Of a stretch of DNA of 64,000 nucleotides, positions 1 to 64,000 are shown piece by piece (position 1 is the first letter of the stretch; each line of letters begins with the position of its first letter). Below the pieces are notes generated by a model. It was given only the letters and a program-made list of their open reading frames with translations. It made no database searches and was not told where the DNA came from. The DNA lies in assembly GCF_009765225.1 (NCBI RefSeq), contig NZ_VMSF01000001.1:1302001-1366000 (forward strand), read 5' to 3'. The translations under genes and the position numbers were made by a program. The stretch comes from Leifsonia sp. AG29. Its GTDB lineage: Bacteria; Actinomycetota; Actinomycetes; Actinomycetales; Microbacteriaceae.

Positions 1-356
1 CGCGCGCCTCCGTCGCCGGCGAGATCGTCCTCAGCGGCCGCGACTTCTACGACTTCGCCGCCAAGTACCTCGACGCCCCGGGCGTGGAGCTCGTCTGTCC
101 CGCCGAGCTCTCGGAGGGCGAACTGGCGCAGATGCAGCAGCTGGGCATCCGGGCGTTCGACGCGATCGGAGGCGAGGGTCTCGCCCGCGTCGACTTCTTC
201 CTGACCGCGGACGGCTTCGTCGTCAACGAGATCAACACGATGCCGGGGTTCACCCCGATCTCGATGTTCCCGCGCTGCTGGCAGGAGTCGGGCCTCGGCT
301 ACCCCGCCCTGATCGACGAGCTCATCCAAGTGGCCCTGGCCCGCGCGGCGGCCTGA
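1..356 (+). CDS. ddl: D-alanine--D-alanine ligase, C-terminal part
   Basis: Partial gene entering from the left edge; 117 residues are visible in the frame starting at base 3. Ddl joins two D-alanines with ATP in the cytoplasm to make the peptidoglycan precursor D-Ala-D-Ala. The visible part is the end of the ATP-grasp domain: ARVDFF, then NEINTMPGFT, which carries the Glu and Asn magnesium ligands, then the usual C-terminal helix. Ddl often precedes the DUF3515-thiL-rsmD-recG block in Actinobacteria, which agrees with the downstream genes. The start and N-terminal domain lie outside the window. Confidence 0.93.
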   Translation, partial: RASVAGEIVLSGRDFYDFAAKYLDAPGVELVCPAELSEGELAQMQQLGIRAFDAIGGEGLARVDFFLTADGFVVNEINTMPGFTPISMFPRCWQESGLGYPALIDELIQVALARAAA

Positions 357-374
357 CGCACCGGCCGGTCGCGT

Positions 375-887
375 CTACCGAGACGGCGTCGGGGTCGGCG
401 TCCCGGCCCCGCCACCGGTCGTGTCGAGCGTCGACAGGCACTTCTGCGTCTGCTTGACCGTGGCGATCGCGCTGGAGAACTCCGGGAGCACGGACGCGTC
501 GGACACACCGGCGACGTGGTCGATGATCACCTCGGTCGCCGGCCGCCGGCCGAACGTCTGGTAGACGATCGTCTTGGCGGCCGGGTCGGTCATGAGCACC
601 CAGTCGATGCCGTTGACGTCGATGCACGGCTTCGTCGTCGGCCCGATGGGAGGGACGCCGCAGCGCAGGATGACGGCGGCGGGGTCGCCCCAGGCGCCGG
701 TCGCCTGCGCGTCGGTCTCGCGCTTCGCCTTGTCGGCCACGGTGTCGGGCAGCCGCACGCTGATCTCGGCGCAGCCCGGGTCGTTCGCCTGGGCGCCCGG
801 GTCGAGCGTGACGGTCGGAGCGCACCCGCTGAGCGCGAGCGCGAGACCCGCGAGGACGACGGCGAGGACGGTGCGGCGATGGGACAC
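375..887 (-). CDS. DUF3515 family lipoprotein
   Basis: 170-aa predicted lipoprotein. The N-terminus has Arg residues, a hydrophobic stretch and the lipobox LSGC (Cys at about 22), so it should be lipid-anchored outside the membrane. The mature part contains paired cysteines (about 39, 76 and 88) and ends in a Thr/Pro tail. Its position next to thiL matches the actinobacterial DUF3515 family; function unknown. Start is GTG at 887. A -10-like TAGCCT lies 8 nt upstream, so the message is probably leaderless. It converges on ddl. Confidence 0.8.
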   Translation of the reverse strand: MSHRRTVLAVVLAGLALALSGCAPTVTLDPGAQANDPGCAEISVRLPDTVADKAKRETDAQATGAWGDPAAVILRCGVPPIGPTTKPCIDVNGIDWVLMTDPAAKTIVYQTFGRRPATEVIIDHVAGVSDASVLPEFSSAIATVKQTQKCLSTLDTTGGGAGTPTPTPSR

Positions 888-895
888 AGTGATTC

Positions 896-905
896 AGGCT
901 ACCGT
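896..905. promoter_or_regulatory. Overlapping divergent -10 elements for DUF3515 gene and thiL
   Basis: On the plus strand TACCGT (900-905) ends 8 nt before the thiL ATG at 914. On the minus strand TAGCCT (901-896) ends 8 nt before the GTG at 887. Both hexamers use the same TA base pairs at 900-901. No clear -35 was seen. The spacing suggests two leaderless divergent transcripts; inferred from sequence only. Confidence 0.45.
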
Positions 906-913
906 TTGCTGTC

Positions 914-1915
914 ATGGGAAACTCTGGGAGCGCCGGCGCCGGGACGACCATCGGCGAGGCCTCGGAACGCGACGCGCTCCGCAGGATCTTCCCGCGTCTC
1001 CCCGCCTCGTCGGCGACGATCGTCGGCCCGGGTGACGACGCGGCCGTGCTGGCGGCGCCCGACGGCCGGTTCGTCGTCACGACGGACATGATGGTGCACG
1101 GCCCGGACTTCCGCCTCGCGTGGTCGACCCCCGAGGATCTCGGCTGGAAGGCCGCGGCGACCAACCTCTCGGACGTTGCGGCCATGGGCGCCGTCCCGAC
1201 GGCGCTCGTCGTGGCGATCGCCGCTCCGGCGGGGCTGCCGGTGTCCGCGCTGGAGGAGATCGCGGACGGCTTCCGCTCGGCGTGCGAACTGCTCGCGCCC
1301 GGTTGCGGCATCGTGGGCGGCGACCTGTCGGTCTCGCCGGTGCTGACGATCGCGGTGACCGCCTTCGGTGACCTGCAGGGGCGCGACCCGGTGCTCCGGA
1401 GCGGAGCGCGCCCGGGCGATGTCGCGGCAGTCTCCGGGCCGCTGGGCGCGGCGGGCGCCGGACTGCGCCTCCTGTTCGAGCGAGCGGTCGACGAGCGCGG
1501 CGAGCCGGACGCGGAGCGGTTCGCCGTCGTCGCCGCAGCGCATCCCGAGCTGGTGTCGGCGCAGTTGCGGCCCGTTCCCCCGGTCGCCGACGGTCCTCGC
1601 GCCGCCAGGGCCGGCGCGACGGCGATGCTCGACCTGAGCGACGGCCTCGCCCTCGACGCCCGGAGGGTGGCCGAAGCGAGCGGGGTGGCGATCGACATCG
1701 ACCCGGCCGCGCTCGGAGACGATCCGCGGATGGCGCTCACCGGCGGAGAGGATCACGGTCTGTTCGCCGCCTTCCCGGCCGGGACGCCGCTGCCGGGAGG
1801 CTTCCGGCGCGTAGGCGTGGTGCGCGAGGGCGAAGGCCTTTATGTCGGCGGCGTGCTCTTCGATGAGCGCGGCGGATGGGACCCGTATCTGGAGTGGGAC
1901 GGCGCGCGCGGCTGA
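914..1915 (+). CDS. thiL: Thiamine-monophosphate kinase
   Basis: 333 aa, close to the family length of about 325. ThiL phosphorylates thiamine monophosphate to the active cofactor thiamine diphosphate. Visible family motifs: GPGDDAAV near residue 38, TTDMMVHG, the GGDLS metal/nucleotide motif, LDLSDGL, and GGEDH near the C-terminus. The first about 12 residues are a Gly/Ser/Ala extension. ATG at 914 follows a -10 hexamer by 8 nt and has no Shine-Dalgarno, suggesting a leaderless transcript. It converges with rsmD. Confidence 0.93.
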
Positions 1916-1931
1916 CCCCTCGGTCGGCCGG

Positions 1932-2495
1932 TCAGGAGGCGTGCAGCCAGTACAGCGCCGTCTCGCCGTAGTCCTTCCGGCGCTCGAGGTCGAGCCCGTC
2001 GGGGAGGGACGGCTCGGCGTCTCGCGCGCTGCGCTCCACGCAGACGAGGGCGTCGTCGGCCAGCAGCGCGACGAGCGCGCTGAGGACCCCGAACAGATCG
2101 CTGTCCGGAACGTCGTAGGGCGGGTCGATGAAGACGAGGTCGAAGGGCCCCCGAGCCGTGCTGAGATAACTCTGCACCGTCGCGGCCCGGACATCGACGA
2201 TCGGCGGATGGCCTCGCGCGGCGCGGGTGACTGCCGCAGCGTTGCGCCGGCACACCTGCGCCGCGGCCGCGTTCTTCTCGACGAGCACGACGGATGCCGC
2301 GCCGCGGCTGGCCGCCTCGAGCCCGAGGGCCCCTGAGCCGGCGTACAGGTCGAGGACGCGCGCTCCGTGCAGTGCGTCGCGCGCCTCCAGGGCGGAGAAC
2401 GCGGCCTCGCGGACGCGGTCGCTCGTCGGGCGGGTGCCCGAGCTCGGCACCTGCAGCCTCAGCGATCCGGCGTAGCCGGCGACGATTCGGGTCAT
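1932..2495 (-). CDS. rsmD: 16S rRNA (guanine966-N2)-methyltransferase
   Basis: 187-aa Rossmann-fold methyltransferase that methylates G966 of 16S rRNA. It shows the N-terminal TRIVAGYAGS family start, the SAM-binding LDLYAGSGALG motif and the catalytic DPPY motif (FIDPPYD). An in-frame upstream extension to 2603 exists, but ATG at 2495 gives the canonical N-terminus, so that start was chosen. It is usually a neighbour of coaD and recG, as here. Confidence 0.93.
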   Translation of the reverse strand: MTRIVAGYAGSLRLQVPSSGTRPTSDRVREAAFSALEARDALHGARVLDLYAGSGALGLEAASRGAASVVLVEKNAAAAQVCRRNAAAVTRAARGHPPIVDVRAATVQSYLSTARGPFDLVFIDPPYDVPDSDLFGVLSALVALLADDALVCVERSARDAEPSLPDGLDLERRKDYGETALYWLHAS

Positions 2496-2610
2496 GGCGT
2501 CACCGAGCCTACCGCCGGGACCGCGCGTGCCCGCGAAGAAGACTGAGAGAAATTCACTAAAGGGACCTCTGCCGCTAGCGCGAGTGCCGGGCGCCCAACA
2601 CAATGGGGGG

Positions 2611-3351
2611 ATGGAGGATCAGCTCGCTCAGTCCGAGCTCGACGAGCTCTGGCGGTTCGACGACCCGATGGCCTCCGCAGAGCGCTTCGCCATGGCCGCG
2701 GCCGAGCCCCGCCGCTCCGAGGTCGTGCGCGCCGAACTGGAGACGCAGCGCGCCAGGGCGCTCGGCCTGCAAGCGCGTTTCGAGGAGGCGGAGGCCCTCC
2801 TCGAGTCGCTCGAGCCCGCTCAGGGGCGCCTCCAGATCCGGATCCTCCTGGAACGCGGCCGGCTCCGCAACACGGAGGGCCGGCCGGAGGAGGCGATCCC
2901 GCTGTTCGAGGAAGCGCTCGCACTCGCCCGCCGGGAGGAGGAGACCTTCCTCGCGGTGGACGCCGCCCACATGCTCGCGATCGCCGACCCGGGACGCTCG
3001 GAGCAGTGGACGGAGGAGGCGTTCGCCGACCTCGCGGCGACGAGCGACCACCGCACGTGGCGGTGGGCGGTGGTGCTGCACAACAACCGCGGCTGGGCGC
3101 TGTTCGAGGCCCGTGAGCCCTCGGCCGCGCTGGCCGAGTTCGAACGGGCGCTGGAGGCGGCGGAGCGTTTCGGGACAGCGGATCAGCGGTTCGCCGCCCG
3201 GTGGTCGCTCGCGCGCTGCCTGCGCGAACTCGGACAGCTCGATGCGGCCACCGCTCTGCAACGCCGTCTCGCCGAGGAGCGGCCCGACGACCCCGACGTG
3301 GCGGCCGAGCTCGCGTCTCTGACGGACGGTACGCCTACGATCGAGTCATGA
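2611..3351 (+). CDS. Tetratricopeptide repeat protein
   Basis: 246-aa soluble protein rich in Ala, Glu and Arg, with helix-turn-helix repeats of TPR type: GRPEEAIPLFEEALAL near residue 90, SAALAEFERALEAA near 170, and GQLDAATALQRRLAEE near 210. TPRs bind partner proteins; no enzymatic domain is visible. ATG at 2611 directly follows a run of G with CACAAT six bases before it. The stop overlaps the recG start (ATGA), so the two are probably translationally coupled. Role unknown. Confidence 0.75.
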   Translation: MEDQLAQSELDELWRFDDPMASAERFAMAAAEPRRSEVVRAELETQRARALGLQARFEEAEALLESLEPAQGRLQIRILLERGRLRNTEGRPEEAIPLFEEALALARREEETFLAVDAAHMLAIADPGRSEQWTEEAFADLAATSDHRTWRWAVVLHNNRGWALFEAREPSAALAEFERALEAAERFGTADQRFAARWSLARCLRELGQLDAATALQRRLAEERPDDPDVAAELASLTDGTPTIES

Positions 3352-5561
3352 CCTCCGTTCCCGCCTCCCCGGCCGACGGGGGCGGCGTGACGCTCGACAG
3401 CCGGCTGTCCGGCGTCCTCGGCGGCCGCACCGCGGCGGCGTTCGAGAAGGCGTTCGCGATGCGCACGGTCGGGGACCTGCTCAGCCACTACCCGCGCCGC
3501 TACGCCCGCCGGGGCGAGCTCACCGCCCTGGCCGATCTCCCGCTCGACGAGAACGTCACGATCATCGCCGAGGTCCTGCGGGTGCGCGAGCGCCCCATGC
3601 GCGCCCGGCGCGGGTCGATCCTCGAGGTGACGATCTCCGACGGGCAGGGCATCCTCACCCTGACCTTCTTCAATCAGGCGTGGCGCTCGAGGGAGCTCGT
3701 GCCCGGGGTCCGCGGGATCTTCGCCGGCAAGGTGTCGGCCTACCGGGGCGCCCTCCAGCTCGCCCACCCCGACTACGAGCTCTTCGAGCCCGATGCGGAG
3801 AACGCCGTGGCGCCCGGGAGCGCGGCCGCCAAGGAGTGGGCGCTGACGCCCATCCCGATCTACCCGGCGACGGCGTCGGTCGCGAGCTGGCAGCTCCAGA
3901 AGGCGGTGGCGCTGGCGCTGGACGCCCTGGCGGACGCTCCCGACCCGGTCCCGGACACGGTGGTGGTCGAGCGCGGGCTCCTCCCGTTCCGCGAAGCCCT
4001 GGAGGCCATCCACCGGCCCCAGAAGGACGCCCAGTGGCAGCGGGCGCGCGACTCGCTCCGCTTCCAGGAGGCGTTCATCCTCCAGTCCGCGCTCCTGCAG
4101 CAGCGAGCCGCATCGCGTGCCGTCGCCGCCGTGCCGCGCGTCCCGGTCCCCGGCGGGCTCCTCGAGCGCTTCGACGCCGCATTGCCGTTCGCGCTGACCG
4201 ACGATCAGGCGGTCGTGGGAGGCGAGATCGCCCGCGACCTCGCAGGCACGTCCGCCATGCACCGGCTGGTCCAGGGCGAGGTGGGCTCGGGCAAGACGCT
4301 CGTCGCGCTCCGGGCGATGCTCGCCGTCGCCGACTCGGGCGGCCAGTCGGCGCTGCTCGCACCGACGGAGGTGCTCGCCGCCCAGCACCTGCGGTCCATA
4401 GCGGCCATGCTGGGGCCGGACCTCTCCGCGCAGCTCATGCCGACCCTCCTCACCGGGCAGCTCTCGACCGCCGAGAGGAAGCGCGCCCTCCTGCGGACGG
4501 TGTCCGGGCAGTCCCGGATCGTCGTGGGCACGCACGCCCTGCTCGGCGACGCCGTGACCTTCTTCGACCTCGGGCTCGTCGTCGTCGACGAGCAGCACCG
4601 CTTCGGCGTCGAGCAGCGGGAGGCGCTCCGCGCCAAGGGCGGCACCCCGCCGCACGTCCTCGTGCTGACGGCCACGCCGATCCCGCGCACCGTCGCCATG
4701 ACGGTCTTCGGCGATCTCGACGTCTCGACGATCGCGCAGCTCCCGGCGGGTCGCCAGGGCATCGAGAGCTTCGTCGTGCCGCTGGCCGACCGCCCCGGCT
4801 GGGAGCGGCGCATCTGGGAGCGCGCAGCCGAGGAGATCGCGAAGGGACGGCAGGTGTTCGTCGTCTGCCCGGCCATCTCCGGCGCCGATGCGGAGGACGA
4901 CGGCGAGGAGCCGGAACCGGACGAGGATCAGGCGGCGCCGACGCGGCCCCTCGCGACCGTGGAGGCGGTGGCCGCGCAGGTCCGCGCCGACCCGCTCTTC
5001 GCGGAGGCCCGCATCGGCGTTCTGCACGGGAGGCTCTCGTCGGAGGAGAAGGACGAGGTGATGCGCTCCTTCGCCGACGGCCGCATCGACCTGCTGGTGG
5101 CGACCACCGTGATCGAGGTCGGTGTCAACGTGCCCAACGCCTCCGCGATGGTCGTCCTCGACGCCGACCGGTTCGGCGTCTCCCAGCTGCACCAGCTGCG
5201 CGGCCGGGTGGGCCGCGGGGAGGTGCCCGGGCTGTGCCTCCTCGTCACCGCCGCCGAGCAGGGGAGCCTCGCCAGGGAGCGGGTCGAGGCCGTCGCGGCC
5301 ACCCTCGACGGGTTCGAGCTCGCCACGATCGACCTCGAGCTCCGCCGCGAGGGAGACGTCCTCGGCAGCCGCCAGTCCGGCGGGCGGTCGTCGCTCCGGC
5401 TTCTGCGCGTCGCAACGGACGGCGAGCTGATCGCTGAGGCCCGCGTCGCCGCCGAGGAGACGCTCGCCGACGATCCGGCCCTCGCGCGCCACCCCGCCCT
5501 CGCCGCCGCCCTCGCGCGACGACTGGACGAGAGCGAGCGGGCCTTCCTGGGCAAGTCCTAG
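3348..5561 (+). CDS. recG: ATP-dependent DNA helicase RecG
   Basis: 737 aa, superfamily 2 helicase that reverses stalled forks and branch-migrates Holliday junctions. Order: N-terminal wedge/OB domain (about 50-170); Walker A GEVGSGKT near 310; DEQHRFG box near 410; LTATPIPRT; helicase C-terminal domain with [12 protein letters not shown] and [13 protein letters not shown] short acidic insertion ([13 protein letters not shown], about 508-525) sits between the helicase lobes. ATG at 3348 overlaps the TPR gene stop. Confidence 0.97.
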
Positions 5562-5655
5562 CCCTCGGTCCGGTGGCCCGGCGCCACTCCGCGGAAACCG
5601 TTTGGTAACGGATTCACAACGAAATGCCGGGATGCGCGGGATAGTCTGGGGGCCT

Positions 5656-6138
5656 ATGAACAGGATCGCCGTTGTCCCTGGATCGTTCGACCCGGTCACG
5701 CTCGGCCACCTCGATGTCATCGAGCGCGCTGCGGGATTGTGGGACGAGGTCCACGTCGTCGTGGTGCACAACCCCGACAAGACGGCGCTCCTGCCGATCG
5801 CTCAGCGGGTCGCCCTCCTGGAGCGCTCCATCGAGGACGCCGGCATCGTGGGCAACGTGGTCATCGCCTCCTGGTCGGTCGGGCTGCTCGTCGACTACTG
5901 CACGGACGTGGGGGCGCACGTGCTGGTGAAGGGGATCCGATCCCAGGTCGACGTGACCTACGAGACGCCGATGGCGCTCGTGAACCGGCATCTCGCCGAT
6001 GTCGAGACGGTCTTCCTCCTGCCGAATCCCGCCAACGCGCACGTGTCGAGTTCGCTCGTCCGCCAGGTCTCTGCTCTCGGGGGCGACGTGAGCCCGTACG
6101 TCCCGCCGGCCGTCTACGAGTACTTGCAGGAGACATGA
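5656..6138 (+). CDS. coaD: Phosphopantetheine adenylyltransferase
   Basis: 160 aa, standard length. CoaD transfers AMP from ATP to 4'-phosphopantetheine to give dephospho-CoA. It shows the nucleotidyltransferase motif [10 protein letters not shown] (residues 8-17), the substrate motif VKGIR and the C-terminal VSSSLVR signature. ATG at 5656 lies 8 nt after a -10-like TAGTCT (5642-5647). The stop overlaps the next gene by ATGA. Confidence 0.96.
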
Positions 6139-7193
6139 ACAGTTACGCGACGCGTCAGCCCACAGACTCCTCCGCTCCGGACGAGACGACGGAGCCCGCC
6201 TCGGGGATGAGCCTCGACGAGCTGAGACGCGCCGCGCAGCAGATCACCGCCAACGTCGAGTCGGTCATCGACGGCAAGCACGAGGCGGTCCAGACGGCGC
6301 TCGTCGTGCTGCTGGCCGAGGGCCACCTCCTCATCGAGGACGTCCCCGGGGTCGGCAAGACCATGCTGGCCAAGTCGCTCGCCAAGTCGGTCGACTGCAC
6401 CGTGAGCCGCATCCAGTTCACACCCGACCTGCTGCCGAGCGATGTCACCGGCGTCTCGGTGTACAACCAGGCGGAGCGCCGCTTCGAGTTCAAGCCGGGC
6501 GCCATCTTCGCCAATATCGTCATCGGCGACGAGATCAACCGGGCGAGCCCCAAGACGCAGTCCGCGCTCCTCGAGTGCATGGAGGAGCGGCAGGTCACCG
6601 TCGACGGCTCGACCTACCCGCTCGCGGCGCCGTTCATCGTGGTCGCCACCCAGAACCCCATCGAGATGGAGGGGACGTACGCGCTGCCCGAGGCGCAACG
6701 GGACAGGTTCATGGCGCGCATCGCGATGGGTTACCCCGACGAGCAGTCGGAGGTGGACATGCTCACGGGGCGCGACACCTCCAGCCCGCTCTCGCGGATC
6801 GGACCGGTGGTCACCTCCGACGAGCTCCGGATGATGATGACGACGGCCCGGAACGTCTACGCCTCAGCGCCCGTGAAGCAGTACGCCGTCGACCTCGTGC
6901 GAGCCACTCGCGACGACCGGGACCTGCGGCTGGGGGCGAGCCCGCGGGCCACGCTCCAGCTAGTCCGCGCCGCTAAGGCGCTCGCCGCGCTCGACGGCCG
7001 CGACTTCGTCCTCCCCGATGACATCGACGTCCTCGCGGTCCCGGTGCTGGGCCACCGCCTGCTCCCGACGAGCCGGGCGATGGGGCACCACCACGAGAGC
7101 GCCCCGGTCATCGCCGACATCGTCCGGCGGATCGTGGCCGCGACGCCCGTGCCGGTCGGATCCGGGGCGATCGGGGGCGGACGCCAGCCGTGA
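6135..7193 (+). CDS. MoxR family AAA+ ATPase
   Basis: 352-aa AAA+ ATPase. Walker A is [10 protein letters not shown], Walker B is [10 protein letters not shown], followed by sensor 1 (VVATQNP) and LPEAQRDRF. MoxR proteins act as chaperones for VWA-domain or related complexes. Here it overlaps coaD upstream and the DUF58 gene downstream, followed by a transglutaminase-type membrane protein. This three-gene set is a recurrent cassette; its client is not established. The first about 25 residues are polar and not part of the domain. Confidence 0.93.
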
Positions 7194-8506
7194 CCCTGCG
7201 CGGTCGCTCCACCTCGCCGCTGACCAGGCCGCGGCCCACCGCCCGCGGCTGGTCCCTCGGTGCGGTCGGCGTGGTCGCCCTCGTCGCGTCGGCCCTCCTC
7301 GGTCGCACCGATGTGCTCTTCGTCGGCGTGCTCCTGACGGTGCTGCCGCTCGCCGCGATGATCTCGGTGACCGTGGACCGGCCTCGGCTGACGGTGACGC
7401 GCAGCTTCCACCCGGACGTCGTAGCGGTGGGGGAGCGCTCCACCATCGTCACGACCGCGCGGAATCAGTCGCCGCGGCCGAGCCCGGCCGCACGGTGGCG
7501 TGAGTACGCGCCGGCAGCGGTCGGGGTCCAGGGACCGGCCCCCTTCCCCCGTCTGGGCCCGCACCAGGTGAACACCACGCACGGGAGGGACACGGTCGTC
7601 CTGCGACAGGAGGTCGTGCCCCGGCGGCGCGGCGCGCACGCGGTCGGCCCGCTCGTGGTGAGCCGGACCGACCCGTTCGGGCTGGCCTACGCCGAGTACG
7701 GCCTCGGCCAGCCGAGGCAGTTCCTCGTGACCCCCCGGGCGGTGCCGCTCCCGCCCGGCGAGCTGGATGTCGCGCACAGCGAGGGCACCGAGCACGAGCT
7801 CATCCGGCACGCCATCCCGAGCGCCGACGAGCTGATCGCCCGCGAGTACCGGCCGGGCGACCCGTTGCGGCGCGTCCACTGGCGCGCGACAGCGCGGCAC
7901 GACCAGCTCATGGTCCGCCAGGAGGAGCAGCGCAGCAACCCCGAGGCGTGGATGCTCGTCGACACCCGGCTCACCGCCGCCCCCGACGACGAGTTCGAGA
8001 CCCTGGTCGACCTCGTGGCCTCGATCGGCGTCCACCTCCTCGACCAGGGGTTCGTCGTGAGCATCGTCGAGACGGCGTCGCGCCAGCTGGGCGGCCGCAC
8101 CGGCGCGGGTCGGACGGGCACCCTCGGCTCCTCCATGCCGACGTACGACGTCGGCGGGGCGGACCGCCTCCTGCTCTCCGACCTGGCCGCGGTGGAGCGG
8201 CTCGCCGGCCGGAGCGACGAGTCCGTGTCCGACCTCGCCGCCGGGCTCCGGCGAGCCGGACGACCGGTGCCGGTCTTCGCGGCTCTCGCGGACGCCTCCC
8301 CGGAGCTCGGCGCCCTGGCGGCGCTGAGGCCGATGGGCGACCCGGCGGTCGCGTTCATCTCCTCGTCGGCTCCGGCGGCGGTGGCGGAGATCCTCGGCGA
8401 CGCGGGGTGGCTCTGCGTCTCGTTCTCCGCCGGGGACGGTCCGGACGTCTGCTGGCAGCGCGCGCTGAGGCGGCAACGAGCGGCGGTGGCGGCCCGTGGC
8501 AACTGA
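7190..8506 (+). CDS. DUF58 domain-containing membrane protein
   Basis: 438 aa, GTG start overlapping the MoxR stop. Two transmembrane helices (about residues 19-60), an extended middle domain, and the DUF58 signature YRPGDPLRRVHWRATAR near 225-240, followed by a VWA-like fold (MLVDTRL). DUF58 proteins are the usual partners of MoxR ATPases. The gene overlaps the next by 11 bases, so the cassette is almost certainly one transcript. Confidence 0.88.
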   Translation: MTLRGRSTSPLTRPRPTARGWSLGAVGVVALVASALLGRTDVLFVGVLLTVLPLAAMISVTVDRPRLTVTRSFHPDVVAVGERSTIVTTARNQSPRPSPAARWREYAPAAVGVQGPAPFPRLGPHQVNTTHGRDTVVLRQEVVPRRRGAHAVGPLVVSRTDPFGLAYAEYGLGQPRQFLVTPRAVPLPPGELDVAHSEGTEHELIRHAIPSADELIAREYRPGDPLRRVHWRATARHDQLMVRQEEQRSNPEAWMLVDTRLTAAPDDEFETLVDLVASIGVHLLDQGFVVSIVETASRQLGGRTGAGRTGTLGSSMPTYDVGGADRLLLSDLAAVERLAGRSDESVSDLAAGLRRAGRPVPVFAALADASPELGALAALRPMGDPAVAFISSSAPAAVAEILGDAGWLCVSFSAGDGPDVCWQRALRRQRAAVAARGN

Positions 8507-10760
8507 ATCCCTCACCGTCGCGATCCCGCGGCTCGGCTCGCGGCGCACCGGGTACTGGCGGCTGACGGGTGCGCTCGTCGTGCAGGTGCTCGCCATCAGC
8601 GTGGCTCTGGGCGGCCTCATCCAGGGCGCGGCCTGGTGGTTCGCCCTGGTGATCACCGCCGGCTCGCTCCTCGTCGCGGGGGCCGCGCTGCGCACGGCCG
8701 GCGTACGCCGCCTGGCCGTCTCGGGCGCCCTCGCCGTGCTGGCGGTCATGATCATGACCGCGGCCTTCGGACGCGGGACGGGCGTCCTCTGGCTCATCCC
8801 GACGCCCGGGACGGTCGCCAGCTGGGGACGGTACGCCGAGCAGGCGATGCTCTCCATCTACCAGCAGGGGACGCCCGCCGAGAGCCTCCCCGAGTTCATG
8901 TTCCTCGTCGTGGGCGGTGCGTGCCTCCTCGCGGTGCTGCTCGATCTGATCGCGATCGGCTTCCGTCGCGCCGCCCTCACCGCCGTCGTCGTCGCGGTCG
9001 TGCTCGTGGTGCCCGCGGCGCTTCTCGGTGACGGGCTGGACCCGATAGCCCTGGCGGCGTCGTCGGCCGCGTATCTGTGGGTGCTCCGCTGCGACGTGCT
9101 CACCCGGAGGCCCGGCCCCGCGCGCCCCGCGGCCGCCCTGTCGGTCGGCGCGGCGGCGGTCGTCGTGGCGGTCCTGCTCGCGGGGACGGCGCCGGGCTTC
9201 GACCGCGGAGGCGCCACCTCCTTCACCGCCGGGGGCATCTCGATCGGCGGCACGGTCACGCCGCTCGTGGATCTGGGCAAGGATCTCCGCAGGCCGACCG
9301 CGGTTCGGGCGCTGACGTATACGACGAGCGCGGGCAGCGGCCAGTACCTCAAGCTCGCCTCGCTCGATCAGTTCACCGGGTCGGTCTGGAAGCACCGGGA
9401 GCGGGGCACCAGCAGGCTCTCGCCGGGCGCCACCATCGGTCCGGTCACGGGCCTGTCGCAGAAGGTCGCATCCACCAGGATCACCACGAGCGTGCAGATC
9501 GAGGACATGACGAGCCGCTGGCTGCCCGCCCCGGCGCCCGTCCGCTCGGTGAGCGGCCTAACGGGGACCTGGTCGTGGAACCCGGACGACCTGACGATCG
9601 GCGCCATCAACACGACAACGCAGGGGCAGAAGTACACCGCGACGAGCCTCATTCTCGAGCCGACCGCAGACCAGCTGAAGGCCGCCGGGGGGACCGTCCC
9701 CGATGACGTGCAGCGCGACCTGTTCCTCCCCTCCAACCTTCCCTCGATCATCACGACGACCGCGCTCGAGGCCACGTCGGGAGCCGTGTCCGAGTACGAC
9801 AAGGCCGTGGCTCTCCAGGACTACTTCCGCGACAACGGGTTCGTGTACTCGACGCAGACGCCGCTCAAGCAGGGCTACGACGGCGACGGCGCACGGGTCA
9901 TCGCCCGCTTCCTCCAGGTGAAGAGCGGCTACTGCGTGCACTTCGCGTCGGCGATGGCCCTCATGGCGCGGACGCTGGGGATCCCGTCGCGGGTGGCCGA
10001 GGGATACCTCCCGGGCGCGACGAGCGGAGGCACCGCCAGCAACCCGGGCACCTACACCGTCACGAGCGACGATCTCCACGCTTGGCCCGAGCTGTACTTC
10101 GCGGGCGTCGGCTGGGTCGCGTTCGAACCGACGGTCGGGAGGGGCACGGTTCCGAGCTACACGCGCCCCGAGACGGCCGCCGCCGCGCCGGCCCAGCAAT
10201 CCGGCGCGGCTTCCAGTGCCGCGCCGAGGAGGCTGGTCCCGACCGATCCGGCCCAGGTCTCCGGGGCTCGCGGGACCACGCCCCCGTCGCCGTTCCAGCC
10301 CGTCGCCTCGGGCATCGGGGTGGCGCTGCTCGTGCTCGTCCTGCTCCTGGTCCCGGCCTTCCTCCGGCAGGCGCGACGGCGCACCCGGCTGAGACGGCTC
10401 GGCGAGAGCTGGGGCGGGGCCGCGCTCGTCTGGGACGAACTGCGCGACACGGCCCGCGATCTCGGCTGGGCCGCGCCTCCCACGGAGACTCCCCGTGTCT
10501 TCGCCCGGCGGATAGCCGCGGCTGTGGCGGGCACACCGGGGGAGGCGGCGGTGCTGCGGCTGCTCGACGTGCGGGAGCGGGACTCCTACGGGCCGCCGAC
10601 CCGCGCCGTGGCCGTGGGCCTCCCGGACGATCTGCGCCGGGTGCTCGGCGCCCTCGAGCAGGCCTCCGGCCGTGCCGCGCGGCTGAAGGCGCTCCTGCTG
10701 CCTGTGTCCTTGCTGCCAGCCGGCTGGCCGCCGGCCGCGAACGCCGGGAGAGCCGCGTAA
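8496..10760 (+). CDS. TgpA-type transglutaminase-like membrane protein
   Basis: 754 aa, GTG start. An N-terminal block of about six transmembrane helices (residues 20-225), an extracytoplasmic region, then a transglutaminase-like core with Cys in GYCVHFASAM (about 477), His in DDLHAWPE (about 528) and a following acidic residue (FEPT), so the catalytic triad looks intact. A further membrane helix (about 605-625) and a C-terminal cytoplasmic domain follow. The family is the third partner of MoxR/DUF58; substrate unknown. Confidence 0.88.
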   Translation: MATESLTVAIPRLGSRRTGYWRLTGALVVQVLAISVALGGLIQGAAWWFALVITAGSLLVAGAALRTAGVRRLAVSGALAVLAVMIMTAAFGRGTGVLWLIPTPGTVASWGRYAEQAMLSIYQQGTPAESLPEFMFLVVGGACLLAVLLDLIAIGFRRAALTAVVVAVVLVVPAALLGDGLDPIALAASSAAYLWVLRCDVLTRRPGPARPAAALSVGAAAVVVAVLLAGTAPGFDRGGATSFTAGGISIGGTVTPLVDLGKDLRRPTAVRALTYTTSAGSGQYLKLASLDQFTGSVWKHRERGTSRLSPGATIGPVTGLSQKVASTRITTSVQIEDMTSRWLPAPAPVRSVSGLTGTWSWNPDDLTIGAINTTTQGQKYTATSLILEPTADQLKAAGGTVPDDVQRDLFLPSNLPSIITTTALEATSGAVSEYDKAVALQDYFRDNGFVYSTQTPLKQGYDGDGARVIARFLQVKSGYCVHFASAMALMARTLGIPSRVAEGYLPGATSGGTASNPGTYTVTSDDLHAWPELYFAGVGWVAFEPTVGRGTVPSYTRPETAAAAPAQQSGAASSAAPRRLVPTDPAQVSGARGTTPPSPFQPVASGIGVALLVLVLLLVPAFLRQARRRTRLRRLGESWGGAALVWDELRDTARDLGWAAPPTETPRVFARRIAAAVAGTPGEAAVLRLLDVRERDSYGPPTRAVAVGLPDDLRRVLGALEQASGRAARLKALLLPVSLLPAGWPPAANAGRAA

Positions 10761-10763
10761 AAT
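10758..10763 (+). promoter_or_regulatory. -10 element for yceD-rpmF
   Basis: TAAAAT overlaps the last codons of the transglutaminase gene and ends 8 nt before the GTG at 10772. It is among the most AT-rich hexamers in the region. No good -35 is seen. A leaderless start for the ribosomal protein operon is inferred. Confidence 0.45.
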
Positions 10764-10771
10764 AGCGGCTC

Positions 10772-11344
10772 GTGACCATCAAGAACTCCCCGTACACCGT
10801 CGGCGTGTACGACCTCGTGCACCACCCGGGCACGATGCGCGAGCAGCGCCTGAGCTTCCCCGTTCCCGAGCGACTGGGCGAGGGCCTCCTGTCCGTGCCC
10901 GAGGGCAGCACCATGGACATCGACCTCCGTCTCGAGTCGATGCACGAGGGAATTCTCGCCACCGGCGAGGTCGTCTCGGCGGCCACCGGCGTGTGCGGCC
11001 GATGCCTCATCGACATCGAGCAGCCCGTCCAAGTCGATTTCCAGGAGCTTTTCGCGTATCCTTCTGAGGAAGCTTTCGATTATGAGGTTCACGACGACCA
11101 CGTGGATCTTGAACCTCTGATCAGGGATGCGGTGGTGTTGTCACTGCCGTTCCAGCCGGTGTGCCGGCCGGACTGCCCGGGTCTCGACCCCGAGACCGGG
11201 GAGCGACTGGCGGATCACCCGGACCGTGAGCCCACCCAGACCATCGATTCGCGCTGGTCTGCGCTCACGGCCTTCCAGGCTTCCGACACTACGACAGAGC
11301 CCACGAGCAACGCCCCGGGCCTCGGGGCCGGAGAAGAGAGATAG
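10772..11344 (+). CDS. YceD family (DUF177) protein
   Basis: 190-aa cytosolic protein of the DUF177/YceD family, nearly always just upstream of rpmF and linked in other bacteria to 23S rRNA or ribosome assembly. Two Cys pairs are visible: CGRC (about 73-76) and CRPDCPG (about 131-135), consistent with metal binding. GTG start at 10772. It is followed after two bases by rpmF, indicating one operon. Confidence 0.88.
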   Translation: MTIKNSPYTVGVYDLVHHPGTMREQRLSFPVPERLGEGLLSVPEGSTMDIDLRLESMHEGILATGEVVSAATGVCGRCLIDIEQPVQVDFQELFAYPSEEAFDYEVHDDHVDLEPLIRDAVVLSLPFQPVCRPDCPGLDPETGERLADHPDREPTQTIDSRWSALTAFQASDTTTEPTSNAPGLGAGEER

Positions 11345-11346
11345 TC

Positions 11347-11550
11347 ATGGCCGTTCCGAAGCGGAAGCAGTCTCGCGCCAACACCCACGCCCGCCGTTCG
11401 CAGTGGAAGGCACAGGCCCCCACCCTCGTCAAGACGATCGAGGGCGGCAAGGTGACCTACAGCCTCCCGCACCGCGCCAAGGTCGTCGAGGACTCCGCGG
11501 GCACCGCGCTCTTCCTCGAGTACAAGGGCCGCAAGGTCGCCGACATCTGA
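11347..11550 (+). CDS. rpmF: 50S ribosomal protein L32
   Basis: 67 aa, complete. The N-terminal AVPKRKQSRANTHARRSQWK is the L32 signature. The protein has no cysteines, so it is the zinc-free form of L32, common in Actinobacteria. It is tightly coupled to the YceD gene. A perfect 16-bp palindrome (11552-11567) overlaps the end but has no loop or T tract. Confidence 0.96.
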   Translation: MAVPKRKQSRANTHARRSQWKAQAPTLVKTIEGGKVTYSLPHRAKVVEDSAGTALFLEYKGRKVADI

Positions 11551-11578
11551 TCGACCCTCGAGGGTCGGCGAGCACGGC

Positions 11579-12292
11579 ATGGTCGGAGAGAACACTGACC
11601 GCAGCACACTTCTCGAGAAGCTCGGGGTCGAGATCGGCCCCGAGCTTCTCGAGCTTGCACTGACCCACCGCTCCTTCGCGTACGAGCACGGTGGGATCCC
11701 CAACAACGAGCGCCTCGAGTTCCTCGGCGACTCGATCCTGGGCCAGGCCGTCACCGTCAAGCTGTTCCGCGAGAACCCGCACCTCGACGAGGGCGAGCTG
11801 GCGAAGCGCCGGGCCAGCCTCGTGAGCTCCGCGGCGCTGGCCGAGGTGGCCCGCAGCATCGGCCTGGGGGAGTACCTCCGGCTCGGCCGCGGCGAGAACC
11901 AGAGCGGGGGGCGCGACAAGGCGTCCATCCTGGCCGACACGGTGGAGGCGCTCATCGGCGCCGCCTACCTCGATGCGGGCGGCGACGCCGCGACCGCGCT
12001 GGTGCTGCGGCTCGTCGAGCCGCTGCTCGACGACCCCGACCGCTTCGGCGCCGCCATGGACCCCAAGACGAGTCTCCAGGAGGCGGCAGCCCACCGCGGT
12101 GCCGGCCTCCCGGTCTACACGGTGACCAACAGCGGTCCCGACCACTCGAAGACGTTCCACGCCACCGTCGAGGTAGGCGATCTCGTCGTCGCCACCGGCG
12201 AGGGCACGAGCAAGAAGGCGGCCGAGATGGCCGCCGCGCTCACCGCGTGGACGGAGCTGACGAGGCGACGTGCCCGAGCTCCCCGAGGTTGA
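11579..12292 (+). CDS. rnc: Ribonuclease III
   Basis: 237 aa. Endonuclease that cuts double-stranded RNA in rRNA precursors and regulatory duplexes. The catalytic signature NERLEFLGDSILG is at about residues 42-54, with the second acidic cluster DTVEALIGA near 120-130. A C-terminal dsRNA-binding domain (TSLQEAAAHRG to KKAAEMAAA) completes it. It overlaps mutM by 23 bases. Confidence 0.96.
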   Translation: MVGENTDRSTLLEKLGVEIGPELLELALTHRSFAYEHGGIPNNERLEFLGDSILGQAVTVKLFRENPHLDEGELAKRRASLVSSAALAEVARSIGLGEYLRLGRGENQSGGRDKASILADTVEALIGAAYLDAGGDAATALVLRLVEPLLDDPDRFGAAMDPKTSLQEAAAHRGAGLPVYTVTNSGPDHSKTFHATVEVGDLVVATGEGTSKKAAEMAAALTAWTELTRRRARAPRG

Positions 12293-13238
12293 GGTGGTCA
12301 GAGCGGGGCTCGCCCCCGCTCTGACGGGTTCGACGGTTCTCGGTGTCGAGGTGTTCGAGCCGCGCTCCCTGCGTCGCCACGACCCGGCGTCCGGCGCGTT
12401 CGACGCGCTGCTGACGGGGCGTGTGCTGGAGGGACCGGTGCGGCGGGGCAAGTTCCTGTGGGTGCCGCTCCGGGGTGGGGCGCCCCAGGCGATCGTCGCG
12501 CACCTGGGGATGAGCGGCCAGATCCTGCTCCGGGAACCGGGAACGCCGGAGTCGGGCCTGCTCCGGATCCGTCTCCACGTGGAGGCGCCCGAGCCGGTCG
12601 CCACCGAGGACGGCGAGCAGCGCGAGTTCTGGGTGCACTTCGTCGACCAGCGCATCTTCGGATCCATGGCGATCGACCGCCTGGTGCCCACCGCCGACGG
12701 GAGGCACGGAGGGTTCGGCACCGACGAGGCCCTGGTGCCGAGCCAGGTGGCCCACATCGCCCGGGACCCGCTCGACCCCGCCTTCGACGACGCCGCGTTC
12801 TTCCGGGCCCTCGCGCGCAAGCGCACCGGCATCAAACGCGCCCTCCTCGACCAGGGTCTGGTCAGCGGCATCGGCAACATCTACGCTGACGAGGCGCTCT
12901 GGGCATCGCGCGTCCACTATGCGCAGTCCGCCGACACGCTCAGCCGCGCCAAGTCGCGCGAACTCCTGGCAGAGATCCGGCGGGTGCTCGCGAAGGCCCT
13001 CGCCGAGGGAGGGACGAGCTTCGACGCGCAGTACGTGAACGTCAACGGTGCCTCGGGCTACTTCTCCCACAGCCTCAACGCCTACGGGCAGCAGGGCAAG
13101 CCGTGCCCGCGCTGCGGCACCCCGATCGTGCGCGAGCAGTTCATGAACCGCGGCTCGCACTTCTGCCCCCGGTGCCAGCGACTCCGCCCGAACCGCTCCA
13201 GCGGGCTCAGTCGATCGTCTTCTGCCAGTGCCCCGTGA
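12270..13238 (+). CDS. mutM: Formamidopyrimidine-DNA glycosylase
   Basis: 322 aa. Removes 8-oxoguanine and formamidopyrimidines and cleaves the strand. GTG start gives MPELPEVEV, so after Met removal Pro2 is the catalytic nucleophile, with Glu3 next to it. The C-terminal zinc finger CPRCGTP...FCPRC is present (about 277-300). The length is slightly above the usual 270-290 owing to a polar tail. The 3' end overlaps the convergent GNAT gene by 32 bases. Confidence 0.96.
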   Translation: MPELPEVEVVRAGLAPALTGSTVLGVEVFEPRSLRRHDPASGAFDALLTGRVLEGPVRRGKFLWVPLRGGAPQAIVAHLGMSGQILLREPGTPESGLLRIRLHVEAPEPVATEDGEQREFWVHFVDQRIFGSMAIDRLVPTADGRHGGFGTDEALVPSQVAHIARDPLDPAFDDAAFFRALARKRTGIKRALLDQGLVSGIGNIYADEALWASRVHYAQSADTLSRAKSRELLAEIRRVLAKALAEGGTSFDAQYVNVNGASGYFSHSLNAYGQQGKPCPRCGTPIVREQFMNRGSHFCPRCQRLRPNRSSGLSRSSSASAP

Positions 13239-14277
13239 GGGCGTGAGGGCGGAATCCGAACGCTCGATTGATGGCGAGCATGGGATCGTTCTCGTCGGCG
13301 TTCCACGTGAGGATGCGCGTGATGTGCGGCGCCAGACGGCGTAGCTCCTGCAGGTTGCGCAGCTTCACCGCCGTTCCGAGGCGGTGGCCGCGGTGGGCCC
13401 TCGCGACGAGGGTGTCGTACTGCTCCGCCTTGGTGCCGTCGGCCGGCACGGCGAGCTCGGTGTAGGCGGCGATCTCCGAGTCGGCCTCGCGGACGGCCGC
13501 GGTCACGAGGAGGGGCTCGCCACGAGCCGCGAGCTCGCGCTCCTGCGAGCGCACCCGTTCGCCGGTCCATTCCTCGGCGTCGACCGCGATCGCGCTCTGC
13601 GGGATGTCGGTCGCCATGCGGGCCTTGATCGCGGCGAACGGCTCCAGCAGCCCTTCCGGCGCCGAGCCCCACCAGGAGATCAGCCGGTACCCCTCGTGCC
13701 GCATGGTGAGTCCGGCCTCCCGCTCGGGAGGGAGGGGGAGCTGCAGCTCGCTCGATCGCTCGATCTGGCCCAGGCGGTAGCCGCGCTCGAGGGCGAACCG
13801 CACCTCCGGAGCGTCGGCGGGGAGCCCCGCGTGACCTGCCGGCGCGAACACGAGGCGGTCGGCGCCCTGGAGGGTCCGGATCGGATGCTCGGTGTACGTC
13901 GAGACGATGCGCCGGCCGCCCTCGGCGACGAGCTCCTCGCCGTGGGCGAGAAGAGCGGACCCGATGCCCCGTCCGCGGAGCGCCGGTGCCACGTCGACGA
14001 GGAGGGTGGCGGTCTCCGAGTCCTCCTCCAGCGGGAAGACGGCCTCGAGCCTCCCGACGATCGCGCCCGCCTCCACGGCGACGACGAGGATGCGCTCGTG
14101 GTACTGCTCCTCCCGGAAGCCGGCGAGCGCCTGCTCGGCGGTCTGGACGAAGTCGTCGTTCTCCCAGAGTCCGAGCACGATGCCGTTCACGACGCCGACC
14201 ATCTCCTCGAACGCGGCCGACTCCGGTGTACCGAGGGCGGAGGGGAGGGGGAGTCGCTTGAGCTCCAGCTCGAACAC
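13207..14277 (-). CDS. Tandem GNAT-domain acetyltransferase
   Basis: 356 aa with two GNAT folds. The first has the acetyl-CoA loop RGRGIGSALL (about 125-134), the second AHRGHRLGTAVK (about 295-306). Double-GNAT proteins acetylate amines; the substrate cannot be told. An in-frame extension to 14403 exists, but GTG at 14277 sits just behind a G-rich ribosome site and about 20 nt downstream of the predicted transcription start, so it was preferred; the true start is uncertain by several codons. Tail-to-tail overlap with mutM. Confidence 0.75.
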   Translation of the reverse strand: MFELELKRLPLPSALGTPESAAFEEMVGVVNGIVLGLWENDDFVQTAEQALAGFREEQYHERILVVAVEAGAIVGRLEAVFPLEEDSETATLLVDVAPALRGRGIGSALLAHGEELVAEGGRRIVSTYTEHPIRTLQGADRLVFAPAGHAGLPADAPEVRFALERGYRLGQIERSSELQLPLPPEREAGLTMRHEGYRLISWWGSAPEGLLEPFAAIKARMATDIPQSAIAVDAEEWTGERVRSQERELAARGEPLLVTAAVREADSEIAAYTELAVPADGTKAEQYDTLVARAHRGHRLGTAVKLRNLQELRRLAPHITRILTWNADENDPMLAINRAFGFRPHALTGHWQKTID

Positions 14278-14302
14278 CTCCCACCCCGGTCGAGAGGCAC
14301 TC

Positions 14303-14331
14303 AGCCTAGGCGACGCGCCGCAGGGTGTGAA
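14303..14331 (-). promoter_or_regulatory. Sigma-70 type promoter of the GNAT gene
   Basis: On the minus strand TTCACA (14331-14326), a 17-bp spacer, and TAGGCT (14308-14303). Spacing and hexamers fit a housekeeping sigma factor; start expected near 14296. Confidence 0.5.
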
Positions 14332-14382
14332 GTGTTGCGCTCGATTTGGTTTCGATCGTGTAAATCTGCCCGCAGGCGTGCG

Positions 14383-14410
14383 TGGCAAAAGCTTGCGATG
14401 CATGTAGTCT
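14383..14410 (+). promoter_or_regulatory. Probable promoter of the branched-chain amino acid uptake operon
   Basis: TGGCAA (14383-14388), 16-bp spacer, TAGTCT (14405-14410). This predicts a 5' leader of about 65 nt ending in a GAGAGGCAGA ribosome site before ATG 14483. No regulator site was identified. Confidence 0.4.
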
Positions 14411-14482
14411 CAGCACACATATTCGTGGTGCGACGTGGCAAACACGCCGCGTTCGACACGAATTCACGTCGAGAGGCAGAAG

Positions 14483-15700
14483 ATGCTAAAGAAAGTCACC
14501 ATCGGTGCGGCTGTTGCAGCGTCAGTCGCACTGGTCCTCGCGGGATGTGCCAATCAGCCGTCCACCGGAGGCTCCAGCAGCAGCAATTCCAAGGTCGACA
14601 TCCCCGCGATCACGTCGGTGGACGTCCCCAAGGACGCCGTCCTCCCCGCGGGCGACGGCAAGGCCACGTGCCCGGCGGGTCTGACCATCGGTTACGTCGG
14701 CGCGGAGACCGGCCCGAACGCTCAGCTGGGCATCAACATTTTCAACGGCGTCCAGCTCGCGATCAACCAGCACAACGACGCCAACCCCGGCTGCAAGGTC
14801 GGGTTCAAGAAGTTCGACACCGAGGGCGACCCGAACAAGGCGACCGGCCCGGTCACCCAGGCCGTCAACGAGTCGGACATCATCGGCGTCGTCGGCCTCC
14901 CGTTCTCGGGTGAGTCGAAGGCCACCGGCAACATCTTCGAGCAGCAGGGCCTCGTCCACATCACCCCGTCGGCGACCAACCCGGGTCTGACGCAGAACGG
15001 CTGGAAGACCTTCTTCCGCGGCCTCGGCAACGACGCCGTGCAGGGCCCGGCGGCGGCGAAGTTCCTCACCGACAAGCTGCAGGCCAAGAAGGTCTACCTG
15101 GTCCAGGACGACTCCGACTACGGCATCGGCCTCGGCACCACCACCTCCAAGGCGCTCGGCAGCGCGCTCGTCGGCACGGACAAGGTGACCACCGGCCAGA
15201 AGGACTTCTCGGCCGTGATCTCCAAGATCCTGAACAAGAACCCCGACGCGGTCTACTACTCGGGTTACTACGCCGAGGGCGCCCCGTTCGACCAGCAGCT
15301 GGTCAACAAGGGATTCAAGGGCACGTTCGTCGGCCCCGACGGTGTGAAGGACGACCAGTTCATCAAGCTGGCCGGCGACGCCTCGAGCAACGCCTACTTC
15401 ACCTGCCCCTGCATCCCGGGTGAGCTGATCCCCGACTTCGAGTCGGCCTACAAGAAGCTCGCGAACGCCGAGCCGGGCACGTACTCGATCGAGGGCTACG
15501 ACGCCACCACCGTCCTCCTGGCGGGAATCGACAAGGGCAAGACCACCCGCGCCGACCTCCTGTCCTGGGTGAAGTCGTACGACGCGGACGGCCTCAGCAA
15601 GCACTACAAGTGGGACTCCACGGGTGAGCTTCAGGCGCCGACCGTCTACGGCTACAAGGTGGAGAGCGGCAAGATCGTCCCGATCGGAACGATCGGCTGA
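14483..15700 (+). CDS. Branched-chain amino acid ABC transporter substrate-binding lipoprotein
   Basis: 405 aa. Signal peptide with lipobox LAGC (Cys about 25), then a Ser-rich linker and a type I periplasmic-binding fold (Leu/Ile/Val-binding like): LTIGYVGAETGPNAQLG at the start of the domain, and SATNPGLT and EGYDATTVLLAGI later. It captures ligand outside the cell and passes it to the LivHM-type permeases encoded next. ATG at 14483 gives a clean signal peptide; the frame is open upstream to 14435 but without reason to use it. First gene of a five-gene operon. Confidence 0.92.
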   Translation: MLKKVTIGAAVAASVALVLAGCANQPSTGGSSSSNSKVDIPAITSVDVPKDAVLPAGDGKATCPAGLTIGYVGAETGPNAQLGINIFNGVQLAINQHNDANPGCKVGFKKFDTEGDPNKATGPVTQAVNESDIIGVVGLPFSGESKATGNIFEQQGLVHITPSATNPGLTQNGWKTFFRGLGNDAVQGPAAAKFLTDKLQAKKVYLVQDDSDYGIGLGTTTSKALGSALVGTDKVTTGQKDFSAVISKILNKNPDAVYYSGYYAEGAPFDQQLVNKGFKGTFVGPDGVKDDQFIKLAGDASSNAYFTCPCIPGELIPDFESAYKKLANAEPGTYSIEGYDATTVLLAGIDKGKTTRADLLSWVKSYDADGLSKHYKWDSTGELQAPTVYGYKVESGKIVPIGTIG

Positions 15701-15711
15701 CGTCACACCGT

Positions 15712-15748
15712 GAGGGTGCCGCGGGCCTCCGTGGCCTGCGGCACCCTC
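15712..15748 (+). terminator. Stem-loop after the binding-protein gene
   Basis: Near-perfect inverted repeat: GAGGGTGCCGCGGGC (15712-15726) pairs with 15734-15748 with one mismatch, followed by CGTTT. It lies between the binding-protein gene and the permease genes, where partial termination would keep binding protein in excess. Confidence 0.65.
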
Positions 15749-15815
15749 TCGTTTCGACTACGCTCGCTTGCGCACGGATCGACGGTGATCCGGCCATGAA
15801 ACCCTGGATGCTCGA

Positions 15816-16823
15816 ATGCTCGAAACCCTCGTCCTCCATCCGCTCCTCGACAACTCGTGGATCAACTTCGACGTCGGTGCGCTGATCCAGAACTTCTGGA
15901 GCGCCACCTTCGACGGCCTGACCTTCGGTGCCATCTACGGCCTGATCGCGGTCGGCTACACGCTCGTCTACGGCGTGCTGAACCTCATCAACTTCGCGCA
16001 CTCCGAGGTCTTCATCGTCGGCGCCTACGGCGTCGTCATCACCCTGACCTCGCTCGGGTTCGGCCCGAGCGCGCCGAACCTCGGCGCCGGCGCCATCATC
16101 GGAGACCTCCTGCTCGCGCTCATCGTGGGCATGGCGGCGTCCGCCTTCACGGCCTTCGTGCTGGAGCGCGTCGCCTACCGCCCGCTCCGCAAAAGGAACG
16201 CGCCACGCCTGGTCTTCCTGATCACGGCGATCGGCGCCTCCTTCACGATCCAGTACCTGATCTTCCTGATCCGCGGTGCGAACGCCGAGCCGGCCGTCAC
16301 GATGTTCATCCCGCAGCCGATCTTCGACGTGTTCGGCACGATCGTGAACAGCCAGCAGCTGATCATCGTCATCGCCTCGGTCATCCTGATGATCGCGACC
16401 GACATGTTCATCCGCCGCACGCGGACGGGCCGCGGCATCCGCGCCGTGGCGCAGGACCCGGACACCGCGACGCTCATGGGGGTGAACAAGGAGAAGATCA
16501 TCGTCATCACCTTCATCACCGGCGGCATCCTCGCCGGAGCGGCGGCCCTGTTCTACGTGATGCTGGTGCCCTCGGGCGTCATCTACAACGGCGGCTTCGT
16601 GCTCGGCGTGAAGGCGTTCGCCGCGGCCGTGCTCGGCGGCATCGGCAACGTCCGCGGGGCGCTGCTCGGCGGTCTCCTCCTCGGTGTGATCGGCAACTAC
16701 GGCCAGATCCTCCTCGGCGACTCGCAGTGGACCGACGTCGTCGCCTTCGTCGTCCTGGTCCTCGTGCTGCTGGTGAAGCCCACGGGCATCCTCGGCACCT
16801 CGCTCGGAAGGAGCCGCGCATGA
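15816..16823 (+). CDS. Branched-chain amino acid ABC transporter permease, LivH type
   Basis: 335-aa integral membrane protein, about eight helices, with the LivH-type ligand channel motifs FGAIYGLIAVGYTLVYG (about 33-49) and LNLINFAHSE, and the EAA-like loop GVNKEKII near 227. A second conserved block AAAVLGGIGNVRGALLGG is near 270. It forms the membrane channel with the next gene, whose start overlaps its stop (ATGA). Confidence 0.92.
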   Translation: MLETLVLHPLLDNSWINFDVGALIQNFWSATFDGLTFGAIYGLIAVGYTLVYGVLNLINFAHSEVFIVGAYGVVITLTSLGFGPSAPNLGAGAIIGDLLLALIVGMAASAFTAFVLERVAYRPLRKRNAPRLVFLITAIGASFTIQYLIFLIRGANAEPAVTMFIPQPIFDVFGTIVNSQQLIIVIASVILMIATDMFIRRTRTGRGIRAVAQDPDTATLMGVNKEKIIVITFITGGILAGAAALFYVMLVPSGVIYNGGFVLGVKAFAAAVLGGIGNVRGALLGGLLLGVIGNYGQILLGDSQWTDVVAFVVLVLVLLVKPTGILGTSLGRSRA

Positions 16824-17980
16824 GCATGACCGAAGGACCCCGGGTCCTCCCCGACGGCCGCGAGGAGCAGGCGGTCGACGCCTTCGAGGCGAGCCGGGGC
16901 GGTCGGCGCAAGGGACCGCTCCAGCCGCTCCGCGACTGGTGGAACGGCCTCCCGCGCGGCGCCCAGTGGGCGTGGCTGCTGATCGTCGTGGCGATCGCCT
17001 ACGCGCTGCCCTACCTCAACTTCTTCCCGCTCACGACGGAGCCGGGCAACGACTGGCCGCTGGCGTGCTTCGCGATGGCGACGTACGCACTCGTGGCGGT
17101 CGGCCTCAACGTGGTCGTCGGCTACGCCGGCCTCCTCGACCTCGGCTACGTCGCGTTCTTCGCGGTCGGGTCGTACACGGCCGCCATGCTCACGAGCCCG
17201 GACTCGCCGTTCATCAAGATCCCGTATCTCTGGACGATCCCGGTCGCGATGGCGATCACCATGACGTTCGGCGTGATCCTCGGTGTCCCGACGCTCCGTC
17301 TGCGCGGCGACTACCTCGCCATCGTGACGCTCGGCTTCGGAGAGATCGTGCGCATCCTCGCCACGATCATCCCGGCGATGAAGGGCCAGGTCGGCTTCCA
17401 GAACGTCGGCCACCCACCCGGGCAGAACGCGAACGGCGTGCCGATCTTCTCCAACTCGAACGGCGTGCCCTGGTACTGGCTCACGGTGACGGTGATCATC
17501 ATCGTCCTGCTGCTCGTCGGGAACCTCGAGCGCAGCCGCGTGGGACGCGCGTGGATCGCGATCCGCGAGGACGAGGACGCCGCGGAGATCATGGGCGTGC
17601 CGACCTTCAAGTACAAGGTGTGGGCGTTCGCCATCGGTGCCGGCGTCGGCGGCCTCTCCGGAGCGCTGTTCGCCGGCCAGGTCGGCTTCGTCAACAACCA
17701 GAAGTTCGACGTGCAGACCTCGATCCTGTTCCTCGCCGCCGTCGTGCTCGGCGGCGCGGGCAACAAGGTCGGGGCCATGCTCGGTGGCGCGATCGTGGCG
17801 TACATCCCGCTGCGCTTCACCGCCATCGCCGACTACAAGTACCTCATCTTCGGCATCGCGCTGGTGCTGATCATGATCTTCCGGTCCCAGGGCCTGTTCC
17901 CCGCAAGACAGAAGCTGCTGGCGTACGGCCGGCACGCCTACGCCCGGGTCAGTGCTGCCGCGAAGGGAGGCACGCGATGA
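16820..17980 (+). CDS. Branched-chain amino acid ABC transporter permease, LivM type
   Basis: 386 aa. A charged cytoplasmic N-terminus of about 50 residues, then about nine membrane helices with the LivM motifs [18 protein letters not shown] (about 103-120), the EAA-like loop [13 protein letters not shown] near 250, and [16 protein letters not shown] near 307. Pairs with the LivH protein. Starts in the ATGA overlap and ends overlapping the ATPase gene, so the three are translationally coupled. Confidence 0.92.
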
Positions 17981-18963
17981 GCGACGCACAGACTCCGGAC
18001 CGGGCGCCCGAGCCTTCGGTCGCGCCTGCAGGACCGGTCGAGGCCGAGACGCCGGCCGCGGCCGAGACCGTCGCGCCCGAGGAGGAGACCGTTCTCGGCG
18101 CGAACGAGGAGGAGCTGGAGGCCGCGGGCATCGACCTCTCGGTCGCCGAGGCCGCTGCGCCGGACCGAGAGATCGCCGTCGAGGTTGGGGAGAACATCGT
18201 CGAGGTGCGGAACCTGACCGTCAAGTTCGGTGGCCTGACCGCGCTCGACGACGTCACGTTCGACATCCGCCGCGGCGAGATCCTCGGCCTGATCGGGCCG
18301 AACGGGGCGGGCAAGACGACCTGCTTCAACGCGATGACAGGTGTCTACCGGCCGACGAGCGGCGACGTGACGCTCGAGGGTCAGACGATCAAGGGCAGGA
18401 AGCAGCACCAGATCACCCGGATGGGCCTGTCGCGCACCTTCCAGAACATCCGGCTGTTCGGCGAGATGACCGCCCTGGAGAACGTCGTGGTCGGACTGGA
18501 CGCGCGGCACCGCACGTCCGTCCCGGGAGCGCTCCTGCGCCTCCCGCGCCACACCCGGGAGGAGAAGTCGTCGATCGAGCGCGGCATGGCCCTGCTCGAG
18601 TTCGTCGGCATCGCCGACCACGCCGCCTCGCTCTCGCGGTCCCTCCCGTACGGCTACCAGCGCCGCCTGGAGATCGCGCGCGCTCTGGCGACCGACCCGA
18701 AGGTCCTGTGCCTCGACGAGCCGGCCGCCGGCTTCAACCCGGCCGAGAAGGAGGAGCTCATGGAGCTCATCCGGACCATCCGCGCCGACGGCTACACCGT
18801 GCTGCTCATCGAGCACGACATGAAGCTCGTCATGGGAGTGACCGACCGGATCGTCGTGCTCGAATTCGGACGCAAGATCGCCGACGACACCCCGGAGGTC
18901 ATCCGGAACGACCCGCGCGTGATCGCCGCCTACCTCGGGGAGCCCGAAGATGACGTTGCTTGA
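17977..18963 (+). CDS. Branched-chain amino acid ABC transporter ATPase, LivG type
   Basis: 328 aa; LivG proteins are usually about 255. The extra length is an acidic Pro/Ala/Glu-rich N-terminal extension of about 68 residues before the ABC domain ([13 protein letters not shown]). Walker [10 protein letters not shown], a signature region around [15 protein letters not shown], and Walker [11 protein letters not shown] are intact. The extension looks disordered and is in frame with the ATGA-coupled start; no better internal start with a ribosome site was seen. Confidence 0.9.
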
Positions 18964-19663
18964 ACTGAAGAACATCCGGGTCGCGTACGGCCGCATCGAG
19001 GCGATCCACGACATGTCGTTCACCGTCGAGGAGGGCGAGATCGTCAGCCTCATCGGGGCGAACGGCGCCGGCAAGTCGACCACGATGAAGACGATCTCGG
19101 GGATCCTCAACCCCTCGGCGGGGCACATCCTGTTCGACGGCGAGGACATCACGAAGATGAAGGCGCACATCCGCGTGGTCCGGGGGATCTCCCAGGCTCC
19201 CGAGGGCCGCGGCATCTTCCCCGGGATGACGGTCCTCGAGAACCTCGACATGGGGGCGTTCGGCCGCAAGGACCGCTCGAACATGAGCGAGGACTTCGAC
19301 CGCGTGTTCTCGCTGTTCCCGCGACTCGCCGAGCGGAAGACGCAGGTCGGAGGCACGATGTCGGGAGGCGAGCAGCAGATGCTCGCCATCGGCCGGGCTC
19401 TGATGTCGAAGCCGCGACTGCTCCTCCTGGACGAGCCCTCGATGGGGCTCGCGCCGCAGTTCATCCGGCAGATCTTCTCGATCATCACGGAGATCAACCA
19501 GCAGGGCACCACCGTGCTGCTCGTGGAGCAGAACGCCAACCAGGCGCTGGCCCGCGCGCATCGCGCCTTCGTGCTCGAGACCGGGAACATCACCCGATCG
19601 GGTACCGGCCGGGAGCTCCTCGCGGACCCCGCGATCAAGGAGGCGTACCTCGGCGTCGGGTAA
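18950..19663 (+). CDS. Branched-chain amino acid ABC transporter ATPase, LivF type
   Basis: 237 aa, standard size. Walker A GANGAGKST, signature MSGGEQQML, Walker B LLLDEPSMGL, H-loop VEQNANQAL. It forms a heterodimer with the LivG-type ATPase and powers uptake. Its ATG overlaps the upstream gene by 14 bases. Last gene of the operon, followed by a strong stem-loop. Confidence 0.93.
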   Translation: MTLLELKNIRVAYGRIEAIHDMSFTVEEGEIVSLIGANGAGKSTTMKTISGILNPSAGHILFDGEDITKMKAHIRVVRGISQAPEGRGIFPGMTVLENLDMGAFGRKDRSNMSEDFDRVFSLFPRLAERKTQVGGTMSGGEQQMLAIGRALMSKPRLLLLDEPSMGLAPQFIRQIFSIITEINQQGTTVLLVEQNANQALARAHRAFVLETGNITRSGTGRELLADPAIKEAYLGVG

Positions 19664-19682
19664 CGCCCTCCATCGGGTCCCC

Positions 19683-19721
19683 CGAGAGTGCACGGTTCCC
19701 GCCCGGGACCGTGCACTCTCG
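19683..19721 (+). terminator. Terminator-like inverted repeat after the uptake operon
   Basis: CGAGAGTGCACGGT (from 19683) and its complement ending at 19721 form a 14-bp perfect stem extended by further pairs, with a GC-rich loop. There is no T tract. It separates the transporter operon from smc. Confidence 0.6.
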
Positions 19722-19801
19722 GCGTACTCGCGGTCGTTCGCGGGAGAGGCCGGGCCTGGCCGTCTGCGGCGCTCCGGCGCGGGGAGGCTGTGAACCTCCG
19801 G

Positions 19802-19807
19802 TAAATT
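19802..19807 (+). promoter_or_regulatory. -10 element of smc
   Basis: TAAATT ends 7 nt before GTG 19815; no Shine-Dalgarno is present, so a leaderless smc transcript is inferred. The -35 region is not recognisable. Confidence 0.4.
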
Positions 19808-19814
19808 CGCCTGC

Positions 19815-22800
19815 GTGTACTTGAAGAGTCTGACGCTGAAGGGCTTCAAGTCGTTCGCGCAGCCGACGACCTTCGCCTTCGAACCCGGTGTGACCTGTGT
19901 GGTCGGTCCGAACGGGTCCGGCAAGTCCAACGTCGTCGACGCCCTCGCCTGGGTGATGGGGGAGCAGGGGGCGAAGACGCTCCGCGGCGGCAAGATGGAG
20001 GACGTCATCTTCGCGGGCACGGCGACCCGCGGCCCGCTCGGCCGGGCCGAGGTGCAGCTCACGATCGACAACAGCGACGGCGCGCTGCCGATCGAGTACT
20101 CCGAGGTCACCATCTCGCGCACGCTGTTCCGCAACGGCGGCAGCGAGTACGCGATCAACGGCCAGTCCTGCCGGCTGCTGGACGTGCAGGAGCTCCTCAG
20201 CGATTCGGGACTCGGCCGGGAGATGCACGTCATCGTCGGGCAGGGTCAGCTCGACGCGGTGCTCCGTGCGACGCCGGAGGAACGACGCGGCTTCATCGAA
20301 GAGGCCGCAGGCATCCTCAAGCACCGCCGCCGCAAGGAGAAGACCCTCCGCAAGCTGGAGGCGATGCAGGCCAACCTGACGCGGTTGAGCGATCTCGCGG
20401 GGGAGGTCCGGCGCCAGCTCAAGCCGCTCGGTCACCAGGCGGAGATCGCCCGGGAGGCGCAGTCGATCGCGGCCGTCGTGCGCGACGCGCGGGCGCGTCT
20501 GCTCGCGGACGAGGTCGTCACGTTGCGGCGCACCCTCGAGCAGCACACGCGGAGCGAGGCCGAACGGCACAGCGAGCAGATCGTCCTGCAGGAGCAGCTC
20601 GAGCAGAAGCGGCTCCGGCGCGCGCGACTGGAGCAGGCGCAGGTCGGCGATCGCGTGGACGTCGCACGGAGCACGGCCTTCGGCCTCCAGAGCGTCCAGG
20701 AGCGGCTTCGGAGCCTGTTCACTCTCGCGAACCAGCGCATCGCCCTCCTCGGCAGCCAGGCCGAGGCGACGGATGCAGCGCCGACGGTCTCGCCGCAGCA
20801 CGTGAAGGACGCCGAGGCCGAGGTCGCGCGACTTCGCACCGCCGTGACGGAGGCGGAGGCCGCATGGACCGCCGCACAGGCCGCGACGCGGGCAGCCCGG
20901 ACGCGGCTCGACGCCGTCGACGACGAGATCGCCGCGCAGAGCGCCCTCGTCTCGAAGCACGATCTCGAGATATCGAAGCTGAACGGACAGGCGGAGGCCG
21001 CAGCGCAGCGTCTGGCCGCCGTGCGCGGCGAGGTGCTCCGCCATCAGAACGCGCTCGACGCCGCTGCCGAGCGGAAGCTCAAGGCGCAGGCGGAGTTCGA
21101 CGCGCGCGAGGCCGATGCCGCCACGGCGGACGGCGGAGAGGGCGACCTGGACGAGGCGTACGAGCTGGCTCAGGCCGAGGTCTTCGATGCCGAGACCGAG
21201 ATCGAACGGCTCCGCGAGGAACTGCACACGCTGGAGCGCGAGCGCGACGCGCTGGCGGCCCGCACCAGTGCGCTGTCGGCGGCTCTCGACCAGAAGGACG
21301 GCTCTGCGGCACTGGTCGCCGCGCGTCTCTCCGGTGTCCGGGGGCTCGTGGCGGAGCACATCCGCGTTCGCCCCGGCTACGAGCCGGCGATCGCTGCTGC
21401 GCTGGGGACCCTCGCCGACGGCGTGCTGGCGGACGACCGCGGCTCGGCCTTCGACGCGGTCGGTCACGCCGCCTCGGCCGAACTCGGCCGCGTGGAGGTG
21501 GTGGTCGCGGACGCGACCGCCCCCGCGATCGACCTCACCGGTGTGCAAGGCGTCGTCCCCGCGGCGTCGGTCGTGGAGGCGCCTCCCGGCGTGCTCGGCG
21601 TCCTCGCCTTCACGGCGATCGCCGACGACCTCGCTTCCGCCCGGGCCGCCGCCGAGGCCTACCGCGAGCGCAGCCTCGGCGTCCCCGTCACGCTGATCAC
21701 CCGCGCGGGCGACGTCCTCACCGATTTCGTCCTGCGCGGCGGCTCGGGCGCCACCCAGAGCCGTATCGAGCTCCTCGCCGACCGCGACGCCGCGGACGAG
21801 CGACTGGGCGAGGTCGTCTCGTTGATCGACCGCGCGAGATTCGCTCTCGCCGAGCAGCGAGGGGTGCTGCAGGTCGCGAAGGAGCAGTCGCAGGCCGCCC
21901 TCACGGCGCTCCGCGAATTCGACGCACAGCTCGCCGCGCGAACCGAGCAGGTCAACCGGCTGAAGGTCCAGGTGGAGGCCGCCAATGCCGAGTCGGACCG
22001 GCTCGAGAAGGCGCTGGAGCAGGCTCGCGAGCGAGTGGGGGAGGCCGAGGCGGCCGCCGACCGTGCGAAGGGCGAGCTCGAGGCCGCGCGGTCCCGCCCG
22101 CGGCCCATCCTCGACGTGTCCGCGCGCGACGCGCTCTCGGCTGAGCTCGACACGGCGCGCGAGGCCGAGGTGGAGGCGCGACTCTCGGCCGAGACCGCGA
22201 AGGAGCGGGTGCGCGCCGAGCAGGCGCGCGCGGAGTCTCTCGTTCGTCGTCTCGAGGCCGAGCGCTCCGCCGCCGAGGAGGCCGCGCGCCGCGCCGTCAT
22301 CCGCCGGCGCCAGCTCGACTCCGCGCAGCGCGTCGTCGACGCGCTGCCCGCCGTTCTCGCCTCCATCGATCGGTCGGTCTCGGAGGCCCGGGTCGAGCTC
22401 GCCGCAGCCGAGGCCGAGCGCGCCAGCCAGAACGAGGAGCTCGCCGTCCTGCGGCGCGACGAGGAGGCGGTGCGGGAGCGCCTCCACGGGATCACGGAGT
22501 CGGTGCACGGCCTCGAGCTCCAGATCTACGAGAAGAAGCTCCATCTGTCGAGCCTGCTCGAGCGGGCCGGCAGCGAACTCGGACTCGTCGAGGACGTGCT
22601 CGTCGCCGAGTACGGTCCCGACGTGCCGGTTCCCGTCGACCGCCCGCGCGACGCGGAGAGTCCCGATGAGGGCGGCGAACCGGAGACCGAGCCGTTCGAC
22701 CGGGAGGCGCAGCGCAGGCGCCTCGCGGCGGCCGAGCGCAAGCTGTCGCAGCTCGGCCGTGTGAATCCGCTGGCCCTCGAGGAGTTCGCCGCACTCGAGC

Positions 22801-23360
22801 AGCGCCACAAGTTCCTCACCGAGCAGCTGACCGACCTCACCAGCACCCGCAAGGACCTCCTCACGATCATCGAGGAGATCGACGAGAAGATGCAGTCGAT
22901 CTTCGAATCGGCCTTCGCCGACACGCGCGATGCGTTCGACCGGGTCTTCCCCACGCTCTTCCCGGGCGGTCAGGGGAGCATCACGCTCACGAACCCCGAC
23001 GACCTGCTGACGACCGGCATCGAGGTCTCGGTCAAGCCCGCGGGCAAGAAGATCGAGCGGCTGTCCCTCCTGTCCGGCGGCGAGCGATCGCTCGCGGCGG
23101 TCGCCCTCCTCATCGCGATCTTCAAGGCGCGCCCCAGCCCGTTCTACATCATGGACGAGGTGGAGGCGGCGCTCGACGACGCGAACCTCGGCCGCCTCCT
23201 CACGATCTTCGAGGACCTGCGGGAGAACAGCCAGCTGATCGTGATCACGCACCAGAAGCGCACGATGGAGATCGCCGACGCCCTGTACGGCGTCTCGATG
23301 CGCCAGGACGGCGTGTCGGCGGTCGTCGGCCAGCGCGTCGCGGCCGAGGTCGCCTCCTGA
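19815..23360 (+). CDS. smc: Chromosome segregation ATPase SMC
   Basis: 1181 aa, full length. N-terminal ATPase half with MYLKSLTLKGFKSFA and Walker A GPNGSGKSN (about 33-41); a first coiled-coil arm (about 170-495); a hinge (about 500-650) containing VRGLVAEHI and GTLADGVL; a second arm; then signature LSGGERSLAAVA and Walker B YIMDEVEAALDD near the end. SMC compacts and separates chromosomes with ScpA/ScpB. GTG start; the 3' end faces the DUF2004 gene with only three bases between stops. Confidence 0.97.
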   Translation: MYLKSLTLKGFKSFAQPTTFAFEPGVTCVVGPNGSGKSNVVDALAWVMGEQGAKTLRGGKMEDVIFAGTATRGPLGRAEVQLTIDNSDGALPIEYSEVTISRTLFRNGGSEYAINGQSCRLLDVQELLSDSGLGREMHVIVGQGQLDAVLRATPEERRGFIEEAAGILKHRRRKEKTLRKLEAMQANLTRLSDLAGEVRRQLKPLGHQAEIAREAQSIAAVVRDARARLLADEVVTLRRTLEQHTRSEAERHSEQIVLQEQLEQKRLRRARLEQAQVGDRVDVARSTAFGLQSVQERLRSLFTLANQRIALLGSQAEATDAAPTVSPQHVKDAEAEVARLRTAVTEAEAAWTAAQAATRAARTRLDAVDDEIAAQSALVSKHDLEISKLNGQAEAAAQRLAAVRGEVLRHQNALDAAAERKLKAQAEFDAREADAATADGGEGDLDEAYELAQAEVFDAETEIERLREELHTLERERDALAARTSALSAALDQKDGSAALVAARLSGVRGLVAEHIRVRPGYEPAIAAALGTLADGVLADDRGSAFDAVGHAASAELGRVEVVVADATAPAIDLTGVQGVVPAASVVEAPPGVLGVLAFTAIADDLASARAAAEAYRERSLGVPVTLITRAGDVLTDFVLRGGSGATQSRIELLADRDAADERLGEVVSLIDRARFALAEQRGVLQVAKEQSQAALTALREFDAQLAARTEQVNRLKVQVEAANAESDRLEKALEQARERVGEAEAAADRAKGELEAARSRPRPILDVSARDALSAELDTAREAEVEARLSAETAKERVRAEQARAESLVRRLEAERSAAEEAARRAVIRRRQLDSAQRVVDALPAVLASIDRSVSEARVELAAAEAERASQNEELAVLRRDEEAVRERLHGITESVHGLELQIYEKKLHLSSLLERAGSELGLVEDVLVAEYGPDVPVPVDRPRDAESPDEGGEPETEPFDREAQRRRLAAAERKLSQLGRVNPLALEEFAALEQRHKFLTEQLTDLTSTRKDLLTIIEEIDEKMQSIFESAFADTRDAFDRVFPTLFPGGQGSITLTNPDDLLTTGIEVSVKPAGKKIERLSLLSGGERSLAAVALLIAIFKARPSPFYIMDEVEAALDDANLGRLLTIFEDLRENSQLIVITHQKRTMEIADALYGVSMRQDGVSAVVGQRVAAEVAS

Positions 23361-23363
23361 GCC

Positions 23364-23867
23364 TCAGACGCTCTGCGTCTCCACGGCGACCACGTCGCCC
23401 CGGACGTCGAACGACACCGTGAGGAGTGCGTCGGACTCGTCGGGGGCGATCGCGTAGTCGAAGGTGGCGAAGACCTCGTCCTCGTCGGCGTGGTCGACCT
23501 GGATGACCACGTCGAGCAGCTGCAGCGACCGCAGGACGTCGATCGCGATGTCGCCCGAGTTGTAGACGAGCAGATCGAGGAGGCTCTCGCCGAGCTTGTC
23601 GACGTGCTCGTCGATGTAGGCCGTTGTCGCCGACTGGCGGGAGCTGAGCTCGGCGATCAGGGCGTCGCGCGCCCGGGCGTCGAAGCCCTCCAGCGACTGG
23701 ATGAGCGCGGCGGCGGAGTCGAGGGCGAGCTCCGGCACCGCCGTCTCGTCGTCGGCCTGCAGCTCGATCTCGACCACCTGGTCGGCGAGCTCGGCGGTGT
23801 CGTTCCAGGCCAGTCCTCCACTCGCCGTCTCGTCGATGACGCCGAAGAAGTCGTGCTCGATGGCCAT
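23364..23867 (-). CDS. DUF2004-like cytosolic protein
   Basis: 167 aa, acidic, no signal peptide, membrane helix or cysteine. It starts MAIEHDFFGVIDE and has a mixed alpha/beta pattern (VVEIELQADDE near 32; LTVSFDVRGDVVAVE near the end). I associate it with the DUF2004 family on general pattern only. ATG at 23867. Same strand as ftsY and 10 bases after it, so probably co-transcribed. Function unknown. Confidence 0.6.
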   Translation of the reverse strand: MAIEHDFFGVIDETASGGLAWNDTAELADQVVEIELQADDETAVPELALDSAAALIQSLEGFDARARDALIAELSSRQSATTAYIDEHVDKLGESLLDLLVYNSGDIAIDVLRSLQLLDVVIQVDHADEDEVFATFDYAIAPDESDALLTVSFDVRGDVVAVETQSV

Positions 23868-23877
23868 GCCGCCGACC

Positions 23878-24753
23878 CTATCCCACGAGCTGCTGGGCGA
23901 AGACGTGCGGCGTGAAGCCGGTGAGGTCGTTGATGCCCTCGCCCTGGCCGACGAGCTTGATCGGGATGCCGGTGCGCTCCTGGACCGCGAGCACGAAGCC
24001 GCCCTTGGCCGACCCGTCGAGCTTCGTGAGGACGAGCCCCGTGACGCCCGCGTGCTCGAGGAAGGCCTCCGCCTGGGCGAGGCCGTTCTGGCCGGTCGTC
24101 GCGTCCAGCACGAGCAGCACCTCCGCGATCGGTGACTGCTTCTCGACGACCCGCTTGATCTTCGAGAGCTCGTCCATGAGACCGCCCTTGGTCTGGAGGC
24201 GTCCCGCCGTGTCGATGATGACGATCTCGGTGCCGTCGCGCTTGGCCTTCTCGACGGTCTGGAACGCCACCGACGCCGGGTCCTGGCCCTGCTGCTGCGG
24301 CCGGACGATCTCGGCGCCCGCGCGCTCCGCCCAGGTGGCCAGCTGCTCGACCGCCGCGGCGCGGAACGTGTCCGCGGCGCCGACGACGACCGACCGGTCG
24401 TACGTGCGCAGGAACTTGGCGAATTTGCCGATGGTGGTCGTCTTCCCGACGCCGTTAACCCCGACCACGAGCACGATCGCCGGGCGGTCGCTCAGCTTGA
24501 GCGTCGTGTCGAGCTTCGAGAGGCGCTCCTCCAGGGTCTCGCGGAGCATGCGCTGCAGGTCCGCCGGGTCGGTCGTGTGGTACCGCTCGACCTTCTGACG
24601 GAGGTCGTCGACGATCGCCTCGGTGATGTCCGGCCCGAAGTCGGCGGTGATGAGCGCCGTCTCCAGATCGTCCCAGGTGTTGTCGTCGATGGTCTTCTTG
24701 GCGAACAGCCCGCGGAGGGCGCCCGACAAGGACCAGGGGGTGCGGTCTGCCAT
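23878..24753 (-). CDS. ftsY: Signal recognition particle receptor FtsY
   Basis: 291 aa: the N and G GTPase domains only. GVNGVGKTTT (G1), DTAGRL (G3), TKLDGSAKG (G4) and GQGEGINDL (closing loop) are all visible. The acidic A domain of E. coli FtsY is missing; instead the N-terminus has the short amphipathic WSLSGALRGLFA, the usual membrane-targeting helix of small FtsY forms. It docks SRP-ribosome complexes at the membrane with Ffh, encoded 1 kb away. Confidence 0.96.
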   Translation of the reverse strand: MADRTPWSLSGALRGLFAKKTIDDNTWDDLETALITADFGPDITEAIVDDLRQKVERYHTTDPADLQRMLRETLEERLSKLDTTLKLSDRPAIVLVVGVNGVGKTTTIGKFAKFLRTYDRSVVVGAADTFRAAAVEQLATWAERAGAEIVRPQQQGQDPASVAFQTVEKAKRDGTEIVIIDTAGRLQTKGGLMDELSKIKRVVEKQSPIAEVLLVLDATTGQNGLAQAEAFLEHAGVTGLVLTKLDGSAKGGFVLAVQERTGIPIKLVGQGEGINDLTGFTPHVFAQQLVG

Positions 24754-24840
24754 GCCACCCAGACTAGCCGCGCACGAAGACACCCAGGCGCCGGGAAACG
24801 GCCAGCCCCTCAGCGCTCCCGCGGATGTACCGTGTCAGCC

Positions 24841-25659
24841 ATGTACTCCCTGGTGGCCGTCTCCGCCGAGCTCGCCGAGCAGCTCGTCGCGATCGAGAAC
24901 GCCGGCGACGACGCCGTGCATCAGGCGCGCACGCGCGTGCGGCGGCTCCGCAGCATCCTGAGCGCCTACCGCGCGGCGTTCGACCCCGAGGCGCAGACGC
25001 TTCTCCGCGACCGCCTCGAAGACCTGGGAGCCCGGCTGGGAACGGTCCGCGACCTCGAGGTGCGCGCCCTAGCCATGGAGAACCTCCTCGGCGCGGAGAC
25101 AGCGCCGGAGGTCGTGGACGCCGTCGAGGCGATGGCCGCCGACCTCCGCCGGTCGTACGAGTCGGAGCGCCAGGCGCTCCTGCGCCACCTCGGCACGAAG
25201 GGGCATCGACGACTGGTCGCCGACGTCCAGGCGTTCGCGGCGTCGCCTCCGCTGTCTGCCGACGGGGGGAGGCATCCCCGGCGGATCGCCCGCAGAGGGC
25301 TCCGCAAGGCTCGCCGCCGGGTGCTCGGCGGGAGCGTCGCCACGCTGGCGGAGCGGCACGAGACCCGGAAGGCGGCCCGCCGGCTCCGCTACGCCGCGGA
25401 GGCGGTCACCGACGACTTCGGCCGCGAGGCGGTCCGCCTGGCGTCGGCGGGGGAGGCGCTGCAGGACCTCCTCGGCGACAACCGCGACCTCATCCTCCTC
25501 GCCGTCTATCTCCGGGAGCGCCTCGAAGGCGGCGGCCTCGGCCCGTCCGCGATCGCCGGGATCGGGAGGCTCGCCGCCGAGACCGACCGCCGCGCCGACG
25601 ACCTCCTGACAGCGGTGGAGGAGCGCATGGAGGCCGTCGCAGACGCCCGCCTGGGCTGA
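24841..25659 (+). CDS. CHAD domain-containing protein
   Basis: 272-aa all-helical protein. CHAD domains carry conserved His and many Arg and bind polyphosphate. Visible repeats: DAVHQARTRVRRLRSIL near residue 25 and HETRKAARRLRYAAEAV near 180, the two halves of the CHAD fold. ATG at 24841 follows TACCGT (24828-24833) by 7 nt with no ribosome site, so it is probably leaderless. Divergent from ftsY. Confidence 0.85.
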   Translation: MYSLVAVSAELAEQLVAIENAGDDAVHQARTRVRRLRSILSAYRAAFDPEAQTLLRDRLEDLGARLGTVRDLEVRALAMENLLGAETAPEVVDAVEAMAADLRRSYESERQALLRHLGTKGHRRLVADVQAFAASPPLSADGGRHPRRIARRGLRKARRRVLGGSVATLAERHETRKAARRLRYAAEAVTDDFGREAVRLASAGEALQDLLGDNRDLILLAVYLRERLEGGGLGPSAIAGIGRLAAETDRRADDLLTAVEERMEAVADARLG

Positions 25660-25694
25660 CGGGCGCCGCACGGCGGGAGGCCAGGGCGGCCCGG

Positions 25695-25700
25695 TAGACT
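25695..25700 (+). promoter_or_regulatory. -10 element of ffh
   Basis: TAGACT ends 9 nt before the ffh ATG (25710). The same hexamer at similar spacing precedes trmD, the DUF2469 gene and the small zinc-protein gene at 59931. Confidence 0.45.
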
Positions 25701-25709
25701 AGCGGGATC

Positions 25710-27284
25710 ATGGCTACTTTCGGATCGCTCTCCGACCGTCTCGCGGAGACCTTCAAGAACCTCCGCACCAAGGGCAAGCTCTCGCCCGCCGACGTCGACG
25801 GGACCGTGCGCGAGATCCGTCGCGCGCTGCTCGACGCCGATGTCGCGCTCGAGGTGGTCAAGGACTTCACGGGCAAGGTCCGCGAGCGTGCTCTGTCGGA
25901 CGAGGTCAACCAGGCACTGAACCCGGCCCAGCAGGTCGTGCAGATCGTCAACGAGGAGCTCGTCGCGATCCTCGGCGGTCAGCAGCGGAGGCTCGAGTTC
26001 GCCAAGCGGCCGCCGACGGTCATCATGCTGGCGGGCCTCCAGGGCGCCGGGAAGACCACGCTCGCCGGAAAGCTCGGCAAGTGGCTCATCAAGGACGGCC
26101 ACACCCCCCTCCTCGTCGCGGCCGACCTCCAGCGGCCCAACGCCGTCACCCAGTTGCAGGTCGTGGGCGAGCAGGCCGGCGTGGCGGTCTACGCGCCCGA
26201 GCCGGGCAACGGCGTCGGCAACCCGGTCCGCGTCGCTAAAGACGGCGTCAAGTTCGCAGCCGACAAGCAGTACGACACGGTCATCATCGACACGGCCGGC
26301 CGTCTCGGCGTCGATGCCGAGCTCATGCGCCAGGCCGCCGACATTCGCAAGGCGACCGACCCGGACGAGGTCCTGTTCGTGATCGACGCCATGATCGGTC
26401 AGGACGCCGTCGCGACGGCCAAGGCCTTCCAGGACGGCGTCGACTTCACCGGCGTCGTGCTCTCGAAGCTCGACGGCGACGCGCGCGGCGGGGCCGCGCT
26501 CTCGGTCGCCTCCATCACCGGCCGGCCCATCATCTTCGCCTCCACCGGCGAGGGCCTCGACGACTTCGAGCCGTTCCACCCGGACCGGATGGCGTCCCGC
26601 ATCCTCGACCTCGGCGACATCCTCACTCTCATCGAGCAGGCCCAGCAGGCCTTCGACGAGGAGGAGGCGCGCAAGGTCGCCGAGAAGTTCGCGACCGACA
26701 GCTTCACGCTCGACGACTTCCTGAAGCAGATGCAGCAGCTGCGCAACATGGGCTCGATCAAGAAGATGATCGGCATGCTCCCGGGCGCCGGCCAGATGCG
26801 GCAGCAGCTCGACCAGTTCGACGAGCGCGAGATCGTGCGCACGGAGGCGATCATCCAGTCGATGACGAAGGCCGAGCGCACGAACCCCAAGCTGCTGAAC
26901 GGCTCCCGGCGCCTGCGCATCGCGAAGGGCTCGGGCACCACGGTCACCGAGGTCAATCAGCTCGTCACGCGGTTCGAGCAGGCGGCGAAGATGATGAAGA
27001 CGGTCGCCAAGGGTGGCGTGCCCAACGTCCCCGGTATGGGCCCGATCCCCGGCGCCTCCTACGGCGGCGGGCGCAAGCAGCAGAACGCCAAGAAGAAGGG
27101 CTCGCGCTCGGGCAACCCGGCCAAGCGCGCGGCGGAGAACGCCGCACTCGCTGCGGGCGTCAAGCCTGGCGGCGGCGCGGCGGCCGGCACCGGCTTCGGT
27201 CTCGGCAGCTCGGGAGCGAAGGATGCGCCCGGAGGGCCGTCCGAGGAGGAGCTGGCGGCCCTGCAGAAGTTCCTGGGCCGCTGA
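25710..27284 (+). CDS. ffh: Signal recognition particle protein Ffh
   Basis: 524 aa. N domain (1-90), GTPase domain with GLQGAGKTT (about 109-117), DTAGRLG and SKLDGDARGG, then the methionine-rich M domain (about 325-450: LKQMQQLRNMGSIKKM, MLPGAGQM) that binds signal peptides and SRP RNA. A Gly/Ala/Lys-rich tail of about 70 residues follows. SRP RNA itself was not found in this window. Confidence 0.97.
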   Translation: MATFGSLSDRLAETFKNLRTKGKLSPADVDGTVREIRRALLDADVALEVVKDFTGKVRERALSDEVNQALNPAQQVVQIVNEELVAILGGQQRRLEFAKRPPTVIMLAGLQGAGKTTLAGKLGKWLIKDGHTPLLVAADLQRPNAVTQLQVVGEQAGVAVYAPEPGNGVGNPVRVAKDGVKFAADKQYDTVIIDTAGRLGVDAELMRQAADIRKATDPDEVLFVIDAMIGQDAVATAKAFQDGVDFTGVVLSKLDGDARGGAALSVASITGRPIIFASTGEGLDDFEPFHPDRMASRILDLGDILTLIEQAQQAFDEEEARKVAEKFATDSFTLDDFLKQMQQLRNMGSIKKMIGMLPGAGQMRQQLDQFDEREIVRTEAIIQSMTKAERTNPKLLNGSRRLRIAKGSGTTVTEVNQLVTRFEQAAKMMKTVAKGGVPNVPGMGPIPGASYGGGRKQQNAKKKGSRSGNPAKRAAENAALAAGVKPGGGAAAGTGFGLGSSGAKDAPGGPSEEELAALQKFLGR

Positions 27285-27337
27285 CCTGCTGACCGGAGGC
27301 GCGCTCGCACCGGAGCGTGCTCCGTCGGGTCAGCCGT

Positions 27338-28069
27338 TCAGAGCGCCAGCCGGAGCGGCGACAGCTCGGTCTCGATCGCCTTGGCGACCGCGCGCTCTCC
27401 GGCCGCGTCCGGGTGGATGCCGTCGGGCTGGACGAGCTCGGGGTGTCCGCCGAGAGGGTGCCCGATGTCGAGGAACGTCCCGCCGACCGCGCGCACGGCG
27501 TCGCCGACGATCTCGTTCACCCGGGACATGGTCGGAGGCGGTTGGTCGGCTCCCCAGATTCCCGTGATGCCGACGATGGTCGCGTGGGGGAAAGCCTGTC
27601 TGAGCTCGCGGAGCAACCGGTCCGCGTTCGCCGTGACCCGCGCGGGATCCTCATTGCGATCGTTCCGCGTCGCCGCGATGAGGATCACGCCGGGGTGCTC
27701 CTTCAGGGCGAGGTCGACCTGCTGGCGGTACGTCGTGCCGTTCCAGCCGGGCCGGACGAAGCCGGCGCCGGACACGGCCAGGTCGGTGAGCTGCCAGTGG
27801 TGGTCTGCCGCGAGCAGGGCGGGCCACGCCTCGCCGGGCTGCACGCCCTTCCCGAAGGCGATCGAGTCGCCGATCGCCACGGCCTGGGGCCGGCTCGACT
27901 CCGCACCCGATACGACGTGCGCCCCGGCAGCCGATCCCGCCGCAACGGGCTGAGCTGTCGCAGACGAGCACCCGGCGAGGGCGACGCCGGTGAGCGCGAG
28001 GGCACCGAGGGTCACGCCAGCGCGCCGGAGGTCTCGGGAGGTCCGTCGGGTTCGGCTGGGCGTGCGCAC
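27338..28069 (-). CDS. SGNH-type hydrolase lipoprotein (copy 1)
   Basis: 243 aa from GTG 28069. Arg-rich N-terminus, hydrophobic segment, lipobox VALAGC, then an SGNH/GDSL hydrolase: AIGDSIAFG carries the nucleophile Ser in block I, SGAGF is block II-like, and DGIHPDAAG holds the Asp/His pair. Probably a cell-surface esterase or acyl hydrolase; substrate unknown. GTG 28069 lies 6 nt behind TACCCT without a ribosome site (leaderless). The frame is open to 28225, so the start is not certain. Paralogue of the next gene. Confidence 0.75.
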   Translation of the reverse strand: MRTPSRTRRTSRDLRRAGVTLGALALTGVALAGCSSATAQPVAAGSAAGAHVVSGAESSRPQAVAIGDSIAFGKGVQPGEAWPALLAADHHWQLTDLAVSGAGFVRPGWNGTTYRQQVDLALKEHPGVILIAATRNDRNEDPARVTANADRLLRELRQAFPHATIVGITGIWGADQPPPTMSRVNEIVGDAVRAVGGTFLDIGHPLGGHPELVQPDGIHPDAAGERAVAKAIETELSPLRLAL

Positions 28070-28130
28070 GCGATGAGGGTAGGCCGCGTTTCCTGCTAAA
28101 GCGCTGTGCGCCGCGATGAGAGGGGTTGAC

Positions 28131-28826
28131 TCAGCCGGCCGCGAGGGCGTCCTGGTTCTGGTCGAGCCAGGTCTGCACGGTGTCGGCGATCGCCTGCTGG
28201 CCGGGGAGGGTCGGGTGCTCGCCATCGTCCTGGACGAGGCCGGCCTGGTCGCGGTACGGCTGGCCCAGGTCCATCCACGAGCCTCCGACCGCCTCGACCG
28301 CCGACGCGAGCGCCGCGTTGTCGGCGGCGAGATCGTCGTCCGACGCCTGCCCGCTCAGAGCGTTGAATCCCACCAGTTGCGCGTGCGGCAGCGCCGAGTG
28401 GAGGCGGTCGACCTGCCGTCGGATGGCCGCGGACACGGTCGACTCCGACTGCCCGAGGTCGTTGTCGGACGCTCCGATGAAGACGAGCTGGGCCTTGTCG
28501 GCCACGGCGGCGTCGACCTGCGCGCTGAAGTCCGCCCCGGAGGCACCGGTCGCGACGAACCCGGCGCCCGACACGCTCAGGTTGGCCAGCTGCCAGCCGC
28601 GCTGATCGGCGACGAGGGCCGGCCAGGCCTCTTCGGGATCGAGCCCGAGGCCCGCCTCGATCGAATCCCCGATGACCGCGACGCGCTGGACCGACCCGGA
28701 GCCGGACGCGCCGGTGGCGCCCGCGAGGGGTGCCGGCATCGTGGAACACCCCGAGAGGGCGGTCAGCGCCACGACGGCGACCGTCATCGCGGTCGCCGCT
28801 GCAGCGAGCGAGCGGCGGGAGAACAT
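28131..28826 (-). CDS. SGNH-type hydrolase lipoprotein (copy 2)
   Basis: 231 aa. Signal peptide ending in lipobox LSGC, then VIGDSIEAG (nucleophile Ser), SGAGFV, GASDND and the C-terminal DGEHPTLPG with the Asp/His pair. Layout and motif spacing match the neighbouring copy, but sequence identity by eye is moderate, so this is an old tandem duplication or two family members. ATG 28826 lies 7 nt behind TAGCCT, suggesting a leaderless message of its own. Confidence 0.8.
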   Translation of the reverse strand: MFSRRSLAAAATAMTVAVVALTALSGCSTMPAPLAGATGASGSGSVQRVAVIGDSIEAGLGLDPEEAWPALVADQRGWQLANLSVSGAGFVATGASGADFSAQVDAAVADKAQLVFIGASDNDLGQSESTVSAAIRRQVDRLHSALPHAQLVGFNALSGQASDDDLAADNAALASAVEAVGGSWMDLGQPYRDQAGLVQDDGEHPTLPGQQAIADTVQTWLDQNQDALAAG

Positions 28827-28877
28827 GCAAGCAAGGCTAGGACGCTTCCCTATGACCGAGCTAGGAGCAGTCGATGC

Positions 28878-30014
28878 TCACAACGCGAGACCGCTGCGGA
28901 GCTCGTGCGTGAGCGAGCTGACCACCGCCTGGAGGCTCCCGCCGTTCGCTTCGGCCACGGCGAGCTGGCGCTGGTAGCTGGCCCCGGCCTCCAGGATCGT
29001 GGTCACCGCGGCGAGCTCGTCGGCGCAGCCGAGACGCTCGGCGGTGGGCATGAGCTCCTCGACGAGGTCGCGCAGCGCCTCCGAGACCAGGCGCTCGGAG
29101 CCGTCCGGCGCGGTGATGATCTCGGCGTCGAGCCCGTAGCGGGCGGCGCGCCACTTGTTCTCGCGCACGAACCACGGCTGCAGCGTGACGGGCTCCACGC
29201 CCTCGTCGAGTGCACCCGACATGCGGTCGGTGAGGCAGTGGATCAGGGCCGCAACGGCGCCGACCTCGTCCGCCGTCGACAGGCCGTCGCAGGCGCGCAT
29301 CTCGACCGTGCCCCACTTCGGCGAGGGGCGGATGTCCCAGCGGACCTCGGAGTAGTCGGTGACGACGCCCGTGGTCACGAGATCCTGGACGTACTCCTCG
29401 TAGTTCGCCCAGGTCAGGAACTGCCAGGGCAGACCTGCGGTCGGCAGCTGCTGGAACATCAGTGCCCGGTTGGAGGCGTATCCCGTCCTCGCGCCGGCCC
29501 AGAAGGGGCTCGACGCGCTGAGCGCCTGCAGGTGCGGGTAATACGTCAGGAGGCCGTTGACGATGGGCAGAGCCTTGTCGCGGTGGTCGATTCCGACGTG
29601 CACGTGGATGCCCCAGATCATCATCTGACGGCCCCACCACTGCGTGCGATCGAGGAGGCGGTCGTAGCGCTCGTTCGGCGTGACCTTCTGGTCGTACCAC
29701 TGGGCGAACGGATGGGTCCCGGCGCACATCAGCTCGACGCCGAGAGGGTCGGTCACCTCGCGGACCAGCGCGATGAGCTCCTGGAGGTCGGAGATGGCCG
29801 CGGGGACCGTGCGATGGACGCGGCTGACGAGCTCGACCGTGTTGAGCAGCAGCTCGTGCGTGATCTGCGGGTGCTCCGCGCCGTCCGGCGTGCCGAGTTC
29901 GCGCAGGACCTCGTCGGCGATGTGGACGAGATCGCCCGTCGCGCCGTCCACGAGGGCCAGCTCCCACTCGACGCCGACCGTGGACCGCTCGGACGGGGTG
30001 AAGTCGATCTGCAT
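28878..30014 (-). CDS. YbdK-type carboxylate-amine ligase (glutamate-cysteine ligase family 2)
   Basis: 378 aa. Begins with TVGVEWELALVD, the Mg-ATP binding start of the GCS2 family, with GIHVHVGI near 135 and FWAGARTGYASNR near 170. E. coli YbdK has weak glutamate-cysteine ligase activity; the role in a mycothiol-making actinobacterium is unclear. ATG 30014 has a purine-rich site (GGACGAGAGC) immediately upstream; a longer in-frame extension to 30167 was rejected because it overlaps the rpsP promoter region. Confidence 0.85.
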   Translation of the reverse strand: MQIDFTPSERSTVGVEWELALVDGATGDLVHIADEVLRELGTPDGAEHPQITHELLLNTVELVSRVHRTVPAAISDLQELIALVREVTDPLGVELMCAGTHPFAQWYDQKVTPNERYDRLLDRTQWWGRQMMIWGIHVHVGIDHRDKALPIVNGLLTYYPHLQALSASSPFWAGARTGYASNRALMFQQLPTAGLPWQFLTWANYEEYVQDLVTTGVVTDYSEVRWDIRPSPKWGTVEMRACDGLSTADEVGAVAALIHCLTDRMSGALDEGVEPVTLQPWFVRENKWRAARYGLDAEIITAPDGSERLVSEALRDLVEELMPTAERLGCADELAAVTTILEAGASYQRQLAVAEANGGSLQAVVSSLTHELRSGLAL

Positions 30015-30054
30015 GCTCTCGTCCGTCCGTTCGCTGTGCGGCCGAGGCCGATTG

Positions 30055-30082
30055 TTCAAAGCAGGGCAGTATCTGACAGAAT
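30055..30082 (+). promoter_or_regulatory. Probable promoter of the rpsP operon
   Basis: TTCAAA (30055-30060), 16-bp spacer, CAGAAT (30077-30082). It implies a 5' leader of about 120 nt before rpsP, unlike many leaderless genes here. Confidence 0.4.
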
Positions 30083-30210
30083 AGCTAGTTGAGTTCGACG
30101 TACCCGACCCTCTATCCGGTGCGTGGGACGAACAAAGACCTCCTGCCGAGTGTGCCCCCACGCCCACGGCAGTCAGTTCGACACACCTTCACTCACGACA
30201 CAGGAGAATT

Positions 30211-30690
30211 GTGGCTGTCAAAATCCGTCTGAAGCGCCTGGGCAAGATCCGCGCTCCGTACTACCGCATCGTCGTCGCCGACTCGCGCACCAAGCGCGAC
30301 GGCCGCGTCATCGAGGAGATCGGTCTCTACCACCCGACCGAGGAGCCCTCGCGCATCGAAGTCGACTCGGAGCGCGCCCAGTACTGGCTCGGCGTCGGCG
30401 CCCAGCCGACCGAGCAGGTCCTCGCGCTGCTCAAGCTCACGGGCGACTGGGGCACCTTCAAGGGCGACAAGAACGCCGTCAGCACCGTCCGGACCGCCGA
30501 GGTCAAGGAGGCGTTCGTCGCCGACGAGAAGAAGAAGCCGGTCCTCAAGCCCAAGGCCGAGAAGCCGACCGCGGCCGAGGCCGAGGCGGTCGTCGAGGCC
30601 GAGGTCGAGGCCGAGGAGGCCGCTGAGGCCGAGGTCGTCGCCGAGGCCGAGGCCATCACCGACGAGGCCGCCGACGGCGAGAAGGCCTGA
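30211..30690 (+). CDS. rpsP: 30S ribosomal protein S16 with long acidic tail
   Basis: 159 aa, GTG start after ACAGGAGAAT. The first about 85 residues are normal S16 ([20 protein letters not shown]). Residues about 105-159 are an Ala/Glu/Val-rich tail built of [15 protein letters not shown] repeats, typical of actinobacterial S16. First gene of the rpsP-khpA-rimM operon. Confidence 0.96.
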
Positions 30691-30694
30691 CGCC

Positions 30695-30925
30695 TTGCTC
30701 GCACCCGCGCTCACGCACCTGGTCAAGGGGATCGTCGATCACCCGGAGGACGTGCACGTCGTCGCCAAGAGCTCCCCGCGTGGCGAGGTCCTCGAGATTC
30801 GCGTGAATCCCGAGGACCTCGGCCGGGTCATCGGCCGTTCCGGCCGCACCGCGAAGTCCCTCCGGACGCTGGTGAACGCCCTGGCCGACGGCCGTCGCGT
30901 CCGCGTCGACGTCGTCGACGACTGA
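30695..30925 (+). CDS. khpA: KH-domain RNA-binding protein KhpA
   Basis: 76 aa, TTG start at 30695, four bases after rpsP. It consists of one KH domain with the RNA-contacting GxxG loop in VIGRSGRTAKSL (about 45-56). KhpA pairs with KhpB/Jag in Firmicutes and affects RNA and cell elongation; position between rpsP and rimM is conserved. Confidence 0.93.
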   Translation: MLAPALTHLVKGIVDHPEDVHVVAKSSPRGEVLEIRVNPEDLGRVIGRSGRTAKSLRTLVNALADGRRVRVDVVDD

Positions 30926-30926
30926 G

Positions 30927-31595
30927 GTGGCGGACCACAAACTGCCCCGCAAGGAGGTCGCCCCGCGGCCCGGCCAGACCGAGTTGCGCGTCGGCCGGCT
31001 CACGAAGGCCCACGGCCTCAAGGGCGCTCTCAAGCTCGAGCTGTTCACCGACGAGCCCGAGAAGCGCTTCGTGCCGGGCGCCGTCTTCACCCTCCAGGTG
31101 CCGACGGCGTCCAAGTGGCACGGGAAGACCCTCGAGCTCCGGGAGCTCCGCTGGTACAACGGCCACCCGGTCGGGTTCTTCGCCGGCGTGGACGACCGGA
31201 CCGAGGCCGAGACGCTCGTCAAGGCCATCCTGTGGGTCCACCAGGACCTGAAGCAGCTCCCCGACGAGGAGGACGCCTGGTACGACCATCAGCTGGTCGG
31301 CCTCGAGGCTCTCCGCGACGGCGTGCCGGTCGGCCGGGTCATCCGTGTCGACCATCTGCCGGCGCAGGATCTCCTCGCCATCGGGACGCCGGACGGCGAA
31401 GTGCTCGTTCCGTTCGTCAAGGCGATCGTGCCGGAGGTCGATCTGGCCGCGGGAACGCTGACGGTGACGCCTCCCGTCGGACTCTTCGAGGAGATCCCGG
31501 ACGACGAGCCGGAGACCGACACCGCCGCGGAGGCCGATCCGGAGGCGGAGCCGGAATCCGAGGCCACGGGCGACGAGCGGTCTTTCGGCGCCTGA
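30927..31595 (+). CDS. rimM: 16S rRNA processing protein RimM
   Basis: 222 aa, GTG start one base after khpA. N-terminal RimM domain (LRVGRLTKAHGLKGALKLELF, shown in part) and C-terminal PRC barrel (LVGLEALRDGVPVGRV; LLAIGTPDGEVLVPFV). Helps mature the 30S head with S19. The last about 30 residues are an acidic Glu/Asp tail. Confidence 0.95.
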   Translation: MADHKLPRKEVAPRPGQTELRVGRLTKAHGLKGALKLELFTDEPEKRFVPGAVFTLQVPTASKWHGKTLELRELRWYNGHPVGFFAGVDDRTEAETLVKAILWVHQDLKQLPDEEDAWYDHQLVGLEALRDGVPVGRVIRVDHLPAQDLLAIGTPDGEVLVPFVKAIVPEVDLAAGTLTVTPPVGLFEEIPDDEPETDTAAEADPEAEPESEATGDERSFGA

Positions 31596-31608
31596 GGGGC
31601 AGCCCCGC

Positions 31609-32262
31609 TCAGCGGACGATCGCGAGCCCCCGCGCGCGGAGCGATCGCGCATCGGCGTCGATGGCGTCCAGCAGGCGGTCGTGCGTCGCCACGACGTGGC
31701 GGTGGAGGAGCTCCGCAGCCCCCTCGGCGTCGTGCGACGCCACCAGCGCGACGATGTCGTGGTGCTCCTCCCACGCGCCGGCGTCCTGGGCGACCAGCCA
31801 CCGGGCCCGGGCCAGCCGGGTCATGGCGGCGTCCACGGCATCCGCGAAGAAGTGGTTGCCCGACAGGGCGGCGAGCTCGACGTGGAACCGAGCTCCTGCC
31901 CGGACGGCCCCCTCGGTGTCGAGAGCCCGATCGAACCCGGTGAGGCGGCGAGAGAGCGATTCCACGGCTGCCGGGTCGGCTCGCTGCGCGCTCAGCCGCA
32001 CCGCTGCGGTCTCGAGAGCGTCGCGCAGCTCGCTCAGGCGGGCGATCTCGCCGAGGTCGATCGGCGCGACCTGCCAGGCGCGCCCCTCGCGCGCGACGAG
32101 CCCCTCCGCCTCCAGGCGCATGAGGGCGGCACGCAGCGGCGTCCGGGAGGCGCCCAGGTCGCCCTCGAGGCCGCGCTCGGTGAGACGCGAGCCGGGCATC
32201 CGCTCGAGGTCGAGGATCTGAGCGCGGAGGCGGGCGTACACGGGTGAGGCGGACTCGGACAT
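31609..32262 (-). CDS. GntR family transcriptional regulator, FCD subfamily
   Basis: 217 aa. N-terminal winged helix with the recognition region GASRTPLRAALMRLEAEGLV (about 37-56), C-terminal helical FCD ligand-binding domain with metal-ligand type residues (RFHVELAALSGN near 133). ATG 32262 has the strong site AAAGGAG. Divergent from an MFS gene across a 47-bp gap with three identical palindromes, so it very probably controls that gene and itself. Ligand unknown. Confidence 0.9.
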   Translation of the reverse strand: MSESASPVYARLRAQILDLERMPGSRLTERGLEGDLGASRTPLRAALMRLEAEGLVAREGRAWQVAPIDLGEIARLSELRDALETAAVRLSAQRADPAAVESLSRRLTGFDRALDTEGAVRAGARFHVELAALSGNHFFADAVDAAMTRLARARWLVAQDAGAWEEHHDIVALVASHDAEGAAELLHRHVVATHDRLLDAIDADARSLRARGLAIVR

Positions 32263-32273
32263 CGGTCTCCTTT

Positions 32274-32307
32274 GGTATACCGGAGCGGTATACCGGTAGG
32301 GTATACC
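32274..32307. promoter_or_regulatory. Three-site operator of the GntR regulator
   Basis: Three copies of the perfect palindrome GGTATACC at 32274-32281, 32287-32294 and 32300-32307, exactly 13 bp apart. The last ends two bases before the MFS ATG. TAGGGT (32297-32302), 7 nt before that ATG, could be the -10, so binding would block the MFS promoter directly. Confidence 0.75.
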
Positions 32308-32309
32308 GC

Positions 32310-33548
32310 ATGGTGAGCTTCTCGCGACGCCCGCGCCCGTGGTTGATGCTGAGCTTCGGGGTCCTCGCCCAGGCGAGTTCGACCGTGTTCGTCTCGACCC
32401 CCGCGTTCCTCATCCCGCTGCTCCACACTGAACGGGGGTTGAGTCTCGCGCAGGCGGGGTTGCTCGCGTCGACGCCGACGCTCGGGCTCGTGCTCACCCT
32501 CATCGCCTGGGGAGCGCTGAGCGACCGCTTCGGCGAGCGCGCCGTGATCGTGTCCGGTCTGCTGCTCACGGCCGTCGCCGGCTTCGCGGCGATGTGGGTC
32601 TCGTCGTACCTCGCGCTCGGCGCCCTGTTCCTCGTCGGGGGAATGGCGTCGGCCAGCCCGAACGCGGCGAGCGGTCGGGTGGTGATCGGATGGTTCCCGA
32701 AAGAGCGCCGCGGGCTCGCGATGGGCATCCGCCAGATGTGCCAACCGCTCGGCGTGGCGATCGCGGCGATCAGCGTCCCGCTGCTCGCTGCCGCGGGAGG
32801 GATCGCGCTCGCCCTCGTCGTGCCGACGGTCCTGTGCGCGGTGTCGGCCGCCCTGTGCGCCGTGGGCATCGTCGATCCGCCGCGACCACCCCGGCGGTCG
32901 GCCGGAGGCGACCCGGTCCACCCGCTGGCGCGCTGGCGGCCATACCGCGAGACGTCCCTCTTGTGGCGCATCCACGGCGTGTCCATGCTGCTCGTCGTGC
33001 CGCAGTTCACGGTCTCGACCTTCGGCCTCGTGTGGCTGGTGACCGGGCTCGGGTTCTCCAGCCTCGCCGCCGGGGTCGTCATCGGGGTCAGCCAGTTCGC
33101 GGGCGCCGTCGGCAGGATCGGCGTCGGTGTCCTCAGCGACCGGGTGGGCAGTCACCTCCGGCCGCTGCGCTGGGTCTCGCTCGCCGCCGTGGGCGTGATG
33201 CTCCTGATGGGCGCCGCCTCCGCGCTGGGCTCTGCGGCCGCAGCTGTGATCCTCATCGTGGCCGCCATCGTCACGGTCGCCGACAACGGCCTGGCCTACA
33301 CCTCGGTCGCCGAGATCGCCGGCCCCTTCTGGGCGGGACGCGCCCTCGGTGCTCAGAACACCGGCCAGTTCCTCGCGGCGTCGCTGGTCGGGCCCGCCGT
33401 GGGCGCGTTGATCGGGTGGCTGGGATACCCGGCGGCCTTCGCGCTCGTGGCGCTGTGCCCGGCCGTCGCGACGCCCCTGGTCCCGCGCGACCGCGAGCTC
33501 GGCGTCGTCCCCTCCGAGGAGGCGGTGGGCGCCCGCGCCCGGAGCTGA
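32310..33548 (+). CDS. MFS transporter
   Basis: 412 aa, 12 predicted transmembrane helices. The MFS loop 2-3 motif is present as [17 protein letters not shown] (about 70-86) and its repeat in the second half as [16 protein letters not shown]. Such proteins import or export small solutes; the substrate cannot be read. ATG 32310 has no ribosome site and overlaps the operator region, suggesting a leaderless message. Regulated by the adjacent GntR protein. Confidence 0.85.
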
Positions 33549-33566
33549 CGCGGCTCGCGTCCCTCC

Positions 33567-33572
33567 TAGACT
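33567..33572 (+). promoter_or_regulatory. -10 element of trmD
   Basis: TAGACT ends 7 nt before the trmD ATG at 33580; leaderless transcript inferred. Confidence 0.4.
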
Positions 33573-33579
33573 TCTGCAC

Positions 33580-34314
33580 ATGCGCATCGACATCGTCACG
33601 ATCTTCCCGACCTTCTTCGATGTGCTGGACATCTCCCTGCTCGGCAAGGCCCGCCAGTCGGGCCTGATCGAGCTCGGGGTGCACGATCTGCGCGACTTCG
33701 CTCACGACCGGCACCGCACCGTCGACGACACGCCCTACGGCGGGGGCGCCGGGATGGTCATGAAGCCGGAGCCGTGGGGGGAGGCGCTCGACGGGCTGCT
33801 GGAGAGCGGTGACGACCCGGTCGTCATCTTCCCGTCGCCGGCGGGGGAGGTGTTCACGCAGGCGACCGCCCGAGAGCTCAGCCGCGAGCAGCACCTCGTC
33901 TTCGGTTGCGGCCGATACGAGGGAATCGACCAGCGGGTCTTCGATGAGGCGGCCTCCCGGGCGCGGGTCCGGCTCCTGAGCATCGGGGACTACGTGCTGA
34001 ACGGCGGCGAGGTCGCCACCATGGCGATGATCGAAGCGGTCGGGAGGCTGATCCCCGGTGTCGTCGGGAACCCCGAGAGCCTCGTCGAGGAGTCGCACGA
34101 GGAGGGTCTGCTCGAGTACCCGAGTTACACCAAGCCGGCCGTGTGGCGCGGCCGTGACGTCCCTCCCGTGCTGCTCTCCGGCAACCACGGCGCGGTCGAC
34201 GCCTGGCGGAGGGAGCAGCAGCTGGAGCGGACGCGCCGGGTTCGGCCGGACCTGCTCGCGGCCGTCGACCCCGGTGCCGAGGTCACGCCGGGAGCGAGCC
34301 CGCAGGAGCGGTGA
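33580..34314 (+). CDS. trmD: tRNA (guanine37-N1)-methyltransferase
   Basis: 244 aa SPOUT methyltransferase protecting the reading frame at G37. Visible: [10 protein letters not shown] start, [23 protein letters not shown] (SAM knot) and [12 protein letters not shown]. Its last 32 bases overlap map, which runs toward it. The MFS gene separates it from rimM, so it has its own -10. Confidence 0.96.
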
Positions 34315-35065
34315 GGACGACCGGTCCCTCCTCGGTGATGGCGACCGTGTGCTCGGAGTGCGCGCCCCGGGACCCGTCGGCGCTACGCAGGGTCCACCCG
34401 TCGCGATCGGTGTAGATCTCGTCCGTGGTGGCGAGGAACCAGGGCTCGATCGCGATCACGAGACCGGGCCGGAGCGGATAGCCGCGTCCCGGCCGGCCGT
34501 CGTTGGCGATGTGCGGGTCGCCGTGCATCGTCCGGCCGACGCCGTGGCCGCCGAACTGCGTGTTGATGCTGTAGCCCTCCGCCCTCGCCACGGCGGCGAT
34601 CGCCGCCGAGATGTCGCCGACCCGTCCTCCGGGCCTCGCGGCGGCGATTCCCGCCGCCAGGGCTCGCCTGGTCGTGTCGATCAGCCGCAGGTCCTCGTCG
34701 CGGGGCGATCCGACGCACACGCTGACGGCCGCGTCGGCCACCCACCCGTCGACGGAGGCCGCGAAATCGAGGGTCAGCAGGTCGCCGTCCCGGAGGCGGT
34801 ACTCGTGCGGGAGCCCGTGGAGGACCGCGTCGTTGACCGAGGTGCAGATGACCTTCCCGAACGGGCGCGCTCCGAACGAGGGGTGGTAGTCGATGTAGCA
34901 CGATTCGGCGCCGCGGCGCTTGATGAGGTCGTGCGCGATGCGGTCGAGCTCGAGCAGGTTCACCCCGGGCCGAGCCGCCGCGGATGTCGCCGCGAGCACC
35001 TCGGCGACGAACCGGCCGGCCGGCTTCATCTCCTCGATCTCTGCGGGCGTCCTCAGTTCGATCAC
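34283..35065 (-). CDS. map: Methionine aminopeptidase, type I
   Basis: 260 aa. Removes the initiator Met. Metal ligands visible: Asp in [11 protein letters not shown] and in VADAAVSV, His in [11 protein letters not shown], Glu in AIEPWF and in [15 protein letters not shown]. No N-terminal zinc or SH3-like extension. The 3' end overlaps trmD by 32 bases tail-to-tail. This is a stand-alone copy, not the one near infA and secY. Confidence 0.95.
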
Positions 35066-35151
35066 GGGGGGTCCTCTCGGGTCTGGTCGGGCGAAGGAGG
35101 CACCACCAGTCTCGCAGGCACCGTGCAGCCCAGCGCGACTACTCTGAGAGA

Positions 35152-35646
35152 GTGGTTATCCGCAGGGCGTTCTACTGGTGGCTGTTCCCGGCCGCCATCG
35201 TGCTGCCGGCCTGGCTGCTGATCGGCTGGGCCGCGTTCAGTCAGGGGAGCGGCTGGTCCTTCCTCGGGCTGCTGATCCTCTCGCCCCTCCTGTTCGTCAC
35301 GCTGCTGCTCGTCGCCGGTCTCCTGGTCGCGCGCCGCAGCGTCCGCGAGAGCCGGGCCGTGTCCTGGTACGACGTCGGCCTCCTCACGGCGTGGCACGCC
35401 TCGATCATCGCGTTCGGGTTCTTCCCGCCGGGGGTGACGCCCTGGCTCGCGGTCCTCGGCATCGCCCTGTTCCTCGCAGCCTTCTGGGTCGCGCTCTGGG
35501 AGCTCGTCCGCGAGACGCGGGTCCGCGTGCAGGCCACGTTCGCCGCGTACGAGCAGCTGGCGCGCCCTCGTGAGACCGCGCCGACGCAGGAGCCGATCGA
35601 CGAGGGCGAGTACATCGTCATCGAGGAGCGGCGCGAGCGCGACTGA
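35152..35646 (+). CDS. Four-helix membrane protein of unknown function
   Basis: 164 aa with four hydrophobic segments (about 8-30, 36-60, 73-93, 98-118) and a cytoplasmic acidic tail with EYIVIEERRERD. Not assigned to any family. GTG 35152 lies 6 nt behind TACTCT (35140-35145), suggesting a leaderless message. It sits between map and rplS without clear functional link. Confidence 0.65.
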   Translation: MVIRRAFYWWLFPAAIVLPAWLLIGWAAFSQGSGWSFLGLLILSPLLFVTLLLVAGLLVARRSVRESRAVSWYDVGLLTAWHASIIAFGFFPPGVTPWLAVLGIALFLAAFWVALWELVRETRVRVQATFAAYEQLARPRETAPTQEPIDEGEYIVIEERRERD

Positions 35647-35659
35647 CGGCCGGGCGGCT

Positions 35660-35689
35660 TTGGCAATACCGGGTCCGGCATGGCAGAAT
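35660..35689 (+). promoter_or_regulatory. Promoter of rplS
   Basis: TTGGCA (35660-35665), 18-bp spacer, CAGAAT (35684-35689). The leader to ATG 35842 would be about 145 nt, long enough for a ribosomal-protein leader; no conserved fold was recognised. Confidence 0.55.
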
Positions 35690-35841
35690 TGATCCTTGTG
35701 CCGCGGCCCGGCTCTGCCGCAGGGGAGCCAGCAGTTCACGCGCGCACCGCACACACTCCTACCAGACCGCCGACCCGCCCTGCGCGAGGCCGGCCCCGAG
35801 TCCGTCCCCGACCTGCAGGCGGGTACAGAGAGCGAACAGAA

Positions 35842-36189
35842 ATGCACATCCTCGACCAGGTCGACGCCGCATCCCTCAAGCAGGACATCCCCGAGTTCCG
35901 CGCGGGCGACACCGTGAAGGTGCACGTCAACATCATCGAGGGCACCCGCTCTCGTATCCAGGTCTTCCAGGGCGTCGTGATCGGCCGCTCCGGTGAGGGC
36001 GTCCGCGAGACCTTCACCGTCCGCAAGGTGAGCTTCCAGGTCGGCGTCGAGCGCACGTTCCCCGTGCACTCCCCGGTGATCGACCGCATCGAGGTCGTCA
36101 CCCGCGGTGACGTCCGCCGCGCGAAGCTGTACTACCTCCGCGAGCTCCGCGGCAAGAAGGCGAAGATCAAGGAGAAGCGCGAGAACTGA
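35842..36189 (+). CDS. rplS: 50S ribosomal protein L19
   Basis: 115 aa, complete. [22 protein letters not shown] at the N-terminus (part), [13 protein letters not shown] and [16 protein letters not shown] at the C-terminus are L19 signatures. L19 sits at the 30S-50S interface. ATG 35842 chosen over an open upstream frame. A perfect 12-bp stem terminator follows. Confidence 0.96.
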
Positions 36190-36212
36190 CTCCGCGCCTC
36201 CTCAGCACCACC

Positions 36213-36246
36213 CGAGAGCTCCCGTCCGTCAGGCCGGGAGCTCTCG
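36213..36246 (+). terminator. rplS terminator
   Basis: Perfect 12-bp stem CGAGAGCTCCCG (36213-36224) with its complement at 36235-36246 and a 10-nt loop. No strong T tract, as often in high-GC genomes. Confidence 0.7.
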
Positions 36247-36344
36247 TGTCTCCGGGCACCGCGGCGATGCGGCCGAGCCGCGCAGGATGCGAGAATGAAC
36301 CCGGCGCTCGGAATCGCGAGCGCCTCCGGGAGGACGAGAAGCAC

Positions 36345-37010
36345 ATGATGGCACCCGTGTCGCCGTCGCTGCGGTTCGAGAAGTCGCTGTATCGGGAGGG
36401 CGTCACCTCCATCGTCGCGGTCGACGAGGTCGGCAGGGGCGCCCTGGCGGGTCCCGTGGCGGTCGGCATGGTCGTCATCGACACAGCGGTCAAGCGCATC
36501 CCGCCCGGGCTGAGGGACTCGAAACTGCTGCCGGAGCCCGTGCGCGAGAGCCTCGAGCCGCTCTGCCGGAAGTGGTCCCTCCACCATGCCGTCGGCCTCG
36601 CGACCGCGGCCGAGGTGGACGCCCTCGGCATTATGCGCTGCCTCGGCCTCGCGGGCGCCCGCGCGCTGGCGATGCTGGAGGAGCAGGGTGCCGATGTGGC
36701 GGGTAGCACCCTCATCCTCGACGGCAACCACGACTACCTGAACCCCGTGCTCATGCGGCCTGCGCGCGTCGTCACCCGGATCAAGGCGGACCGGGACTGC
36801 GCCTCCGTCGCCGCGGCCTCGGTCATCGCCAAGGTCCACCGGGATCGCATGATGATCGCCCACGACGCGGAGTATCCCGGGTACGGCTGGGCGACGAACA
36901 AGGGCTACTCGACTCCGGAGCATTTCGCGGCGATCGACCAGCTCGGGCCGAGCGCGTTGCACCGGCTCACCTGGCTCAAAGAAGCGGCGATGCTCGATTT
37001 CCCCGTGTGA
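36345..37010 (+). CDS. rnhB: Ribonuclease HII
   Basis: 221 aa. Cleaves RNA in RNA-DNA hybrids. Acidic residues visible: Asp and Glu in AVDEVGRGALAG, Asp in LDGNHDYL, Asp in IKADRDCASVAAASVIAKV. Start assigned to the ATGATG at 36345, behind GGGAGGACGAGAAG; the second ATG is equally possible. In many actinobacteria lepB lies between rplS and rnhB; here only a terminator and about 100 bases do. Confidence 0.94.
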   Translation: MMAPVSPSLRFEKSLYREGVTSIVAVDEVGRGALAGPVAVGMVVIDTAVKRIPPGLRDSKLLPEPVRESLEPLCRKWSLHHAVGLATAAEVDALGIMRCLGLAGARALAMLEEQGADVAGSTLILDGNHDYLNPVLMRPARVVTRIKADRDCASVAAASVIAKVHRDRMMIAHDAEYPGYGWATNKGYSTPEHFAAIDQLGPSALHRLTWLKEAAMLDFPV

Positions 37011-37049
37011 GTCTTCGGCCTCCTCCAACCGGCATAGACTTGACGGACG

Positions 37050-37373
37050 ATGGATGAGGACGAATTCGACGACTACGACCGCGAGGTCGAGCTGGCCCTG
37101 TATCGCGAATACCGGGACGTCGTCTCGCAGTTCAAGTACGTGATCGAGACGGAGCGCCGGTTCTACCTCGCGAACGAGGTGGAGTTCGTCCGTCGCGACA
37201 CCGAGCACGACTTCTACTTCGAGCTCACCATGAACGACGTCTGGGTCTGGGACGTCTACCGTGCCGACCGCTTCGTGAAGTCGGTGCGCGTGCTCACGTT
37301 CAAGGACGTCAACATCGAGGAGCTCTCGAGCAAGGAGTTCGAGCTCCCCAAGGAGCTCGCGCTCGACGAGTGA
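37050..37373 (+). CDS. DUF2469 family protein
   Basis: 107-aa acidic protein found between rnhB and yraN in most actinobacteria; function unknown. MDEDEFDDYDREVELALYRE (first 20 residues) and ETERRFYLANEVEF are family hallmarks. ATG 37050 lies 9 nt behind TAGACT (37035-37040), suggesting its own leaderless transcript. A weak 7-bp stem-loop follows at 37377-37396. Confidence 0.93.
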   Translation: MDEDEFDDYDREVELALYREYRDVVSQFKYVIETERRFYLANEVEFVRRDTEHDFYFELTMNDVWVWDVYRADRFVKSVRVLTFKDVNIEELSSKEFELPKELALDE

Positions 37374-37515
37374 CGCCGCGGATCCTCGCATCCGCGCCCC
37401 GTGCGCGCTGACCGCGCCCCTCCACAGTCGTAGCGCGTCCCGTCCTCGTCCACAGATTGCTTCACCGCACCGTTGAGGTCATCCCGCTGCCCGAGGCTGG
37501 GCTCGGGAGGCATTC

Positions 37516-37869
37516 ATGGCTGAGAAAGACGAGTTGGGTCGCCGCGGCGAGGCTGTCGCGGCATCGTGGTTCGAATCGCGCGGGTATGTCGTGATCGACC
37601 GCAACTGGCGCACGCGGTCGGGAGAGCTCGACCTGGTCTTGCGGCAGGGCGCCACGACGGTGTTCGCGGAGGTGAAGACGCGGACCTCGGTCGCCTTCGG
37701 GCATCCGTTCGAGGCGATCACGCCGGCCAAGGCCGCACGGCTGCGGCGGCTCGCTGCGGAGTGGTGCAGCGCGCACCGGCCCGACGGGGACGTGCGGATC
37801 GACGCGGTCGCCGTGATCGACGCGTGGAGCGCGTCACCCTCCATCGAGCATCTCGCCGGGGTGGCGTGA
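37516..37869 (+). CDS. YraN/UPF0102 family nuclease-fold protein
   Basis: 117 aa. Restriction-endonuclease-like fold with the residues usual for this family: Glu in RRGEAVA, Glu and Asp in GELDLVL and the Glu-x-Lys of FAEVKTRTS. Activity is unproven in most members; its fixed linkage to comM and dprA suggests a link to DNA uptake or repair. ATG follows CGGGAGG by 5 nt. The stop overlaps the comM start (ATGA). Confidence 0.92.
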   Translation: MAEKDELGRRGEAVAASWFESRGYVVIDRNWRTRSGELDLVLRQGATTVFAEVKTRTSVAFGHPFEAITPAKAARLRRLAAEWCSAHRPDGDVRIDAVAVIDAWSASPSIEHLAGVA

Positions 37870-38807
37870 TGGCGCTGGCGCGTACCCATGCCGTCGCGCT
37901 CGACGGTGTTCGGGGCCACGTCGTGGAGGTCGAGGCCGACATCTCGGCGGGGCTGCCGGCGTTCGTGCTGATCGGACTCCCGGATGCGGCACTGGGGGAG
38001 TCCCGCAAGCGCGTCGGGTCGGCGGCCGTCAATGCCGGCTGTCCGCTGACGCAGCGGAAGCTCACGGTGAACCTGTCGCCGGCCGCGTTGCCCAAGCAGG
38101 GTTCCGCCTTCGACCTGGCGATCGCCGTGGCCGCCCTGGCGGCGGCCGGCGAGCTCCCTCCGGAGGCGGCGGCCGGCGTGGTGCACCTCGGAGAACTCGG
38201 ACTCGACGGGCGGCTGCGTCCCGTACCGGGGATCCTGCCGTCGGTGGTGGCCGCGCGCGATGCCGGCTTCGCCCGCGTGGTGGTACCCCACGCCAACGCC
38301 CCGGAGGCCCGCCTCGTCGACGGCATCGAGGTGGTCGGCGTCGTCGGACTGCGGGAGACGGCGATCTTGCACGGAGCCCGGCTCGAGCCCGTCGACCTCG
38401 AGCCGGTGCCGTTGCCGGCGGTCGACAGCACCGACGAACCCGAGCCCGACATCGCCGATGTCGCCGGCAATGAGGAGGCGATCGAGGCGCTCGTGACGGC
38501 CGCCGCCGGCGGTCATCATCTCGCCATGGTCGGGCCGCCCGGCGCGGGCAAGACGATGCTCGCCCGTCGCCTCCCGTCCCTGCTTCCCGACTTGACGCCG
38601 CGCGAGGCCCTCGAGGCGACGAGCATCCGGTCGCTGGCCGGACTCGGGGTGGGCGGCTCACTCATCACCCGGCCACCGTACGAGGCGCCGCATCACACCG
38701 CGTCCGCGGTCTCGCTCGTGGGCGGCGGCAGCGGCCGGATCACGCCGGGTGCGATCGTGCGAGCGACGGGAGGTGTCCTCTTCCTCGATGAAGCAAGCAT
38801 CGCCTAG
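37869..38807 (+). pseudogene. comM: comM (YifB) 5' fragment, interrupted by the integrated element
   Basis: 307 native codons of a ComM-like Mg-chelatase family AAA+ protein, then E-A-S-I-A and a TAG supplied by the element. ComM is a helicase-like hexamer aiding branch migration during natural transformation. The N-terminal domain (LARTHAVALDGVRG) and Walker A GPPGAGKTM (about 222) are present; the gene is cut right after the Walker B FLDEA. Sensor residues, arginine finger and C-terminal domain are on the other side of the element. Rejoined at GAAGCA, the two halves give an uninterrupted 512-aa frame, so the damage is only the insertion. Confidence 0.95.
38790..38807. other. attL core and left attP half-arm
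   Basis: GAAGCA core (38790-38795) followed by ATCGCCTAG (38799-38807), which pairs 8 of 9 with CTAGGTGAT (48804-48812) at the other end once the element is circular. The flank CTCGA-T-GAAGCA also partly matches CTCGA-C-GAAGCA at attR. Confidence 0.8.
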
Positions 38808-38914
38808 TCACAACTTGTGCGCGCCCTTATGTTCGATACATTTCGATCATTTGGCGATACTGCGGGCATCGACTCTCGTCGACAGATTCGACGAAACGCC
38901 GAGCGTTCTTCATC

Positions 38915-38944
38915 TTGTGTCGGTGGTGTGCTCTATGGTATAGG
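38915..38944 (+). promoter_or_regulatory. Possible promoter of the first element gene
   Basis: TTGTGT (38915-38920), 18-bp spacer, TATAGG (38939-38944), 33 bp before the strong ribosome site TGAGGAGGTT of the gene at 38978. The 38808-38930 stretch before it is AT-richer than the host and has no ORF. Confidence 0.4.
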
Positions 38945-38977
38945 CGTCCGAAATTAGTCGAACCCTGAGGAGGTTCC

Positions 38978-39571
38978 ATGTCAGATCGGACCCGATGCCC
39001 GAAGTGTCATCGCGCGGTGGATACGCGCGGAGGCGTTCTCGGGATTCACCGGAACGCGGACGGTCGCCAGTGCGAAGGAGGAATGACCACGACCGCCCCA
39101 GCAACACCTAGCACCGTGGCAGGCAACCCTAGGCCCGCCCCGAAGGCACGTCGGCGAACCGTCGTGCCGTCATTCCGAGCGCCTTACCTCTCAGAGGAGG
39201 CGCTATCGCTTTTAAGTGAGGCGAAGCGGGCGGCGATCGAGGAGGACAGGAAGCGCCGCCGCCGCGAGTGGTACGAGAAACAACGGGCCGAGGCCGCCCG
39301 TTCGCTGGAGCACGCTCGCTTCCTCGCGAGCGGCTACCAGACGATCGAGGAGTACAGGCGGGCGCAAGAGCGAAGCGCCCGTGTGCTCGCCAGTATCGAG
39401 GCAGCGAAGGCGAAGTCGAAGGAGCTCTACGAGGCCGAGGCGGAGGCTCGGTGGGAGGCTGAGCGGCATCGCTTCGACGGCACCTTCGAGAAGCCGGAGA
39501 AGCCGAGCGCGCCGTCGAGGCCGGTCGTCTGGCGTGGCGGCTCGCCGGGACTGAACAAGAAGAAGCGCTAG
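38978..39571 (+). CDS. Zinc-knuckle, charged coiled protein of unknown function
   Basis: 197 aa. The N-terminus is a C2HC knuckle: CPKC (9-12), His in LGIHRNADG and Cys in RQCEGG. The rest is highly charged helix (LSEAKRAAIEEDRKRRRREW, then SIEAAKAKSKELYEAEAEAR) with a basic C-terminus. The knuckle has the same pattern as two in the protein at 43799. Strong ribosome site TGAGGAGGTT 5 nt before ATG. First gene inside attL, on the strand opposite most element genes. A DNA- or RNA-binding regulator is possible; no known family recognised. Confidence 0.75.
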   Translation: MSDRTRCPKCHRAVDTRGGVLGIHRNADGRQCEGGMTTTAPATPSTVAGNPRPAPKARRRTVVPSFRAPYLSEEALSLLSEAKRAAIEEDRKRRRREWYEKQRAEAARSLEHARFLASGYQTIEEYRRAQERSARVLASIEAAKAKSKELYEAEAEARWEAERHRFDGTFEKPEKPSAPSRPVVWRGGSPGLNKKKR

Positions 39572-39588
39572 ACGCGGGAGGGGATCGG

Positions 39589-39618
39589 GGACCCGTTCGG
39601 CTTCGGCCGGGCGGGTCC
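39589..39618 (+). terminator. Weak stem-loop after the 38978 gene
   Basis: GGACCCG (39589-39595) pairs with CGGGTCC (39612-39618) around a 16-nt loop that can form a smaller inner hairpin. No T tract. Confidence 0.35.
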
Positions 39619-39669
39619 TCTGCCGTGACCCGTGGAGGGCGAGGAGTTCCAGGGGGAGATCGTCGTCAT

Positions 39670-39873
39670 TCAGCGGGAGACGTCGGCGAGCGCCGCGAGT
39701 AGCTCGGCCCTAACGTCCGCGAATCCGACGATCAGCTCGACGCACTCCGCGTCCGTAGCGCCGCCCTCCTGGGCCTCGACGAGCGCCCAGTAGGCCGCGT
39801 GTGCGCACGACTCCTCCAGCGGCTCCTCGGCCGGGCGCTGGGCGATACGGGCGCGAATCTCGTCGTGTGTCAT
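39670..39873 (-). CDS. Small acidic helical protein, unknown
   Basis: 67 aa from ATG 39873: MTHDEIRARIAQ start, a central CAHAAYWALVEAQEGG, Cys at about 45, then a helical tail. The open frame continues upstream through the tape-measure antisense region, but this ATG is the only sensible short start. No family recognised. It is the last leftward gene before attL and is separated from the tape-measure gene by a terminator. No coding sequence is seen in 39874-40071. Confidence 0.5.
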   Translation of the reverse strand: MTHDEIRARIAQRPAEEPLEESCAHAAYWALVEAQEGGATDAECVELIVGFADVRAELLAALADVSR

Positions 39874-40071
39874 GGCGCCGACGATACCAACGGCGCGCGG
39901 GCCGCGCTTGACCCCCGGAATGGGGCGCCCGGGTGCGAATTCGCGAGATTTCGCGCGACGCGCCGGGGCCTCCGTATAAGGGTTTACGTGGCGCGGATTC
40001 GGAGGCTCCGCGAACGTGTTTAACTTCTCAGGTCGGCGCCGTCGGGGCGCCGGGATCGAAGGAGAAGACTC

Positions 40072-40188
40072 ATGCTTGAAGACGCCGCCCTTGCCGTGAA
40101 CGCCCTGTTTGGCGACACGATCGACGACGCCGAGTTCGCCCGACTCGTTGACCTCGCCGTGACGGCGCTTATCGCCCGTCGAGCGTAG
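40072..40188 (+). CDS. 38-aa small protein
   Basis: ATG at 40072 after GAAGGAGAAG, stop TAG 40186-40188. Sequence begins MLEDAALAVNALFGD and contains DDAEFARLVDLAV; predicted amphipathic helices, acidic. The clear ribosome site and codon pattern support translation. Function unknown. It ends before the shared terminator at 40271. Confidence 0.55.
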   Translation: MLEDAALAVNALFGDTIDDAEFARLVDLAVTALIARRA

Positions 40189-40270
40189 GCGCAGCCCCGG
40201 AGTAGGACTAGTACCCCGGGACCGCGAGGCGAGCCTAGCGCGAGACGCTGCGCGCCCCGCACAACGACGA

Positions 40271-40311
40271 AAGGCCCCCCAGTCGAGCGAGGAGCTCGGC
40301 CGGGGGGCCTT
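40271..40311. terminator. Bidirectional terminator after the tape-measure gene
   Basis: AAGGCCCCCC (40271-40280) pairs perfectly with GGGGGGCCTT (40302-40311) around a 21-nt loop with extra pairing. It serves the leftward tape-measure gene (stop at 40356) and the rightward 38-aa gene. Confidence 0.75.
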
Positions 40312-40355
40312 CGTGCGCGAGGCGAGCGCAGGGGATTTGTCAGAGCAGCACAGCG

Positions 40356-42497
40356 TTACTTCCTGATCGCTTGCTTCAGGCGCTGGGCGGAGCGGCGGAG
40401 CTCCTGCTCTGCCGTGAGTCCCTGCCCGCCGACCTGCGTGTACTCGAAATCGACGTAGGTGTCCCCGCCGCGTCCGGATGCTCCGAAGACGCCGCCCTCG
40501 GCGATGCCGAGAGCCGACGACGTCGGGACGTCCGGGATGGTCGGCTGGAGGACCGCCGAGGCGTCCTCGATCCGTCCGGCCATGTCCTCCAGGCCGAGAG
40601 CGAAGCCCTCGCCCGTGAACCGGCCGACCTCGCGGAAGACTCGCGAGGGCGAGTGAATCCCGAGGATGCCCTTCACGAGATCGACGGCGCCGCCGAAGAG
40701 GCCGCGGATCGTCTTCTCGACCCACTTCCAGGCGTTGTTCACGCCGTCGAGGAAGCCCTGGATCAGGTTCTTTCCGACGTCGAGAAGCCACTGTCCGGCG
40801 CCCGCGAGGACGCCCAGAATCTTCGAGCCGAGGCCGGAGAAGAAGTTGACGATCGAGTTGATCCCGTTCGAGACTCCCGAGACGATCCCGTTCCAGACTC
40901 CGGAGAGGAAGGAGCCGATCGCGTTCCACGTTGCCGACCACGCCGAGCTGATCGCGCCGAGGACGGCGGCGATCGTGCTCTGTACGGCGGCGATCTGCCC
41001 GGCGACGGTCGAGACGATCGCGTTCCAGGCTCCGCTGATGAAGGAGACGATCCCGTTCCAGACCGTCGCGGCGAAGCTCGCGATGTTGTTCCAGGTGTCG
41101 ACGAGGAAGCTCGACACGGCCGCCCAGACGTCCTTGAAGAAGGTCGTCTGCGTTGCTACCCAGATGATCGCGGCGACGAGCGCGGCGACCGCCATAACGA
41201 CGATGCCGATCGGGTTCGCGCTGAGGGCGACGTTCAGCACGGCCTGGATCGCTGCCCAGGCGCCGGTCGCGATCCGGACGATGCCCATAATGAGCTGGTA
41301 GGCCTGCATCGCGATGACGATGCCGCCGATACCCGCGGCGATCGCCGTCAGCCACGGGAGGTTGCCCGTGATCCAGCCAGTGAAGGCGGTCAGGGCCGGG
41401 AGTACGCCGGAAAGGACGCCCGAGAGGAGCTCGACGAACGTCGAGGAGACGGACGTCAGCGGCGGGAGGAGCGTGTTCAGCGCCGCGCTGAGGAGGCCGC
41501 CGACGGCGGTCGCGAGCTGCGCGAGCTGTGGCCCGGCCGCACGGACGACGAGGCTCAGCGGGGAGAAGGCGGAGGCGAGCTGGAGGACCTGCGGGATCAG
41601 ACCGCCGAGCGATCCGGCGCCGGAGCTGAAGCTCTGGAAGAAGCCGGAGACGAACGTCGTCGCGCCGCTGATCCCGTCGGCGACGCCTCCGAGGAAGCCA
41701 GTAATCGCGGGCTTCGCGAAGGTAATCAGGCCCGACAGCGCCGTGACGGCGGAGGCCTGGAGGTTGCCGAGCGCGCCCTCGATCGTCGAGGTCGAGCGGG
41801 CCGCCGAGACGGCGACCGGGTCGAAGCCGAGCTTCAGGATCGCGTCGTTGAATTCCGTCGCGGTGATCTCGCCCTTCGCCATAGCGTCGCGGAAATTGCC
41901 CGTATAGGCGCCCGCTTCGAGGAGGGCTTGCTGGAGCTTTCCGGAGGCGCCGGGGATCGCGTCCGAGAGCTGATTCCAGTTCTCGGTCGTGAGCTTGCCC
42001 TGTCCCGCGGTCTGCGTCAGGACCATGCCGACGGACTTATACGTCTCGGCCGTTCCGCCCGCGATCGCGTTCAGGTTTCCGGCCGCCTCGGCGAGACGGT
42101 CGAAGCCCGGGACGCCGTTGGAGGCGAGCTGGGCCGTAATGTTCTGGATATCCGCGATGCCGTAGACGGTCTTGTTCGCGTAGTCCTGCGTCGACGCCGT
42201 CAGGGCCTTGATCTGACTATCTGCGATCCCGGCGAATTGGAGGGTCGAGCCGAACTTCTGCGTCGCGTCGGACGCCTGGGCGGCCTCGCGGATCAGACCG
42301 CCGAAGCTGACGGTCGCGAGGAGTGCGGCGGCGGGGGCCACGAAGCCCTTTAGGCCGCCGAGGAGGCCGCCGCCGACCTTCTGGCCGCCGTCGCGTCCGA
42401 CCTTCTCGAAGTCGCTTCCGACCTCGCCCGAGAGGGCCTTCGAGAAGTCCTTCGCGGACGGGATGATGGTCAGCGTTGCGTAGCCGACATTGGACAT
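40356..42497 (-). CDS. Phage tail tape measure protein
   Basis: 713 aa from ATG 42497, behind AGGAGG. N-terminus NVGYATLTIIPSAKDF and the TMP-type domain around residues 70-250 (GIADIQNITAQLASNGV, GMVLTQTAGQGKLTTENW), a hydrophobic middle (about 380-480), many Trp-containing helical repeats (WNGIVSFISGAWNAI; WNAIGSFLSGVWNGI), and the frequent C-terminal block GIHSPSRVFREVG. Tape measures set siphophage tail length and help DNA entry. At about 0.15 nm per residue it predicts a tail near 105 nm. It is the only unmistakable virion gene in the element. Confidence 0.92.
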   Translation of the reverse strand: MSNVGYATLTIIPSAKDFSKALSGEVGSDFEKVGRDGGQKVGGGLLGGLKGFVAPAAALLATVSFGGLIREAAQASDATQKFGSTLQFAGIADSQIKALTASTQDYANKTVYGIADIQNITAQLASNGVPGFDRLAEAAGNLNAIAGGTAETYKSVGMVLTQTAGQGKLTTENWNQLSDAIPGASGKLQQALLEAGAYTGNFRDAMAKGEITATEFNDAILKLGFDPVAVSAARSTSTIEGALGNLQASAVTALSGLITFAKPAITGFLGGVADGISGATTFVSGFFQSFSSGAGSLGGLIPQVLQLASAFSPLSLVVRAAGPQLAQLATAVGGLLSAALNTLLPPLTSVSSTFVELLSGVLSGVLPALTAFTGWITGNLPWLTAIAAGIGGIVIAMQAYQLIMGIVRIATGAWAAIQAVLNVALSANPIGIVVMAVAALVAAIIWVATQTTFFKDVWAAVSSFLVDTWNNIASFAATVWNGIVSFISGAWNAIVSTVAGQIAAVQSTIAAVLGAISSAWSATWNAIGSFLSGVWNGIVSGVSNGINSIVNFFSGLGSKILGVLAGAGQWLLDVGKNLIQGFLDGVNNAWKWVEKTIRGLFGGAVDLVKGILGIHSPSRVFREVGRFTGEGFALGLEDMAGRIEDASAVLQPTIPDVPTSSALGIAEGGVFGASGRGGDTYVDFEYTQVGGQGLTAEQELRRSAQRLKQAIRK

Positions 42498-42544
42498 GGG
42501 GCCTCCTACGGGTGCCTCGGCGCCGCTTGGTGGGCGCACGACAA

Positions 42545-42571
42545 AGCCCCGCCGTGCAGTACGGCGGGGCT
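42545..42571 (-). terminator. Intrinsic terminator between the 107-aa gene and the tape-measure gene
   Basis: AGCCCCGCCGT (42545-42555) and ACGGCGGGGCT (42561-42571) form a perfect 11-bp stem with a 5-nt loop; on the minus strand it is followed by TTTG. It should lower tape-measure expression relative to upstream genes. Confidence 0.8.
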
Positions 42572-42585
42572 AGTCGTTGGGTGGG

Positions 42586-42909
42586 TTAGGCGCGGGATCG
42601 CGCGGCAGCTCGACGGGCTGCTCGGTTCATGGGGGTTCGGCTTGCGAGGACGGTTCGGCCGGAGGCCTCTCCTGCCGCCTCGTGGAGCTGGGCGATCTCG
42701 GCGTCCGTCGGTGAGGTCGCCAGGAAGGCGGCGGCCTGCTCAGCGCCGAGGACGATCGCGAGGCCGCGCTTCAGTAGCGCGCGGAGGTCGTCAACGCGGT
42801 TGCCTGTACCGACGGCCGCGAGCTGCGCCACGAGATCAGGGGCGGCGTTGATCGTGTACTGGACGCCGCGGACGGTGGTCGTCGCGGAGTGCTCGAACAG
42901 TGGGGACAT
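42586..42909 (-). CDS. 107-aa protein upstream of the tape measure, unknown
   Basis: 107 aa from ATG 42909 (MSPLFEHSATTTVRGV), after CAGGAGCAACCC. Mostly helical (LVAQLAAVGTGNRVDDLRAL) with an Arg/Ala-rich basic tail. In siphophages the gene before the tape measure is commonly a tail assembly chaperone or tail protein; position is the only support here and no slippery frameshift site was seen. A longer open frame to 43167 overlaps the previous gene and was rejected. Confidence 0.6.
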   Translation of the reverse strand: MSPLFEHSATTTVRGVQYTINAAPDLVAQLAAVGTGNRVDDLRALLKRGLAIVLGAEQAAAFLATSPTDAEIAQLHEAAGEASGRTVLASRTPMNRAARRAAARSRA

Positions 42910-42932
42910 GGGTTGCTCCTGTCTGGATGGGG

Positions 42933-43274
42933 CTAGAAGGGTGCGTCGGGCTCGTCGTCGAGCTCGGGATCGTCGTCGGCGTTTATGGCAGCGAGCGCGG
43001 CCAGCTCTCCGCGGAGGCGCGCCTCGATCTCCGCGCGCTTGACGGCTGGGAGCTCGGCCATGAGCGCTAGAAGGGCGGCGCGAGCCAGACGCCGACGGTC
43101 GCGAGTCTGATCGGCGTTGAGGTCGGCGTAGTCGAGCGCCGAGTCGACGACCGCGCGCGGGGACCATCCGCCGACTGGCCGCTCGGGATGCCAGACGGGA
43201 AGGGCGCCGGAGCGATCTCGGGGCATGACGACGAGGACGCCTCGCTCGGCTGGGGCGGCAGCGGGACGCCTCAC
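42933..43274 (-). CDS. 113-aa acidic-tailed protein, unknown
   Basis: 113 aa when started at GTG 43274, which overlaps the stop of the gene before it (GTGA), implying coupling; an internal ATG at 43226 would give 97 aa. It contains LPVWHPERPVGGWSPRAVVDSALDYADLNADQ (shown in two parts in the protein, about 24-56) then a helical, acidic C-terminus ending PDAPF. No family recognised. Partner of the small-terminase-like protein by position. Confidence 0.6.
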   Translation of the reverse strand: MRRPAAAPAERGVLVVMPRDRSGALPVWHPERPVGGWSPRAVVDSALDYADLNADQTRDRRRLARAALLALMAELPAVKRAEIEARLRGELAALAAINADDDPELDDEPDAPF

Positions 43275-43636
43275 TTCGCGTACCTCGCTTGCGCCGCGCG
43301 GCGGCCTCGCTGCGAGTTGGTCATGGGGCCGGCTGTGGGCGGGACGAGACGGGCGAGGATGCTCGCCGACGCGGTACGGGCAAGTCGAGCCTCCGCGACC
43401 GCGGGATGGACGATCGTCTGTCCCATCGAGCCGAGCGCGACCATGCCCGCGGCGATGCTTACCTCGTCGAGGCGCTCCGCCGAGGAGTGAAGCGCTGCCG
43501 CCTGCTCCAGCGCGCCGAGCTCGGCTCCGGCGAGGTCCGGGCGCTGCTCGATCACGCTCAGGAAGAGGTCGCGAGCTCCGTCGGTCCAGTCGGCCGGGAG
43601 CTCCCAGGCGTCCGCCGTGGTGTGGGTGTCTGTCAT
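43271..43636 (-). CDS. Small terminase (P27-like) candidate
   Basis: 121 aa from ATG 43636 after GGAAAGG. Pattern: an N-terminal polar part, helices around LSVIEQRPDLAGAELGALEQ, then GSMGQTIVHPAVAEARLART (about 69-88) and a basic end SQRGRRAAQARY. The G-Q-x-VHPA-x-x-EARL segment resembles the P27-type TerS proteins of actinophages that recognise the DNA to be packaged. This is recognition by eye; no TerL gene accompanies it. Many satellites carry TerS alone to redirect helper packaging. Confidence 0.5.
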   Translation of the reverse strand: MTDTHTTADAWELPADWTDGARDLFLSVIEQRPDLAGAELGALEQAAALHSSAERLDEVSIAAGMVALGSMGQTIVHPAVAEARLARTASASILARLVPPTAGPMTNSQRGRRAAQARYAK

Positions 43637-43720
43637 GGGTGGGCCTTTCCAAAAAACGGAGCTCTACCGGCAGCCACAGGCAGGCGCTATGCCGAACCGA
43701 TCGGGGAGGGACGGGGGAGA

Positions 43721-43735
43721 GGGGGGTCACCCCCC
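43721..43735. promoter_or_regulatory. 15-bp perfect inverted repeat in the divergent gap
   Basis: GGGGGGT-C-ACCCCCC lies in the 162-bp gap between the rightward zinc-knuckle gene (43799) and the leftward small-terminase-like gene (43636). Placement suggests an operator for one or both; no repressor is identified. Confidence 0.45.
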
Positions 43736-43798
43736 AGGGTCGGCGCCGGTAAGCGCTGGATGGTTGCGCCGATACCGGGTGCTCACGGATCATGAGCT

Positions 43799-44272
43799 AT
43801 GGCTGTCGTCATCAAGTGCCCGACGTGCGGCGCTCAGGTGCGCGTGCTGCCCGAGGGTTTCGTCGAGGGACACCAGGCCGACGGCAAGCCGTGCTCGTTT
43901 ACACGCACGGCGCACTCAGGGACTCGGCCACGGCTCCAGCTCACGGACGCGGACCGGGCGAAGTCGGAGCGACGCAAGGCCGCCCGCGCCGCCGAGCTCG
44001 CCGCCGTGAAGGCGAAGGCCGAGACGCGAGCGAAGAAGCCGCCGAAGCCACCGAAGCCACCGAAGCCGCCCGTCCAGAAAGAAGAGTGCCCGGTCTGCGG
44101 GCGGGTGGTCACCCGGAAGAAGCAAGGCCCCCTGGTGGCTCACACGAAGCCGACCTCGGGCCGGTGGTGCAAGGGCGGCGATACGCCGACGGATGCGCAG
44201 CGGGCGCGGAACGCGAAGCGCCGGAGCGTGTGGACAGTCGGCGCTGGACTGCCCACACTCGGGCGGCGCTAG
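43799..44272 (+). CDS. Double zinc-knuckle basic protein
   Basis: 157 aa, pI clearly basic. Knuckle 1: CPTC (8-11), His in EGHQADG, Cys in KPCSF. A middle part rich in Ala/Lys with a PPKPPKPPKPP linker, then knuckle 2: CPVC, His in VAHTKPTSG, Cys in RWCKGG. The same C-x2-C-...-H-...-C pattern starts the protein at 38978. Probably a nucleic-acid binder. No ribosome site is clear at 43799. It runs opposite to its neighbours; its 3' end overlaps the 168-aa gene by four bases. Confidence 0.7.
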   Translation: MAVVIKCPTCGAQVRVLPEGFVEGHQADGKPCSFTRTAHSGTRPRLQLTDADRAKSERRKAARAAELAAVKAKAETRAKKPPKPPKPPKPPVQKEECPVCGRVVTRKKQGPLVAHTKPTSGRWCKGGDTPTDAQRARNAKRRSVWTVGAGLPTLGRR

Positions 44273-44775
44273 CGCTCGTCGCGCTTCGGCGCTCTCCGTT
44301 TCGCGCGCGGCCGGTGACCGTCGTTGTAGGCGACGCGCGGGCGAGGACCCGACGCGGGCAGCCAGGCGCCGCAGCCGCACGCGCAGCCGACGAGCCAGGC
44401 GGACGACGAGAGCGCCGCCTGGGCCGTGCCCCGCGCAGCGGCGAAAGGCGCTCGGACCTTCGAGGCGACGGCGCGCTTCTGCTTCCCAGCTCGCGCGAGC
44501 TCGGCGGGCGTCGCCGACGGATTCGCGTCCTTCTCGGCGCGGGCCGCGGCGAGGTTGCGCTCTAGGAGGGCGTCGTAGAGGCGAGCCTCCCGGCCCTGAT
44601 CCGAAAGCGCCAGCCACTCGGAAAGGGACAGGTCGCCGAGAATCCAGGCGCCGACGCGGCTCGCCGCCTTGTCGGGGCGCGTCATGTGGCGGAAGCGCCG
44701 GACGCCGTCGCGGCTGTAAGCGACGACCTCCGCGCGCTCGGCTGCGGAGAGGGTGATGTTCGTGTGTGCGTTCAT
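44269..44775 (-). CDS. 168-aa basic protein with C-terminal cysteine cluster
   Basis: 168 aa from ATG 44775. N-terminal helical region (SAAERAEVVAYSRDGVRRF, WILGDLSLSEWLAL), then an Ala-rich stretch and a CACGCG cluster (about 132-137) followed by DGHRPRAKRR. The Cys/His set could bind zinc. No family recognised. No strong ribosome site; it follows the small membrane-protein gene after 84 bases. Confidence 0.55.
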   Translation of the reverse strand: MNAHTNITLSAAERAEVVAYSRDGVRRFRHMTRPDKAASRVGAWILGDLSLSEWLALSDQGREARLYDALLERNLAAARAEKDANPSATPAELARAGKQKRAVASKVRAPFAAARGTAQAALSSSAWLVGCACGCGAWLPASGPRPRVAYNDGHRPRAKRRAPKRDER

Positions 44776-44859
44776 GGGTTGCGGGTGTCCATCCCGCGGC
44801 GCGGCCTGTAGAGCTCGCGCCCGTAGGTGGGCGGCCGGGTGCGGTCCGGCCGGTTAGTG

Positions 44860-45060
44860 TCAGGCGCCGAGGAAGTACTTCCAGGCGGCGAGGAAGACGC
44901 CGACGACGCCGGTCAGGGCGCCGAGAGCGACGAGGACGAGGACGGTCGCGCCGATCGCACGCCCGACGAGGTAGCTCCGGACGCGACGGCCGACGCCACG
45001 CTCGCGAGCGATGATCTCGGCGAAGCGGGCGTCGACGTCGTCCGGGCTCAGAGGTCCCAT
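44860..45060 (-). CDS. Small single-helix membrane protein
   Basis: 66 aa. Polar N-terminal 30 residues (DDVDARFAEIIARERGVG), then one long hydrophobic segment (about 36-60: ATVLVLVALGALTGVVGVFL) and a short positive end. Size and topology would suit a holin-like or other small membrane protein; no evidence beyond that. ATG 45060 overlaps the end of the 39-aa gene in another frame. Confidence 0.55.
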   Translation of the reverse strand: MGPLSPDDVDARFAEIIARERGVGRRVRSYLVGRAIGATVLVLVALGALTGVVGVFLAAWKYFLGA

Positions 45061-45167
45061 TCGTCCAGGAGCGGGAACGGTTCGGCGCCGCCTTCGTACT
45101 CCGTGCCGTCGGCGTTCACGGCGGGGACGTAGAGGGTGCCGTCGATCAGGTTCGGCGTCGAGCTCAC
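45048..45167 (-). CDS. 39-aa protein
   Basis: GTG 45167 overlaps the stop of the upstream gene (GTGA), and the stop overlaps the downstream membrane-protein start by 13 bases. Starts MSSTPNLIDGTLYVPAVNAD and ends PLLDEWDL. The nested overlaps support translation. Acidic, possibly beta-rich; function unknown. Confidence 0.55.
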   Translation of the reverse strand: MSSTPNLIDGTLYVPAVNADGTEYEGGAEPFPLLDEWDL

Positions 45168-45391
45168 CCGCGTACCGCCAGGGCGAGAGCTCGGGCCTCG
45201 GCGAGGTCAGCCCGGGAGGCCTTCTGCTCGGCGATCATGCTCGCGTACAGCGCTTCGGGCTGGACGCCCCGCGCCTCCGCCTTCCGGGTCACGCGTCGTC
45301 GGGTCTGAGCGTCGTTCTCGGCCAGAGTCGCCGGGAAGGGAGCTCGCTCCATGACTCCGTCTACGAGATCGGAGATCGCCTGGCGGTTCAT
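45164..45391 (-). CDS. 75-aa helical protein, unknown
   Basis: 75 aa, ATG 45391 overlapping the upstream stop (ATGA). MNRQAISDLVDGVMERAPFP start, then charged helices (QTRRRVTRKAEARGVQPEAL). No family recognised. Part of a run of four coupled genes. Confidence 0.6.
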   Translation of the reverse strand: MNRQAISDLVDGVMERAPFPATLAENDAQTRRRVTRKAEARGVQPEALYASMIAEQKASRADLAEARALALAVRG

Positions 45392-46173
45392 GCCTTCTCC
45401 TGTCCGGCGAGCGCTTCAACCGCCTTGACGTCGAAGCCGTCGATCATCGCCTCGTAGTAGCTCTCTGCGGTCTGGCGGGTGCCTGTGAGCGGGCCGTAGA
45501 CGCGCCGCTCCCATGGGCGGCCGGGCGAGCCAGCCTTCGCGTAGGCATCCTGGCGAGCAGCCACAGCTTTGCCGAGTTCGGTCCACGCCGCCTTCAGGCG
45601 TTCGTGTGCCTCCAGGGCGACGGGAGCCATGAGGCGCTCCCGTACGGGGCGGAGCTCGGGCTCGTGGGCGGCGTCGTCGAACTTCTTCAGCGCGGCTAGA
45701 GCGCGGGCGGCCTGACGCTCCGCCGCGCGACGGGCGTCCAGTACCTTCAGCCTCGCGTCGTCAACGTCATCGATCCGCACGCCGGGACGGCGCTTCGGCG
45801 AACCGTCCTCGTCCCGTCCCTCGAACAGCGCGATCCTCGCGTTCTCCGCGGCGCTGAGCTGTGCCCGCAACTCGGCGCCCTTGACGTTCTCCGCCTGCCA
45901 TGCCGCGTGAAGTTCGGCGAGCTCCGGGACGGCGCTAACGAGCTCCATCGGCGGCTGCGAGACGGTGGGACGGTAGAAGGCCTGGCCGCCGCCGTGGTTG
46001 TAGCGCGACGAGTCCTGACTCGGCCGGGGCTCGCGGCGCAGGGCTTCGCGCTCGGCCTGCTCGGCCTTGCGCCGCTCGGCGTCGGCCGCGAGCGACTCTC
46101 GCATGGCGGCAGAGATCGAGCGCTCCATCGCGAGAGCTTGCTGGGTGTCGCTCTCGGGTCGAGATTCACTCAT
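45388..46173 (-). CDS. 261-aa coiled-coil protein, unknown
   Basis: 261 aa from ATG 46173 after AAAGGAAG. Long charged helices: SISAAMRESLAADAERRKAE near 18-40, then LAELHAAWQAENVKGAELRA, and a C-terminal part with a conserved-looking WERRVYGPLTG. No cysteine, no signal. Coiled-coil proteins of this size can be scaffolds or portal accessory proteins, but nothing identifies it. First of the coupled run 261-75-39-66 aa. Confidence 0.6.
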   Translation of the reverse strand: MSESRPESDTQQALAMERSISAAMRESLAADAERRKAEQAEREALRREPRPSQDSSRYNHGGGQAFYRPTVSQPPMELVSAVPELAELHAAWQAENVKGAELRAQLSAAENARIALFEGRDEDGSPKRRPGVRIDDVDDARLKVLDARRAAERQAARALAALKKFDDAAHEPELRPVRERLMAPVALEAHERLKAAWTELGKAVAARQDAYAKAGSPGRPWERRVYGPLTGTRQTAESYYEAMIDGFDVKAVEALAGQEKA

Positions 46174-46231
46174 GGGTACTTCCTTTCAAATGGCGCCGGG
46201 CGGGACTGCCTGGCGAGGACTGAGGGAGCGC

Positions 46232-46471
46232 TCAGCGCTCAGGGAGGACGCGGCGGGCCTCGGCGAGGATCGTGTCGAGCTCGCGCTCTGGGGCGCCCTC
46301 GATCACAGCTCGCGTGAGGCGGCGGAGGAGGTCGGCGCCGACACGGCGGAGCTCGGCGTCGGCGGCTCGTGCGGCGGCGGCGCGATGTGCGTCTCGGCAG
46401 AAGCGCGAGTCGATCCGCGATGCCTCGTAGGGCTTGCCGCAGTGGTCGCACGCTCGGGTGAATACGGCCAT
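46232..46471 (-). CDS. 79-aa zinc-ribbon protein
   Basis: 79 aa from ATG 46471 after GAAAGGGGG. CDHC (8-11) with FCRDAH (about 24-29) forms a CxxC...C...H site like those in truncated HNH or excision-factor proteins; the rest is helical (RRVGADLLRRLTRAVIEG). Likely a DNA-binding regulator. Its promoter has a palindrome in the spacer. Confidence 0.6.
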   Translation of the reverse strand: MAVFTRACDHCGKPYEASRIDSRFCRDAHRAAAARAADAELRRVGADLLRRLTRAVIEGAPERELDTILAEARRVLPER

Positions 46472-46483
46472 GACGGCCCCCTT

Positions 46484-46513
46484 TCACTAGGCGAACGTTC
46501 GCGTAGTTCGCAA
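46484..46513 (-). promoter_or_regulatory. Promoter with palindromic operator for the 46471 operon
   Basis: Minus strand: TTGCGA (46513-46508), 18-bp spacer, TAGTGA (46489-46484). The spacer is filled by the perfect 12-bp palindrome GCGAACGTTCGC (46491-46502), with a third GTTCGC half-site at 46506-46511. This is a usual place for a repressor site. It lacks the 4-bp gap of an SOS box. Confidence 0.5.
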
Positions 46514-46521
46514 AAGAGAAG

Positions 46522-46545
46522 CGGCCCGCCGAAGCCGACGGGCCG
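46522..46545 (-). terminator. Intrinsic terminator after the 85-aa gene
   Basis: CGGCCCG (46522-46528) and CGGGCCG (46539-46545) form a 7-bp stem; on the minus strand it is followed by CTTCTCTTTT. It separates the 85-aa gene from the 79-aa operon. Bases 46546-46713 hold no recognisable gene. Confidence 0.6.
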
Positions 46546-46713
46546 AAGTAGAGGGCGCGTGTCCCTGTGAGCCGCTCAGGAGTCGACTCACGCGCGCCCG
46601 ACGCAGACGAACCCCTTCGCCGCGTCGCTCCGCCACTCAGAGGGCAGGAGCTCGGCGCTCAGAACGCGCCGACAGGATGGGCCTTCTGGCCTCACTAGTA
46701 GAGAGGGCCGGGG

Positions 46714-46971
46714 TTACGCGGAAGAGGCCTCCTTTCGGGCCTGATAGGCGGCGGAGTCACAGGCCCGGCAGTAGCGCCGGAGCCCGACTGGATCGCGGGA
46801 GTCGCGGGAGAACGCTCCGAGGGGCTTCCGCTCTCGGCAGCGCTCACAGGTTCGGCCGCTCTCGCCCTGGAGCTGGCGGAGGCGCCGGACCGCCGAGGCG
46901 ACGAGGTCTTCGTCGTACTCGGCGGCCAGGCGTGCGACGCTCTCCTCGGCGGCCGTGAAGGTGGGTTCCAT
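46714..46971 (-). CDS. 85-aa zinc-ribbon protein
   Basis: 85 aa from ATG 46971. Helical N-terminal half (TAAEESVARLAAEYDEDLV), then CERC (42-45) and CRAC (about 68-71) around KPLGAFSRDSRDPVGLRR. Such four-Cys ribbons occur in many small phage proteins and near HNH enzymes, but no HNH residues are seen. Candidate regulator or excision factor. Weak ribosome site. Lies next to the large inverted repeat. Confidence 0.6.
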   Translation of the reverse strand: MEPTFTAAEESVARLAAEYDEDLVASAVRRLRQLQGESGRTCERCRERKPLGAFSRDSRDPVGLRRYCRACDSAAYQARKEASSA

Positions 46972-47043
46972 ATTCTGTGAGAGGGCCAGGAGGCAGAATC
47001 GGCTCGGACGACTTCGCGGGGGCGGGCGCCGCCCTGAAGTGCG

Positions 47044-47153
47044 AAAGGTGACGATGTGACGGAACTTGCGTCACTTTCTATTACCTGTACTAGGAGTCAC
47101 TCACTAGTAGCGGGAATGGAAAGTGACGCAAGTTCCGTCACAACGTCACCTTT
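47044..47153. repeat. Nested 34-bp inverted repeat with six GTGACG motifs
   Basis: Arms 47044-47077 and 47120-47153 are complementary at 33 of 34 positions, with a 42-bp loop. Each arm carries three GTGACG/CGTCAC copies (47048, 47056, 47069; 47123, 47136, 47144). The loop holds a second inverted repeat, TACTAG (47088-47093) / CTAGTA (47104-47109), around GAGTCACTC. It lies between the integrase stop and the 85-aa gene. Candidate origin, packaging site, multi-site operator or structured RNA. Confidence 0.9.
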
Positions 47154-47182
47154 GAGCCCTCCCAGGGGCGTTCGCGGGCCGT

Positions 47183-48790
47183 TTACACGGCTTCGGCGTC
47201 GTCGTAGTCGACTTCGAAGCCGTGATCGGCGTTCCACATCAGGCGCACGCGTTCGCCGTCGAGCGGCGCTCGGGTGCCGTTACGGACGCTCCGCTCGACG
47301 ACGACGCCCGTAATCACCTGTCGCAGGTGGTCCCGGCGAGAGTCCAGATCGTCGCCGAGCTCGGCCCAGACTTCTGCGAGAGTCCGGCCTGTCGGACGAA
47401 GCTCGATCTCGGTTGTCGAGGAAAGCTCGCGGAGCGCCGTCCGTCGGGCCTTCAGCTCGTCGAGCTGGCGGAGCAAGCTCATGCCGTCGGCGCCGTCGCG
47501 CCCCATCGCCGTGGTGACGTCCTGGATCGCCATTGAGACGTCCCTAAGCTGCTGTGCGACGTCCGGCGCGATGACTCGTTCGATCCGCTCCAGCTCAGGG
47601 TGTGATCCTGCCGCGCGCAGGAAGGCCGCCTCGACGTACTCCTCCAGTCGATCGACCCGAACGGTCGCGGGGGCCACGCAGGGCGCAAGTACGTAGCCCT
47701 TCTGGGCGCACCGGAAGAAGAGTTCGTCCTGACCGTTCCGGCTCCGCTTCTGCGCGTAGAGCTTGCCGCCGCACCCGGCGCAGCGGGCGACGTTCGTCAG
47801 CCATGACACGGTTCGTCGCGGCTGCACCCGGCCGACGCGGGGGAGACGGGCCTGGAGCTGGGCGTAGGTGTCGAAGTCGAGGATCGGCTCCCAGCGCTGG
47901 ATCGGGAGCCCAGCCTCGTCGACGACCGTCCGCGTCTCGAACTTCGGGCGACCGTCGGCGCCGAGGACAGGCTGACCGTCCGTGCCTCGGATCGCCTGCT
48001 TCTGCGTTGTCCGGCCGATCAACGTGTCCGATCGCCATAGGTTGCGGACAGTCGTCACGCGCCATGCGCCGCGGTCGAGTCCGTCCATCGGCGCCCCGGC
48101 CTGCCGAGCTCGCCGTGCGGGGCTTTGCGGCGTAGGCACGCCCTCGGCGTCGAGCCAGAGCGTCGCCTTCGTCAGAGTCTCGCCAGCGATAACGCGCTCG
48201 GCAACCTCGCGGACGATGTGCGCTTCGTACTCGTCGATAGCGAGCGCCTTTCCCGGGCCGTGCGGATTTGGTACTGGACGGTAGCCGAAGGGGGCTCGGC
48301 CGCCGAGGAAGCGCTGATCCTCGGGCGCCGTCTTGCTCAGGTGCGCGGCCCGAGCTGCCAGGATTCGAGCTGACGTGTTCTCGGCCTCCATCGCTGCGAC
48401 CTCTGCGAGCACAGACGCGATGATTCTCCAGGCGGGCTGATCTGAGCGAAGGCCGTCCTTCTTCGCGTAGAAGAGCGCCGTCTTCCGCTCGCGCATGACC
48501 TCGATCAGGTCGGCGACCGCGCGAAGGCCCTGGCGGCTCCAGCGGTCGAAGGCCCAGACAAGTAGAGTGTCGGCGGCGCCGCTACGGAGCATGTCGAGCG
48601 CGCGAGTAGCCTCGGCGCGCTCCTTCGTGCCGCTCTTGCCGTCGTCCGTGATGACGTCGACGACGTCCCAGCCTTCGAGCTCGCAGAGTTTCTCCAGGTC
48701 GCGGCGCTGGCGCTCCAGCGAAACGCTCTCCTCGGTCGTGCGGCTGATTCGGCAGTAGAGGACGGCTCGGCGTCGGGCGGGGGTGCTCAT
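47183..48790 (-). CDS. Large serine integrase
   Basis: 535 aa. N-terminal resolvase domain with nucleophile Ser16 in YCRISRTTEESVSLERQ and the Arg-rich WAFDRWSRQGL; the recombinase domain follows (FLGGRAPFGYRPV, about 165); then a zinc ribbon CAGCGGKLYAQK...CAQ...C (about 345-380) and a coiled-coil segment (about 420-465). This is the layout of phage-type large serine recombinases, which insert attP into attB without host factors. ATG 48790 is only 30 bp from the attR core, as usual for such integrases. No separate excision factor is identified; the small zinc proteins are candidates. Confidence 0.95.
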   Translation of the reverse strand: MSTPARRRAVLYCRISRTTEESVSLERQRRDLEKLCELEGWDVVDVITDDGKSGTKERAEATRALDMLRSGAADTLLVWAFDRWSRQGLRAVADLIEVMRERKTALFYAKKDGLRSDQPAWRIIASVLAEVAAMEAENTSARILAARAAHLSKTAPEDQRFLGGRAPFGYRPVPNPHGPGKALAIDEYEAHIVREVAERVIAGETLTKATLWLDAEGVPTPQSPARRARQAGAPMDGLDRGAWRVTTVRNLWRSDTLIGRTTQKQAIRGTDGQPVLGADGRPKFETRTVVDEAGLPIQRWEPILDFDTYAQLQARLPRVGRVQPRRTVSWLTNVARCAGCGGKLYAQKRSRNGQDELFFRCAQKGYVLAPCVAPATVRVDRLEEYVEAAFLRAAGSHPELERIERVIAPDVAQQLRDVSMAIQDVTTAMGRDGADGMSLLRQLDELKARRTALRELSSTTEIELRPTGRTLAEVWAELGDDLDSRRDHLRQVITGVVVERSVRNGTRAPLDGERVRLMWNADHGFEVDYDDAEAV

Positions 48791-48803
48791 GCTCCGAGTG
48801 TAT

Positions 48804-48825
48804 CTAGGTGATACTCGACGAAGCA
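48804..48825. other. attR core and right attP half-arm
   Basis: CTAGGTGAT (48804-48812), seven bases, then core GAAGCA (48820-48825). Joined to the left end the two arms are symmetric about the boundary 48820/48821, predicting GA as the crossover dinucleotide. Confidence 0.75.
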
Positions 48826-49437
48826 GCCGAATTCCCGCCGGCGGTGCTCGACGCCCTGCGGCAGCCGCTCGAGTCGGGCAGCATCACCGTGCACCGGGCC
48901 CGCGGCACCGCGACCTTCCCTGCGCGGTTCCAGCTCGTCCTCGCCTCCAATCCGTGCCCGTGCGGCCGCTGGGGTTCCGCCGACGAGGAGTGCACCTGCA
49001 CGCCGATCGTCCGGCGGCGCTACCTGGCGCGCCTGTCCGGACCGCTGCTCGACCGGGTGGATGTGCGTCTCACCGTTCGCCGGCTCGGAATCGGAGCGCT
49101 CCGCTCGGCGGCCGACCGGCCCGCCGGCCGCACCAGCGCCGAACTCCGCGAGCGTGTGCTCCAGGCTCGCCAGGCCGCCGCGGAGCGTCTCGCGACCACG
49201 CCCTGGTCCAGGAATTCGGAGGTCGCCGGGACGTGGCTGCGGTCCGGGGATCACCGGTTGGGGTCCGCAGTGCTGGCGCCGATCGACCGGGCGCTCGACC
49301 GAGGCGGCATCACCATGCGCGGCTACGACCGGACCCTCCGCCTCGCGTGGACGCTCGCCGACCTCGACGGGGTGTCGAGCCCCGGAATCGACCACGTCGG
49401 CCGAGCCCTGTTCCTCCGTCGGGGGATCGGCGCATGA
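48808..49437 (+). pseudogene. comM: comM 3' fragment
   Basis: Native comM resumes at 48820 (EAAEFPPAVLDALRQPLE) with the rest of the AAA+ domain (LVLASNPCPCG) and the C-terminal Mg-chelatase domain, ending at 49437. The element supplies an in-frame GTG at 48808, so a 209-aa product starting M-I-L-D-E-A is possible, but without a ribosome site or Walker A. Its stop overlaps the dprA ATG (ATGA). Confidence 0.93.
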
Positions 49438-50750
49438 GCGGGGCGTTCCTCGGGGTCCCGCACGACGAGATGCGGCGAGCGCTCGCCCGGGTCACCGCGC
49501 CGACCGACCCGGAGCCCGGGTCGGACGACGCCGTGCTGGACGTCTTCTCCGACGCTCACCAGGAGGAGATCGAGGAGGTGTTCGCCCGGGTGGCGCTGGC
49601 GACCTGCGTCGAGCCCGGCGACGCCGACGCGGGAGGTCTCGTCGCGGCCGTGGGTGCGCGCACGGCCCTCCAGGCGCTGGTGGAGGGGTGGGATCCAGAG
49701 CGGACTCTCCGTTCCGGTGACGAGCCGTCGCACGGCAGAGGGCGCGCCCGGCTCGATGCGGCGCTCGCGCGGTGGAGACCCCGGCTCACCTCTGGCGCGC
49801 CGTTCCGTGCTCTGGAGTCCGCCGCGGCGCTCGGAGCGTCGCTCCTCCATCCGGCGTCCCGGCACTGGCCTGACCGGCTCTCCTCGCTGGGGCCGGGCGG
49901 CCCCCTCCTGCTCTGGGTGCGGGGAGACGCCCGGCGGCTCGTCGGTCTCGAACGGTCCCTGTCCGTGGTCGGGGCACGGGCCGCGACCGGCTACGGCGAG
50001 CATGTCGCCCTCGAATCCGCAGCCGCGCTGAGTGACCTCGGGTTCGCCATCGTTTCCGGCGGCGCGTACGGGATCGACGGCTGCGCACATCGAGCGACCC
50101 TCGCCAGCGGCGGTGTGACCGTCGCCGTCCTGGCAGGCGGAGTCGACCGCCTCTACCCGGCCGGGCACTCCGAGCTGCTCCGCCGGATCGCCGACGAGGG
50201 GGTGCTGCTCGCGGAGTCGCCGTGCGGATCGACACCCACCCGCTGGAGATTCCTCATGCGCAACAGGATCATCGCCGCGCTGAGCGGCGCGACCGTCGTC
50301 ATCGAGGCGGGTGCCCGATCGGGATCGCTCAACACGGCCGGCCACGCCGCAGAACTCGGGCGACCCCTGGGGGCCGTGCCCGGTGCGATCACGTCGCCGT
50401 CCTCGGCAGGCTGCCACCGGCTCATCCGCGAGTACGCGGCCGTCTGCGTGACCACGCCGCAGGAGATGGCCGAGCTCGCCGGTCCGGTGGGCAGCCTCCC
50501 TCCGGAGAACCCGCCCGACGACGGCGCTGCCTCATCGAGCGAGGCGAGCGGCTACGAATTCGGCTCGCCGCAGCACCGGGTGCTGCTCGAACTGACGACA
50601 CGCCGACCGCGCACAGCCGACGAGCTCGTGGCCCGCACCGGCCTGCCGTTCGCGGTGGTCGCCTCCACCCTCGGCCGGCTCGACGCCGACGGGCAAGCGG
50701 TGGAGGGGAGCCGCGGCTGGGTCCTTCCCGCAAGGGCCCGCACCGCGTGA
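49434..50750 (+). CDS. dprA: DNA processing protein DprA
   Basis: 438 aa, longer than the usual 300-380 owing to an N-terminal stretch of about 110 residues. Rossmann-like core with SGGAYGIDGCAHRATLASGG (about 208-227), RNRIIAALSGATVVIEAG (about 275-292) and a C-terminal winged helix (HRVLLELTTRRPRTADELV). DprA loads RecA on incoming single-stranded DNA. It is translationally coupled to comM and now lies behind the inserted element, which may reduce its expression. Confidence 0.94.
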   Translation: MSGAFLGVPHDEMRRALARVTAPTDPEPGSDDAVLDVFSDAHQEEIEEVFARVALATCVEPGDADAGGLVAAVGARTALQALVEGWDPERTLRSGDEPSHGRGRARLDAALARWRPRLTSGAPFRALESAAALGASLLHPASRHWPDRLSSLGPGGPLLLWVRGDARRLVGLERSLSVVGARAATGYGEHVALESAAALSDLGFAIVSGGAYGIDGCAHRATLASGGVTVAVLAGGVDRLYPAGHSELLRRIADEGVLLAESPCGSTPTRWRFLMRNRIIAALSGATVVIEAGARSGSLNTAGHAAELGRPLGAVPGAITSPSSAGCHRLIREYAAVCVTTPQEMAELAGPVGSLPPENPPDDGAASSSEASGYEFGSPQHRVLLELTTRRPRTADELVARTGLPFAVVASTLGRLDADGQAVEGSRGWVLPARARTA

Positions 50751-50813
50751 GCAGTCGGCGTGCACCGAGAGTCGCTCCCGAGGACATCGCGCTCGCTGCG
50801 AGAAGCTGGGCCC

Positions 50814-51719
50814 GTGGAACTGCGGGAGGCGATCGAGGCGTACGCGCGCCACCTGCGCATCGAGCGCGGGTACTCGCCGCAGACCGTGCGAGCGTACCGC
50901 TCCGACCTGGCCGCGCTCGCCGCGTTCGCCGAAGCGCGGCAGGTCCGCACGAGCGGCGACCTCACCCTCGACCTGTACCGGGATTGGCTGTGGCGCGCCT
51001 CCCAGGACGGCCTGGCGAAGGCGACCCTGGCGCGACGCTCCGCCACCGTCCGAGGGTTCAGCGCCTGGCTTGTGCGCAGCGAAGCGGAAGCGTCCGACCC
51101 GGCGGCCCGCCTCAGGGCTCCGAAAGCCGACAAGACCCTTCCGCGCGTGCTCACCCGGCAGCAGATGGACGGAATCCTCGGCGCACTGGAGACGGCGGCC
51201 GGGGAGGGGGAGCCCGGCGCGCTGCGCGACGTCGCGGTCATCGAGCTCCTCTACGCCGCCGGAGTCCGGGTCTCCGAGCTCACCGGTCTCGATGTCGACG
51301 ACCTCGACCTCGACCGGCTCACGATCCGCGTCGTCGGAAAGGGTGCGAAGGAGCGGACCGTGCCGTTCGGGGTCCCTGCCCGGCGTGCCGTCCTCGCGTA
51401 CCTCGACCGCGGCAGGCCTGCGCTCGCCGTCCCGGGATCCGGGCCAGCGCTCTTCCTCGGCGCGCGCGGCCGACGGCTCGGGACCAGGGCGGTCTACGAA
51501 CTGGTCGCCCGTCTCCTTTCCGGTGTGCCCGGCGGAGGACCGGCCGGACCGCACGCGCTCCGGCACACCGCGGCGACCCACCTGCTGGACGGAGGCGCCG
51601 ACCTGCGTGCCGTCCAGGAGCTTCTCGGTCACGCGAGCCTGGGCACGACCCAGATCTACACCCACGTCTCGGCGGAACGGCTCAAGGAGAGCTACCGCCT
51701 CGCGCACCCGAGGGCCTGA
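50814..51719 (+). CDS. xerC: Tyrosine recombinase XerC
   Basis: 301 aa from GTG 50814 (319 if the GTG at 50760 is used). Resolves chromosome dimers at dif with XerD. N-terminal SAM-like domain ([19 protein letters not shown]) and catalytic residues: Arg in [11 protein letters not shown], Lys in GKGAKER, His and Arg in [12 protein letters not shown], His in [10 protein letters not shown] and Tyr in IYTHV. Its place after dprA is chromosomal; it is not part of the element. Confidence 0.93.
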
Positions 51720-51777
51720 CGCCTCGAGGGAGCAGGACCGACCGCGGAACCCGGTCGAAGAACAACAGCGGCGAGAC

Positions 51778-52266
51778 CTAGGCGCCGTCGACCCGCACGC
51801 CGACGTGCACGCAGCCATCGCAGTGGCCGCCCAGGGCGAGGACACCGATCGGGTCGCCACGGGCGACGGGGGTGCCGACCTCCACCGACCCCGTGACGGG
51901 CTCGTAGCTCGAGAGGACGCCGCCGCCGTGGTCCAGCGTCACGACGGGCCGATCCACGACGACACCCCCGAAGCGGACCACGGCGTCCGCGGGGGCGAGC
52001 ACCTGCTCGCCCGGCTCGGCGGCGAGGTCCACGCCCCGATGCCCGGGACCGTAGCGCGAGGCGGGTGCCGTGTACGGCTTCACCAGACGGACCTTCTCGA
52101 CCGGCCATCGCCACGCGGGTGCGGCACCGTGCGGGACGGCTGCCGACGCGACGGTCTGGACCGGCGCGATGGTCCGCGCCGGCGCGAGCGTCTCGCCGGC
52201 CTGCGGGCTGGCGAGCGCCACCGACGCGACGACCAGCGCGTGCAGCCTCCGCCTCCAGACTCCCAC
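51778..52266 (-). CDS. Secreted M23-like peptidase domain protein
   Basis: 162 aa from GTG 52266, 5 nt behind GGAGGGGG. Signal-like N-terminus (LHALVVASVALAS), then a LytM/M23 domain: YGPGHRGVDLAA with the first His and Asp ligands, LDHGGGVLSSY, and C-terminal CVHVGVRV where the usual HxH has only one His. It stops right there, without the common DPL tail. Likely acts on peptidoglycan outside the cell, or is catalytically weak. Actinobacteria often have such a gene upstream of rpsB. Confidence 0.78.
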   Translation of the reverse strand: MGVWRRRLHALVVASVALASPQAGETLAPARTIAPVQTVASAAVPHGAAPAWRWPVEKVRLVKPYTAPASRYGPGHRGVDLAAEPGEQVLAPADAVVRFGGVVVDRPVVTLDHGGGVLSSYEPVTGSVEVGTPVARGDPIGVLALGGHCDGCVHVGVRVDGA

Positions 52267-52503
52267 CGTCGCCCCCTCCGAATCAGGTCGGTCACCGTCG
52301 CCTCCACACTCGCTCGAGCCGGCAGCGCGATGCGGGGGGCAATCCGGAGTCGTGGACAAGGGCCGAAGGCCGGACTCCTGTGCACAGACCCCGGGTTCCG
52401 TGCCTGGGCCGTTTCGGTACCGCGCAAGCGGGCGTACCGTGTGCATCGCCCTCTTCCGCCGAAGCCGGCATCCGGGAGGGACGCACAATCGAAAAGGGAT
52501 GTC

Positions 52504-54015
52504 ATGACTGAAGAACGCCGGGGGACGACCGACACGACCGAGGAGAACGCTCCGCGCCCGACCGCTGCGATGCGCCGGAGGGTCACCGGCCTCGCGATCG
52601 CGGCGGCCGTCGGAGGTTTCCTGTTCGGTTTCGATTCCTCCGTCATCAACGGTGCGGTCGACTCGATCCAGCACAACTTCGCGCTCAACGCGGTCGTCAC
52701 CGGGTTCATCGTGGCCGTCGCGCTGCTCGGCTGCGCGGTCGGCGCCTTCATCGCGGGCCGCCTGGCCGACCGCTGGGGCCGGCTGAAGGTGATGCTGCTC
52801 GGGGCCGTGCTGTTCCTCGCGAGCTCGATCGGCGCCGGCCTCGCCTTCTCGGCGTGGGACCTCGGGTTCTGGCGCATCATCGGCGGCCTGGGCATCGGCA
52901 TCGCCTCGGTCGTCGCCCCCGCCTACATTGCCGAGATCTCCCCGCGCCAGTCGCGCGGGCGCCTGGCGTCCCTCCAGCAGCTCGCCATCACCATCGGCAT
53001 CTTCGTGGCCCTGCTCTCCGACGCCCTGCTCGCGGGCATCGCGGGCTCAGCCTCCAAGGAGCTCTGGCTCGGCCTCGAGGCGTGGCGCTGGATGTTCCTC
53101 GTGGGGGTCATCCCGTCCGTGGTCTACGGTGTGCTTGCGCTCACCCTGCCCGAGTCGCCGCGGTTCCTCCTCGCGACCGGGCGGCACGACGACGCGCGCC
53201 GGATCTTCGCGACCATCGTCCCCGAGGGCGACGTCGACCGGCAGATCGCCGACATCGAGCGCGCCATCGAGGAGGACAAGGAAGGGGAGAAGGCGACCCT
53301 GTTCGGCAACCGGCTCGGCCTGAAGCCGATCGTCTGGATCGGCATCATCCTCTCGGTGTTCCAGCAGTTCGTCGGCATCAACGTGATCTTCTACTACTCG
53401 ACGACGCTGTGGCGGGCGGTCGGCTTCACCGAGAGCAACTCCCTCCTCATCACCGTGATCACCTCGGTGACGAACGTCGTCGTGACCGTCGTCGCCATCC
53501 TCCTGGTCGACCGGGTGGGGCGCCGCCCGATCCTGCTCACCGGCTCGGTGGGCATGGCCGTCTCGCTCGGCGTGATGTCGTTGTCGTTCGCGTTCGCCGT
53601 GACGAAGGCCGGAGCGGTGTCGCTGCCGAACCCCTGGGGGCCGATCGCCCTCATCGCGGCCAATATCTTCGTCATCTGCTTCGGCGCGTCGTGGGGCCCG
53701 CTCGTCTGGGTCCTCCTGGGGGAGATCTTCCCGACGCGGATCCGCGGCAAGGCGCTCGGGGTGGCGGCGGCCGCCCAGTGGATCGCCAACTTCCTGGTGA
53801 CGGTCTCGTTCCCGCCCATGGCCGCGTTCTCCCTCCCGTTCACCTACGGCATGTACGCGGTGTTCGCTGCCCTGTCGTTCTTCTTCGTGTTCTTCAAGAT
53901 CCCGGAGACCAACGGCATGGCGCTCGAGCACGCCGAGACGCTGTTCCGGGAGGCGGGAGGCCGTGCCCGCGGCGTCCAGGTGCGATCGTCGGGCGAGACC
54001 ATCCCGCGTCGCTGA
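52504..54015 (+). CDS. Sugar porter family MFS transporter
   Basis: 503 aa, 12 transmembrane helices. Sugar-porter motifs: [13 protein letters not shown] (about 88-100), [17 protein letters not shown] (end of helix 6), [13 protein letters not shown] (helix 7), [11 protein letters not shown] and PETNG at the end. Probably a proton-sugar symporter; sugar not known. ATG 52504 with GAAAAGGGA upstream. It stands between the competence/recombination genes and rpsB. The 237-bp gap to the M23 gene holds a TACCGT -10-like box near 52435. Confidence 0.9.
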
Positions 54016-54032
54016 GCGCCGCCTCTTCCTGA

Positions 54033-54229
54033 TAGAATTCATGGAGCACTCCGCTTGTCGGAGTGACTACGCGTGCCCGCAGGCCCTCCACGAGGGCGGG
54101 GCGCACATCCACCGGTCTCCCTCCGCTTCGCACGGTCGCGTGCGGCGCACGGGGAGCGGATGCGCGCGGGGCACCAGGAGCGTCGGCCGCCGGCCGCCGC
54201 AGACAACCGTGAACAGAAGGAGAACGGCA
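54033..54229 (+). promoter_or_regulatory. rpsB promoter -10 and long 5' leader
   Basis: TAGAAT (54033-54038) is a good -10; -35 not clear. The leader of about 185 nt before rpsB contains complementary CCCTCCACGAGGG near 54083. Ribosomal protein S2 leaders are often autoregulatory; no known motif was matched here. Confidence 0.45.
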
Positions 54230-55111
54230 ATGGCCGTCGTCACCATGCGCCAGCTGCTCGACAGCGGCGTCCACTTCGGGCACCAGACCCGCCGCTGGAA
54301 CCCGAAGATGAAGCGCTTCATCCTCACCGAGCGCTCGGGCAGCTACATCATCGACCTGCAGCAGTCCCTCGCGTACATCGACAAGACGTACGACTTCGTC
54401 CGCGAGACGGTCGCCCACGGCGGCACCATCCTCTTCGTCGGCACGAAGAAGCAGGCTCAGCAGGCGATCGCCGAGCAGGCGACCCGTGTCGGCCAGCCCT
54501 ACGTCAACCAGCGCTGGCTGGGCGGTCTGCTGACCAACTTCCAGACCGTGTCCAAGCGCCTCGCCCGCATGAAGGAGCTCGAGGAGCTCGACTTCGAGGG
54601 CACCACGAGCGGCTTCACCAAGAAGGAGCTGCTCATCAAGAAGCGCGAGCTCGACAAGCTGCACAAGTCGCTCGGCGGCATCCGCAACCTGTCGAAGACC
54701 CCGAGCGCTCTCTGGGTGGTCGACACCAAGAAGGAGCACCTCGCGATCGACGAGGCGAAGAAGCTGGGCATCCCGGTCATCGCCATCCTCGACACCAACT
54801 GCGACCCGGACGAGGTCCAGTACCCGATCCCGGGCAACGACGACGCGATCCGCTCCGTCTCGCTCCTCACCCGCATCGTCGCCGACGCCGCGGCCGAGGG
54901 TCTCATCCAGCGCCACCAGAAGCCCGAGGAGGGCGCCGAGCCGGCCGAGCCGCTCGCCGAGTGGGAGCAGGAGCTCCTCCAGCAGTCGTCCGACGAGGTC
55001 CAGGCGAGCGCCGAGACCGAGAAGGCCGCCGACGCCGACCTCGCCGAGGCCAAGGCGGACTCCGCCGAGGTCGTCGCCGAGGGCGAGGCCGACGCCGCCG
55101 CGTCCGAGTAA
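54230..55111 (+). CDS. rpsB: 30S ribosomal protein S2
   Basis: 293 aa. Core S2 ([46 protein letters not shown]) plus an acidic Ala/Glu tail from about 240, common in actinobacteria. ATG after AGAAGGAGAACGGCA. First gene of rpsB-tsf. Confidence 0.97.
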
Positions 55112-55162
55112 TCCGCCGCACCGCTTCAGAAGTCTTCGAGACAGAAGGTTCCAGTCAGAACA

Positions 55163-55993
55163 ATGGCAAACATCAGCATCGCCGACATCAAGGCTCTCCG
55201 CGAGCAGCTCGGCACCGGAATGGTCGACACCAAGAAGGCCCTCGAGGAGGCCGACGGCGACATCGAGAAGGCCACCGAGATCCTGCGCCTCAAGGGCGCG
55301 AAGGGCAACGCGAAGCGCGCCGACCGCTCCACCAGCGAGGGGCTCGTCGCGGCCAAGGAGAACGGCAACGGCACGGCCACGATGATCGAGCTCGCCTGCG
55401 AGACCGACTTCGTCGCCAAGGGCGAGAAGTTCATCGCCCTCGCCGACAAGGTCCTCGACGCCGTCGCGGCCTCGGGCGCGGCGACCGTCGAGGACGGCCT
55501 CGCGGCCTCCGCCGGCGGCCAGACCGTCGCCGAGCTCATCGGCGACGAGGCGGCGATCCTCGGCGAGAAGGTCGAGCTCCGGCGCGTCGCCGTCGTGACG
55601 GGCGAGCACTTCGCGATCTACCTGCACAAGACCTCCAAGGACCTGCCCCCGCAGGTCGGTGTCGTGGTCGGCTACGCCGGCGACGACGCGGAGACCGCCC
55701 GCAGCATCGCGCAGCACATCTCGTTCGCCAACCCGACCTACCTCACCCGCGAGGACGTCCCGGCCGAAGAGGTCGAGAACGAGCGTCGCATCGTCGAGGA
55801 GATCTCGCGCAACGAGGGCAAGCCCGAGGCTGCGCTCCCGAAGATCATCGAGGGTCGCCTCGGCGCCTACTTCAAGCAGGTCGCCCTCCTCGAGCAGGAG
55901 TACGCCCGCGACAACAAGCTGACCATCAGCCAGGTGCTCAAGGACTCGGGGCTCACCGTTTCCGGCTTCGCCCGGTTCAAGGTCGGCGCCTGA
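55163..55993 (+). CDS. tsf: Elongation factor Ts
   Basis: 276 aa. Nucleotide exchange factor of EF-Tu. N-terminal UBA-like domain (IADIKALREQLGTGMVDTKK) and core TDFVAKGEKF (about 80-89), the EF-Tu contact. Followed by a strong terminator. Confidence 0.97.
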   Translation: MANISIADIKALREQLGTGMVDTKKALEEADGDIEKATEILRLKGAKGNAKRADRSTSEGLVAAKENGNGTATMIELACETDFVAKGEKFIALADKVLDAVAASGAATVEDGLAASAGGQTVAELIGDEAAILGEKVELRRVAVVTGEHFAIYLHKTSKDLPPQVGVVVGYAGDDAETARSIAQHISFANPTYLTREDVPAEEVENERRIVEEISRNEGKPEAALPKIIEGRLGAYFKQVALLEQEYARDNKLTISQVLKDSGLTVSGFARFKVGA

Positions 55994-56003
55994 TCCACGC
56001 GTG

Positions 56004-56040
56004 AAGGAGTCCGGATCGTCTCGTACGATCCGGACTCCTT
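56004..56040 (+). terminator. rpsB-tsf terminator
   Basis: Perfect 16-bp stem: 56004-56019 (AAGGAGTCCGGATCGT) with 56025-56040, 5-nt loop, followed by TTTGCG. The clearest intrinsic terminator in the window. Confidence 0.9.
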
Positions 56041-56121
56041 TTGCGTGCCGAGACCTGCGCGGCACCGGACCCACGCACTAGCTTTAACCGAAACACACCT
56101 CACGGAAGGACCCATACACGC

Positions 56122-56850
56122 ATGTCGGGAGCAACAGAGAGCCGTCCAGGACAGCGACGCCGGGTCCTTCTGAAACTGTCCGGCGAGGCGTTCGGAGGCG
56201 GCCAGCTGGGCGTCAACCCCGACATCGTCAGCAGCATCGCCCGCGAGATCGCGCAGGCCGCCGAGGACGTGGAGATCGCGATCGTCGTGGGCGGCGGGAA
56301 CTTCTTCCGCGGCGCTGAGCTCTCACAGCGGGGCATGGACCGTGGGCGGGCCGACTACATGGGCATGCTCGGCACAGTCATGAACTCGCTCGCCCTGCAG
56401 GACTTCCTCGAGCAGGCCGGAGCGGAGACCCGCGTCCAGTCGGCCATCGAGATGACCCAGGTCGCCGAACCGTACATCCCGCGCCGCGCCGAGCGTCACT
56501 TGGAGAAGGGACGAGTCGTCATCTTCGGTGCGGGCGCGGGGCTGCCGTACTTCTCGACCGACACCGTCGCCGCCCAGCGCGCCCTCGAGATCAACGCCGA
56601 CGTCGTGCTCGTCGCCAAGAACGGCGTCGACGGCATGTACGACGACGACCCGCGCACCAACCCCGCGGCGCGGAAGATCGATCAGATCAGCCACCAGGAG
56701 GCGCTGCAGCAGAACCTGAAGGCGGTGGACAGCACGGCGCTCAGCCTCTGCATGGACAACGGGATGCCGATGCGCATCTTCGGGATCGAGCCCGCGGGCA
56801 ACGTCACCGCGGCCCTCCTCGGCGCCGAGATCGGCACCCTGCTCGGCTGA
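56122..56850 (+). CDS. pyrH: UMP kinase
   Basis: 242 aa. Phosphorylates UMP to [13 protein letters not shown] (about 16-25), [19 protein letters not shown] and [15 protein letters not shown] are UMP kinase motifs. ATG 56122 gives the standard N-terminus. Followed by frr, the usual order. Confidence 0.96.
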
Positions 56851-56941
56851 GCGCGTCCGCGTACCGGAACGGTTCGTGCACCGGGCGCCCCGGCGCCCGG
56901 CCATAGACTAGAGAACGATTGATCGATCTGAAGGAGAAACC

Positions 56942-57496
56942 GTGATCGCGGATGTGATTTCCGACGCCCGTCAGCGCATGAGCAAGACCGTCGACGCGGC
57001 AAGGGAGGATTTCGGCACCGTGAGCGCGGGCCGCGCCAACCCGGCTCTCTTCCAGAAGGTCCTCGTCGACTACTACGGGTCTCCGACCCCGCTGGCCCAG
57101 CTGGCCGGGCTCCAGAACCCGGAGGCCCGGGTCCTGCTCGTGACGCCCTACGACAAGTCGGCGCTCAAGGAGATCGAGAAGGCCATCGTCACCATGCCGA
57201 ACCTCTCGGCCAACGTCGGCAACGACGGGGAGATCGTGCGGGTGACGCTTCCCGAGCTGACAGAGGACCGCCGCAAGGAGTTCGTCAAGATCGTGCGCGG
57301 CAAGGGCGAGGACGCCAAGGTCGCGCTGCGCAACATCCGGCGCAAGGCCAAGGACGAGCTCGACGCGCTGAAGGGCGAGGTCGGCGACGACGAGCTCGCT
57401 CGTGGCGAGAAGGAGCTCGAGACGATCACGCGCACGCACGTCGACGCCGTGGACGAGGCCCTGAAGCGCAAGGAAGCGGAACTCCTCGAGGTCTAG
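56942..57496 (+). CDS. frr: Ribosome recycling factor
   Basis: 184 aa, GTG start after [31 protein letters not shown] near 28-46 and [14 protein letters not shown] are RRF signatures. Splits post-termination ribosomes with EF-G. Three bases separate it from cdsA. A TAGACT box near 56905 may give it its own promoter. Confidence 0.97.
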
Positions 57497-57499
57497 CCG

Positions 57500-58519
57500 A
57501 TGAGCGACGACAGCAGTCCCGGCGCTGCGGCTCCGCCGCCTGCGGGACCGGGGGAGCGGCGGGGGTCGCACGAGCACAGGGAGCGCCTGTCGCGCGCCGA
57601 TCTGCGCGCCCAGGTGCAGGCGACGCGAGCCGACTTCGAGCGCCAGGTGCAGGTGCGGAAGGCGCAGCTCGACGCGACGAACGAGAGGATCGCCCAGCGC
57701 ACCGGGCGCAACCTCATCCTCGCGATCGTGATCGGCCTCGCCGCGGGAGCTGTCGTCGTCGTGAGCCTGATCTTCATCAAGGAGCTCTTCCTGGTGTTCG
57801 GGGTGGCGATCGCGGGCTTCGCGTCGTTCGAACTCGCCCAGGCGTTCCGCGGGGCGGGAAAGCGGGTACCCCGGATCCCGACCGTGGCCGGCGCCGTGGG
57901 GATCGTCCCGGTGACGTTCTACTTCCATGCCGGCGGTCAGTTGGTCGCGCTCTCGGCCGCCGTCGTGCTCGTCGTCCTGTGGAGGCTGGCTGAGCAGTTT
58001 GCGCCCGGGGTTCGCCGCGGGGGGAGCGCGCTCGCGCGCGACCTCACCTGGAGCGTCCTCGTCCAGCTGTACGTCTCCCTGCTCGCCAGTTTCGTCATCC
58101 TGCTCCTCGCCGAGAACGGCGGGGAGTGGTGGGTGCTCGGGTTCCTGATCGTCGTCGTCGCCGTCGACACCGGCGCCTACGTCAGCGGGCTCACCTGGGG
58201 GCGCCATCCGATGGCGCCCACGATCAGTCCCAAGAAGACCTGGGAGGGATTCGCCGGGGCGGCCGCCGCCTCCATCATCGCCGGCGTGCTGGTCTCGCTC
58301 TTCATGGTCGGCCGCCCGTGGTGGTTCGGCGTCCTGTTCGGCATCGTCCTCCTCCTCACCGCGACGACGGGCGACCTGGCGGAATCGCTGATCAAGCGCG
58401 ACCTCGGCATCAAGGACATGAGTTCGTGGCTCCCCGGGCACGGCGGCTTCCTCGACCGGCTCGACTCGATCCTCCCGTCGGCCGCCGCGACCTACGTGCT
58501 CTTCCTGATCTTCCGATGA
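57500..58519 (+). CDS. cdsA: Phosphatidate cytidylyltransferase
   Basis: 339 aa. Makes CDP-diacylglycerol. A charged cytoplasmic N-terminal region of about 65 residues, then about eight membrane helices; the C-terminal signature DLGIKDMSSWLPGHGGFLDR with the catalytic Asp residues is intact (about 303-322), preceded by SPKKTWEGF. Confidence 0.95.
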   Translation: MSDDSSPGAAAPPPAGPGERRGSHEHRERLSRADLRAQVQATRADFERQVQVRKAQLDATNERIAQRTGRNLILAIVIGLAAGAVVVVSLIFIKELFLVFGVAIAGFASFELAQAFRGAGKRVPRIPTVAGAVGIVPVTFYFHAGGQLVALSAAVVLVVLWRLAEQFAPGVRRGGSALARDLTWSVLVQLYVSLLASFVILLLAENGGEWWVLGFLIVVVAVDTGAYVSGLTWGRHPMAPTISPKKTWEGFAGAAAASIIAGVLVSLFMVGRPWWFGVLFGIVLLLTATTGDLAESLIKRDLGIKDMSSWLPGHGGFLDRLDSILPSAAATYVLFLIFR

Positions 58520-58531
58520 CACAATGGGGGA

Positions 58532-59080
58532 GTGAGCACCTTCCCCCGCAGCCCCCGCTCGAAGCCCGGCTACGACGCGGAGCAGGTCGACGAGTTCCTC
58601 CGGCAGGCCCGGCGCGCTTACGATGGCGACGCGACGGCAGCGGGCGCTCTCACGGCTGCCGACATCCGTCACACCGCCTTCTCGATGGCCAAGGGCGGCT
58701 ACTCGACCTCGCACGTCGACGCCGCGCTGGAGCGGCTGGAGGACGCCTTCGCGGCCCGCGAGCGGGAGGCGCTCCGCGCCCAGAAGGGCGACGCCGCATG
58801 GTTCGAGGAGGCGCGGACGACCGCTCAGGTCATCCTCAACCGTCTCGACCGCCCCGCGGGTCGGCGTTTCGACCGGGTGAGCCTGCTCACGCTCGGCTAC
58901 AACCGCCAGGAGGTGGACCGCTTCACGAACCGGCTGGTCCGCTACTTCCAGGACGGCCGGCCCATGAGCGTCGACGAGGTGCGCACCGTGACGTTCCGCG
59001 AGCAGCGGGGCGGGTATCGCGAGGTCCAGGTCGATCTGCTGCTCGACAGCGTCACCGATGTGATGCTGGCTGTTCGCTGA
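58532..59080 (+). CDS. DivIVA-motif protein
   Basis: 182 aa, GTG start 12 bases after cdsA. Contains four copies of a GY-x4-VD-x2-L type motif: GYDAEQVDEFL (13), GYSTSHVDAAL (60), GYNRQEVDRFT (about 124) and GYREVQVDLLL (about 162). The second pair resembles the DivIVA N-terminal pole-binding region. Probably cytoplasmic; may take part in polar growth or septation, but unlike Wag31 it has no long coiled coil. Confidence 0.8.
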   Translation: MSTFPRSPRSKPGYDAEQVDEFLRQARRAYDGDATAAGALTAADIRHTAFSMAKGGYSTSHVDAALERLEDAFAAREREALRAQKGDAAWFEEARTTAQVILNRLDRPAGRRFDRVSLLTLGYNRQEVDRFTNRLVRYFQDGRPMSVDEVRTVTFREQRGGYREVQVDLLLDSVTDVMLAVR

Positions 59081-59096
59081 ATGAGGGGGGCCTTTC

Positions 59097-59125
59097 TTGG
59101 GTTTCGGCCAGAAGTCCGTTATCGT
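59097..59125 (+). promoter_or_regulatory. Promoter of the SLT-like protein gene
   Basis: TTGGGT (59097-59102), 17-bp spacer, TATCGT (59120-59125). The predicted start falls at or just before GTG 59135, so the message is probably leaderless. Confidence 0.55.
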
Positions 59126-59134
59126 TCTGTGATC

Positions 59135-59857
59135 GTGGGTAGACGAGAAGCAGCAGAGATTGTTCCGCTGACCCCGGCCAACCCGGTCGGCGTCGCGTTC
59201 CGGCGATCCCGGCGTCCGCACATCCGGTCGCGCGCCCTCCTTCTGAGCTTCGCCTTCACGGCGGCGGTGGGCTTCGCGCTGGTCAACGTGGTCGACCCGT
59301 TCTCGGGCTCGACGGCCACGCCCGCCTACGCGGCCGAGGCGCAGGCCATCCCGACCACGGCACGGTACGACGGCGCGCCGACGCAGTCGCTGACCGCGCC
59401 CGACGCCTCCGGTCTCACCGTCACCCGCGAGGCCGTCACCGTGACACCCAAGCCGACGCCGACCCCGACGCCGACGCCGACTCCCAGCCCGACGAAGTCG
59501 TCGAGCTCCGGGTCCGGTTCCGGTGGAGGATCGAGCGCCGCAGCCCCGTCCGCCCCGATCCCGAGCCCGGGCACGGCGCAGGCGATCGCGTACCAGATGG
59601 TGAAGGACCGCGGCTGGGGTGACGACCAGTACAGCTGCCTCGTCTCCCTCTGGAACCGCGAGTCCGGGTGGCGCGTGAACGCCTCCAACCCCAGCGGTGC
59701 ATACGGGATCCCCCAGGCGCTGCCCGGCAGCAAGATGGGTCCGGGGTGGCAGACGGACGCCACCGTGCAGATCAACTGGGGCCTCGGGTACATCGCCGGT
59801 CGCTACACGAACCCCTGCGGTGCGTGGGCTCACTCGCAGTCGACAGGCTGGTACTGA
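59135..59857 (+). CDS. Secreted transglycosylase-like (SLT fold) protein
   Basis: 240 aa from GTG 59135. A positively charged start, one hydrophobic segment (about 35-52) as signal or anchor, then a Thr/Pro linker (KPTPTPTPTPTPSPTKSS) and a Ser/Gly stretch, and a C-terminal lysozyme-like domain with the catalytic-type Glu in LWNRESGWRVNA and a QINWGLGYI motif. Expected to cut or bind peptidoglycan outside the membrane. Alternative starts at 59081 and 59129 were rejected because the promoter lies between 59097 and 59125. Confidence 0.8.
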   Translation: MGRREAAEIVPLTPANPVGVAFRRSRRPHIRSRALLLSFAFTAAVGFALVNVVDPFSGSTATPAYAAEAQAIPTTARYDGAPTQSLTAPDASGLTVTREAVTVTPKPTPTPTPTPTPSPTKSSSSGSGSGGGSSAAAPSAPIPSPGTAQAIAYQMVKDRGWGDDQYSCLVSLWNRESGWRVNASNPSGAYGIPQALPGSKMGPGWQTDATVQINWGLGYIAGRYTNPCGAWAHSQSTGWY

Positions 59858-59918
59858 GTCCCTTCTGGTCGGAGGAGCGCCTCCTCTCGCGGCCCCGGCA
59901 TGGCCGGGAGTGCTCGAA

Positions 59919-59924
59919 TAGACT
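59919..59924 (+). promoter_or_regulatory. -10 element of the 59931 gene
   Basis: TAGACT ends 6 nt before ATG 59931; same hexamer as before ffh, trmD and the DUF2469 gene. Confidence 0.4.
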
Positions 59925-59930
59925 GGATTC

Positions 59931-60236
59931 ATGCCGCGCAGCAACCGACCCCGAGGCCGTCATGGTCACGGGCGCCGCGAGGAGCAGCGGCCGCAGCCGT
60001 TGGAGCGCCTCCTCAGCGGATGGCGTCGCACGGAGGTGCGCCGGGGCGTCGAATGGAACGTTCAGCCCGTCTCGGCCGCCCAGGCCGCGAAGGAGTACAG
60101 CTGCCCGGGATGCGGTCGAGAGATCGGGCCCGGAGTAGCGCACATCGTCGCATGGCGGGCGGACGGCGTTTTGGGCGACGCCGCGGACCTGGCCGGCCGG
60201 CGCCACTGGCACGAAGCCTGCTGGCGCCTCGCATGA
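59931..60236 (+). CDS. Small zinc-site protein
   Basis: 101 aa. Basic, Arg-rich first 40 residues, then CPGC (58-61), His in VAHIVAWRA, and HWHEACW at the end, a probable zinc site. Small proteins of this kind are conserved in actinobacteria and are sometimes labelled ATP/GTP-binding, for which nothing is visible here. Function unknown. Confidence 0.7.
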   Translation: MPRSNRPRGRHGHGRREEQRPQPLERLLSGWRRTEVRRGVEWNVQPVSAAQAAKEYSCPGCGREIGPGVAHIVAWRADGVLGDAADLAGRRHWHEACWRLA

Positions 60237-60282
60237 ACCCGCAGCCGGACCGCGGGGCGGACACGACAGGAGCACGACCGCA

Positions 60283-61032
60283 GTGACGACCGAACCCATC
60301 GAGATCCGCGGCGGCGTCGAGTTGCCGGCGCGCCGCGAAGAGATCACCCTGAGAACGCGCGACGGCCTCGACCTGGTCGGAGAACTCTCGTCACCGCTCG
60401 ACCGCGAGCCCGTCGCCACCCTCGTCACCCTCCACCCGCTGCCCACGGCGGGCGGCTTCATGGACTCCCACATCCTCCGGAAGGCGGCGGCACGCCTCCC
60501 CGCTCTGGCGGACATCGCCGTCCTGCGGTTCAACACGCGCGGGACGTCCTCACCGCGCGGACGCAGCCAGGGCGAGTTCGGGCACGGCGTCGACGAGCGC
60601 TACGACGTGGAGGCGGCCATGACGTTCGTGACCGAGCGTCGCCTCCCGCACCCGTGGCTGCTGGGCTGGTCGTTCGGGACCGAACTCGCCCTCATGTACG
60701 GGCGGGAGCAGCCCGTCGACGGGGTCATCCTCCTCTCCCCGCCCCTCCACCGGGCGAAGCCCGAGCATCTCGCGGCCTGGGCGGGCGACGAGCGGCCGCT
60801 CGTGGCGCTCATCCCCGAGTTCGACGACTTCCTCCGGCCCGAGGAGGCTGCCGAGCGCTTCCGCCCGCTGCCGCAGGTCGAGCTCGTCGACGTCGCGGGA
60901 GGGAAGCACCTCTGGGTGGGCGAGAACCAGACCCGCCGGGTGCTCGACGAGATCGTGGAGCGGCTGAACCCGGCGGCCCTGCCCCTGCCGACGCGCTGGC
61001 CCGTCTCCTCGGGAGCGGCCGCTTCCGTCTGA
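60283..61032 (+). CDS. Alpha/beta hydrolase
   Basis: 249 aa. Alpha/beta-hydrolase fold: HPLPTAGGFMDS near 45, LRFNTRGTSSPRG near 83, nucleophile Ser in LLGWSFGTE (about 130), Asp in EFDDFLRPEE, and His in GGKHLWVGE (about 207). Similar to the YqiA/DUF-type CocE-like small hydrolases; substrate unknown. Start GTG 60283. The 84-bp repeat array begins just past its stop. Confidence 0.85.
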   Translation: MTTEPIEIRGGVELPARREEITLRTRDGLDLVGELSSPLDREPVATLVTLHPLPTAGGFMDSHILRKAAARLPALADIAVLRFNTRGTSSPRGRSQGEFGHGVDERYDVEAAMTFVTERRLPHPWLLGWSFGTELALMYGREQPVDGVILLSPPLHRAKPEHLAAWAGDERPLVALIPEFDDFLRPEEAAERFRPLPQVELVDVAGGKHLWVGENQTRRVLDEIVERLNPAALPLPTRWPVSSGAAASV

Positions 61033-61040
61033 GCCGCGCC

Positions 61041-61368
61041 GGCGCGAGCCACATTCGGCACGAATGTAAGTGCGAGGCGTCTCTTCGCGCACATTCGGCA
61101 CGAATCAGCGAGGTGCAGGTTGTGGGCGCGAGCCGCATTCGGCACGAATGTAGGTGGGAGGCGCCTCTTCGCGCGCATTCGGCACGAATCAGCGAGGTGC
61201 AGGTTGTGGGCGCGAGCCGCATTCGGCACGAATGTAGGTGGGAGGCGCCTCTTCGCGCACATTCGGCACGAATCCGCGAGGTGCATGTTGTGGGCGCGAT
61301 GAGCAGGCAGCCTACATTCAGCACGAATGAGGGGCTGGGAGGGAGCGCAGGGCGCATTCGGCACGAAT
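61041..61368. repeat. 84-bp tandem repeat array with eight palindromic cores
   Basis: Three 84-bp units (61041-61124, 61125-61208, 61209-61292) differ from each other at 3-8 positions, then a degenerate tail to 61368. Each unit holds two copies of ATTCGGCACGAAT, an interrupted palindrome with 5-bp arms; eight copies in all (61053, 61093, 61137, 61177, 61221, 61261, a variant at 61316, 61356). It lies between two convergent genes. The 84-bp period keeps reading frames open, giving spurious ORFs. Confidence 0.9.
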
Positions 61369-61433
61369 GTGCGACAGCGCGCGGAGACGCGCACGAGCGG
61401 AGGGGCGGAGGGCGCGGCGGCGGAGGCGGCGCC

Positions 61434-62471
61434 TCAGAGCTCGTTCTGGCGGGGGATGACGACCTGTTTCACGATCAGGAGGATTCCGGCGGCGAACGGG
61501 ATTGCGACGAGCGCCCCGAGGATGCCCAGGAGGGTGCCTCCCGCCAGCGCAGCGACGACGACCAGTGCGCCGGGCACGGACACGGCCCGGTTCATGATGC
61601 GCGGGCTGAGGAAGTACGCCTCCACCTGCATGTACACGAGGTAGTAGATCGCGGCCGCGATCGCGGTCGGCGTGCCGGACAGGAAGCACACGGCGACGAT
61701 GATGACCGAGCCCGTGATCGTCCCGACCAGGGGGATGAGCGAGAAGAAGAAGGCGATGGACGCGAGCAGGATCGGGAACTTCGCGCCGATCACGCTGAGG
61801 AAGATGGCGCTGAGCACGCCGTTGACGAGAGCCAGGGCGACCTGCCCCATCACGTACTTGCCGACCGAGTCCGTGATCTGGTCGCCGAGGTCTGAGAAGC
61901 GCGCGCGGCGCGAGGCGGGCACGAGCTGGTAGCTGGCGCGCTTGATGCTCGGCAGCGACGCCGTGAAGTAGATGGTCAGGATCACGACGATGATGACCCC
62001 GAAGGCGCCCTGGACGATGCCGATGCCGGTCTGGAGGACCTTGCTCGTGATGTCCGGGAGGTTCTGCTGCAGCCACTTGGTGACCGCGTCGATGTTCTGC
62101 TGATTGACGATGGTCGGGAACTGGTGCTGCAGCCCGAGGAACCACTGCTCGGCGCCGCCGTTGTTGACCCAGCTGATCGTGTTGTTCACGAGCTGCGTCG
62201 CCTGATCGACCGCGATGGGGACGATCGCCCAGATGAGGCCCACGAACGCGCCGAGGATGACGACGAGCGCGACGAGAAGCGCGAGCCAGCGCGGGAACTT
62301 CCGGCGTTCCAGGAAGGCGATCAGGGGCTCGATGCCGAGCGCGAGGAACAGGGCCGCCCCGATGTAGGTGATGATCGTCGCGAGGCTGGTGATCGCGCTC
62401 AGGATGAGGATCCCGAGCCCGACGCCGAGCGTCCCGATCAGTCCCAGCCGGAAAGAATTCTGGATCTTCAC
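61434..62471 (-). CDS. AI-2E family transporter
   Basis: 345 aa, seven to eight transmembrane helices. Typical features: paired N-terminal helices, a long loop (about 95-150) and the C-terminal run SLIPLVGTITGSVI, YLVYMQVEAYFLSPRIM and GGTLLGILGALVAIP. Members export AI-2 or act in ion exchange; which one is unknown. ATG 62471 is 21 bases after the coiled-coil gene stop, so they are likely one operon. Confidence 0.9.
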   Translation of the reverse strand: MKIQNSFRLGLIGTLGVGLGILILSAITSLATIITYIGAALFLALGIEPLIAFLERRKFPRWLALLVALVVILGAFVGLIWAIVPIAVDQATQLVNNTISWVNNGGAEQWFLGLQHQFPTIVNQQNIDAVTKWLQQNLPDITSKVLQTGIGIVQGAFGVIIVVILTIYFTASLPSIKRASYQLVPASRRARFSDLGDQITDSVGKYVMGQVALALVNGVLSAIFLSVIGAKFPILLASIAFFFSLIPLVGTITGSVIIVAVCFLSGTPTAIAAAIYYLVYMQVEAYFLSPRIMNRAVSVPGALVVVAALAGGTLLGILGALVAIPFAAGILLIVKQVVIPRQNEL

Positions 62472-62492
62472 TGGTCTCCCCGGGGCTCGACG

Positions 62493-64000
62493 TCACTCGC
62501 TGTCTGCCGACACCTTCTCGGCCTGCTGGAGGAAGCCGCGCAGGTTCTCGAAGTACCCGGCGACGGCCTCTCGCTCGATCCTAATCTGGGAGAGACGCTC
62601 CTCCGCGTCAGCGACGAGGCGTTGCGTCCGCTCTTCGGCGTCGGCGATGAGCCCGTCCGCGCGCTCCTCGGCCTCGCGGACGATGCTCCGGGCGGTCTCC
62701 TCGGCCTCCTTGCGGGCCTCGGTGACGGTCTTCCGCGCCTCGGCCTCGAAGGCCTCGGCCTCGCTGCGGGCCTGGGCCGTCCGCTTGACCGCGTCGGCGA
62801 GCTGGAGGTTGGCCTCGTCGAGGTACTTCTGGGTCTGGGCCACCGCCTCCTGATGACGGGCCAGGTAGTCCTGCTCGGCCTCGTCGCGGCGGGCGCGCAG
62901 CTCGACGTCGAGGTCGATGCGCGCCTGCTCGATCCGCCGAGTGCTCGCGTCGACCTCTTCCCGGGTCTTGGTGCGGAGCTCGGCGAGCTCGGCTTCCAGC
63001 GCGGCTCGGGAGGTGGCGGCCTCCTGCTCGAACGCGGCCTTCCGTTCGGCCAGCTCGGCCTCCAGGGCGGTCCGTGCCTCGGCGAGCTCCCGGGCGAGCT
63101 CGGTGCGAGCCTCGGTGGTCTCCTTCTCGAGGTCGACGCGCGTCTGCTGGGCTTCCGCCGCGAGCGCGATGCGCGTCTCCTCGGCCTCGCGCTCGAGGGC
63201 CAGCCGCTGCTGCTCGCGCGCGTCAGCGAGCTCGTTCTCGGTGGCCGCCCGCTGGTCGGCGAGTTCGACGGAGGTGCGGCGAACGTCCTCCTCGAGCTGC
63301 CGCCGCGTCCGTTCGCGATCCTCCGCGAGGGCCGCCTCCGTCCGCTCGACCTCTGCTGCCAGGGCCGTCTTGGTCTGCTCGACCTCGGCGGCGAGGGCGG
63401 ACTTCGTGGTGGTGACCTCGGCCTCGAGAGCGGAGGTGGTCTGCGCGACCTCCGCCGCCAGGCGCTTCGTGGTCTGCTCGACCTCGGCGGCGAGGGCGGA
63501 CTTCGTCGTGGTGACCTCGGCCTCGAGGGCGGACCTGGTCTGCTCGACCTCGGCGGCGAGGGCGGACTTCGTCGTGGTGACCTCGGTGTCCAGGGCCGAG
63601 GTGGTCTGCTCGACCTCGGCCTCCAGAGCGGCCTTCGTCGCCTCGACCTCGGACTCCAGCTCCGCGCGGGCCGCCGCGAGCTCGGCCTCCACCTCGCTGC
63701 GGCGACGTGCGATCTCGTCGCCGAGCTTGCTCCGGGCCGTGTCGACCTCGAGCGCCAGTTCGGCGCGCACCCGGGCGGTCTCCTCCTCGAGTTCGCGTCG
63801 CTGACGCTCGGCCTCGGCCGCCAGCCGCGCCCGCGTCTGCTCGATCTCCGCGGCCAGGCTGCTGGCGGTCTGCTCGCGGTCAGCGGCGAGCTGGGCGGCG
63901 GTCGCGGTGCGCTCGGACTCGAGCGCGGCGCGGGTCTCGGTGGACTCCCGCTCGAGCGCGGTCCGGGTCTGCAGCGTCTCGTCGCCGAGCGCCTTGCGGG
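62493..64000 (-). CDS. Long 11-residue-repeat coiled-coil protein, C-terminal part
   Basis: The frame stays open to the right edge, giving at least 502 residues; the start is outside the window. Almost the whole visible part is coiled coil in 11-residue (hendecad) steps such as EVEQTTSALDT, EVTTTKSALAA, EVEQTRSALEA. Between 63370 and 63620 the repeats are nearly identical at DNA level (33- and 66-bp periods). A C-terminal region (DYLARHQEAVAQTQKYLDEA and IRIEREAVAGYFENL) ends the protein. The hendecad pattern recalls the Scy/FilP cytoskeletal proteins of Streptomyces polar growth; this is analogy, not homology. Confidence 0.85.
   Translation of the reverse strand, partial: RKALGDETLQTRTALERESTETRAALESERTATAAQLAADREQTASSLAAEIEQTRARLAAEAERQRRELEEETARVRAELALEVDTARSKLGDEIARRRSEVEAELAAARAELESEVEATKAALEAEVEQTTSALDTEVTTTKSALAAEVEQTRSALEAEVTTTKSALAAEVEQTTKRLAAEVAQTTSALEAEVTTTKSALAAEVEQTKTALAAEVERTEAALAEDRERTRRQLEEDVRRTSVELADQRAATENELADAREQQRLALEREAEETRIALAAEAQQTRVDLEKETTEARTELARELAEARTALEAELAERKAAFEQEAATSRAALEAELAELRTKTREEVDASTRRIEQARIDLDVELRARRDEAEQDYLARHQEAVAQTQKYLDEANLQLADAVKRTAQARSEAEAFEAEARKTVTEARKEAEETARSIVREAEERADGLIADAEERTQRLVADAEERLSQIRIEREAVAGYFENLRGFLQQAEKVSADSE

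Follow-up and report, generated by a model that had tools for sequence, protein, structure and literature searches.

An integrated Leifsonia element with its own tape measure gene is a probable phage satellite that may remodel or disrupt its helper's tail

Within the 64,000-nt stretch of the Leifsonia sp. AG29 genome analysed here (the window), an element of ~10 kb lies inside comM at about positions 38,790-48,825. It carries a tail-length ruler gene and a likely assembly-helper gene in the slot where a close sister element has a different gene, a hint that it remodels or disrupts the tail of its helper phage. We consider it probable (roughly 0.6) that this is an integrated satellite of the small terminase subunit (TerS) type, whose tape measure protein (TMP) and tail assembly chaperone-like protein (TAC) would replace those of a helper siphophage in the tail.

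The insertion splits comM into a left piece running from 37,869 to ~38,795 and a right piece starting at ~48,814, while the same junction is uninterrupted in 26 of the 27 other genomes of the genus; in the remaining one it holds a sister element. Inspection by eye uncovered CTCGAYGAAGCA at both ends (38,784-38,795 and 48,814-48,825) and, on the element side, the arms ATCGCCTAG (38,799-38,807) and CTAGGTGAT (48,804-48,812), which are inverted copies of each other at 8 of 9 bases. Such inverted arms are what the attP of a serine integrase should show. As expected of a satellite, a site-specific integrase, here of the serine type, is thus paired with a defined attachment site, the split comM. The discrete element with sharp ends put forward in the preliminary description is borne out by the split gene and the 26 intact junctions, and its integrase, TerS-like protein and 713-aa tape measure by Pfam and PHROG matches (Table 1).

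Sixteen predicted proteins served for the family searches, all of them searched in PHROGs; a 47-aa ORF on the strand opposite C, which the gene caller chose over C, lies outside this set. The 197-aa protein at the left end yielded no Pfam match over the cut-off, no PHROG match and no significant match in the sister element. No Rfam match reached the gathering score. The terminators claimed earlier do not exceed chance, with six found versus 4.2 in shuffles, and of the claimed operators, one strong inverted repeat beside the integrase is a candidate.

Table 1. Features of the AG29 element (window positions; L117, sister element)
Feature	Position	Strand	Remarks
Left attachment site	38784..38807		comM left half and arm ATCGCCTAG; comM break; same half-site in L117
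197-aa protein	38978..39571	+	CPxC...H...C zinc motif by eye; end slot
Backbone protein B, 67 aa	39670..39873	-	64% to sister
38-aa ORF	40072..40188	+	by eye similar to an ORF of L084 at 4294-4437
Conserved 104-bp block	40238..40341		edge of exchanged slot; 85% identical in sister
Exchanged cargo slot	40342..43001	-	TAC-TMP here; AAA-type ATPase gene in L117 (4386-6595); blastn blocks stop at both edges
TMP, 713 aa	40356..42497	-	Pfam TMP_3, phrog_58
TAC-like protein (gpG type), 107 aa	42586..42909	-	phrog_10551; adjoins TMP
Backbone protein C, 97 aa	42933..43226	-	66% to sister
TerS-like protein, 121 aa	43271..43636	-	phrog_1496; GardenState TerS
157-aa protein	43799..44272	+	two zinc motifs by eye; second variable slot
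Backbone protein E	44269..44775	-	Cys-containing C-terminus; in 6/7 elements
Protein F, 66 aa	44860..45060	-	one hydrophobic stretch; 89% to sister
Protein F2, 39 aa	45048..45167	-	84% to sister
Protein G, 75 aa	45164..45391	-	77% to sister over 60 aa
Backbone protein H, 261 aa	45388..46173	-	in 7/7 elements
Backbone protein I, 79 aa	46232..46471	-	CxxC...C...H zinc motif by eye; in 7/7 elements
Repeat, single copy	46691..46713	+	5 copies in L117 between I and int
Zinc protein J, 85 aa	46714..46971	-	Lar-like and endonuclease VII family matches; no counterpart detected in sister
50-nt inverted repeat, 90% complementary	47044..47153		candidate operator or origin
Large serine integrase, 535 aa	47183..48790	-	Pfam Resolvase/Recombinase/Zn_ribbon; phrog_95 1.1e-85; 89% to sister
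Right attachment site	48804..48825		arm CTAGGTGAT and comM right half

The TMP reading frame is unbroken, and its product matches Pfam TMP_3 (3.4e-33) and the PHROG tape measure family phrog_58 (1.1e-75); one PHROG named endolysin is also matched (6.4e-43), but two tape measure families score stronger. Matches to this protein occur in 2284 of 50,697 phage records, and the top phage TMPs among the matches listed belong mostly to Microbacterium, Curtobacterium and Arthrobacter phages. Siphophage TMPs align with it across almost its entire length, with identities to those of Maureen, VroomVroom, Snek and Sue2 of 46-76% over residues 1-240, just 15-21% in the middle (361-480) and 28-50% over residues 481-660. 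Residues 661-713 are 60% identical in GardenState and 52% in Floof, as against 18-22% in the four former phages, and GardenState is the best match for both the C-terminal 100 aa of TMP and TerS. The TAC-like gene next to it (42,586-42,909) was absent from the earlier gene list. Its product matches phrog_10551 (5.4e-4) and was picked up by a phage TAC profile at 1.9e-6 among 16 proteins, yet at just 0.022 among 25,885 ORFs; no homolog of it turned up in the 50,697 phage records, and its predicted structure is of low confidence (pLDDT 65.5). An adjacent TMP and TAC-like gene with no match to a tube gene is the layout expected if the element works like the Vibrio PLE satellites, with its own TMP in chimeric tails, the identification being strong for TMP and weaker for TAC.

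The sister element L117 resides at the same comM site in another species of the genus, and its integrase and TerS are 89% and 93% identical to those of the AG29 element. It carries neither TMP nor TAC; in the slot that corresponds to theirs (window 40,342-43,001) it has a gene for an AAA-type ATPase (AAA_16 2.7e-7, slightly below Pfam's cut-off), and blastn homology between the two elements stops at 40,342 and at 43,001, either side of TAC-TMP. Judged from these alignments, TAC-TMP forms a cassette with sharp borders, in whose place L117 has another gene. Two ORFs of 204-205 aa at the left end of L117 lie outside the ORF set searched.

The TerS-like protein matches phrog_1496 (1.3e-4), and only the TerS of GardenState and IAmGroot match it among the 50,697 phage records, at 4e-3. 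A profile built on the satellite TerS retrieved that of GardenState at 3.7e-22 and, at 4.7e-17, that of a prophage (L022), where it lies directly ahead of a TerL-like match. Capsid, portal, TerL and replication families were not found in the PHROGs search of 16/16 predicted proteins, a weak primase-family match of protein I (0.031) being the sole replication hint. Six-frame tblastn of the element with head and packaging proteins of eight phages, and lysis proteins of six of these eight, detected TMP, TerS and TAC; all remaining matches were to MCP, stopper and TerS at 0.012-0.10, the MCP ones on the strand opposite the TMP gene. By the same two approaches, no tube, tip or other tail gene beyond TMP and TAC was recognised in the element. 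The earlier statement that it lacks recognisable genes for heads, packaging motor, lysis and replication therefore holds, as does that of a TerS without TerL: TerL had no match in the window (PHROGs, tblastn) or in six relatives, for which the searches were less sensitive than for the window.

Five further elements from other genera have at least three backbone proteins each in common with the AG29 element. Across the resulting seven, H and I occur in 7/7, E in 6/7 and a TerS-like protein in 5/7 (L085 and L131 are without a TerS match), and the TerS of the AG29 element matches that of L020 at 65-67%. Leave-one-out profiles recovered each element with H (2e-52 to 4e-4) and I (3e-16 to 1e-3), and six of the seven with E (2e-23 to 5e-16), in ranks that count L020 twice, L118 being its duplicate. 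The weakest member, L021, scored 4e-4 with H and 1.7e-4 with I, lacks E and had escaped the first H profile. Besides the AG29 element, only L131 carries a TMP cassette; its TMP is a different one (571 aa; phrog_58 at 4.1e-25, Pfam without a match) and is accompanied by an ORF in the TAC position and an S74-domain, tail-fibre-like protein. TMP is thus not essential to the family, since five of the seven elements are devoid of it. Other members bear type II restriction-modification (L021), a PDC-S32/AbiJ-like defence candidate (L020) or a PDC-S59 defence candidate (L085), and this defence cargo sits integrase-distal of TerS or E. Because the backbone is common to seven elements and the cargo differs, these are, by their gene content, a satellite family with exchangeable cargo; the sister at the same site and five more relatives with common backbone proteins support the satellite reading of the preliminary description.

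Wider surveys delimit this family. TerS matches appeared in 16 other genomes, and 20-kb regions around five of them comprised two family members (L020, L021), the L022 prophage and two other elements (L023, L024). The H, E, I, K and TerS profiles matched nothing at E 0.01 in 54 TMP loci (11 from genomes, 41 from IMG/VR and two from IMG/VR for the L131 TMP), many of which are without a recognised head gene, the eight reference phages being distant or the contigs short. L149 has the look of a phage by eye, and L141-L145 are five TMP regions from other genomes, partly classified. IMG/VR scans with H, TerS and the integrases of both the AG29 element and L117, which depend on short peptides, gave no hits, and the H profile, run order-wide, found only the own genome among 337. 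Single-sequence H matches in four genomes (G104, G245, G355 and G390; E 3e-4 to 6e-4) were not regained by the first H profile and were discarded.

An unlikely, though serious, alternative to particle assembly is that TAC-TMP is defence cargo, which would titrate the helper's tube protein or chaperone, or cap tails at the wrong length, and so block an invader with no place in satellite particles needed. The known or candidate defence genes of L021, L020 and L085 and the AAA-type ATPase gene that fills exactly this slot in L117 fit such a role, and interference with tail assembly is a described defence strategy (PMC11364771, PMC10884400, in the portions available). The ATPase, however, has no strong defence-family match (best 0.0054). 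Moreover, TMP is accompanied by a TAC-like gene, or by one in the TAC position, and in L131 by a fibre-like gene as well, where a decoy would need less; the TMP ends are conserved with phages, and the same TMP-TAC pair works in assembly in PLEs.

A siphophage remnant that retained integrase, TerS, TAC and TMP by chance, left open by the preliminary description, would account for the TerS > TAC > TMP order shared with siphophages such as Maureen and GardenState and for the match of the L022 prophage region to backbone protein I (8.3e-9), its only one; the head-gene test on relatives is also weak, as in many TMP-bearing contigs, too, heads go undetected with these eight reference phages. We nonetheless regard a reduced prophage as most unlikely, because L117, with a TerS 93% identical, has the same backbone and swaps TAC-TMP for another gene. 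Furthermore, ORFs of at least 400 aa in the six relatives, counted within estimated bounds, encode only integrases, a methyltransferase, the ATPase, PDC-S59 and the L131 TMP; no capsid, portal or terminase family was matched by ten ORFs of 206-446 aa, and H and E turned up in no fetched locus >6 kb other than the seven elements. The relatives retrieved are small elements of the same build, rather than the full-size prophages with random deletions that were earlier named as a contrary outcome; nor did capsid, portal or TerL, the other such outcome, emerge among the 16 proteins (PHROGs, tblastn). Even more improbable is a role of the TMP outside tail measurement, as an effector that is secreted or injected, or as a component of a tailocin or injection device. 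Contractile injection systems do have effectors related to TMPs (PMC13277306, in the part available), but no tube, tip or other tail gene was recognised beside this TMP, and siphophage TMPs align along nearly all of it.

Under the favoured satellite reading, growth of a helper siphophage (FlameThrower-, Liebe- or GardenState-like) would trigger excision, and through the satellite TerS, satellite DNA would be packaged by the TerL of the helper into helper capsids; TerS use is described for pac-type PICIs/SaPIs (available text of PMC10690885). Satellite TAC and TMP would then take the place of the helper's, the tail tube being assembled on the satellite ruler, and the particle would be chimeric, with tube, tip and fibres from the helper surrounding the satellite TMP. 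At 0.15 nm per residue, the 713-aa ruler would set a tail of about 107 nm. Such a refit of the helper tail, as proposed earlier, is plausible on sequence grounds. Counting against the satellite reading, the host genome yielded neither a PF03354 nor a GardenState-like TerL, the two types sought there, one of the two scans having been run with no positive control. More tentatively, and at somewhat less than even odds, actinobacterial satellites may use tail remodelling as an interchangeable weapon, with TAC-TMP, joined in L131 by a fibre-like gene, in the part of the element that in relatives is given over to different cargo, immune genes among it. Because the cassette would in that case both build satellite tails and starve the helper, tail piracy would have an origin separate from that in PLEs, and perhaps several origins within the family.

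An own tape measure was not known to the preliminary description from satellites reported so far, a view now outdated, since experimental precedent exists in PLEs and some putative cf-PICIs bear putative tmp genes (PMC12987554, 2026, Extended Data Fig. 10 legend for the latter). As far as the accessible text of that paper goes, Vibrio PLE virions contain the satellite TMP, TMP loss lowers transduction by 96-99.9%, tmp and tac are conserved and reported in all PLEs, and chimeric tails are built; PLEs are termed the first satellite family known to make such tails, and generality is left open (PMC12987554). Our literature searches found no description of the actinobacterial backbone or of the cassette exchange. 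An unrelated-looking Gram-positive backbone with two different TMPs would, if the reading is true, show that tail piracy recurs. With a sister pair that differs in the TAC-TMP slot, the benefit of the cassette can be tested by deletion or natural-variant comparison, and H, I and E provide a marker set for finding satellites in Microbacteriaceae, a subject on which the literature search made here returned no paper.

Among known systems, the Mulch/Flayer satellites of Streptomyces phages are actinobacterial too, but carry genes for TerL, portal and capsid; the integrase of MulchRoom is of the tyrosine type, MiniFlayer is without a lysogeny module, and the available text does not contain the term "tape measure" (PMC10690885). 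cf-PICIs resemble the AG29 element, as we read it, in their need for helper tails and, for some putative ones, in tmp (PMC12987554, as available), yet encode capsid, portal and both terminase subunits (PMC10690885, likewise), of which only TerS was recognised here. An own capsid, portal and TerL, characteristic of cf-PICIs, went unmatched in the AG29 element (PHROGs, tblastn). Pac-type PICIs/SaPIs are small integrated elements with TerS, no TerL and cargo genes, and, compared by description only, the AG29 element is alike in all these respects. SaPIs are defined by a tyrosine integrase and an Stl-type repressor, whereas the AG29 element has a large serine recombinase, its own TMP/TAC and no HTH repressor family recognised among its proteins (Pfam, PHROGs). 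The PLE integrase is a large serine recombinase too. PLEs differ in their Gram-negative host and contractile ICP1 helper, in an additional baseplate hub in PLE11, and in carrying tmp and tac throughout, against TMP in 2/7 elements here (PMC12987554, as available). By description in the same text, PLE1, PLE4 and PLE11 of Vibrio cholerae are likewise integrated and encode their own TMP and TAC, while the helper supplies most of the tail (PMC12987554).

The gene comM is split by a predicted phage satellite spanning about 38,790-48,825. From the integrase end, this element encodes a large serine integrase, J, I, H, G, F2, F and E, followed by a zinc protein on the opposite strand and then by a TerS-like protein, C, a tail assembly chaperone (TAC)-like protein, the tape measure protein (TMP), a 38-aa ORF, B and a 197-aa protein. 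This list of 16 predicted genes differs from that of the gene caller in that a 47-aa ORF was left out and C was retained, because it is conserved in the sister element (L117, genome G411). Family scans with PHROGs (16/16 proteins) and Pfam (10/16) recognized the integrase and TMP strongly, and TerS and TAC weakly. Six-frame tblastn with the proteins of eight phages matched TMP, TerS and TAC but gave no convincing match to head, motor or lysis proteins, in line with the preliminary description. A profile of satellite TerS proteins recovered the GardenState TerS at 3.7e-22 when run against 25,885 six-frame ORFs; it also hit the TerS of a prophage, adjoining a TerL-like match, in the compared locus L022 (4.7e-17). 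The TAC-like protein scored 1.9e-6 with a phage chaperone profile run against a set of 16 proteins (15 from the element and one from its relative L131) but only 0.022 among 25,885 ORFs; its gene lies directly before that of TMP, which also supports the TAC reading. By eye, the zinc motif CPxC...H...G..C occurs in three copies in two otherwise unrelated element proteins.

We then compared the element with its sister, which occupies the same comM site in another species of the genus; this site is empty in 26 of the 27 other genomes of the genus. Identity between both elements amounts to 93% for TerS, 89% for the integrase and F, 84% for F2, 77% for G, 66% for C, 65% for H, 64% for B, 63% for I and 37% for E, evidencing a related backbone, while J, the 197-aa protein, the zinc protein, TAC and TMP are without significant match in L117. 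Nucleotide comparison further uncovered a stretch flanked by homologous blocks, 40,342-43,001, that lacks a counterpart in the sister: this slot holds TAC and TMP in the window versus a gene for a 439-aa AAA-type ATPase in L117, so that the TAC-TMP cassette is replaced there by another gene. The sequences also diverge at the left end and over most of 43,725-44,734. A 50-nt inverted repeat, 90% complementary, adjoins the window's integrase; in the corresponding region of L117 another repeat, 21 nt long, occurs five times, and a single copy of it is retained in the window.

Searches with TerS or H retrieved five more elements: L020 (G373), L021 (G195), L084 (G288), L085 (G273) and L131 (G232). 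Judged from these protein profiles, the window's element is a member of a family, with matches to H and I in 7/7 elements, E in 6/7 and TerS in 5/7. Every member was recovered by a profile built without itself, the weakest values being those of L021 (H 4e-4, I 1.7e-4), L085 (I 9.5e-4) and L084 (TerS 0.0042). The H profile matched 5/398 genomes in a Microbacteriaceae draw, the window's own included, and across the order 1/337, the window's own only. No TerL, portal or capsid was found in the six relatives by tblastn with eight phages, a weak result as heads were missed in many TMP-bearing contigs too. Within their estimated bounds, ORFs of at least 400 aa were only integrases, the ATPase, PDC-S59, a methyltransferase and the L131 TMP, and ten ORFs of 206-446 aa had no PHROG for head or packaging. 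Three of the seven elements encode a protein K (299-361 aa) between I and H, without clear family match (best PHROG 0.023), which is possibly a replication protein. Two cargo ORFs of L084 matched defence families no better than 0.0045.

Two other loci were also noted. L023 has repressor-like and excisionase-like ORFs (by eye) and no match to the TerL of the reference phages; L024 has a TerS-like ORF (profile 5.7e-18) and a RepA-like ORF (by eye).

Features of the window's element, its relatives and two other loci (insertion sites: flanking genes, host gene named by reading translations)
Locus	Position	Feature
Window	39,683-39,905; 40,238-40,341; 43,002-43,724	blocks homologous to L117, left
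Window	44,353-44,397; 44,735-46,722; 46,979-47,035	blocks homologous to L117, middle
Window	47,207-49,445	block homologous to L117, right, extends into comM
Window	38978-39571; 43799-44272	proteins with zinc motif
Window	47044-47153	inverted repeat
Window	46691-46713	single copy of 21-nt repeat
L117		cargo: AAA-type ATPase
L020		inserted in thiamin-binding-like gene
L020		cargo: AbiJ-type/PDC-S32 + nuclease
L021		inserted in cpaF-like gene
L021		cargo: type II R-M
L021	12971-14056	protein K
L084		inserted in dprA
L084	5001-5273	small protein resembling Cas2/VapD, cargo region (by eye only)
L085		cargo: PDC-S59
L085	7966-8865	protein K
L131		inserted in tad pilus locus
L131	10380-11465	protein K
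L023	about 5216-14515	different satellite-like element
L023	13403-14515	tyrosine-integrase-like gene (by eye)
L023	9632-10003	TerS-like
L023	7732-9333	533-aa protein resembling tail spike (by eye)
L024	about 3500-10300	serine integrase adjoining dprA/xerC-like neighbourhood

TMP is carried by 2/7 elements, with none in the other five by tblastn with eight phage TMPs. The L131 protein (571 aa; phrog_58, 4.1e-25; no Pfam match) is closest among phages to the Arthrobacter Pterodactyl type (34%), whereas the best phage matches of the window TMP are of FlameThrower type at its N-terminus (66.7% identity over 98% of a 246-aa query) and of GardenState type at its C-terminus (43%). Between the two TMPs, identity is 51% across the initial 72 residues and 30% in a stretch further on. 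We infer separate acquisitions. In L131, the ORF in TAC position had neither family match nor phage homolog, and a 236-aa protein bears an S74 chaperone domain and shares 31% identity with Microbacterium phage minor tail proteins. The window TMP has an intact reading frame and is shorter than 9/10 compared phage TMPs (664-973 aa), only that of Rasovi being shorter still. Identity to four Arthrobacter phages is 46-76% over residues 1-240, 28-50% over 481-660 and only 15-21% over 361-480; the last 53 residues are 18-22% identical to these phages, versus 60% to GardenState and 52% to Floof. Conserved ends and a variable middle suit a functioning ruler in siphophage tails, and this pattern makes the window TMP compatible with a working one.

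A purely anti-phage role of the TAC-TMP cargo would fit the different gene that the sister holds in this slot, as well as the defence genes carried by relatives, but we consider it rather unlikely. In the more probable reading, that of a satellite with its own ruler, a helper phage would provide TerL, capsid, tube, tip and fibres, the satellite TerS would select satellite DNA, and TAC and TMP would nucleate the tail on the satellite's ruler. Neither PF03354 nor a GardenState-like TerL was found in the host genome; the helper would therefore have to reach the cell from outside or belong to a different type.

Searches of openly licensed PMC papers on satellites, chimeric tails and actinobacteria did not turn up a description of this actinobacterial family. 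However, a satellite with its own tape measure, which the preliminary description did not know from described satellites, is already on record, the Vibrio cholerae PLEs being the described case. Putative tmp genes are also reported in some cf-PICIs (PMC12987554). PLE11 encodes its own TMP and TAC, its TMP differs by 95 aa and tails are about 10 nm shorter; this TMP is present in particles, and transfer is strongly reduced without it (PMC12987554). PLE11 is in this respect an experimentally tested parallel to the window's element.
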